Origin: Kineosporia sp. A_224
GTDB lineage: Bacteria > Actinomycetota > Actinomycetes > Actinomycetales > Kineosporiaceae
Length of the DNA: 33,588 nt
Direction: 5' to 3'
Assembly: GCF_002198655.1 (NCBI RefSeq)
Contig: NZ_MWLN01000088.1
Location: 1-33,588, forward strand
The translations under genes were made by a program, and so were the position numbers. Below the pieces are notes generated by a model. That model saw nothing but the letters and a program-made list of their open reading frames with translations. It searched no databases and was not told where the DNA came from. Below are positions 1 through 33,588 of the stretch, in pieces; the first letter of the stretch is position 1, and each line of letters starts with the position of its first letter.

Positions 1-645
1 GCGCCCGCCCCCGCGTCGTCCCCGCGGCCGGCCGCCGGCGGCGCGCCCGAGGTCGCGGTCCTCACGTCGGTCGTCGGCCGGGACGCGGTCCGTGCGCTGA
101 AGGCCTGGCGCCGCGAGCACGGCGCGGGCGCCTCGATGAACGCCACCGTCATGGCCGTCGTCCGGGCCGCGCTGCTCGCCGAGGGCGTCGACCTCACCGA
201 CGGCCTCACCGTCGCCTACGACGACCGGCTCTACCTGCCGCGCGGGGCGGCGGCCCGCGGGAACCTCGTGAGCGCCGTCCGGCTGCAGCCCGCCGACGCC
301 ACCGACCCGGCGTCCGTGCACGGCGCGGTGCAGGCCGCCATGCTCGCCGGCCGGCCGCTCCTCGCGCTCGCGGCCGGCTCGGCCACGGCGGCCCTCGCCC
401 GCCGCCCGCAGTGGCCGGCCCGCCCGGCCCGCGGCGGCTCGGCGGACCTGTCCTTCGCGTGCGTCCGCGTCGACCGGGTGCTCCCGCCGCGGCTGGTCAC
501 CGACCTCGAGGGCGACGTCGCGCTCGTCTGCGTGACGACCCCGTCCTCGCAGGCGTCGGTCGCCGTGATGGTCCTCGACATGGGTTCGGAGCTCCATCTG
601 ACGCTCACGGTGCACAGCCCGCTCGTCGACGTGACGGCGGCCCGG
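1..645 (+). pseudogene. C-terminal half of condensation-domain-like acyltransferase, detached and inverted
   Basis: The plus-strand frame beginning at base 1 reads as the second half of a CAT/condensation-superfamily acyltransferase. A helix like KAWRREHGAGASMNATVMA is followed by a DDRLYLP...GNLVS segment matching the family's D-x-R...GN region, then ADLSFACVRV and a late LTVHSPLVD strand typical of the C-terminus. No start codon belongs to it; the ATG at 136 is internal. No stop codon follows the expected end: the frame stays open to 2694 through antisense of other genes. The complementary N-terminal half lies on the opposite strand at 648-1205, and together they make about 400 residues, a normal family length. 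I infer one gene broken by an inversion or by an inverted chimeric join. Being an independent gene is unlikely. Confidence 0.7.
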
Positions 646-657
646 CGCGCGGCGGGC
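640..657. repeat. 18-bp near-palindrome at the acyltransferase inversion junction
   Basis: The sequence GCCCGGCGCGCGGCGGGC differs from its reverse complement at one symmetric pair only (positions 6 and 13). It lies where plus-strand coding for the C-terminal half ends and minus-strand coding for the N-terminal half ends. Short palindromes of this kind are typical of template-switch or fold-back joins. Confidence 0.6.
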
Positions 658-1205
658 ACGGTGCGCAGCGCCGCGAGGCTGCCGAACCGGTGGCGCAGGG
701 CCGCGGCCAGCGGCCGGTCGACGCCGGCACCGGCGTGCGTCCAGAGCCGGCCGTCCGGGTCCGGGCCGCTGACGAGGGTGCGGAGGATCCCGAGCACGGT
801 CATCGCGTCGCCCCAGGCGTGCGGGATCGTGAAGCCGACCAGGCCCGCACCGCCGTCGGTCGTCTCGTGGGCGAAGACCCGCACCGTCGGGCCGGTGGTG
901 CCCGCGGCGACGAACGCCCGGGCCGCCTCGGCGGCCGCCTCGCGGTCCCGGCCGGGCAGCGCCTCGACGACGAGCGCCTCGGCGCGGGCGAGCGCCTCCT
1001 CGGCGTCGGCCGCGGGCCGCCACGCGTCGGGCCGCTGCGGGTGCGCGGTCCGGAAGAGCGCGCAGCCCGGGTCGGCCTGCGCGGTGGCCCGCAGCACCTC
1101 GCGCACCGTCTCGACGCCCGACGGGTCCGCCGTCGAGACGAAGACGGTCGTGTTGAGCCCGAGCCAGATCCGGTCCCGGCCCGGCATGGTCTCCCAGCCG
1201 TTCAT
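648..1205 (-). pseudogene. N-terminal half of condensation-domain-like acyltransferase
   Basis: The frame starts at ATG 1205, with GGAAGG as ribosome-binding site 7 bases upstream, and begins MNGWETMPGRDRIWLGL. Around residue 130 it has PHAWGDA, which fits the HxxxD catalytic motif of condensation/acyltransferase enzymes (the usual following Gly is Ala here). Homology-like sequence runs to about LAALRTVPAARRAA, near base 640. Beyond that the open frame (to 231) is only antisense of the plus-strand half. The protein probably transferred an acyl group to a glycan or lipid intermediate, judging from the upstream glycosyltransferases and flippase with which it would be co-transcribed. The acceptor and acyl donor cannot be predicted. 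As sequenced it lacks the second half of the fold and should be inactive. Confidence 0.7.
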
Positions 1206-2472
1206 GCCCCACCCTTCCGGCGGCCGTGGCGGTCGCCGACACCTCGCCCGCGGCGGCGGCCGCGAGCACCTCCTCGACCCGGGACGTCGCCCGGGCCACC
1301 GTGAACCGGTCGGCGACCTGGCGTCCCCGCCGGCCCATCCGGGCGCGCAGGTCCGGGTCGCCGAGCAGCGTGTCGATCGCGGTCGCGAGCGCCGCGACGT
1401 CGCCGGGCGGCACGAGCAGGCCGCTGCCGCCGTCCTCGACCTGCTCCGGGATGCCGCCGACCCGGCTCGCGACGACAGGCGCCCCCATGAGCTGGGCCTC
1501 GGTGACCGTCATGGGCAGCGGGTCGGGCCACACCGATGGTGCGACGACGACCGCGGCACGGGCCATCGCGGCCATCACCGCGGCGTGCGGCACGTCGTGG
1601 TGGACGACGACGTCCGGCCCGAGCTCGGCGTCGGACGGCGTGTCGACCTGCCGGGTGCCGATGAGCACGAGCCGCGCCGGCCGCTCGAGCCGGCGGAACG
1701 CCTCGAGCAGCACGTGGACGCCCTTCGCCCGGCTCAGCGCCCCGACGAAGAGGACGACGTCGCCGTCCGGCAGGGCGGGCGGCGCGGTGTGCCGGGCGAG
1801 CAGCGGCAGCCCGTCCGGGACGAACGAGCCGAGCACCTCGACCGGCCGGCCGGTCACCGGGGCGACGACCGGGTCGAGCCGGCGCGCGACGTACTCGCTC
1901 ACCGCGGTGACGTGCGCGTGCCGCAGCAGCGGCCGGCTCGCGCGCAGCCCGACCGCCAGCGCCGCCGAGCGCGGCAGGCCGTACTGGGCGCTGCCGCAGA
2001 GGATGCAGGCCCGCAGGTCCGGGCCGGCGCAGGGCGTCCCCTCGCGGGTCATCGTCTTGCGGTGGCACGCGAGGCCGTAGTCGTGGGCCTGGACGACGAC
2101 CGGCACGCCGAGCGAGCGCGCGACGGGCAGCATGGAGAGCACGTTCCACGAGTGGGCGTGGACGACGTCCGGCCGGGTCTGCTCGACGATGCGGCGCATC
2201 GCGCGCATCATCCCGGGGTCCGGCGCGGTGGGGTGGAAGGGCCGGTCGGCGCTGGCGTAGAACGGTTTCAGCAGCGTGTGCTGCCAGCCGGTGACCCGGT
2301 GCACGACGGCACCGTCGGTCTCGAGCCGGCCGGCGGGTGCGCTGCCGGTGGCGCCGGTGACGACGTCGACGGTGTGGCCGCGGTCGGTGAGGGACCCGGA
2401 GAGGATCTCCACGAACCGTTCGAGGCCGCCGATGACCGGCCAGTACAGGTCGGTGAGCTCGAGGATCCTCAT
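1206..2472 (-). CDS. GT4-family glycosyltransferase, stop codon missing
   Basis: Start ATG 2472 has AGGAGG five bases upstream and overlaps the flippase stop in an ATGA. The N-terminus MRILELTDLYWPVIGGLERF is the usual GT-B opening with a GG loop for the nucleotide-sugar donor. Near the C-terminus, about residues 310-320, APSVWPDPLPMTVTEAQLMG is the donor-binding E-x7-E region, with Asp at the first position (D-x7-E). Natural length is about 422 residues. The frame does not stop there: it stays open to base 1. A TGA overlapping the next gene's ATG (1202-1204) lies in the neighbouring frame and would be reached by one extra base in the run of four C at 1207-1210. The probable role is sugar addition to a lipid-linked glycan on the cytoplasmic side; the sugar is unknown. 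Confidence 0.85.
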
Positions 2473-3821
2473 GAGACCTCCTGGGCCGCAACGGGTCCGG
2501 CGGCGGGCGCGCGGAGCACCCGGACGACGTCCCGCAGGCTCGCGAGCATGCCGAGGCTCTGCGCGAGCGCCCAGGCGTACCCGACGCCGACGATCCCGAC
2601 CCGGGGTGCGAGGACGACGGTGCCCGCGATCGTCACGACGGCCATCCCGAGGTTGAGGGTCGCCGACCGGGCGAGCCGGCCGGTGGCCCGGTAGACGCCG
2701 ACGGCGACGTTGTTCACCGCGTCCGGCAGCGCCGCGACGACGAGGACGACGAGGAGCAGGTAGCCCTCGCGGGCGTAGTCCTCGCCGATGACCGACAGCG
2801 CGAACCGGCCCCCGACGAGCATGAGGACGGCCGGGCCGACGAGCAGGATCCCGATGAGCCGGGCCGCCTTGCGGGTCGCGACGGGCAGGTCGGCGCCGCG
2901 CGCGCCCTCGGCGAACAGCGCCGACGAGACCGCCGGCGCGACGATGAAGAACAGGCTGCCCATGAGCCAGGTCAGCGCGAAGTACGCGTTGTCCACCGGG
3001 GTCAGCAGGGCCGCGACGAGGGTCGGCAGCACGTACGGCGTGAGGACGCCGCCCGCGCTCGTCAGGTGGTGCCCGGCGGCGCTGCGCAGGCCCGAGAGCC
3101 CGGGCCGGACGAACCGCGGCCGGCCCGGGGAGAAGCCGGCCCGGGGCAGCTGCCACGCGAGCGTCGCGACGCAGCCGAGCGTCGCCGACGCCGCCCACGC
3201 GACGAGGATCGAGCGCGGCCCGCCGAACGCGGTGAGCGCGAGGCCGCCGAGCATCCCGAGCTTGAGCAGGCTGATCGCGACGTTCTGGGTGGACAGGAGC
3301 TGGGACCGGCGCAGCGACACGAACGTGTACATGAGCACGTTCATGACGCTCCAGGCGGCGCACCCGACGACGAACGCGACCGTGCCGGTCACGGTGTCGA
3401 CGGCGGGGCCGACGGCGTCGGTGCCGCGGCCGACGGCCACCGCGACCGCCGCGACGACGGCGGAGACCGAACCGGTGAGGGCGAGCGCCGTCCACAGCCG
3501 GGCGCCCCAGCCGTCGGTGCCCTCGTACCGGGGCAGCCGCTCGATCGTCAGCGCGGCCGGGCCGAGGTGGACGACGAGCGACAGCGCCGTCGCGAGCGAG
3601 ACCGCGGCGTTGCCGACCCCGACCTCGCCGGCCGCCCAGCGGTGCGCCGCGAGCGCCCAGAACACGTACCCGAGCCCGCCCGTGAGCACCGTCGCGAGCA
3701 TGATGTGCAGGCTCGAGTGAACGAGCGCCCCACCCTCCTGCCCCGCACTTACTAGCGCGTCTGACCCACTTTTCGGGTCATACGCGCTAGTAACTGCGGG
3801 GGTGTCACTCCGGGCTGGCAC
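2469..3821 (-). CDS. Wzx/MATE-type polysaccharide flippase
   Basis: This is a protein of up to 450 residues with about 12-14 hydrophobic helices, starting with MLATVLTGGLGYVFWALAA and ending with GIVGVGYAWALAQSLGML, in the arrangement of Wzx/RfbX-type exporters of the MOP superfamily. It would flip the undecaprenyl-linked glycan made by the adjacent glycosyltransferases. The upstream start is GTG 3821, because GGGAGGAGG lies six bases before it and it overlaps the preceding gene's stop by 17 bases. That start makes a 61-bp palindrome (3741-3801) code for part of the N-terminal tail, with A/T-ending codons (aaa, agt, cta, gta, tca) that are rare in this window. A start at ATG 3701 would exclude the palindrome and still keep the first helix. 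The family call is firm and the start is not. Confidence 0.85.
   Translation of the reverse strand: MPARSDTPAVTSAYDPKSGSDALVSAGQEGGALVHSSLHIMLATVLTGGLGYVFWALAAHRWAAGEVGVGNAAVSLATALSLVVHLGPAALTIERLPRYEGTDGWGARLWTALALTGSVSAVVAAVAVAVGRGTDAVGPAVDTVTGTVAFVVGCAAWSVMNVLMYTFVSLRRSQLLSTQNVAISLLKLGMLGGLALTAFGGPRSILVAWAASATLGCVATLAWQLPRAGFSPGRPRFVRPGLSGLRSAAGHHLTSAGGVLTPYVLPTLVAALLTPVDNAYFALTWLMGSLFFIVAPAVSSALFAEGARGADLPVATRKAARLIGILLVGPAVLMLVGGRFALSVIGEDYAREGYLLLVVLVVAALPDAVNNVAVGVYRATGRLARSATLNLGMAVVTIAGTVVLAPRVGIVGVGYAWALAQSLGMLASLRDVVRVLRAPAAGPVAAQEVS
3741..3801. repeat. 61-bp palindromic element (27-bp arms, 25 of 27 matching)
   Basis: The left arm 3741-3767 and right arm 3775-3801 are inverted copies with two mismatches, around a 7-base centre acttttc. 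The shared core is TTACTAGCGCGT, then one variable base, then TGACCC. It is much richer in A/T than the flanking genes. It sits between the GT4 stop (3805-3807) and the first flippase membrane helix, inside the flippase frame if GTG 3821 is used. As RNA it would form a very stable hairpin. It may be a dispersed palindromic (REP/MITE-like) element, an attenuator, or a processing site that sets the flippase level. There is no T-run typical of a terminator. Confidence 0.85.
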
Positions 3822-5004
3822 GGTTGGCCTCCTCCCGGCCGGGGGGCGTCCGCGGGGGGCCGGGGACGACGCCGTCGGCGATGCGCAGGTCGAGGACGAC
3901 CTCGACCTCCTCGTCGGCCGGGCCGGCGGGGCCTCCGACGGCGCTCCGGTAGACGGCCTCGAGCTGCCGGGCAGCGCCCTCCCACGTCGGCAGGTCCGGC
4001 GCGGCGGCCGGGGCGACGTCGGACAGGGCTCGGACGACGGCCCCCGCGAGGGCGACCGGGCCGCCGTCCGCGGGCCACAGCCGGACCCCGCCGCCGACGA
4101 GCGTGGCGACCTCGGTGTGCGCGGGGATGTCGCTCGCGACGGCCCGGCAGCCGGCCCCGACGCCGTCGAGCAGCGCCATCCCGAACGCCTCGCGGGACGA
4201 CGGCTGCACGCAGACCCGGGCCCGGAGCAGGAGGGCGTCGAGCTCGGCGTCGCTCACGGTGCCGGCGAAGGTGATCCGGTCGGCGAGCCCGAGACCGGCG
4301 GCGAGCGTCTCGAGCTCGGCGCGCTGCGGGCCGGCGCCGACGACGACGCAGCGCCACGGGCCGTTGACCATCGCGAGCGCGCTGACGAGGACGTCGACCC
4401 GCTTGTACTCCTCGAGCCGGGAGACGCAGACGACGAGCGGCTCGCGCCAGTGCGCGGGCAGGACCTGCGAGGTGTCGAGCGGGCGCACGCCGTTCGGGAC
4501 GACGCGCACCCGGCCGCGCTGCTCCGGGAACGTCGTGACGAGGTGGTCGGCCTCGGCCCGGCTCACACAGACGACGGCCGCGGCCAGCCGCAGCGCCGAC
4601 CGGACGAGCGGGCGGTAGACGAGGTGCGCGAGCCGGGCGAGCGTCCCGTGCCCGTCGCCGTGGAAGTGCGTCGTGACGACGACAGGACGCCGGCACCGGC
4701 TGCGGAGCACCGCGAGCGGCAGCGGCGAGTGGTAGTTGTGCACGTGGACGACGTCGTGCTCGGCCGCGAGCGTGCGCACCGTGCGGCGCAGCCGGCGGGC
4801 GACGAGGAACGGGCCGACGACCCGCCCCGGCACCCGGAGCACCTCGACCTGACCCGCGCGCGGGCCGCTCGCCGTCCGTGCGTCGAGGCTGAGCACCGTC
4901 ACCGAGTGGCCGCGGGCGACGAGCGCCGCCGACAGCGCCTCGACGTGCCGCTCGACGCCGCCCGGCGTCGGCGGGTAGGCCGGCGTGACCTGGAGGACCC
5001 TCAC
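3805..5004 (-). CDS. GT4-family glycosyltransferase
   Basis: A 399-residue GT-B enzyme starting GTG 5004. The N-terminal half carries MRVLQVTPAYPPTPGGVERH and a VHVHNYHSPLPL segment. The C-terminal half carries VVCVSRLEEYKRVDVLV, a VVVGAGPQR donor-side loop and SSREAFGMALLDG. In the last, the second Glu of the family's E-x7-E is Asp. A tail of about 50 residues after the fold is acidic then proline-rich and not conserved in appearance. It lies 11 bases after the GT2 gene and overlaps the flippase start, so it is probably co-transcribed and coupled. The likely role is a sugar transfer in assembly of the glycan exported by the flippase. Donor and acceptor cannot be read from sequence. Confidence 0.9.
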   Translation of the reverse strand: MRVLQVTPAYPPTPGGVERHVEALSAALVARGHSVTVLSLDARTASGPRAGQVEVLRVPGRVVGPFLVARRLRRTVRTLAAEHDVVHVHNYHSPLPLAVLRSRCRRPVVVTTHFHGDGHGTLARLAHLVYRPLVRSALRLAAAVVCVSRAEADHLVTTFPEQRGRVRVVPNGVRPLDTSQVLPAHWREPLVVCVSRLEEYKRVDVLVSALAMVNGPWRCVVVGAGPQRAELETLAAGLGLADRITFAGTVSDAELDALLLRARVCVQPSSREAFGMALLDGVGAGCRAVASDIPAHTEVATLVGGGVRLWPADGGPVALAGAVVRALSDVAPAAAPDLPTWEGAARQLEAVYRSAVGGPAGPADEEVEVVLDLRIADGVVPGPPRTPPGREEANRASPE

Positions 5005-5014
5005 CTGCCCTGCC

Positions 5015-5887
5015 TCAGGAGGTCAGGTCCCCCGCCCGGGCACGCGTGCGAGCACGCGTGACCCGGACGGGGGCCTGGGAGCGCCGGGCCGCCACCCGGC
5101 GCCGCTCGGTGAGGATGGTGCGGAGCACCCGCAACCCGTCGCTCACGGCGTTGAGGTTGCTCACGCCGTGGATGCGGGGCCACTCGACGCTGCCCACCTC
5201 GGTGAAGCGCGCACCGGCCGCCGCGAAGCGGACGGTGAGCATGGTCTCGATCTCGAAGCCGTCGCCGTTGACCGACGTCCCCGCGGGGATCGACGGGTCG
5301 ACCGTCGCGGGCAGGTCGAGGACGGGGAGCATGTCCGCCCAGAAGGCGACGTAGCCGTAGCAGAGGTCGCTGTGCCGGGCGCCGTAGAGCACCCGGACCG
5401 CGAGGTTGAGGCCGGCGTTGCCGAGCCGGCGCACCCGGGTGATGTCGTGACTGCTGCCGCCGTGGCCGAACCGGGTGCCCTTGGCGACGTCTGCGCCGGC
5501 GACCAGGGCCGCGACGAACGCCGGGATCTCGCCCGGGTCGGCGGAGCCGTCGGCGTCGAGCATGACGACGATGTCGCCCGTCGTCGCCTCGAACCCGCAG
5601 GCCAGCGCGTTGCCCTTGCCGCGGCGGGTCTGGTGCACGACCCGGATCGACGGGAGCACCTCGCGGGCGACCTCGACGGTGCCGTCGACCGAGCCGCCGT
5701 CGACGAGGATCACCTCGTGGAGGCCCTCGGGCAGCCGGGTGAGCACGTGCGGGAGGTTGCGGGCCTCGTTCCGGGTCGGGACGACGACCGTCACCCGCGG
5801 GGCCGCCGAGCGGTGCGGGCCGTCGGCGACGGCCGCCCGGTCCGGGGGCGCAGCCTCGGTGTCGACGCTGTGTCCGATATGTGGCAC
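5015..5887 (-). CDS. GT2-family glycosyltransferase (DPM1/GtrB-like)
   Basis: A 290-residue GT-A protein starting GTG 5887, with AGGAG six bases upstream. It shows VTVVVPTRNEARNLPHVL, VILVDGGSVDGT (donor-binding Asp), a basic RRGKGNAL loop and VMLDADGSADPGEI, whose D-x-D binds metal and nucleotide-sugar. This is the pattern of polyprenyl-phosphate sugar synthases and related GT2 enzymes. No C-terminal membrane helices are present; the tail is Arg-rich (TRARTRARAGD) and could bind membrane phosphate. As first gene of the cluster it may make a polyprenyl-phosphate sugar donor or add the first sugar. The gene faces the divergently transcribed sigma factor. Confidence 0.88.
   Translation of the reverse strand: MPHIGHSVDTEAAPPDRAAVADGPHRSAAPRVTVVVPTRNEARNLPHVLTRLPEGLHEVILVDGGSVDGTVEVAREVLPSIRVVHQTRRGKGNALACGFEATTGDIVVMLDADGSADPGEIPAFVAALVAGADVAKGTRFGHGGSSHDITRVRRLGNAGLNLAVRVLYGARHSDLCYGYVAFWADMLPVLDLPATVDPSIPAGTSVNGDGFEIETMLTVRFAAAGARFTEVGSVEWPRIHGVSNLNAVSDGLRVLRTILTERRRVAARRSQAPVRVTRARTRARAGDLTS
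5041..5060. repeat. Two CACGCGTG palindromes, 4 bases apart, in the GT2 C-terminus
   Basis: CACGCGTG occurs at 5041-5048 and 5053-5060 with CGAG between. It lies in the Arg-rich C-terminal codons of the GT2 gene just before the next gene's start. It could be a binding site or hairpin, or simply a product of Thr-Arg-Ala-Arg codons. Confidence 0.4.
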
Positions 5888-6122
5888 GTGGAGCTCCTGA
5901 AGTCGCGATGGTCGTGCGGTCTCCAGGCTGCGGTGCCGGGACCCCTCCCTCGTCCCCTCCCCGGGGACACGGCGTCAACACACCCCACCAACGCAGATTG
6001 TTTCATCGACAGTTGGTGAGATCTGCGTCTCCAAGCGGGTGACGTCTCGGTGAAACGTGACGCTGCGTCAATGGGTGTTGGTACGAATGCCGTACCGGTT
6101 CGGGTACGGAGGGGGCGCACAG
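5888..6122. promoter_or_regulatory. Divergent intergenic region between glycan cluster and sigma factor
   Basis: These 235 bases must hold the promoters of both the minus-strand glycan cluster and the plus-strand sigma gene. Visible elements are a TTGACG hexamer on the minus strand (5978-5973) without a convincing -10 partner; an inverted repeat ACGCAGAT (5991-5998) / ATCTGCGT (6021-6028); and a second inverted repeat CCGTACC (6090-6096) / GGTACGG (6103-6109) that reaches the sigma gene's ribosome-binding site. The region is less G/C-biased than the genes. No promoter can be assigned with confidence. Confidence 0.6.
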
Positions 6123-6779
6123 GTGCGGGGAGAGCGCGTGACGGCGGTGGTGGCCGAGCCGCTGCTCGGCGACGCCGAGCGCCTCGACTCGCGCGTCGCG
6201 CCGGACGCCGTCGACCTCGACGCGGCGGACGACCTCGAGGCCGCGGGCGACGCGGCGACCGGGTGGTCCATGCGTGACGAGCGCGGCTTCGTGACCTTCT
6301 ACGAGACCTCCTACGCGCGGATCGTCGGCCAGATCCTCGTCGTCGTCGGCTCGCGCGCCGAGGCCGAGGACATCACCCAGGAGGCCTTCATCCGGGCCGC
6401 CGCCCGCTGGGACCGGATCTCGGAGTACGACGCCCCGGAGGCCTGGGTGCGCCGGGTCGCGATGAACCTCGCGATCAACACCGTGCAGCGCACCCGGCGC
6501 CGCACGCTCATCCTCATGCGCGGCCACCGGGAGACCACGGCCCCGGAGCCGAGCATCGAGCGGGTGGCCCTCGCCGACGCGATGGCCCGGCTGCCGCTGC
6601 GGTACCGGGCCGTCATCGCGCTGCACTACATGGCGGACCTGTCCGTCCAGCAGGTCGCCGACGAGCTCGACCTGCCGCCCGCCACGGTCCGCACCCGGCT
6701 CGCCCGCGGCCGCCGCCGCCTCGCCGAGCTGCTCGACGACTCCCTCGAGCCGTCGCCCGGGGAGGTCACGGGTGCCTGA
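6123..6779 (+). CDS. ECF RNA polymerase sigma factor, SigE-like
   Basis: Region 2 is FVTFYETSYARIVGQILVVV...AEDITQEAFIRAAARWDRI...AWVRRVAMNLAINTVQRTRRR, where the AEDITQEAF block binds core polymerase. Region 4 is ADAMARLPLRYRAVIALHYMADLSVQQVADELDLPPATVRTRLARGR, a typical helix-turn-helix for the -35 element. I chose GTG 6123 because GGAGGGG lies about 7 bases upstream; GTG 6138, with GGGGAGA upstream, is almost as good. An N-terminal extension of about 45 acidic residues precedes region 2. It overlaps the next gene by 8 bases, so the two products are probably made together, the second as a candidate regulator or effector. ECF factors often control their own operon, but I could not recognise a matching promoter. 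Confidence 0.9.
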   Translation: MRGERVTAVVAEPLLGDAERLDSRVAPDAVDLDAADDLEAAGDAATGWSMRDERGFVTFYETSYARIVGQILVVVGSRAEAEDITQEAFIRAAARWDRISEYDAPEAWVRRVAMNLAINTVQRTRRRTLILMRGHRETTAPEPSIERVALADAMARLPLRYRAVIALHYMADLSVQQVADELDLPPATVRTRLARGRRRLAELLDDSLEPSPGEVTGA

Positions 6780-7707
6780 CACCACCCCCGGCGACGACGC
6801 CGGACCGGCAACGACGCCGGACCTCGGCGTCGCCGCCTACCTCGAGGCCCGCAGCCACGCCGAGGACGCCGTCGTCCGCGCCGCCTTCGACGACCTGCGC
6901 GAGCGGGTCCGGGCCGAGGTGAAGCCGCCGCCCGTCGGTCTCGTCGTGCGCAGGGCCCGCCGCACCCGGGCGCTCGCCGCCGGCTCGAGGGTCGGCGTCG
7001 CCGCCGCTGCCGCCGTGCTCGTCATGGGGACGGCGGTCACCCTCGTGAGCCGCGGGCCCGGCGCGGACGACGCCACGACCGTCGCGACGGACGGCGCCGC
7101 GACCCGCTCGGCGTCCGCCGCACCGCCGACCACCGACGCACCGATGACGCCGCCGACGCCGGCCCCGGCCGCCACGGCGACGAAGACGCTCGTCGTCACC
7201 GTGACCCCGCCGGCCGCACCGCGGACCGGGACCCGGACCCGCACCCCGTCCGGCACCAGGACGTCCGCGACCCCGGGCACCACGGGCAGCGCCGCACCGC
7301 CCCCACCTGAGCCGACGTCGTCCGGCCCGTCGACCGAGGTCACCGTCTACCTGTGGCAGGGCACGCAGTACCCCGCGTGCCTGTCCCAGTACGCCGTGAC
7401 GCGGCGGGTGCCCGGGACCGGTGGCTGGGAGAGCGCGGTCCGTGCGGCGCTCGCCGGGGCGACCGCCGACGAGCAGGCCCGCGGCTACGTGTCCCCGTTC
7501 GGCCCCGGCGTGCAGGTCCAGGTCGACGAGGGGAGGCACACCGTGGACTTCTCGTCCCGGGCCGTCATCTCCGACACCGTCCCGGGCTGCCGCACCTCGC
7601 TCGAGCAGATCGTCAGCCGCACCGCGCACGACGCCGGGCACTCCGCGGACGTCCGGCTCGAGGGCTCCGCGGTCACGTGGCTCACCTGGAAGCTGGGCCT
7701 GAGCTGA
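6772..7707 (+). CDS. Membrane-anchored GerMN-domain protein, possible anti-sigma partner
   Basis: A 311-residue protein starting GTG 6772, with GGGGAGG upstream. In order: a charged cytosolic segment (1-65) with VVRAAFDDLRERVRAEV; one membrane helix (about 70-92, VGVAAAAAVLVMGTAVTLV); an extracellular Thr/Pro/Ala-rich linker (about 95-195); and a C-terminal domain starting VTVYLWQGTQ with ALAGATADEQARGY...VQVQVDEGRHTVDFSS. The C-terminal domain fits the GerMN (spore germination GerM) fold, which also occurs in non-sporulating actinobacteria. Overlap with the sigma gene and the N-in/C-out layout suggest an anti-sigma or envelope sensor. No zinc-binding anti-sigma HxxxCxxC motif is present, so that role is inference. 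Confidence 0.75.
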   Translation: MPDTTPGDDAGPATTPDLGVAAYLEARSHAEDAVVRAAFDDLRERVRAEVKPPPVGLVVRRARRTRALAAGSRVGVAAAAAVLVMGTAVTLVSRGPGADDATTVATDGAATRSASAAPPTTDAPMTPPTPAPAATATKTLVVTVTPPAAPRTGTRTRTPSGTRTSATPGTTGSAAPPPPEPTSSGPSTEVTVYLWQGTQYPACLSQYAVTRRVPGTGGWESAVRAALAGATADEQARGYVSPFGPGVQVQVDEGRHTVDFSSRAVISDTVPGCRTSLEQIVSRTAHDAGHSADVRLEGSAVTWLTWKLGLS

Positions 7708-7733
7708 TCCTGAGCTGATCCAGAGCTGATCCG
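7701..7733. repeat. Three tandem 11-bp repeats across a stop codon
   Basis: The unit GAGCTGATCC plus one variable base (t, a, g) occurs three times, at 7701, 7712 and 7723. The first copy contains the GerMN gene's TGA (7705-7707). It lies in the 43-base gap between convergent genes. There is no strong hairpin. It may be a slippage product or a variable-number repeat. Confidence 0.85.
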
Positions 7734-7750
7734 GGGCCGGGCGGCACCGG

Positions 7751-8557
7751 TCAGGCGAGGAGCAGCTCCCAGGTGCCGGCCGCGACGCCCGCGGCCGTCG
7801 CGGCCGCCGCGATCGCGACCCCGCCTGCGACGACGACGGCGTCGGCGGGGCCGAACCGGCTGGGCCGGGCCCAGGTCCGGTGCGTCACCGCGCCGAAGCC
7901 GCGGGACTCCATCGTCGTCGCGAGCACCGTCGCCCGGCGCAGCGCGAGCACGAGCAGCGCGAAGACCCGGGCGACCGCGTCCCGGACCCGGCCGACCGGG
8001 CCGCCGTCGCCGAGCCCGCGGGCCCGGCGGGCTGCGGTGAGCGCCTGCCACTCCTCGGCGAGCACGCCGAACAGGCGCATCGCCGCGAGCGCCGACAGCA
8101 CGAACCGGTGCGGCAGCCGCAGCCGCTGCGCCAGGGCGTCGGCGAGGTCGGTCGGGTCGGTCGTCGCGAGGAGCACGACGCCGGGCAGCCCGATGGCGAG
8201 CACCCGCAGGCTGATCGCGACGCCGGCCTGCAGGCTGCCCTCGGTGACGGTGACCGGTCCGGCCCCGACGAGGACCGCCCCGGCGTCGACGCCGAGCAGC
8301 GCCGTGGCGACCCCGGCGGGGACGGCACCGGCGAGCAGCACCCAGCCCCGGCGGAGCAGCCCCCGCGGGCCGACGCCGCACCACGGCAGCGCGAGCAGCT
8401 CCAGGCCGAGCGCGGCGCCGGCGGTCACCGGGTCGACCGTGAGGAGCAGCGCGAACGCGACGAGGCTCGCCACGGCGAGCTTGGCGACCGGGTTGGCCCG
8501 GGCGACCGGCGCCCGCAGGTCGACCCCGACCGGGGCGTCGAGCGCGGGGGCGGTCAT
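7751..8557 (-). CDS. ECF transporter T component (EcfT/YkoC-like)
   Basis: A 268-residue membrane protein with about 5-6 helices. It carries the two A-R-G-type signatures of EcfT coupling helices: TAARRARGLGDGG (about residues 176-188) and ATTMESRGFG (about 216-225). These contact the two ATPase domains. It overlaps the ATPase gene in an ATGA, so synthesis is coupled. It joins YkoE (substrate binding) and the fused ATPase to form an energy-coupling-factor importer. The riboswitch upstream points to thiamine or its hydroxymethylpyrimidine precursor. The usual symbol in Bacillus is ykoC; assignment here is by position and family. Confidence 0.9.
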   Translation of the reverse strand: MTAPALDAPVGVDLRAPVARANPVAKLAVASLVAFALLLTVDPVTAGAALGLELLALPWCGVGPRGLLRRGWVLLAGAVPAGVATALLGVDAGAVLVGAGPVTVTEGSLQAGVAISLRVLAIGLPGVVLLATTDPTDLADALAQRLRLPHRFVLSALAAMRLFGVLAEEWQALTAARRARGLGDGGPVGRVRDAVARVFALLVLALRRATVLATTMESRGFGAVTHRTWARPSRFGPADAVVVAGGVAIAAAATAAGVAAGTWELLLA

Positions 8558-10158
8558 GCCGCCCCGACCGGCACCGGCGCCGGACGGCCCTGCGCGAGCC
8601 GCAGGACGTCGTCCGCGAGGGCCTCGACGAGCCGCTCGTCGTGGGTCACCGCGACGACGCCGGTGCCCCCGGCGACGAGGTCGGCGAGCAGGTCGACGAG
8701 CTCGGCCCAGGTGCGCGAGTCCTGCCCGAAGGTCGGTTCGTCGAGCACGAGGAGCCCGGGGCGGGTCGCGAGCACGGTGGCGACGGACAGCCTGCGCTGC
8801 TCGCCTCCGGAGAGCGTGAAGGGGTTGGCCCGGGCGAGATGCCCGAGCCGCAGCCGGGTGAGGAGCTCGTCGACCCGGCGGGCGGTCTCGGCCTCCGGGA
8901 CGCCGGTGCGCCGCGGCCCGACGGCGAGCTCGTCGGCGGCCGTCGCCGCGACGAACTGGTGCTGCGGCTCCTGGAAGACGGTGCCGATCCGGCGGACGAG
9001 CTCACGCGGCCGCCAGGCCGCCGGGTGCGGCGACCTGACGCCGTCCGCGAGCCGGCCCCGGGCGGTGACCGTGCCCGCGGCCGGTGCGACGAGCCCGGCG
9101 AGGGCGAGCGCGAGGCTCGACTTGCCCGCGCCGTTCGGGCCGACGACGCACGTCGTCCGCCCGGCGTGCAGGTCGAGGTCGACGTCGGCGACGGCGGAGA
9201 CGGCCCGGCCGGGCCGCCGCACGGCGACCCCGCGCGCCTCGAGCAGCACGTCCCCCGCACCGTGATCCGCCGTCGTCGACCCGGTCCCGGGTGCGGACCC
9301 GGGATCCGGTCGATCGGTGCGGATCTTCGCGGGGGCGAGGCGCCCGGCGACCGGGAGGTGGCCGGGGACCCAGACCCCGGCCGCGGCGAGCGCGGCGCCG
9401 CGGGCGCGCAGGACGTCGTCCGGCGTGCCGTCCGCGACGACACCGCCGCCCGGTTCGAGGACGACGACCCGGTCGACGAGGTCGAGCCACGGCCCGACGC
9501 GGTGCTCGACGAGCACGCACGTGGCACCGGTCGCGGCGAGGACGGCGGTGACCGTCTCGCGCAGGAGCACCGCGCCGTCCGGGTCGAGCATCGCCGTCGG
9601 CTCGTCGAGCAGGAGCAGCCCGGGCCGCAGCGCGAGCACCCCCGCGAGCGCGAGCCGCTGCCGCTCCCCGCCCGACAGCCGCGACGTGAGGTGCCCGCGG
9701 CCGTACGGGAACGCGACCCCGGCGAGCGCGGTGTCGACGCGCTCCCAGATCCGGCCGGGCGGCACGGCGTGGTTCTCCAGGCCGAACGCGACGTCGTCGC
9801 CGCACCGCGCGAGCACGGTCTGGGCGAGCGGGTCCTGCAGGAGCAGCCCGCTGCGCGCCTGCCCGGCCCGGACGCCGTCCACCCGCGCCGTGCGGGCCGG
9901 GACGCCGTCGAGCAGGAGCGCGCCCTCCTCGTCGCCGGTGCCGTCGTCCGGACCGGTGCCCGGGTCGAGCAGCCCGGCCAGCCCGGCGAGCAGCGTCGAC
10001 TTGCCGGAGCCGCTCGGGCCGAGCAGCAGCACCCGCTCGCCCGGCGCGACGTCGAGGTCGACGCCCCGGACCGCCCAGGCCTTGCGCGCGGAGTGCCGCC
10101 ACCCCCAGGCCCGGGCCCGGGCCCGGACGGCGACCGGCTCGGTGCGGGGGTCGGCCAC
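8554..10158 (-). CDS. ykoD: Fused double ATPase of ECF transporter (YkoD-type)
   Basis: A 534-residue protein with two complete ABC ATPase domains in one chain. Domain 1 has Walker A LLGPSGSGKSTLL, signature SRLSGGERQRLAL and Walker B LLLLDEPTAMLD. Domain 2 has VVGPNGAGKSSLAL, Q-loop FQEPQHQF, FTLSGGEQRRLSV and LLVLDEPTFGQD. Both sites look catalytically complete, though domain 2 has Gln-Asp where many have Leu-Asp in the D-loop. It starts GTG 10158, the base after the ykoE stop codon, and ends overlapping the EcfT start. It powers uptake of the substrate captured by YkoE. The fusion of both ATPases is the known YkoD arrangement. Confidence 0.93.
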   Translation of the reverse strand: MADPRTEPVAVRARARAWGWRHSARKAWAVRGVDLDVAPGERVLLLGPSGSGKSTLLAGLAGLLDPGTGPDDGTGDEEGALLLDGVPARTARVDGVRAGQARSGLLLQDPLAQTVLARCGDDVAFGLENHAVPPGRIWERVDTALAGVAFPYGRGHLTSRLSGGERQRLALAGVLALRPGLLLLDEPTAMLDPDGAVLLRETVTAVLAATGATCVLVEHRVGPWLDLVDRVVVLEPGGGVVADGTPDDVLRARGAALAAAGVWVPGHLPVAGRLAPAKIRTDRPDPGSAPGTGSTTADHGAGDVLLEARGVAVRRPGRAVSAVADVDLDLHAGRTTCVVGPNGAGKSSLALALAGLVAPAAGTVTARGRLADGVRSPHPAAWRPRELVRRIGTVFQEPQHQFVAATAADELAVGPRRTGVPEAETARRVDELLTRLRLGHLARANPFTLSGGEQRRLSVATVLATRPGLLVLDEPTFGQDSRTWAELVDLLADLVAGGTGVVAVTHDERLVEALADDVLRLAQGRPAPVPVGAA

Positions 10159-10947
10159 TCAGACCCGCTCGGCCGTGCGGCCGGACGCCAGCGGCGCGAG
10201 CGCCCCGGTCCGGGCCAGGGCCTTCGTCAGGTACGCGGAACCGACGCCCGCGATCACCGCCCCCGAGAGCATCGCCAGGGCGACGTACACGATCTTGTAG
10301 CCGGCGGAGAAGGTCGGGTAGTAGATGAGCGAGTCCATGAGCCCGACCGCGACCCCGGCGCCGAGGCCCGCCCCGATCGCGGCCCCGAGACCGAACCGGC
10401 GGTAGAGCAGGACCGCGAGGACGAACTCCGCGCCGAGCCCCTCCACGAGGCCGTACCAGACCGTCGCGAAACCCCACTGGTTGCCGATGAACGCCGAGAT
10501 CGTCGCCGCGACGAGCTCGGTGTAGACGGCGGCGCCGGGCTTGCGGACGACGAGCCCGCCGAGCACGGCCGGCAGCAGCCAGACCCCGACGAGGACCGCC
10601 GACGCCGGCGGGTAGAACGCGAGCGCGCCGGAGGCCGCGGGCCAGACGGCGACGTTCCAGACGGCGAAGAGCAGGCCGCCCGCGACCCCGAGCACCGAGG
10701 CGACGACGAGGTCGACGACGCGCCACGTCGTCCGGGTCAGGACGGCGGCGGCGAGCGCGGTGCCGGCGAAGGCGACGAACAGCGCCGCGGGCAGGGTGAG
10801 GTCGGCGAGCGGGGTGCCGAACAGGCTCACCGAGGCGGGCAGCCCGACGAGGTAGACGGCCAGGCCGAGGGCGGCGGCGGCGCCCGTGGCCGCCACGACG
10901 CGGGGGTCGCGCGCAGGCAGGTTCGATCGCGGGTCGGTGGTGCTCAT
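10159..10947 (-). CDS. ykoE: ECF transporter S component YkoE (thiamine/HMP)
   Basis: A 262-residue membrane protein with about 6 helices. Recognisable stretches are ISAFIGNQWGFATVWYGLVE and AEFVLAVLLYRRFG, with conserved aromatics (W, Y) that suit thiamine-like ligands in this family. I chose ATG 10947 because GGGAGGA lies six bases upstream; an in-frame ATG at 10998 falls inside the regulatory leader. It is the first gene of the ykoE-ykoD-ecfT operon, behind a TPP riboswitch. It is membrane-embedded and binds the vitamin from outside. The family assignment rests on sequence pattern plus riboswitch; thiamine versus HMP specificity is not resolved. Confidence 0.9.
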   Translation of the reverse strand: MSTTDPRSNLPARDPRVVAATGAAAALGLAVYLVGLPASVSLFGTPLADLTLPAALFVAFAGTALAAAVLTRTTWRVVDLVVASVLGVAGGLLFAVWNVAVWPAASGALAFYPPASAVLVGVWLLPAVLGGLVVRKPGAAVYTELVAATISAFIGNQWGFATVWYGLVEGLGAEFVLAVLLYRRFGLGAAIGAGLGAGVAVGLMDSLIYYPTFSAGYKIVYVALAMLSGAVIAGVGSAYLTKALARTGALAPLASGRTAERV

Positions 10948-10952
10948 GTGGT

Positions 10953-10974
10953 CCTCCCGAAGAACTTCAGGAGG
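10953..10974 (-). promoter_or_regulatory. Hairpin covering the ykoE ribosome-binding site
   Basis: On the transcribed strand CCTCCTGAA (10974-10966), a GTTC loop, and TTCGGGAGG (10961-10953) form a 9-bp stem with one G-U pair. The 3' arm is the ykoE Shine-Dalgarno sequence. This would block ribosome access and is the probable expression platform of the upstream riboswitch, so control is likely translational. A GC-rich hairpin at about 10982-11005 lies between and may be part of the switch. Confidence 0.75.
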
Positions 10975-11014
10975 GGAGCCGGGGGCGTCTGACGCCACCG
11001 GCCGAGAAACGGCT

Positions 11015-11100
11015 CGACTCCCTTCGCCGGCATGACCCGGATCAGGTTCGAGGGTCTGCGGTCGCCCGCACTCTCAGCGCCGTCCGGCGCTCCCCTGTCG
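11015..11100 (-). ncRNA. TPP riboswitch (THI element)
   Basis: Reading the minus strand, the aptamer shows GGGGAGC, GCTGAGAG, then GACCCTCGAACCTGATC and GCCGGCGAAGGGA. These are the characteristic CUGAGA, ACCU-GAUC and GCGAAGGGA blocks of the thiamine-pyrophosphate riboswitch. The ends CGAC/GTCG close the P1 stem. It lies about 68 bases upstream of ykoE in the same orientation. When thiamine pyrophosphate is plentiful it should lower transporter expression. Confidence 0.95.
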
Positions 11101-11165
11101 CGCTTCGACGTTAACACCGCATCTCCGGAAGCGCACGGGGCGGGTTCCTCTGCGAGGCTGTGCGG

Positions 11166-11312
11166 ATGCTCCTGCGCATGCTCCGCGAACCCGGGACCGG
11201 CCGGCCGGCCCCGTTGGCGCGGCTGCTCGCGCTCGTCCTCGTCCTCGGGATGCTCGGGATCTCCGTCCCGGTGCTCCTGCCGCTCGTCGGCTGGCTGCTC
11301 GCGCTGCTCTAG
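11166..11312 (+). CDS. 48-residue hydrophobic peptide
   Basis: ATG 11166 has GAGG about six bases upstream. The product begins MLLRMLREPGTGRP and then has two hydrophobic stretches, LLALVLVLGMLGISV and VLLPLVGWLLALL, joined closely, with the positive charges at the N-terminus. It fits a small membrane peptide ending 27 bases before the DUF4235 gene, with which it may be co-transcribed. No family is recognised. It is short enough that coding is not certain, but the ribosome-binding site, the stop right after the second helix and the placement support it. Confidence 0.5.
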   Translation: MLLRMLREPGTGRPAPLARLLALVLVLGMLGISVPVLLPLVGWLLALL

Positions 11313-11339
11313 ACCGCGGCGTGCGGCAGGATCATCCCC

Positions 11340-11618
11340 ATGGGTGCACTCGCGTGGAAGGTGCTCGGCACGGGATCGGCCGTGCTCGCGGCCTCGCTGG
11401 CGCAGAAGGGCCTCGAGGCCACGTGGCGGATGGCGACCGGGACGCCGCCGCCGACCATCCCCGAGGACCCGGACACCGACTGGGGCGAGGCCGTCGCCTG
11501 GGCGGTGGCCTCCGGCGTCGTCATCGGCGTCGCCCGGCTCCTCGCGACCCGGCGGGCCGCGAACTACTACCGACGCTCGACCGGCGCGCTGCCCAAGGCG
11601 CTCGTCCGCCGCGCCTGA
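11340..11618 (+). CDS. DUF4235 family protein
   Basis: A 92-residue protein of the actinobacterial DUF4235 family. It opens with MGALAWKVLGTGSAVLAASLAQKGLE, has a W...TGTPPP turn, a DTDWGEAVAWAVASGVVIGVARLLATRRAA segment and a C-terminal YYRRSTGALP. Two weak membrane helices flank a proline-rich loop. Function is unknown; the family is usually a single small membrane-associated protein. Its last 52 bases overlap the 3' end of the convergent gene 11567-12055. Confidence 0.85.
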   Translation: MGALAWKVLGTGSAVLAASLAQKGLEATWRMATGTPPPTIPEDPDTDWGEAVAWAVASGVVIGVARLLATRRAANYYRRSTGALPKALVRRA

Positions 11619-12055
11619 GCGGTGCACCCCGGCCGGCGCCGGAGCATGACCCGGGTCGCGACGCTGCGCGGCTGCGGCCGGGCGGGGAAGGACGCGACGA
11701 CGTCGCAGCTGAACGGCGCGTCCGGGACGACGACCCGGTAGCCGACCTGGTGCTCGCCGAGCGGGCGCGTCCGGCGCAGCGGCATCCCCTGGCCGAGGGC
11801 GTCCTCGAGGTCGTGCCGGGTGATCTCGGGCGTCGCGAAGGTCAGCGTCAGGGAGCGGAACCGGCCCTGGACGACGGACACCTCGCCGCGCGTCGTCCCC
11901 GGCGGCGCCGGCTCCATCCGGCCGACCCCGCGGACGTACGACGCCGGTGCCGTCCCGACGCCGAGCACGGCGACGACGCGCAGCGGGTCGACCTCGGCGA
12001 GCCGGCACAGCCGGACGCTCCAGACCGTGAGCTGGACGAGGTCGAGGGTCCTCAT
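11567..12055 (-). CDS. Uncharacterised 162-residue protein
   Basis: The start ATG 12055 has a strong GGGGGAGG six bases upstream. The centre has alternating strand-like stretches (VVAVLGVGTAPASYVRGV, RFRSLTLTFATPEITRHDLE, GYRVVVPDAPFSCDVVASF) that suggest a small soluble alpha/beta or beta-rich domain. The last 35 residues are basic and low in structure and come from the overlap with the convergent DUF4235 gene. No signal peptide, membrane helix or known motif is seen. It stands alone, divergent from the dehydrogenase. I do not recognise a family. Confidence 0.6.
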   Translation of the reverse strand: MRTLDLVQLTVWSVRLCRLAEVDPLRVVAVLGVGTAPASYVRGVGRMEPAPPGTTRGEVSVVQGRFRSLTLTFATPEITRHDLEDALGQGMPLRRTRPLGEHQVGYRVVVPDAPFSCDVVASFPARPQPRSVATRVMLRRRPGCTAQARRTSALGSAPVERR

Positions 12056-12183
12056 GCGGCGCCTCCCCCGTTGCGCGACAAGGTGTCCCGGGCGGGCCGG
12101 TACGCCGGCCCTCTCGTCAGGGTAGGCGTGCGACTCCCGGGCGTCGACCGTGCCCGGCGGTGCCTGCTGGCACGATCGGGTCC

Positions 12184-12882
12184 ATGAGCAGGACGGCGGT
12201 CGTCACCGGCGCGGCGGGCGGCCTCGGCCGCGCCGTCGTCGCGGACCTGGCGACGCACGGGTGGGACGTCGTCGCCGTCGTCCGGGCGGGCGGGGCCGCG
12301 CTGCCCGACGGCCCCGCCGGGGTCACCGTCGTCGAGGGCGACGTCCGCACCGACCTCGCCGGCCCGCTGCGGGCCGTGCTCCGCGGGCGCGCGGTCGACC
12401 TGCTCGTCAACAACGCCGCCACCGGCACACCGGCCCGCCCGGTGCTCACGGAGATCGACCCCGCCGAGCTGCTGCGCGTCGTCGACGTCAACGCGGTCGG
12501 CCCGCTGCGGCTCGTCCAGGCCCTGCTGCCCTCGCTGCTCGCGGCAGCCGACCCGTTGGTGCTCAACGTGTCGAGCCGCCTCGGATCGGTCGCCGACCAG
12601 GCCGCCGGCGGCTACCGGCACCTCGGCACGAGCTACGCCTACCGGGTCTCCAAGGCAGCGCTCAACATGCTGACGACGTGCCTCGCGGGCGAGCTCGACG
12701 GCCGGGTCCGGGTCTGGTCGGTGCACCCGGGCGTCCTCGCGACCGGCATGGGCCAGGCCGGCGCGACGACCCCGCCCGAGGAGGCCGCAGCCCGGCTGCG
12801 CCGGCTCGCGACGTCGTCCGACCGGACGTCGCCGCGCTTCGTCACGCTGGACGACCCCGGCGGGCCCGACCTCGCCTGGTGA
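12184..12882 (+). CDS. Short-chain dehydrogenase/reductase
   Basis: A 232-residue Rossmann-fold protein. It has the nucleotide-binding TGAAGGLGRAV at the N-terminus, an Asp-containing VVEGDVRTDL, the DLLVNNAA strand-4 motif, the catalytic Ser in LVLNVSSRLGS and the catalytic YAYRVSK (Y-x3-K). It is therefore an intact classical SDR oxidoreductase. Substrate and NAD/NADP preference are not evident. I chose ATG 12184; a longer in-frame start at 12160 adds only MPAGTIGS before it. A large inverted repeat follows the gene. Confidence 0.9.
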   Translation: MSRTAVVTGAAGGLGRAVVADLATHGWDVVAVVRAGGAALPDGPAGVTVVEGDVRTDLAGPLRAVLRGRAVDLLVNNAATGTPARPVLTEIDPAELLRVVDVNAVGPLRLVQALLPSLLAAADPLVLNVSSRLGSVADQAAGGYRHLGTSYAYRVSKAALNMLTTCLAGELDGRVRVWSVHPGVLATGMGQAGATTPPEEAAARLRRLATSSDRTSPRFVTLDDPGGPDLAW

Positions 12883-12908
12883 CGCTCGTCCCCGGGCATC
12901 CCCTGCGT

Positions 12909-12976
12909 CCGTGCAGCCGTCGGTGCATGGATCCGGGTGTCGGGACACCCGCGCCCGTGCACCCGTGGCTGCACGG
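12909..12976. terminator. Long inverted repeat between convergent genes, probable bidirectional terminator
   Basis: Arms 12909-12941 and 12944-12976 are 33 bases each, and about 26 positions pair. Perfect blocks are CCGTGCAGCC with GGCTGCACGG at the base and GGGTGTC with GACACCC at the tip. It lies between the end of the dehydrogenase (plus) and the end of hutI (minus), which suits a two-way terminator. There is no T-run, as is common in high-GC actinobacteria. Its size is larger than a standard terminator. Confidence 0.65.
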
Positions 12977-13005
12977 GTACGCGCCGGCACCGGCTCAGCC
13001 GCCCG

Positions 13006-14199
13006 TCAGCGGACGAGCACCGGCTCCGGGACGCCGCCCACGACGACCCCGACGACGAGCGGCACCCCGGGCCGGTACGCGAGGTGCACGAAGGACGGTG
13101 CGTCGAGCACCGCGAGGTCGGCGCGGGCCCCGGGCCGGACGACACCGACGTCGGTCCGGGCCAGGGACGCCGCGCCGCCGGCCGTCGCCGACCAGAGCGC
13201 CTCGGCCGGCGTCATCCGCATCTCCCGCACCGCGAGCGCGACGCAGAACGGCATCGACGACGTGTACGAGGAGCCGGGGTTGCAGTCGGTCGCGAGCGCG
13301 ACGGTGACCCCCGCGGCGAGCAGTCGGCGCGCGTCCGGGTACGGCGAGCGGGTCGAGAACTCGGCGCCCGGCAGCAGGGTCGCGACGACGCCCGCGTCCC
13401 GCAGCGCCGCGACGTCCGCGTCGGCGAGGTGGGTGCAGTGGTCGGCCGAGACCGCCCCGAGCTCCGCCGCGACCTGGACCCCCGGCCCCTCGCCGAGCTG
13501 GTTCGCGTGCACCCGCACGAGCAGGCCGCGTGCCGCCCCGGCCCGGAGCACCGCCCGGGCGGCGTCGGCGTCGAAGGCGCCGCGCTCGCAGAACACGTCG
13601 ACCCAGCGGGCGTGCGGTGCGCAGGCGTCGAGCATGGGGCCGGTCACGAGGTCGACGTAGCCGGCCGGGTCGTCGGCGTACTCCGGCCCGACGACGTGCG
13701 CGCCCAGGTAGGTCGTCTCCGGCGTGAGCGTGCGGGCGACGGCGAGGCTGCGGGCCTCGTCGTGCGCGGTGAGCCCGTAGCCGGACTTGATCTCGACCGT
13801 CGTCGTGCCCTGCCGCCGCATCTCGGCGACGAGCCGGGACGCGTTGGCGTGCAACGCCTCGTCGCTCGCCGCCCGGGTCGCGGCGACCGTCGTCCGGATG
13901 CCGCCCGCGGCGTACGCGGTGCCGGACATCCGCGCCTCGAACTCGGCCGCCCGGTCACCGCCGAACACGAGGTGCGCGTGCGCGTCGACGAACCCGGGGA
14001 CGACGGCCCGGCCGCCGAGGTCGAGCACGGTGTCCGCCGCGGGCGCCGCGGCGGCCGGGCCGACCCAGGCGACGGTCGCGCCGTCGACGACGACGGCGGC
14101 GTCCCGCACGACGTGGACGGGCGCCGGGCCGGCGCCCTCGGCGTGCGGGTCGTTCGTCACGAGCTCGCCGATACCGGTGAGCAGGAGCGCAGGGGCCAT
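13006..14199 (-). CDS. hutI: Imidazolonepropionase
   Basis: A 397-residue amidohydrolase that opens the ring of 4-imidazolone-5-propanoate to N-formimidoyl-glutamate, the third step of histidine breakdown. It shows the metal-binding [14 protein letters not shown], the family-specific [14 protein letters not shown], a His in [18 protein letters not shown], and the catalytic [15 protein letters not shown]. Length matches known HutI. Start ATG 14199. Unlike the usual arrangement it is not next to hutF; five unrelated genes lie between. Tandem 12-bp repeats lie directly upstream, and no copy of the hutH operator is seen there. Confidence 0.95.
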
Positions 14200-14211
14200 C
14201 CCCGCACCGTA

Positions 14212-14271
14212 GCCACTGCGACGGCCACTGCGACGGCCACTGCGCCGACCACTGCGCCGACCCCTGTCGCC
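14212..14271. repeat. Five tandem 12-bp repeats between hutI and mmuM
   Basis: The unit GCCACTGCGACG is repeated exactly at 14212 and 14224, then with drift at 14236, 14248 and 14260. The array fills most of the 90-base gap between two divergent starts, so it overlaps whatever promoters serve hutI and mmuM. Copy-number change would alter promoter spacing. Confidence 0.85.
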
Positions 14272-14289
14272 GCCCGGGATGATGGAGGC

Positions 14290-15249
14290 ATGGCCCGGAC
14301 CCCCTCAGCCCCCCTCGCCGACGCCCTCGCCGCCGGCCCGGTCGTCCTCGACGGCGGCCTGTCGACCCAGCTCGAGGCGATGGGCCACGACATCTCCGGA
14401 GACCTGTGGTCCGCGGTGCTCCTGCGCGACGCCCCGGACGCCGTCCGCGCCGCGCACGGGGCCTTCGCCGCGGCCGGGGCCCGGGTCGCGATCACGGCCT
14501 CGTACCAGGCGACGTTCGACGGCTTCGCCGCCGCGGGCATCGACCACGCCGAGGCCGAGCGGCTCATGCGGCTGTCGGTGCGCCTGGCCCGGGAGGCGAC
14601 GGACGCCGCGTTCCCGGCCGGCGGCGGCTGGGTCGCCGGGTCGGTCGGCCCGTTCGGGGCGATGCTCGCGAACGGCGAGGAGTACACCGGCGCGTACGTC
14701 GACCCGACCTGGGCGGGCCGCACCGGCGGCGGGCTCACGGCGGCCGAGCTGACCGCGTGGCACCGCCCGCGGATGGAGGTGCTCGCCGACGCCGGTGCCG
14801 ACCTGCTCGCCTGCGAGACGGTGCCCGCCGCGGCCGAGGCGGAGGCGCTCGTCGCGGCGCTCGACGCCCTCGGCGTCCCGGGCTGGATCTCGCTGACGAC
14901 CTCCACCGGCCCGGACGGCGTCGCGCGCACCCGCCGCGGCGAGGACGCGGCGTCCGTCTTCGCGCTCGCGAAGGGGGTCGACGCCGTCGTCGCCGTCGGG
15001 GTCAACTGCACCGACCCGGCCGGGCTGCCGGCCGCGATCGAGGCGGCCGCCGCGGCGGGCAAGCCCGTCGTCGTCTACCCGAACAGCGGCGAGACGTGGG
15101 ACGGCGCGGCCCGGGTCTGGCGCGGCACGCCCGACTTCGCCGAGGACGACGTCACCGCCTGGGTCGCCGCCGGCGCCCGGCTCGTCGGCGGCTGCTGCCG
15201 GGTCGGCCCGGCGCAGGTCGCCGGCATCGCCGCCGCGCTCGCGCCCTGA
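14290..15249 (+). CDS. mmuM: Homocysteine S-methyltransferase
   Basis: A 319-residue zinc enzyme that moves a methyl group from S-methylmethionine (or S-adenosylmethionine) to homocysteine to give methionine. The N-terminal [15 protein letters not shown] is the homocysteine-binding domain start. Zinc ligands are the Cys in VGVNCTDP and the Cys pair in [10 protein letters not shown]. Other family blocks are [18 protein letters not shown] and [12 protein letters not shown]. The length is typical of MmuM/YbgG. ATG 14290 is preceded by GGAGG only one base away, which is too close for normal use, so initiation may be leaderless or unusual. It is monocistronic and convergent with the oxidoreductase downstream. 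Confidence 0.92.
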
Positions 15250-15265
15250 CCCTGGACGGCGCCGG

Positions 15266-16342
15266 TCAGGCGCTGCGCCGAGCGATCTCCTCGCGGACGA
15301 CGGGCGCGACCTTGGTGCCGAACAGCTCGATCGAGCGCAGCACGGCCGCGTGCGGCATCGTCCCGAGCGCCGTCTGCAGGTTGAACCGGGTCATCCCGAA
15401 GATCTCGTGAAGGCGCAGCAGCTTCTCGACGACCTCGTCCGGGCTGCCGACGAGCAGGTGTCCGCGCAGCGTCCGGCCCTCCTCGTAGGCCTCGCGGCTC
15501 ATCGGGGCGAAACCGCGCTCGCGCCCGATCCGGCCCATCGTCGTCGAGTACGGGCCCCAGAACGTGTCGGCGGCGGCCTGCGAGGTGTCCGCGACGAGGC
15601 CGTGCATCCCGACCCCGAGCGGCAGCGGGTCGTGGTCGCTGCGGCGGGCGGCCTCGCGGTGCAGCTCGGCGAACGGCGCGAACCGCTCGGGCTCGCCCCC
15701 GATGATCGCGAGCATCATCGGCAGGCCGAGCGCGCCGGCCCGGACCACGGACTGCGGCGTCCCGCCGACGGCGATCCACACCGGCAGCTCGGTCTGCACC
15801 GGCAGCGGCCAGATCCGTTGGCCCGCAAGGGCTGCCCGGTGCCGGCCCTGCCAGGTGACCGGCGCCGGGCCGCCGTCGGACGGCGCCGCACCCGTGCCGG
15901 CGGCTGCGGCGGCGTCACGCAGGTCGAGGAGCAGGTCGAGCTTCTCGGTGAACAGCTCGTCGTAGTCGCCGAGGTCGTACCCGAACAGCGGGAACGACTC
16001 GACGAACGAGCCGCGCCCGGCCATGATCTCGGCCCGCCCGCCGGAGACGAGGTCCAGCGTCGCGAACTGCTGCCAGACCCGGACCGGGTCCTCGCTGGAG
16101 AGCACCGTGACCGCCGTCTGCAGCCGGATCCGCGACGTCCGGGCCGCACCGGCGGCGAGCGCCACGACGGGTGCGGACGCGAGGTAGTCGGCGCGGTGGT
16201 GCTCGCCGAGGCCGAAGACGTCGAGCCCGACCTCGTCGGCGAGCACGATCTCCTCGACGAGGTCCGTCATCCGCTGCGCGTGCGCGGCACGGCCGCCCGC
16301 GGGGTCGACGTCCGCGAAGGTGTACAGCCCGAGTTCGATCAC
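15266..16342 (-). CDS. LLM-class flavin-dependent oxidoreductase
   Basis: A 358-residue luciferase-like TIM-barrel protein. It begins [17 protein letters not shown] and shows [37 protein letters not shown], a GRGSF...[15 protein letters not shown] region and a C-terminal [13 protein letters not shown]. These match the group of monooxygenases that use reduced FMN supplied by a partner reductase. The start GTG 16342 overlaps the MFS stop (GTGA), so it is the last gene of the TetR-MFS-LLM operon. The substrate is unknown; with an exporter and TetR regulator it may modify a xenobiotic or natural product. Confidence 0.9.
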
Positions 16343-17610
16343 CCGGCCAGCCTCTCATCCGCGAGGACCGCGACCGGCCGGCGGTCCGCGGTGACGTCGT
16401 CCGGGCCCGCCGCGACCGGCCGCGACACCCGGCCCTGCACGCCGCGCCACACCACCGGCAGGGACGCCGTGAGCAGCGCGGACACGACGGCGACGGCGAC
16501 GAACGGTACCCACGGCGCGATCGCGAACAGCCCGCCGGAGACGGCCGCCGACGCCGCGATCGCTGCGGTCTGGATGCTCGCGAACAGGCCCATGGCCCGG
16601 CCGGCACCGGCATCCGGGGCGGCCTCCGCGAGCAGGGACTGGGCCGCCGGCATCGCCATCGCGACACCGACCGACTCCAGCGCCCCGAGGCCGATGAGCC
16701 AGGGCAGCGACGAGATGAACGGGTAGATCACCGCGAAGACGATCGACGAACCGATCGCGCCGATGACGAGCACCCGCCGGTCCCGGTGGTCGGCGAGCCA
16801 GCCCGCGAGCGGGGTGACGACCACGAACGGGATCGCCCAGAGCGTCCAGGACAGGCCGATCTGCCACTCGACGGCGCCGCGGTGGTCGAGCAGAAGGGTC
16901 CATGTCGCGTCGTACACGCCGGTGAGGACGCCGCCGACGACGGCCGCGACGAGCACCCCGACGAGGACGCGCCCGCGCCGGCCGGTCCAGTCCAGGCGGG
17001 CGGCCGCGGCGTCCGCCGCCTCGGCGGCACCGGTCGGCCGCAGCCGGGCGAGGAGCACCGGGACGCCCGCGAGCAGCGCCCCGAGCGAGGAGACGACGAA
17101 CAGCTCGGCCATGTTCCGCAGGCCGACCAGCGTGCCGAGGATCGGGCCGATCGCGACGCCGGCGAGCTCACCGCCGTAGACGGCGGCGAAGGCCCGGCCG
17201 CGCAGGTCCGCGCGGACCGAGCGGGCGACGAGCGCGAGCATCGCGACCTGGGCGCCGCCGGCGAACGCGCCCTGCAGGCCCCGCAGCACGAGGTAGCCGG
17301 GGCCGCTCACGTCGAGGAGGAAGCCGAAGCTCGCGACGGCGTAGCCGACGAGCCCGACGAGGAGCACGGTGCGGTGCCCGATCCGGTCGCTGAGGCGGCC
17401 GGCGAGGTACTGCGCGACGAACGCGCCGACGAAGTACGCGGCCATGACGGCGCCGATGAGGCCCTCGGAGCTGCCGCGGTCCTTGAGGAACAGCGGGAGC
17501 AGGGGCAGGACGGCGGCGGCGCCGGTCCACTGCAGGAAGCTCGCCGTGGCGAGGGCCGCGACGACGGCCTTCGGCGACGACGCCACGGGGGCGGAGGTCT
17601 GGGAGCTCAT
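16339..17610 (-). CDS. MFS transporter
   Basis: A 423-residue protein with 12 predicted helices in two halves. It carries the MFS loop 2-3 signature as [19 protein letters not shown] and its counterpart in the second half as [17 protein letters not shown]. It resembles drug and metabolite exporters of the 12-helix group. It starts ATG 17610, two bases after the TetR stop codon, and overlaps the following oxidoreductase gene. Regulation by the upstream TetR protein is likely. The substrate cannot be deduced, and export rather than import is inferred from family resemblance. Confidence 0.88.
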
Positions 17611-17611
17611 C

Positions 17612-18169
17612 TCACTTCACCATCTCGAGCAGTCCGGTCCGGACCGCGGAACGCATCTGCGGGCTCAGGGCGTCGATGCCGAAGAGCTCGCACAACCACA
17701 GGCCGTCGGCGGCGAACCGGGCGATCGTCGCCGCGACGGGGTCGACCGAGTCGGTCTCGATCTCGTGCTGCCAGCCGGCGAAGGCCTCGCGGAGCGTCCC
17801 GAGCAGCTCGGGCTGGCTGGCGATCGCGGCGATGAGGGCGGAGCCCACCCGCTCGGTGCGCAGGTCGTCGTCGGTGACGGGCTCGGCGAGGCACTCCTCG
17901 ACGTACGCGCGGGCGAACTCGCCGGGCTCGGGCCGCAGGTCGCGGTGCGCCCGGATGCCCTCCTCGAACCGGCCGGTGAGCCGCTCGACCATGGCCTCGA
18001 CGAGGGCGTCCTTCGTGCGGAAGTGGTAGAGCACGCCGCCCTTGCTCATGCCGGCGCGCGCGGCGGCCTTCTCGAGGGTGAGGCAGGAGACGCCGTCGGT
18101 GAGGACGACGTCCTCCGCGGCCTCGAGGATGCGGTCGCGGGTGCTCACGGTGGTGCCGGCGGTGGCCAT
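17612..18169 (-). CDS. TetR-family transcriptional regulator
   Basis: A 185-residue repressor. The N-terminal helix-turn-helix is RDRILEAAEDVV...CLTLEKAAARAGMSKGGVLYHFRTKDALVEAM, a textbook TetR DNA-binding domain. The C-terminal ligand domain includes PELLGTLREAFAGWQHEIE and is less conserved. I chose ATG 18169. It begins 8 bases from a perfect 24-bp palindrome and is the first gene of the TetR-MFS-LLM operon, so it probably represses itself and the two downstream genes until an inducer binds. Effects on the divergent glycosylase gene are possible. Confidence 0.93.
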   Translation of the reverse strand: MATAGTTVSTRDRILEAAEDVVLTDGVSCLTLEKAAARAGMSKGGVLYHFRTKDALVEAMVERLTGRFEEGIRAHRDLRPEPGEFARAYVEECLAEPVTDDDLRTERVGSALIAAIASQPELLGTLREAFAGWQHEIETDSVDPVAATIARFAADGLWLCELFGIDALSPQMRSAVRTGLLEMVK

Positions 18170-18176
18170 GCCGAGT

Positions 18177-18200
18177 ACTGTACCGTCCGGACGGTACAGT
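18177..18200. promoter_or_regulatory. Perfect 24-bp palindrome, probable TetR operator
   Basis: The half-site ACTGTACCGTCC is followed directly by its exact reverse complement GGACGGTACAGT. It lies just upstream of the TetR start codon and within 100 bases of the divergent glycosylase start. Length, symmetry and place fit a TetR dimer or dimer-pair site that overlaps the promoter. Confidence 0.85.
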
Positions 18201-18297
18201 CGCCTTCCGATATCCCCCGTCCGGCCCCACGCGGCCGTGGCGTCCCACGACCCGGGCGGCCGCCCGGCCTGTCGGGGCTCTCGGCGATGCTGGAGCC

Positions 18298-19194
18298 GTG
18301 CAGACCGTCCGCGTCGACCTGTCCTTCCGGCCACCGCTCTTCCCGGACAACCTCTACGGGCACCTCGCCGCGACGGCGGTGCCCGGCGTCGAGGAGTGGC
18401 GGGACGGCGCGTACCGGCGCACCCTGCGGCTGCCGGGCGGCGCCGCGGTCGTCACGCTGCCGCTGCCGGCGGACGGCGCCACGCATGTCGCGGCGACCCT
18501 GCACCTCACCGACCCGCGCGACGAGGCGGCTGCGGTCGCGCACTGCCGCCGGATCCTCGACCTGGACGCCGACCCCGCCGTCGTCGACGGGCACCTGCGC
18601 AAGGACCCGGTGCTCGCGCCGCTCGTCGCCGCGGCGCCCGGGCGGCGCGTGCCCGGCTGCCCGGACGCGGCCGAGTTCGCGGTGCGCGCCGTCCTCGGCC
18701 AGCAGGTCTCCACGGCCGCCGCCCGCACCCACGCCGGCCGGCTCGTCGTCGCCCACGGCGAGCCCGTCACCGACCCGGACGGCGGCCTGACCCACCTCTT
18801 CCCTACCCCTGCCGCGCTCGCGACGCTCGACGAGGAGGCGCTGGCCCTGCCGGGGACCCGCCGCCGCACCCTCGTCGGCCTCGTCGCGGCGCTCGCGTCG
18901 GGGCAGGTCCGGCTCGGCGGCCAGGGCGGCTGCCGGGCGGGGCTCGACGCCTTCGCCGACCTCCCGGGCATCGGCCCGTGGACGGTCGAGTCGGTGGCGA
19001 TGCGGGCTCTCGGCGACCCGGACGCCTTCCTGCCCGGCGACCTCGGCGTCGCCGTCGCGGCGAAGGGTCTTCGCCTTCCCTCGACCCCCGGCGCGCTCAC
19101 GGCCCGCGCCGAGGCCTGGCGGCCGTACCGCGCCTACGCCGTCCAGCACCTGTGGGCGACGGGCGCCCACGCGGTGAACCTGCTGCCGGCCTGA
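18298..19194 (+). CDS. DNA-3-methyladenine glycosylase II (AlkA-type)
   Basis: A 298-residue helix-hairpin-helix DNA glycosylase that removes alkylated bases. The C-terminal half carries EFAVRAVLGQQVSTAAARTHA, the HhH motif LPGIGPWTVESVAMRALGD and the catalytic Asp in FLPGDLGV. The N-terminal half is the AlkA-type beta domain (RVDLSFRPPLFPDNLYGHL). Unlike many actinobacterial homologues there is no fused Ada-like regulatory domain. The start is GTG 18298, with a poor ribosome-binding site. The TetR operator region is shared upstream, and the 3' end forms a hairpin with the hutF 3' end. Confidence 0.88.
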   Translation: MQTVRVDLSFRPPLFPDNLYGHLAATAVPGVEEWRDGAYRRTLRLPGGAAVVTLPLPADGATHVAATLHLTDPRDEAAAVAHCRRILDLDADPAVVDGHLRKDPVLAPLVAAAPGRRVPGCPDAAEFAVRAVLGQQVSTAAARTHAGRLVVAHGEPVTDPDGGLTHLFPTPAALATLDEEALALPGTRRRTLVGLVAALASGQVRLGGQGGCRAGLDAFADLPGIGPWTVESVAMRALGDPDAFLPGDLGVAVAAKGLRLPSTPGALTARAEAWRPYRAYAVQHLWATGAHAVNLLPA

Positions 19195-19215
19195 GGCCCG
19201 CCCCCGGACCTCAGG
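19190..19215. terminator. Short bidirectional hairpin between alkA-type gene and hutF
   Basis: CCTGAGG (19190-19196) pairs exactly with CCTCAGG (19209-19215) around a 12-base loop. The plus-strand stop codon TGA (19192-19194) lies inside the left arm, and the hutF stop (19216-19218) begins right after the right arm. The whole gap between the two convergent genes is 21 bases. Confidence 0.55.
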
Positions 19216-20565
19216 TCAGTGGTCGCCCCAGGCCCGGTTGACCGCGGCCGCGAGCAGCCGCGCGATGGACCGCTCGCCGTCCGGCTCGAGCCGCACGTGC
19301 CGGCCGTCGGCGACGACGGTGCGGCCCGAGGCGACGACGGCGTGCACGTCGCCGCCGGCGGCGACGAGCGGTGCCTGGGACGGCAGCGCGCCCGCGGTGC
19401 GCAGCGAGTCCAGCCGCAGTGCGACGAGGTCGCAGAGGGCGCCGACCTCGATCTTCCCGGCGTCGTTCCAGCCGAGCGCCGCGTGGCCGGCCGGGGCGAG
19501 CGCGTCGACGAGCTCGCCGACGGTGAACCGGCCGCGGTGCCCCGAGCGCAGCCGCTCGTGCATCTCCAGGCCGCGGCTCTCGGCGAGCATGTCGACGACG
19601 ACGTGCTGGTCGGAGCCGAGCGCGAGCGGTGACCCGGCGTCGCGCAGCGCGCGGGCCGGGCCGATGCCGTCGGCGAGGTCCCGCTCGGTCGTCGGGCAGA
19701 CGCACACCGTCGTCGTCGAGTCGCCGAGCATCGTGATGTCGGCGTCGGTGAGGTGCGTCGCGTGGACGGCGGTCGTCGCCGACCCGAGGACGCCGTGCTC
19801 GGCGAGCAGCGCGGTCGGCGTGCAGCCGTAGACCTGCAGGCACGCCTCGTTCTCGGCGGGCTGCTCGGACAGGTGCACGTGGAGCGGGCGCGGGCCGTCG
19901 TCGTCCTGGGCCGCCTCCACGACGATGTCGAGCTGGTCGGCGGGGACGGCGCGCACCGAGTGCACGGCGGCCGCGACCCGGAACCGCTCGTCGTCCTTCA
20001 TCATGCTGACCCGGTCGGCCCAGCCCTCGGCGTCCCCGTCGTCGAACCGGCGCTGGACGCCCTCGAGCGGCACGTCGATGCCGCCGGTGAGGTAGCACGT
20101 GTCGAGCAGGGTGAGCCGGATGCCCGCAGCGTGCGCGGCGTCCCGCAGGGCCTCGCCCATCGCGTTCGGGTCGCCGTAGCGGGCCCCGCCCGGCCCGTGG
20201 TGCAGGTAGTGGAACTCGCCGACGCAGGTGATCCCGGCGAGCGCCATCTCGCCGTACACGGCGGTCGCGAGCTCGCGGTAGGAGTCCGGGTCGAGGCGGT
20301 CGGCGAGGGTGTACATCCGGTCGCGCCACGTCCAGAACGTGCCGCCGTCGAGGTTCGTCCGGCCGCGCAGGGCCCGGTGGAACGCGTGCGAGTGCGCGTT
20401 CGCGAAGCCGGGCAGGACGAGACCCTCGAGCCGGACGTCGCCCTCGACCGGCCGGACGCCGGCGGTCACGGCGCTGACCCGCCCGGCGGCGTCCGCCTCG
20501 ACCCGCACCCCGGACGCCGGACCGGTCGGCAGCCACGCGTGCTCGCACCACCACGACCTGGTCAC
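19216..20565 (-). CDS. hutF: Formimidoylglutamate deiminase
   Basis: A metal-dependent amidohydrolase of about 449 residues that converts N-formimidoyl-glutamate to N-formyl-glutamate and ammonia. It shows FANAHSHAFHRALRG (metal His pair), TWRDRMY, GEFHYLHHGPGG, the catalytic LHVHLSEQPAENEAC, VHATHLTDAD and the Asp in LALGSDQHVVVD. I chose GTG 20565 because GGGAGGA lies 8 bases upstream and the product then begins MTRSWWCEHAWLP as in the family; an ATG at 20586 has no ribosome-binding site. It is the last gene of the hutH-hutU-hydrolase-hutF operon, with an 89-base gap before it. Its presence shows the deiminase branch is used rather than direct formimidoyl-glutamate hydrolysis. Confidence 0.93.
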   Translation of the reverse strand: MTRSWWCEHAWLPTGPASGVRVEADAAGRVSAVTAGVRPVEGDVRLEGLVLPGFANAHSHAFHRALRGRTNLDGGTFWTWRDRMYTLADRLDPDSYRELATAVYGEMALAGITCVGEFHYLHHGPGGARYGDPNAMGEALRDAAHAAGIRLTLLDTCYLTGGIDVPLEGVQRRFDDGDAEGWADRVSMMKDDERFRVAAAVHSVRAVPADQLDIVVEAAQDDDGPRPLHVHLSEQPAENEACLQVYGCTPTALLAEHGVLGSATTAVHATHLTDADITMLGDSTTTVCVCPTTERDLADGIGPARALRDAGSPLALGSDQHVVVDMLAESRGLEMHERLRSGHRGRFTVGELVDALAPAGHAALGWNDAGKIEVGALCDLVALRLDSLRTAGALPSQAPLVAAGGDVHAVVASGRTVVADGRHVRLEPDGERSIARLLAAAVNRAWGDH

Positions 20566-20653
20566 GACGGCGATCCTCCCGCACATCGGGGGCGGCCCGC
20601 GACGCCGTGGGCCGATCGGTTCCCGGCCGCAGGGACGGGCACGACGGCCGCGC

Positions 20654-21937
20654 TCAGCCGCACAGGTCCGCGAGGACGGCGGCCAGCGCCCGGACACCGG
20701 TCGCCCGGTCGTCGGGCTCGGCGAACTCGTCCGGGGCGTGCGAGGTGCCCGTGGGGTTCCGGACGAAGAGCATCGCGGCGGCGACCCCGTGCTGCGAGAG
20801 CACCCCGGCGTCGTGCCCGGCCCCGGTCGGGATGACCGGCACCGGCGGGGCCGCGGCGTCCCGGCCGACGGCCCGCCCGGCCGCGGCGGCGACCCGGTCC
20901 CCGAGCGCCGGGTCGAGCAGCGTCGCGGGCGACCACGACTCCTCGATGATGCCGAAGCCCTGACCGGCGAGGTCGGCGAGGACGGCGTGCACCTGCTCCT
21001 CGGTGTCCGCCCGGCAGTCCAGCCACGCGGTGACCCGGGACGGGATCGCGTTGACGGCGTTGGGCCGGACGTCGAGCTTGCCGACCGTGCCCACGGCGCC
21101 CTGGGCGGCGGCCGCCGCCCGGACCGCGGGCACGAACCGCGCGAGCTCGAGCATCGGGTCGTCGCGGTCCTCGAGCCGGGTGGCGCCCGCGTGGTCGGCC
21201 TTGCCGAGCAGGTCCACCCGCCAGCGGCCGTGCGCCTTGATGAGGCTCGCCGCGGCCACCGGCCGGTCGACGTCCGGGCGGGAGAGCCAGCGGCCCTGCT
21301 CGACGTGGAGCTCGACGAACACCCCGACCCGGCGCAGGGTCTCGTCGTCCCGTCCGACGGCCGCCGGGTCGAGACCGACGCCCCTCAGGCCCTCGGCGTA
21401 CGTGGAACCGGCGGCGTCCGTGAGCCCGAGCACGGTCTCGGGCCGGGAGATCCCGGTGAGCAGCCGCGACCCGGAGCAGGCGAGCCCGTAGCGGCCGCCC
21501 TCCTCGTCGACGAAGCGGACGAGGCCGATCGGCCGGGTCGGCGTGAACCCCTGCGCGCGCAGCAGGTCGAGCGCGGCGAGCGCGGACGCCGTGCCGAGCG
21601 GGCCGTCCATCGGGCCGCCGTCCGGCACCGAGTCGAGGTGGCTGCCGGTGACGATCCCGGGCCGGCCGGCGGCGACCGCGACGTCCGGGTCGCCCCACCA
21701 CGCCCACTGGTTGCCGCACCGGTCCGTCGTCACGTCGAGACCGCGGACGCGGCAGGCGTCCTCGAACCACTCGCCGAGCGCGACGTCCTCGCGGGTGAAC
21801 GCGAAGCGCCGGTAGCCGCCGGTCTGCGGGTCGCGGCCGACGGCGGCGATCTCGTCGAGAAGGGAGTTGACGGCCGTCCCGTCGAGCGCGGGGTCCAGCG
21901 GCGACGTGCCGTTCACGGTGATGTCCACGCCGGACAT
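20654..21937 (-). CDS. M20-family amidohydrolase (allantoate amidohydrolase / N-carbamoylase type)
   Basis: A metallopeptidase-fold amidase of about 427 residues. It shows GIVTGSHLDSVPDGGPMDGPLG (metal His and Asp), VRFVDEEGGRYG (catalytic Glu pair), VFVELHVEQGRWL (metal His), GKADHAGATRL (dimer-domain His) and TGAGHDAGVLSQHG. Relatives cut allantoate, ureidoglycolate or N-carbamoyl-amino acids. Its place between hutU and hutF, with no hutG in view, suggests it hydrolyses N-formyl-glutamate to glutamate and formate; that is inference. I chose ATG 21937 (GGGAGGGG five bases upstream); GTG 21943 overlapping the hutU stop is also possible. Confidence 0.85.
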   Translation of the reverse strand: MSGVDITVNGTSPLDPALDGTAVNSLLDEIAAVGRDPQTGGYRRFAFTREDVALGEWFEDACRVRGLDVTTDRCGNQWAWWGDPDVAVAAGRPGIVTGSHLDSVPDGGPMDGPLGTASALAALDLLRAQGFTPTRPIGLVRFVDEEGGRYGLACSGSRLLTGISRPETVLGLTDAAGSTYAEGLRGVGLDPAAVGRDDETLRRVGVFVELHVEQGRWLSRPDVDRPVAAASLIKAHGRWRVDLLGKADHAGATRLEDRDDPMLELARFVPAVRAAAAAQGAVGTVGKLDVRPNAVNAIPSRVTAWLDCRADTEEQVHAVLADLAGQGFGIIEESWSPATLLDPALGDRVAAAAGRAVGRDAAAPPVPVIPTGAGHDAGVLSQHGVAAAMLFVRNPTGTSHAPDEFAEPDDRATGVRALAAVLADLCG

Positions 21938-21939
21938 CC

Positions 21940-23637
21940 TCACCCCTCCCGCATCGGCGTGCGCACACCCCGCTCCGCGGCGACGTCCACGGCCCGGTCG
22001 TAGCCGGCGTCGACGTGCCGGATGACGCCCATGCCGGGGTCGTTCGTCAGCACCCGCTCGAGCTTGCGGGCAGCCAGCGGGGTGCCGTCCGCGACCGACA
22101 CCTGGCCGGCGTGGATCGACCGGCCGATCCCGACGCCGCCGCCGTGGTGGATCGAGACCCAGGTCGCGCCGGACGACGCCGCGACGAGCCCGTTGAGCAG
22201 CGGCCAGTCGGCGATCGCGTCGGAGCCGTCGAGCATCGACTCGGTCTCGCGGTACGGCGAGGCGACCGAGCCGCAGTCGAGGTGGTCGCGGCCGATGACG
22301 ATCGGGGCGCTCACCTCTCCGCTGGCGACGAGGTCGTTGAAGGCCAGGCCGGCCTTGTCGCGCTCGCCGTAGCCGAGCCAGCAGATCCGCGCGGGCAGGC
22401 CCTGGAACGCGACCTTGTCCTGCGCGGCGCGGATCCAGCGGTGCAGGTGGTCGTCGTCCGGGAAGAGGTCGAGGACGGCCTTGTCGGTGCGGGCGATGTC
22501 CTTCGGGTCGCCGGACAGCGCCGCCCAGCGGAACGGGCCCTTGCCCTCGCAGAACAGCGGCCGGATGTAGGCCGGCACGAAGCCGGGGAACGCGAACGCC
22601 CGGTCGTAGCCGCCCTGGCGGGCCTCGTCGCGGATCGAGTTGCCGTAGTCGAAGACCTCGGCACCGGCGTCCAGGAAGCCGACCATCGCCTCGACGTGCT
22701 TCGCCATCGACGCCCGGGCCCGGTCGGTGAACTCCTCGGGCTTGGCCTCGGCGTAGTCGTGCCAGTCCCCGAGGTCGACCCCCTCGGGGAGGTAGGACAG
22801 CGGGTCGTGCGCGCTCGTCTGGTCGGTGACGACGTCGACCTCGACCCCGCGGCGCAGCAGCTCGGGCAGGACCGTCGCGCAGTTGCCGACGAGCCCGACC
22901 GACAGCGCCCGACGCTCGGCCTTCGCCGCGAGCACCCGGCGCAGCGCGTCGTCGAGGGCGGCTTCGCCCTCACCTGTGGCGACCTCGTCGAGGTAGCGGG
23001 TCTCGACCCGGCGGCGCAGCCGGTGCCCGTCGACGTCGACGACGAGGCAGACCCCGCCGTTGAGGGTGACCGAGAGCGGCTGCGCGCCGCCCATGCCGCC
23101 GCAGCCGCCGGTCACGGTGACGGTGCCGGCCAGCGTCCCGCCGAACCGCTTCGCCGCGACGGCCGCGAACGTCTCGTAGGTGCCCTGGAGGATGCCCTGG
23201 GTGCCGATGTAGATCCACGACCCGGCGGTCATCTGGCCGTACATCGTCAGGCCGAGGTGCTCCAGCCGACGGAACTCGGGCCACGTCGCCCAGTCACCGA
23301 CGAGGTTGGAGTTCGCGATGAGCACCCGCGGCGCCCACTCGTGGGTGCGCATGACCCCGACGGGCCGGCCGGACTGCACGAGGAGCGTCTCGTCGTCCGC
23401 GAGCCCGCGCAGCGTGCGGCAGATCGCGTCGAAGCTCGCCCAGTCCCGCGCGGCCTTGCCGGTGCCGCCGTAGACGACGAGGTCGTCGGGGCGCTCGGCG
23501 ACGTCCGGGTCGAGGTTGTTCATGAGCATCCGCAGCGGCGCCTCGGTCTGCCAGGAGCGGGCGGACAGGGTCGTGCCGCGCGGGGCCGTGACCGGCCGCG
23601 GGCCGGGAACCGTTGCAGGAACAGGGGTCTGGGTCAT
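21940..23637 (-). CDS. hutU: Urocanate hydratase
   Basis: A 565-residue NAD+-dependent enzyme turning urocanate into imidazolonepropionate. It has [20 protein letters not shown]-like opening text (here [20 protein letters not shown]), the dinucleotide loop [42 protein letters not shown], whose Cys matches the known active-site position as I recall it, and [16 protein letters not shown]. Length and motif order are standard. The start ATG 23637 overlaps the hutH stop in an ATGA, with GGGAGA upstream. It is the second gene of the hut operon. Confidence 0.97.
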
Positions 23638-25241
23638 CGCAGGTCTCCCGTGACGGTCTGGACGGCGGCCAGGACGGCGCCGGAGCGGACGAGGTCGGTG
23701 GCGGCGGCGATCTCCGGCGCGAGGTGCCGGTCCGGGCCGGGGCCCTGCACGCCGTGGGCCCGCAGGAGCACCCGGACGGCCTCGCTGGCCGGACCGGGGC
23801 GCAGGTTCGGAAGCGTTGCCGTGCAGCGCATCTCGAGCGCCCGCGCGGCGGTGAGCAGCTCGATGGCGAGCACGGAGGCGAGCCCGTCGACGGCCCGGCG
23901 GAGCTTGCGGGCGGCGTGCCAGCCCATCGAGACGTGGTCCTCCTGCATGGCGGACGACGGGATCGAGTCGACCGAGGCCGGGGCGGCGAGCCGCTTGAGC
24001 TCGGAGACGATCCCGGCGGCCGTGTACTGGGCGATCATGAGGCCGGAGTCGACACCCGCGTCGTGCGCGAGGAACGGCGGCAGGCCCTGGTTGCGGCTCT
24101 TGTCGAGGAAGCGGTCGGTGCGCCGCTCGCTCATGCTCGCGACGTCGGCGACGGCGATCGCGAGGAAGTCCAGGGCGTACCCGACGGGCGCCCCGTGGAA
24201 GTTGCCGTTCGACTCGACCCGGCCGTCGAGGGTGACGACCGGGTTGTCGATCGCCGACGCGAGCTCGCGGTCGGCGACCGTGCGGGCGTGCGCGACGGTG
24301 TCCCGGGCGGCGCCGTGGACCTGCGGTGCGCAGCGCAGCGAGTAGGCGTCCTGCACGCGGGTGCAGTCCGGCGTCTGGTGGCTCGCGACGACCCCGGACG
24401 ACGCGAGCACGGCCCGCAGGTTGGCCGCCGAGTCGGCCTGGCCGGGGTGCGGGCGCAGCGTCATGAGGTCGGCCGCGAAGGCGCGGTCCGTGCCCAGCAG
24501 CGCCTCGACCGACATCGCGGCGGCGACGTCCGCGACCCGCAGCAGCCCCTGCAGGTCGTGCAGGGCGAGCGCGAGCATCCCGAGCATGCCGTCGGTGCCG
24601 TTGATGAGCGCCAGCCCCTCCTTCGCAGCGAGCGTCACGGGCGCGAGCCCGGCCGCGGCGAGCGCGTCGGCGGCGGGCACGAGCGCGCCGGTGGCGTCCC
24701 GGACCTGCCCCTCGCCGATGAGCGCGAGCGCGGCCGCCGACAGCGGCGCCAGGTCCCCCGAGCAGCCGAGCGAGCCGTACTCGTGGACGACGGGTGTGAT
24801 GCCCGCGGAGAGCATCGCCGCGTACGCCTGCGCCGTCCCCGCCCGGACGCCGGTCCGCCCGGTGGCGAGGGTGTGCAGCCGCAGGAGCATGAGGCCGCGG
24901 ACGACCTCGCGCTCGACCTCCGGGCCGGTGCCCGCCGCGTGCGAGCGGACGAGGCTGCGCTGGAGCTGCTCGCGCGCCGCACCGGGGATGTGCAGGGTGG
25001 CGAGCGCCCCGAAGCCGGTGGAGACGCCGTAGACCGGCTCGTCGAGGGCGGCGAGCGCCTCGACGGCCTGCCGGGTCGCCGCGACGGCGTCCAGCGCCTC
25101 GGGCGTGAGGACGACGGGCGCCCCGTGCCGGGCGACCGCCACGACGTCCTCGACGGTGAGGGGGGCCGGCCCGACGTGGACGGCCGCCGGGGCGCCGTGC
25201 GCACCCGTGGGCGGGACGGCGGCGAGGTCGGTGAGGGTCAT
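23634..25241 (-). CDS. hutH: Histidine ammonia-lyase
   Basis: A 535-residue MIO-dependent lyase that removes ammonia from histidine to give urocanate. The catalytic Tyr sits in [12 protein letters not shown] (Tyr71). The cofactor-forming tripeptide is Cys160-Ser161-Gly162 in [13 protein letters not shown], where the textbook motif is Ala-Ser-Gly. Further family blocks are [32 protein letters not shown] and [14 protein letters not shown] chose ATG 25241; the open frame continues upstream but only as antisense-like text. The first gene of the hut operon, it follows a HutR-like operator and a hairpin touching its start codon. No clear Shine-Dalgarno is seen. Confidence 0.97.
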
Positions 25242-25242
25242 G

Positions 25243-25265
25243 GGTCCAGGGCACACCCTGGGACC
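25243..25265 (-). promoter_or_regulatory. Hairpin directly upstream of hutH start
   Basis: The core CCAGGG/CCCTGG stem with a 4-base loop extends with GGTCC/GGACC flanks (one bulged base). It ends one base before the hutH ATG, where a ribosome-binding site would be. It may be a second protein site or a translation-controlling hairpin. Confidence 0.5.
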
Positions 25266-25297
25266 GTTCTCGGTCACCGACCGCCACGCGGAACATG

Positions 25298-25311
25298 TCT
25301 GGTATCCCAGA
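25298..25311. promoter_or_regulatory. HutR-like operator upstream of hutH
   Basis: TCTGGTATCCCAGA sits in wider arms TGTCTGG (25296-25302) and CCAGACA (25307-25313). From memory, the IclR-type regulator HutR of Corynebacterium recognises TCTGwwATwCCAGA. This site agrees at all positions except two w positions that are G and C. It is 57 bases upstream of hutH. No hutR gene is in the window. Confidence 0.65.
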
Positions 25312-25329
25312 CAAGTGACGACGGGGGGT

Positions 25330-26454
25330 TCAGCCTCCGGTGGGGAGCGTGAGCGTGAAGCAGGCCCCGCCACCCGTGCGGTTCCGGGCGGTGAGGGTGC
25401 CGCCGTGCAGCCGGGCGTTCTCCAGGGCGATCGCGAGGCCGAGACCGCTGCCCTCGGACCGCGACCGCGCCGGGTCGGCCTTGGTGAAGCGCTCGAAGAC
25501 GTGCGGGAGCGCGTCGGGGGCGATCCCCGGCCCGCGGTCGACGACGTCGAGGACGAGCGCACCGCCCGCGAGCGCCGCCCGGACCTCGACCGGCGGCTCC
25601 CCGTAGCGGACGGCGTTGCCCACGAGGTTCGCCACGACGACGTCGAAGCGTCGCCGGTCGAGCGGGACGACGAGCCCGGCCGGCACGTCGACGACGACGT
25701 CGGCCCAGCCGCGCCGGGCCAGGCAGGCCCGGACCGCCTCCCCCACGTCGGCCGGCCCGACGTCGAGCCGGGCGGTGCCCGCGTCGAACCGGGAGATCTC
25801 GATGAGGTCGAGGACGAGGCGGTTGAGGTGCTCGATCTCGGTGACGACGATCCGGGAGGCCTGCGCCGCCTTGGGCGTCATGCCGTCCGTCTCGTCCCGG
25901 AGCACCTCGGTGACGGCGGTCATCGCGGCGAGCGGCGTCCGCAGCTCGTGGGAGACGTCCGCCGCGAACCGCCGCGAGCGGGCCTCGAGCCGGCCGAGCT
26001 CGTCGACCCGGTGCCCGAGCGTGACGGTCATCGTGTTGAACCGGGTGGCGAGCCGGGCGAGCTCGTCGTCGCCCTCGGGCACGAGCCGGACGTCGAGGTC
26101 GCCCTGGGTGACCCGCTCGGCGGCCGCCGCGAGCCGGGTCACCGGCCGCAGGACGCGTCGGGCGAAGAGCCACCCGGTGCCCGCGGACACGGCGAGCAGC
26201 AGCACCGCGGCCAGCACGAGGACCCACACGAGGTCGGAGCCGCCGAGCTCCCCGACGCCGGTGGCGTCCCGCAGCCGCCGGCCGGCCGCGGCGGACTGCG
26301 GCCCGGCCACGGCGAACAGCACGAGGGCGCCGACGACGGCCGTCGCCCCCGTGACGACCGCGGTGACGACGCTGACCCCGACGAACCCGAGGACGAGCCG
26401 GCCGCGCAGGCCCCGGGCCGGCGGGGCCGGCTCCCAGAGCGGCGGGCCGCTCAC
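25330..26454 (-). CDS. Sensor histidine kinase
   Basis: A protein of about 374 residues. Two membrane helices (LVLGFVGVSVVTAVVTGATAVVGALVLF and VWVLVLAAVLLLAVSAGTGWLFA) enclose a short sensor loop of about 40 residues. Next come a HAMP linker (RRVLRPVTRLAAAAERVTQGDLDVRL), the phospho-acceptor RRFAADVSHELRTPLAAM, an N box (VVANLVGNAVRYG), G1 (LDVVDRGPGIA), an F box (FERFTKADPAR) and G2 (GSGLGLAI). All catalytic boxes are present. The start is GTG 26454, 10 bases after the response-regulator stop. The signal is unknown; the loop is too short for a large ligand domain. Confidence 0.93.
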   Translation of the reverse strand: MSGPPLWEPAPPARGLRGRLVLGFVGVSVVTAVVTGATAVVGALVLFAVAGPQSAAAGRRLRDATGVGELGGSDLVWVLVLAAVLLLAVSAGTGWLFARRVLRPVTRLAAAAERVTQGDLDVRLVPEGDDELARLATRFNTMTVTLGHRVDELGRLEARSRRFAADVSHELRTPLAAMTAVTEVLRDETDGMTPKAAQASRIVVTEIEHLNRLVLDLIEISRFDAGTARLDVGPADVGEAVRACLARRGWADVVVDVPAGLVVPLDRRRFDVVVANLVGNAVRYGEPPVEVRAALAGGALVLDVVDRGPGIAPDALPHVFERFTKADPARSRSEGSGLGLAIALENARLHGGTLTARNRTGGGACFTLTLPTGG

Positions 26455-26464
26455 GGCGCACCGC

Positions 26465-27139
26465 TCACGCCGGGCCGAACCTGTACCCGAAGCCGCGGAC
26501 GGTGTGGAGCAGCAGCGGCGCCGACGGGACGTCCTCGATCTTCGCCCGCAGCCGCTGGACGCAGGCGTCGACGAGCCGGGAGTCGCCGAGGTAGTCGTGG
26601 TCCCACACCGCACCGAGCAGCTGCTCGCGGGACAGCACCTGCCCGGGCCGCTCGGAGAGCGCGAGGAGCAGCCGCAGCTCGGTCGGGGTGAGGTCCACGG
26701 TGCGGCCGTGCTTCGTGACGACGAGCGCGGCCCGGTCGATCGTGAGCCCGGCGGCCTCGGTGCGCGCCACCGGCTGCGGGGCGGCCCGGCGCAGCACGGC
26801 CTTGATCCGCGCGTCGAGCACCCGGGGGACGACGGGCTTGGTGACGTAGTCGTCGGCCCCCGCCTCGAGACCGGCGACGACGTCGACGTCGTCCCCGCGG
26901 GCGGTGAGCATGATGACCGGGGTGCTTCCCGCGGCGCGCAGCCGCCGGCACACCTCGAACCCGTCGATCCCGGGGAGCATGACGTCCAGGACGACGACGT
27001 GCGGCGTGTGCCGCGCGGCCGCCTCGAGCCCGGCCTCGCCGTCCGGCGCGGTCCGGACCTGGTGCCCGAGATGGGTCAGCCCCAGCTCGAGCCCCTCCCG
27101 GACCCCGGGGTCGTCCTCGACGATCAGTACGACGGGCAC
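26465..27139 (-). CDS. OmpR/PhoB-family response regulator
   Basis: A 224-residue protein. The receiver domain has VEDD near residues 8-11, the phospho-acceptor Asp in VVVLDVMLPGIDGFEV, the conserved Thr in VIMLTARGD and Lys in DYVTKPV. The C-terminal winged helix has TVDLTPTELRLLLAL, a recognition segment RLVDACVQRLRAKIED and the end GFGYRFGPA. I chose GTG 27139. It is the first gene of the pair with the histidine kinase. A 143-base region upstream, shared with a divergent membrane protein, is the likely promoter. Target genes are not evident; the hut operon follows in the same direction but has its own operator. Confidence 0.94.
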   Translation of the reverse strand: MPVVLIVEDDPGVREGLELGLTHLGHQVRTAPDGEAGLEAAARHTPHVVVLDVMLPGIDGFEVCRRLRAAGSTPVIMLTARGDDVDVVAGLEAGADDYVTKPVVPRVLDARIKAVLRRAAPQPVARTEAAGLTIDRAALVVTKHGRTVDLTPTELRLLLALSERPGQVLSREQLLGAVWDHDYLGDSRLVDACVQRLRAKIEDVPSAPLLLHTVRGFGYRFGPA

Positions 27140-27282
27140 CCGCCGAGTATGCCCGCCGGGACGGCGCCCGCGGCCCCGCCCGGGCCCGGACGGGTGCGCT
27201 GTGCCGGGGCTGTGGCACGACCGTGACAGAACCGGGACACGGCCCGGACGTGACCGCGACACCGGGCCCGCACGCTCGGCCC

Positions 27283-28053
27283 ATGACGACGACGCAGGCC
27301 CTCGCCCCCACCGGCTACCGGCCCCCGGGGGCCACCGTCCCGCAGCGCCGCGGCACCGCCGGCCGGCTCGCGATCGTCCTGCTCGTCTGCGGGGTCCTCG
27401 GCTACGCCCTGGCGCACATCCCCTCCCCGCACGACCCCGACGACATCTGGCTCGGCAACCTCGCGGCGCCCTATCTCGTCGTCCCTGCGCTCGCCGGCGC
27501 GTGGCGGTGGCGGCGGGCGGGGACGGCGGCCCTGGCCGGCGCGCTCGCGGGCGCCGGGCTCGTCCTCGGCTTCTACGACGTCCTCGGGGTGGGCCTGTCC
27601 GCGCTGCGGCCCGGCGCCTGGAGCGGCCTCGGGGTGCCGGACGCGTCGACGGCGGAGGTCGTCCTCGACGGCTACCGGGGCTGGCTCGCCACCTTCGCGC
27701 TCGGCCGGCCGTGGGGCACGCCCTGGCTGACGATCGCGGTCCTCGTCGGGCTCGTCATGGGGCCGGCCGGGCACCTGCTGGCCCGGGCCCGCGGCGCCGT
27801 CACCGCGGCCCTCGCGGCGCTGGTCGTCACCGCACCGCTGCTCGGCGAGCCGATCTTCTACGCGCTCGCGAGCGTCGGGGGCGAGCGCTCCCTCCCGGTC
27901 ATCGGCCGGGTCGGGCTGCCGCTGTCCCCGCGGAACACCACCGTGCTCGTCGCGGAGGCCCTCCTCGGGGCCGGGATGCTCGTCGTCCTGGCCCTGCTCG
28001 CCACCCCCGGAACTGCGCCAGTGCGGGCATTCCGCTCGCGCACGCACGCGTGA
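27283..28053 (+). CDS. Uncharacterised integral membrane protein
   Basis: A 256-residue protein with about six hydrophobic helices (for example [55 protein letters not shown] and [19 protein letters not shown]). The N-terminal 25 residues are Thr/Pro-rich and polar. There is no signal peptidase site or known catalytic motif. ATG 27283 has no visible ribosome-binding site; a longer in-frame start at 27223 cannot be excluded. It is divergent from the response regulator, so it may be one of its targets. I do not recognise the family with confidence. Confidence 0.6.
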
Positions 28054-28064
28054 TAGCGTTTTTT
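28033..28064 (+). terminator. Hairpin plus T-run at the end of 27283-28053
   Basis: CGCT...AGCG and CGCG...CGCG pairs (28033-28058) are followed at once by six T (28059-28064). T-runs are very rare in this window. The stem is imperfect, with a TGAT bulge that contains the stop codon. It could also be part of the cold-shock gene's promoter. Confidence 0.5.
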
Positions 28065-28096
28065 CCGGTTGCAAAAGCAGTTCCCCGTACGTTCAT

Positions 28097-28128
28097 GAAC
28101 GCCCGCGGAGCACCGAGCGCGGGCGTTC
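28097..28128 (+). promoter_or_regulatory. Perfect 11-bp hairpin in the cold-shock gene leader
   Basis: GAACGCCCGCG (28097-28107) and CGCGGGCGTTC (28118-28128) pair exactly around a 10-base loop. The hairpin lies in the 232-base gene-free stretch before the cold-shock gene. A long structured leader suggests temperature- or protein-dependent control of this mRNA. No clear promoter hexamers were identified; TTGCAA at 28069 lacks a well-spaced partner. Confidence 0.6.
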
Positions 28129-28285
28129 TCCACATCCGGGCAGAGTCACATCTGGGCAGGGCCTCTGGGTCCGACCACCCGCACGAAGCTCTTGGACGTG
28201 GGACGGCGAGACCGCGGCAGCCGCGGGACCGGCAGCGGAGTCGGGCCCGCACCGCACCCCACATCACAGAGCAAGGGAAAGAAAC

Positions 28286-28489
28286 ATGGCACAGGGCACC
28301 GTCAAGTGGTTCAACGGTGAGAAGGGCTTCGGCTTCATCACCCCGGACGGCGGCGCGGCCGACGTCTTCGTCCACTACTCGGCGATCCAGTCGACCGGCT
28401 ACCGGACGCTGGAGGAGAACCAGCGCGTGGAGTTCGACGTCCAGCAGGGCCAGAAGGGCCCGCAGGCCGCGAACGTCCGCCCGCTCTGA
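28286..28489 (+). CDS. Cold-shock protein (CspA family)
   Basis: A 67-residue OB-fold nucleic-acid chaperone. It has the RNP1 motif KGFGFI, RNP2 as VFVHYS and the family opening [18 protein letters not shown]. The length is normal for the short actinobacterial CspA/CspB type. The ribosome-binding site AAGGGA lies about 8 bases before ATG 28286. It binds single-stranded RNA or DNA in the cytoplasm and helps translation at low temperature or during growth transitions. It is monocistronic, with a structured leader and strong terminator. Confidence 0.97.
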
Positions 28490-28515
28490 TCACGGCCTCA
28501 GCCGCTGCTGACGCT

Positions 28516-28554
28516 TCCGACAGCCCCCGCCGCTCGCCGGCGGGGGCTGTCGGA
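28516..28554 (+). terminator. Strong terminator after the cold-shock gene
   Basis: Arms TCCGACAGCCCCCGCCG (28516-28532) and CGGCGGGGGCTGTCGGA (28538-28554) pair perfectly over 17 bases around a CTCGC loop, followed by GTCTTC. This is the most stable simple hairpin in the window and begins 27 bases after the stop codon. Confidence 0.9.
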
Positions 28555-28608
28555 GTCTTCGGAGGTCGCTGTCCGGGCCCGGCGCGGGGCCCGGAGTTAC
28601 AGTGAGCC

Positions 28609-29187
28609 GTGGAGATCCTGGGCGACGACGAGGCCGGTCTGCCGACGCCCCCGCGGCGCGGGCTCTTCGGGCGGGACGACGACCGCCGGGCGGACGCCCC
28701 GGTCGAGGCCCTGACACTCGACGACCCGGCCCACCTCAACGGGTCCGGCCCCGCGGCGGTCGGCGGCGACCCCGGCGCGGGCGGCCCGGACGACGCCGGT
28801 GCCCCGGCACCGGGCCGCTCGGCGCTCCTGCTCGACACCCTGTTCGGTGCCGAGGCGCTCGGCCTGGCCGCGCTGCTCACGACGGTCGCCGGCGTCCTCA
28901 CGACGAGCATCTCGCCGTTCGTCGTCATGCTCCGGACCGAGGCGCTCACCGGTCTGTCGGACCCCTCGCAGTCGGTCCGCTCGGTCTACTCCCCGATCGT
29001 CGTCGGGTTCGCCCTCGTCGGGCTCGCGCTCGGCGTCGCCGCGGTGCTGCGGGTCCGCCGGACGTCGCCGGCGTGGGTGCGCGGGGTCGCCGGCGCCGCC
29101 GTCCTGCTCGCGGTGCTCGTGCTCGTGACGACCGGATGGGCGATCTGGAACGCCGAGACCGGAACCCCGGCCGACGCCCTGGGGTGA
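28609..29187 (+). CDS. Uncharacterised membrane protein with acidic N-terminal tail
   Basis: A 192-residue protein starting GTG 28609. The first 70 residues are acidic and Gly/Pro/Ala-rich with no structure apparent. Three membrane helices follow: ALGLAALLTTVAGVLTTSI, IVVGFALVGLALGVAAVL and VAGAAVLLAVLVLVTTGWAIW. No signal peptide or known motif is seen. The start is weakly supported, since GGAG is 12 bases away. It stands between the cold-shock terminator and a convergent gene, so is probably transcribed alone. Function is unknown. Confidence 0.6.
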   Translation: MEILGDDEAGLPTPPRRGLFGRDDDRRADAPVEALTLDDPAHLNGSGPAAVGGDPGAGGPDDAGAPAPGRSALLLDTLFGAEALGLAALLTTVAGVLTTSISPFVVMLRTEALTGLSDPSQSVRSVYSPIVVGFALVGLALGVAAVLRVRRTSPAWVRGVAGAAVLLAVLVLVTTGWAIWNAETGTPADALG

Positions 29188-29206
29188 CCCGCACCGCGGT
29201 GACGGG

Positions 29207-30022
29207 TCACGGCGTCAACCCGGCCCCGAGGACGGCGGCCGCGGCCGCCGGGTCGCCCTCGAGGGTGATCCCGGGGGCGTCGAGCGGGACCCGGCGCCAG
29301 AGCAGGCGCACGAGCTGCTCCGCGGGGCCGCGGACGGTGGCCTCGGCGTCGGCGAGGTCGTCGGACGGGGTCGCGCCGTCCCCGGCGAGGACCCACCGGG
29401 TGCCGCCCGCCTCGGCCGGCAGGAGCGCCAGCGAGCGGGTCAGCGGCGGGATCCGCTGCAGCCGCACCTGGCGCGGCGCGAACATCGTGACGACCTCGTC
29501 GACACCGTCGACGGCGAGGTCGGGTGCGAGCGGGGGCAGGGCCGCGCCCGCCGCGAGGGCGGCGTCCTCGACGTGCATCGCGGTCTCGTGCGCCTGCCGG
29601 CGGGACCAGAAGCGCGCGGTCCGCGGCTTCGGGCCGAAGGTCCAGACCTCGGCAGCAGGGTCGGTGGTGCGCAGCAGGTCGACGAGCCCGGCCGCCCCCT
29701 CGACGTACCAGTCGACGAGGGCGTCGCGGCCGGCCGGCCCGGACTCCTCGAGCTCGACCGGCCGGCCCTGCTCGACGGCACCGGCCGCCCAGCGATGGAC
29801 CGTGCCCAGGTGCCAGGCGAGCCGGGTCAGGGTCCACCCCGGGCACGTCGGGACGGGTGCGTCGAGGTCTGCGTCGCGCAGCACGGCGGCGAACGCCGCC
29901 TGCCGCTCGACGAGGTGCCCGAGCGCCGCCGCCGGGCCGAGCGCGGCGTAGCCGCCGGGCGAGGCGACGAAGCCGGTGGGCGCGTCCGCAGCGGTCGGGT
30001 CGACGGGGTTCGGGTCGGTCAT
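29207..30022 (-). CDS. Maleylpyruvate isomerase-family mycothiol-dependent enzyme
   Basis: A 271-residue DinB-like helical protein. The N-terminal domain has CPGWTLTRLAWHLGTVHRWAAGAVE, with the metal-binding His residues, and SRRQAHETAMHVEDA with the third His region. This is the MDMPI-N pattern of mycothiol-dependent maleylpyruvate isomerases. A smaller C-terminal domain (about residues 180-271, including WVLAGDG and ATVRGPAEQLVRLLW) is the usual MDMPI-C / SCP2-like part. The true substrate is unknown, as most family members are not maleylpyruvate enzymes. The start ATG 30022 overlaps the preceding gene's stop by 4 bases. Confidence 0.82.
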   Translation of the reverse strand: MTDPNPVDPTAADAPTGFVASPGGYAALGPAAALGHLVERQAAFAAVLRDADLDAPVPTCPGWTLTRLAWHLGTVHRWAAGAVEQGRPVELEESGPAGRDALVDWYVEGAAGLVDLLRTTDPAAEVWTFGPKPRTARFWSRRQAHETAMHVEDAALAAGAALPPLAPDLAVDGVDEVVTMFAPRQVRLQRIPPLTRSLALLPAEAGGTRWVLAGDGATPSDDLADAEATVRGPAEQLVRLLWRRVPLDAPGITLEGDPAAAAAVLGAGLTP

Positions 30023-30741
30023 CGTCGTCGCTCCAGGGCAGAGGGGTCGGAGGGGACGGCGTCCGCGGGGACGTCCACGGCGATCTCGCCGCCGAGCGCG
30101 TGGCCGCCGGTGAGGTCGAGGTCGTCGCCGCTCCAGAACCGGCCGGGGTCGTACCAGCTCGGCCGGTGCCCGCCCGCGACGAGCCCCATCGCCTCGTACG
30201 TCAGCGCGACGACCTCTGCGCAGTAGACGGTGTCCAGCGCGTCGGGGCCCTCGACCGGCTGCTGCGGGCCGCCGTCCGCCCGGGCCCGGAGCATCGGCAG
30301 CGTCCGCAGCCGCTGGGTGGGCAGCCGGCCGCCGAACCAGCGGCCGGCGAGCCGGGCGGTCGTCGGGAACGGGGTGCCGTCGAGCCGGGCGACCGACTGC
30401 AGGACGGCGTCCTCCATGGCCGTCGTCACCGCCGGGCTCAGCTGGCGCAGCCAGGCGCGCTGGCCGTACCTGCGCGACCACACGACGACGGCGTCGCGCA
30501 GGTCGTGGAGCTGCACGCCGCGCTGCTTGGTCCCGGTCCAGAGGTCGGTGAGCGAGCGGCCGAGCTCGGCGTGCCACATGAGCGGGGGCAGGTCGTCGAG
30601 GACGACGGCCATCCCGACGTGGTTGACCGGGGCGTTCGTCAGGGTCTGGATCGCCCGGTCGGCGCTGCTGCGACCGCGGAAGAGCCACACGTCGCCGGTC
30701 CGGGTGAGGTCGACGGCCTTCTCGAGCGGCAGGGTGCCCAC
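30019..30741 (-). CDS. Permuted papain-fold (YiiX/NlpC-P60-like) hydrolase
   Basis: A 240-residue protein. GDVWLFRGRSSADRAIQTLTNAPVNHVGMAV carries the His41 of permuted papain-like amidases, Glu59 in MWHAELGRS is a likely partner, and Cys174 in DTVYCAEVVALTYEAMG is the predicted nucleophile. In these enzymes the order is His then Cys, the reverse of normal NlpC/P60. There is no signal peptide, so it probably acts in the cytoplasm or at the membrane face on amide or acyl-ester bonds. It overlaps the mycothiol-type enzyme gene and follows the ABC ATPase by 10 bases, so it belongs to the ABC-transporter operon. Substrate unknown. Confidence 0.78.
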   Translation of the reverse strand: MGTLPLEKAVDLTRTGDVWLFRGRSSADRAIQTLTNAPVNHVGMAVVLDDLPPLMWHAELGRSLTDLWTGTKQRGVQLHDLRDAVVVWSRRYGQRAWLRQLSPAVTTAMEDAVLQSVARLDGTPFPTTARLAGRWFGGRLPTQRLRTLPMLRARADGGPQQPVEGPDALDTVYCAEVVALTYEAMGLVAGGHRPSWYDPGRFWSGDDLDLTGGHALGGEIAVDVPADAVPSDPSALERRR

Positions 30742-30751
30742 GCCCGGCAGC

Positions 30752-31411
30752 CTAGGGCCTGTCCTCGTCGACGACCCGGCCGTCGCGCATCCGGACGACG
30801 CGGTCGGCGGCCGCGAGGACCCGTGGGTCGTGCGTCGCGACGAGCAGCGCGGTGCCCCGGGAACCGGCCTGCCGCAACGTGTCCAGCACCCGGTCGACGT
30901 TGTCGTCGTCCTGGTGACCGGTCGGTTCGTCGAGGACGGCGACGAGCGGCCGGACGGCGAGCGCGCGGGCGATCCCGACGCGCTGCTGCTCGCCGAGCGA
31001 GACCTGGCCGGTGGACCGGCCGGCGAGGGCGTCGATGCCGAGCAGCACGAGCAGGTCCTCGTCGTCGGCGCGGTCCCGCAGGCGGGTCGCGAGGAACGCG
31101 TTCTGCGCGACGCTCAGCTCCGGCACGAGGGCCGGCCGCTGCGGCAGGAGCGCCAGCCGGGCCCAGTCCGGCCGCCCGGCCGCCGGCTCCCCCGCGACCC
31201 GGATCTGCCCGGACGTCGGCCGGCCGAGGCCCGCGACGAGGTGGCACAGGGTCGACTTGCCCGACCCGGAACGGCCGACGAGCGCGACGAACTCGTTGCG
31301 GCGCACCGTCATCCGGACGTCGTGCAGCACCTCGACCGGGCGCAGCCGGCCGTAGCGGTGCGAGACGTCGACGACCTCGACGACGGCGTCCCCGGCCGGC
31401 CCCGCGCTCAC
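30752..31411 (-). CDS. ABC transporter ATPase, LolD/MacB type
   Basis: A 219-residue ATPase with Walker A VGRSGSGKSTLCH, signature region QVSLGEQQRVGIARAL (Leu at the position where LSGGQ has Gly), Walker B LVAVLDEPTGHQD and switch ATHDPRV. The Q-loop LLPQRPALVPELSV is in place. The compact single domain and SLGEQQ-type signature match ATPases that work with FtsX-like permeases. It overlaps the second ATPase gene (31408-32280) in an ATGA or GTGA-like manner and would pair with it and the permease, perhaps as a heterodimer. The cargo is unknown; export of a lipid or peptide or envelope remodelling is typical for the group. Confidence 0.92.
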   Translation of the reverse strand: MSAGPAGDAVVEVVDVSHRYGRLRPVEVLHDVRMTVRRNEFVALVGRSGSGKSTLCHLVAGLGRPTSGQIRVAGEPAAGRPDWARLALLPQRPALVPELSVAQNAFLATRLRDRADDEDLLVLLGIDALAGRSTGQVSLGEQQRVGIARALAVRPLVAVLDEPTGHQDDDNVDRVLDTLRQAGSRGTALLVATHDPRVLAAADRVVRMRDGRVVDEDRP

Positions 31412-32280
31412 GGCTCCTCCGGTGCGGGGGCGTCGCGGAGCACCACGGCGCCGTCGCGGATCTCCACGACCGCACGGCCGTCCGGGAACAGGCCGAGCGC
31501 CTCCCGCGGCAGCTGGAGCCGGCCCGTGGGGTCGATGGGCACCGTCACGAGACCCTCCGAGTCGCGTTCGGACGACAGGACGCCGTGCCGCAGCCGCAGC
31601 ACCCGGTCCGCGCCGTCGACGACGCGCGGGTCGTGGGTGGCGAGGACGACGCAGGCGCCCGCGTCGACGTGGCGGCGCAGGACGGCGAGCACCGCGTCCG
31701 CGGAGGCGTCGTCGAGCTCGGCGGTCGGCTCGTCGGCCACGACGACGCGGGTCCCGCCGACGAGCGCGGTCGCGACGGCGAGCCGCTGCTGCTCGCCGCC
31801 GGAGAGCCGGTCGGCGCGGACCCGGCGCCGGCCCGTGAGCCCGAGCGCGTCGAGCAGTGCGTCGGGCGTCGAGCCCGGGCCGGTCACCAGGCCGGCGCGG
31901 CGGCGCCGGCGGGCGACGGCCCGCAGCTGCTCGTCGGCGTCCAGGTGCGGCACGAGGGTGTGGGTGGGCCGCTGGGCGACCCAGGCCAGGGTGCCGGCCC
32001 GCAGCCGGCGGAGCCTGGCCCCGCGGACGGTCGTGACGTCCTCGCCGCGCAGCCAGACCTCCCCGGCACTGGGCCGCTCCTGGAGCGCGAGCACCGAGAG
32101 CAGGCTGGACTTGCCGCTGCCGGACGGCCCCATGAGCACCGAGAGCGTGCCGGCGGCGAAGCCGACGTCCACCCCGCGCAGGGCGTGCGTCTCCCCCGTG
32201 GCCGACGGGTACACCTTGACGAGCTGGGCGGCCCGGAGCACGGGCCCCGGCGGCCGGTCGGGCGGGTCAGCGGGCGTCAC
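31408..32280 (-). CDS. ABC transporter ATPase with C-terminal AbrB-like domain
   Basis: The first 220 residues form a complete ATPase: Walker A LMGPSGSGKSSLLS, Q-loop VAQRPTHTLVPHL, signature DRLSGGEQQRLAV, Walker B VVVADEPTAELDD and switch ATHDPRV. From about residue 240 (bases 31560-31420) the chain continues as VTVPIDPTGRLQLPREALG then GRAVVEIRDGAVVLRD. This has the D-x-x-GR-x-x-LP-x-E ... DG-x-VLR layout of a SpoVT/AbrB swapped-hairpin domain. Such domains dimerise and often bind DNA; on an ABC ATPase the role is unknown and might be dimerisation or regulation. The gene overlaps the permease stop by 14 bases. Confidence 0.88.
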   Translation of the reverse strand: MTPADPPDRPPGPVLRAAQLVKVYPSATGETHALRGVDVGFAAGTLSVLMGPSGSGKSSLLSVLALQERPSAGEVWLRGEDVTTVRGARLRRLRAGTLAWVAQRPTHTLVPHLDADEQLRAVARRRRRAGLVTGPGSTPDALLDALGLTGRRRVRADRLSGGEQQRLAVATALVGGTRVVVADEPTAELDDASADAVLAVLRRHVDAGACVVLATHDPRVVDGADRVLRLRHGVLSSERDSEGLVTVPIDPTGRLQLPREALGLFPDGRAVVEIRDGAVVLRDAPAPEEP

Positions 32281-33588
32281 GGATCACCTCCGCCTCGTCG
32301 TCCGCCGTCGTGCGCCGAGCGATCACGGCGACCGTCATGAGCCAGGACGCGACCGCGGCCACGAGCAGGACGGCCGCGGCCCGCGCGTCCGGCGCGACGG
32401 TGAGCCGCGGCGCGAGCAGCGGGTCCGGGTCGACGGAGCGGCGGGCGACGAGCACCGCGGCGGCCGTCCCGACGACGGCGAGGACGGCCCCGACGGCGAC
32501 GAGCACCGCCGTCTCGAGGACCCGGGCCCGGCCGACGCCGAGCCGGCCCAGGCCGACCCTGGCGAGCAGCACGTCCTCGGCGCGGCCCTGGACGAGGGTC
32601 CGGTCGACGCCCGCGCAGAGCACGGCGACGGCGATCGCGGCCGCGAGCACCCCGAGCAGGAACCGGTAGCCGGACGTGCGGCGGGCGGCGACCAGGCTCG
32701 GCGTCGCCTCGGCCTGCTCGACGGTGACGACCCGCTGCGCCGTCGCGCCGACCGGGTCGAGGATGCGCTGCAGGCCCGCGACGCCGTCCCGGGACCAGAC
32801 CTCGATCGGCGGGCTGCCGACGTTCCCACGCAGCCGGGGGTCGTCGAGCCCGACGACGGTGAAGAGGGACTCGGCCGGGATCACCGCCATGGTGTCGCGC
32901 GGCGCGAGGCCCGGGAACGCGGCGACGGCACCGACGATCTCCGCGAGGAAGGTGAGGTTGCCCGCCTGGACGACGACCCGGTCGCCAACCCTGGCCCGGG
33001 CCTGACCGACGAGCAGCATCGGGACCGCTGCCGTGTCGCCGGCGAAGTCGAGGGTCTCCTGGCGGGCCGCCTGCTCCCGGGCGAGCAGGTGCAGCCCCTC
33101 CCGGCCCGCGGCCAGCTCCGCCGAGCCGCCCCAGCGCGCGGCGCGCTCGAAGCCGACCGGGTCGACGGCGAGCAGCGCCGGGAGGTCGCCCGTCGTCGTG
33201 AGCAGGCCCTGGCTGCGCCACACGATCGTCGAGCCGTCCGGCACGGGCGGCGTCGTCACCGGCGGCTTCTGCGGGCGGGGCAGGTTCGGGCCCTCGCGGG
33301 GCCGCTCCGGGGCGTCGGGGTCGAGCACCCATGACCCGTCGAGGCATGCCCGGGCCGCGGTGCCGGCGACGACGGCCGCCTTGTCCGCGGCGGCCGCCTC
33401 GACGGCCGCCGAGGTGGTCATCCCGAAGAACAGCAGCCCGAGACCGAAGGCGAAGGCCGTGACGACGGCGGGGCCACCGCCGGCCCCGCGGCCGGAGCGG
33501 CGCAGCGCGAGCAGCACGCCCGCCGGGACCCGGCGCCCGGCTGCTCGCGCGCTCCGCGCAGGCGCTCGGGCCCGGCGAGCCGGGCCCG
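32267..33588 (-). CDS. FtsX-like ABC transporter permease, 5' end outside the window
   Basis: About 440 residues are visible and the frame runs open to the right edge, so the GTG at 33517 is internal. Following a membrane helix (VVTAFAFGLGLLFFGMTTSAAV) is a large extracytoplasmic domain of about 230 residues, which contains VGDRVVVQAGNLTFLAEIVG and a LAPRDTMAVIP stretch. Three helices then follow: FLLGVLAAAIAVAVLCAGV, VLVAVGAVLAVVGTAAAVLVA and VLLVAAVASWLMTVAVIA. This is the MacB/FtsX layout, and probably the second half of a duplicated permease of 800-900 residues. It is served by the two ATPases encoded next. The substrate is unknown. Confidence 0.85.
   Translation of the reverse strand, partial: GPARRARAPARSARAAGRRVPAGVLLALRRSGRGAGGGPAVVTAFAFGLGLLFFGMTTSAAVEAAAADKAAVVAGTAARACLDGSWVLDPDAPERPREGPNLPRPQKPPVTTPPVPDGSTIVWRSQGLLTTTGDLPALLAVDPVGFERAARWGGSAELAAGREGLHLLAREQAARQETLDFAGDTAAVPMLLVGQARARVGDRVVVQAGNLTFLAEIVGAVAAFPGLAPRDTMAVIPAESLFTVVGLDDPRLRGNVGSPPIEVWSRDGVAGLQRILDPVGATAQRVVTVEQAEATPSLVAARRTSGYRFLLGVLAAAIAVAVLCAGVDRTLVQGRAEDVLLARVGLGRLGVGRARVLETAVLVAVGAVLAVVGTAAAVLVARRSVDPDPLLAPRLTVAPDARAAAVLLVAAVASWLMTVAVIARRTTADDEAEVIRDAR

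Follow-up and report, generated by a model that had tools for sequence, protein, structure and literature searches.

Organization of the locus

The window, by which we mean the whole stretch of DNA analyzed here (33,588 nt), is the entire contig C230 of the Kineosporia sp. A_224 draft genome (242 contigs, 7,196,381 bp). Its first 1205 bases carry an acyltransferase-like gene in two halves that lie on opposite strands, described below by reference to Kineosporia sp. R_H_3 (G002), in particular its contig C8 (NZ_MWLL01000105.1), and to a groundwater metagenome-assembled genome (G001, JACRAB010000308.1). The features at this end of the contig are as follows.

1..4, no strand: contig start within a P/A-rich linker; the R_H_3 alignment begins at base 5
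5..651, plus strand: C-terminal half of the acyltransferase-like gene, inverted relative to R_H_3 (93% identity to R_H_3 C8 2259-1616, opposite strand; 93% protein identity)
638..651, no strand: junction, 14 nt fitting both the end of the N-terminal half and the end of the inverted C-terminal half (base-by-base comparison with R_H_3)
640..657, no strand: near-palindrome of 18 nt within ordinary N-half coding sequence (16/18 positions self-complementary; identical at R_H_3 C8 2313)
638..1205, minus strand: N-terminal half of the acyltransferase-like gene with the HxxxD motif PHAWGDA (colinear with R_H_3 C8 from 2311 up; 95% protein identity over residues 1-192)
1202..2472, minus strand: GT4-type glycosyltransferase gene, upstream of the N-terminal half (GT4-type Pfam families matched above their cut-offs by the intact copy in G001)
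3805-5004: second GT4-type glycosyltransferase gene (Pfam)

The N-terminal half is an open frame on the minus strand that starts with the ATG at 1205, opens MNGWETMPGRDR and has PHAWGDA inside it. The stops of both halves are misplaced, the N-half frame continuing to a stop at 231 and the C-half frame to 2694. This is the arrangement given in the initial annotation, which was made from the letters alone and had placed an N-terminal half with PHAWGDA on the minus strand from 1205 and a C-terminal half on the plus strand from base 1, neither of them stopping as expected; the open reading frames, the colinearity of the N-terminal half with R_H_3 and the inverted match over window positions 5-651 bear it out.

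In the upstream GT4-type gene, a run of C at approximately 1211-1214 is shorter by one base in the window than in both G001 and G002, and the frame consequently runs past its stop; in G001, the frame ends in a TGA that overlaps the ATG of the next gene. The one-base difference is either a consensus error near the contig end or a real frameshift. The GT4 label that the initial annotation gave to this gene holds, given the Pfam matches of the G001 copy. A surface-polysaccharide cluster is plausible from the presence of two GT4-type genes. Further into the window, positions 7751-10998 carry what appears to be an ECF transporter set of the cobalt type (by Pfam, CbiQ, an ABC_cobalt permease and an ABC ATPase that contains two ABC stretches), and the amidohydrolase-family genes at 13006-14199 and 19216-20697, together with a urocanase within 21940-25314, suggest a histidine-degradation cluster (13006-25314).

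The gene is intact in a close relative

Each half of the gene was searched against 58 genomes, the window's own among them. Own genome aside, close matches to either half were confined to the same genus: the N-terminal half matched R_H_3 (95% identity) and G001 (98% over residues 1-87), and the C-terminal half matched R_H_3 (93%), with weak matches in genomes G006 and G043. In R_H_3, the gene is intact. The two halves (1613-2878 of C8) share the minus strand and a single uninterrupted frame of 442 codons, which begins at 2878 and whose stop codon ends at 1550, and the gene adjoins the same GT4-type gene as the N-terminal half of the window. The initial annotation had pointed to related genomes as the place where a whole gene might stand beside the GT4-type gene, and the 442-codon R_H_3 gene does so. 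The G001 contig, like that of A_224, stops inside the acyltransferase-like gene. In G006 and G043, the diverged homologues likewise combine the two parts within a single frame (30% and 32% identity, respectively, over chosen ranges within the frames). No homologue was seen in which either half stands by itself, the case named at the outset as one that would overturn a split gene: R_H_3, G006, and G043 all have both halves in one frame. The reading that the window contains two separate opposite-strand genes that resemble halves of one protein by chance is scarcely credible: we found no point in its support, and it is refuted by the one-frame homologue of R_H_3, with the diverged homologues of G006 and G043 in agreement.

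Window positions 638-6000 are colinear with R_H_3 C8 2311-7678 at 95% identity, and the net arrangement relative to R_H_3 is a 647-nt inversion in the window. Two stretches of the R_H_3 gene have no counterpart here, namely 2260-2310 (51 nt, the linker) and 1615-1550 (the 3'-terminal 66 nt of the gene). The early description of the halves as one complete protein of about 400 residues is thus right as to a single protein, but the intact length is 442 residues and the window is without these 51 and 66 nt. Differences from R_H_3 at codon positions 1, 2, and 3 number 2, 4, and 16 in the N-terminal half (189 codons) and 6, 5, and 26 in the C-terminal half (202 codons), that is, third positions account for 16 of 22 and 26 of 37 differences, respectively. 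This pattern is what would be expected of a gene under constraint and kept intact until recently.

Identity of the encoded protein

The intact 442-residue R_H_3 protein matched no Pfam family above cut-off, no NCBIfam family and no PDB sequence, and a profile built from three sequences gave a single chance-level hit against the PDB. TraB_PrgY_gumN was considered as a family for the intact protein and rejected, the Pfam match falling below cut-off (E 0.0052). The His129 and Asp133 residues of the HxxxD motif are invariant in 3/3 aligned homologues. Wax ester synthase/DGAT-like HxxxD acyltransferases have a fold of two CoA-dependent acyltransferase-type domains. The G043 homologue matches Pfam WS_DGAT_cat weakly (E 0.0056, 16.9 bits versus 23.6 needed), and neither the G006 homologue nor the intact 442-residue protein matches that Pfam family. 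An AlphaFold model computed from the single sequence was unusable (mean pLDDT 36.9). On the basis of the conserved motif, the protein is likely an HxxxD acyltransferase.

The junction

In the base-by-base comparison, window positions 638-680 fit the N-terminal half of R_H_3 at every position shown, and the fit of the C-terminal half to R_H_3 extends as far as 651, the overlap containing a single mismatch. The overlap of 14 nt (638-651) thus agrees at 14/14 positions with the N copy of R_H_3 and at 13/14 with the C copy. The intact R_H_3 gene itself contains a 13/14 inverted match, its two members 681 nt apart, at exactly these ends.

Such a match is consistent with a real and fixed inversion of approximately 650 bp in A_224, which would have occurred at the 14-nt inverted microhomology and inactivated the acyltransferase-like gene. 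We consider this unlikely. A study of Salmonella confirmed five of the seven inversions that it tested, required at least 12 bp of inverted microhomology for true ones, and regarded long microhomology at a junction as a sign against an artificial chimera, a rule by which, as far as the cited passages of that study go, 14 nt would denote a real event (PMC3411829). However, the window holds 10 pairs of exact inverted 14-mers that lie 300-1000 nt apart, so that in this GC-rich DNA a 14-nt match is not rare and singles out no pair. The upstream GT4-type gene, which lacks a base present in both relatives, might be read as part of a decaying operon, whereas the substitutions in both halves of the acyltransferase-like gene still look constrained.

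The near-palindrome at 640-657 is where the initial annotation had the two halves meet. It is indeed self-complementary at 16 of 18 positions, but the homology junction is 638-651 and the palindrome was not made by the join. Its candidacy as a recombination site was ruled out, since it is found unchanged in the intact R_H_3 gene at 2313 and the window contains 48 such 18-mers; the stress laid on it at the outset was misplaced, and this ordinary and common kind of coding sequence carries no weight in what follows.

We also considered a reversible switch beside the GT4-type genes, in which flipping of the C-terminal half, in the absence of long inverted repeats, would turn the enzyme on or off. 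The geometry is compatible: within a coding region, short inverted matches flank the inverted segment. Nonetheless, we judge it very improbable: the inverted match in R_H_3 is only 13/14 nt and lies within coding sequence; the A_224 assembly contains one orientation only; the sole R_H_3 copy is intact; and no recombinase family was found by Pfam among 24 window translations, a set that covers part of the genes and may include some that are not true genes.

Contig breaks around the inverted piece

The inverted piece is flanked by contig breaks. One is base 1 of C230, and the other is the start of A_224 contig C49, which opens with the sequence that lies downstream of the gene in R_H_3, near G002 position 1465 and approximately 150 nt past the other end of the piece. 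Contig breaks thus coincide with both ends of the inverted piece, which argues against a fixed inversion. The product predicted downstream on C49 matched no Pfam family above cut-off. The first 14 nt of C49 are, by eye, the reverse complement of R_H_3 at that place; we did not count this start as a foldback, since it gave fewer than 12 nt in the test against its own sequence.

R_H_3 positions 1466-1615 and 2260-2310 were covered by none of the 43 A_224 matches listed. Narrower searches of A_224 with R_H_3 1456-1635 and 2235-2335 (40 candidates scored each) returned six and nine hits, respectively, which were chance-like (74-91% over 30-92 nt) with the sole exception of the window's own 638-662, and the missing stretches were on this ground not found elsewhere in A_224. 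Their GC contents in R_H_3 are 84% and 88%, and assembly is evidently difficult in this region.

The A_224 genome was obtained from a Nextera XT library sequenced on a NextSeq 500, assembled with SPAdes 3.10 (k up to 99) and extended and scaffolded with SSPACE, and scaffolds of at least 2,500 bp were binned (PMC5552984); the shortest scaffold is 2,712 bp. Because binning took scaffolds of at least 2,500 bp, small contigs that possibly contained the missing pieces would be absent from the record. R_H_3 was assembled by the same procedure (PMC5897805).

Inverted pieces at other contig ends

We compared the first bases of contigs (60 at most, starting at position 1-3) with the reverse complement of the sequence within 1.5 kb. 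Sixty contig starts of A_224 were scored (62 of 242 sampled, two skipped for N), and overlapping interior windows of the same stretches served as the control. Foldbacks of at least 15 nt were found at 8/60 contig starts versus 0/839 interior windows in A_224, and the same test on R_H_3 gave 2/41 contig starts versus 0/573 interior windows. The start of the window itself scored only 8 nt.

As the control is also compatible with contigs that end at natural hairpins, the three longest of the eight A_224 foldbacks (C31, C40, and C47) were compared with relatives. The body of C40 (42-2805) is colinear with G002:C184 and its bases 1-55 are inverted; the body of C47, from 36, is colinear with G002:C16 and its bases 1-47 are inverted. 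In these two of the three compared, the inverted tails of approximately 46-55 nt are absent from the relative at that place, and inverted tails at other contig ends may count against a fixed inversion at the window's end. In the third, C31, the inverted repeat is common to A_224 and to G002:C65, which also begins there, and some contig ends may accordingly be natural hairpins. A junction length common to C40 and C47 was considered and dropped: BLAST ranges hint at overlaps of at most 14 nt, which the base-by-base view shows to be imperfect. The tails of C40 and C47 are shorter than the 647-nt piece of the window and, unlike that piece, repeat sequence present elsewhere in their own contig. The window is therefore not the same artifact as these foldback tails in the strict sense, being longer and non-duplicating and having a start that scores 8 nt.

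Other contig starts showed features of their own. C31 1-199 and G002:C65 1-185 open their contigs in both genomes with an inverted repeat of about 55 nt around a loop of about 89 nt, and the opposite-strand match of 1-185 suggests that the loop lies in opposite orientations in A_224 and R_H_3. C43 starts with a perfect hairpin (1-49; 21-nt arms) of about half GC, poorer in GC than its surroundings, possibly a terminator or the end of a mobile element. The first 80 bases of C3, C36, and C58 contain a similar hairpin with CCTCTGAGGTA or CCTCAGAGGTA, which may be a dispersed repeat at which the assembly breaks.

Discussion

We conclude, with a probability of roughly 0.88, that the split gene results from an inverted chimera or a mis-join at the end of the contig and that the real A_224 genome most likely carries an intact gene of approximately 442 codons, colinear with the relative. 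An assembly error is favored because the close relative has the gene whole and because other contig ends of A_224 show inverted pieces. An inverted chimera from amplification or assembly had been the preferred reading of the initial annotation as well, and it now gains support from the intact sister gene, the breaks on both sides and the inverted tails elsewhere. We infer that the join is most likely artificial, and by what route, from the order of the pieces, the breaks, the short shared junction, the intact relative and some inverted tails.

In this chimera or mis-join, sequence would have been lost in two very GC-rich stretches that flank the C-terminal half, one being the linker and the other the 3' end of the gene plus what follows, and the loss of these flanks would have left the C-terminal half between two breaks. 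The short inverted match of approximately 14 nt between the end of the N-terminal half and the end of the C-terminal half would then permit a wrong join. By one route, a foldback molecule would form, its 3' end annealing on its own strand to give A-B-rc(A), the other strand of which reads A-rc(B)-rc(A). By a second, the wrong join would be made in the extension and scaffolding step. With the onward path from B lost, an assembler could lay B either way round, and the contig would stop where the inverted piece re-enters the sequence adjoining the N-terminal half. The foldback route would fit the geometry.

Two studies bear on these routes, each as far as the passages cited here extend. Among chimeras from multiple displacement amplification (MDA), over 85% were inverted and over 70% were primed at matches of 2-21 nt, figures that describe MDA data, whereas the window's assembly derives from Nextera XT; self-priming of hairpins was excluded as a major MDA route, which counts against the present reading (PMC1855051). 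Hairpin-derived chimeras arise in library end repair with FFPE material, again a setting other than Nextera XT (PMC8674242).

Inverted pieces occur at contig ends of the A_224 draft and, more rarely, at the sampled ends of the R_H_3 draft, which came from the same pipeline; an apparent inversion or split gene at an end of this kind should therefore not be taken as biology without reads. If the inversion were real, a gene that still looks conserved would be inactivated or switched.

Compared with the intact R_H_3 gene, the window is alike in its halves (93-95% protein identity) and in the colinear GT4-type neighbor, whereas the R_H_3 gene has its halves on one strand and its linker and stop present. 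With the wax ester synthase/DGAT-like acyltransferases (WS_DGAT_cat), the window's protein has the HxxxD motif in common; a difference is that the intact 442-residue protein gives no match to this Pfam family. The window resembles inverted (foldback) chimeras in that a short inverted match, located at a contig end, links two parts of the same region in opposite orientations. What sets it apart from them is the inverted piece, which is 647 nt long and duplicates nothing of its own contig.
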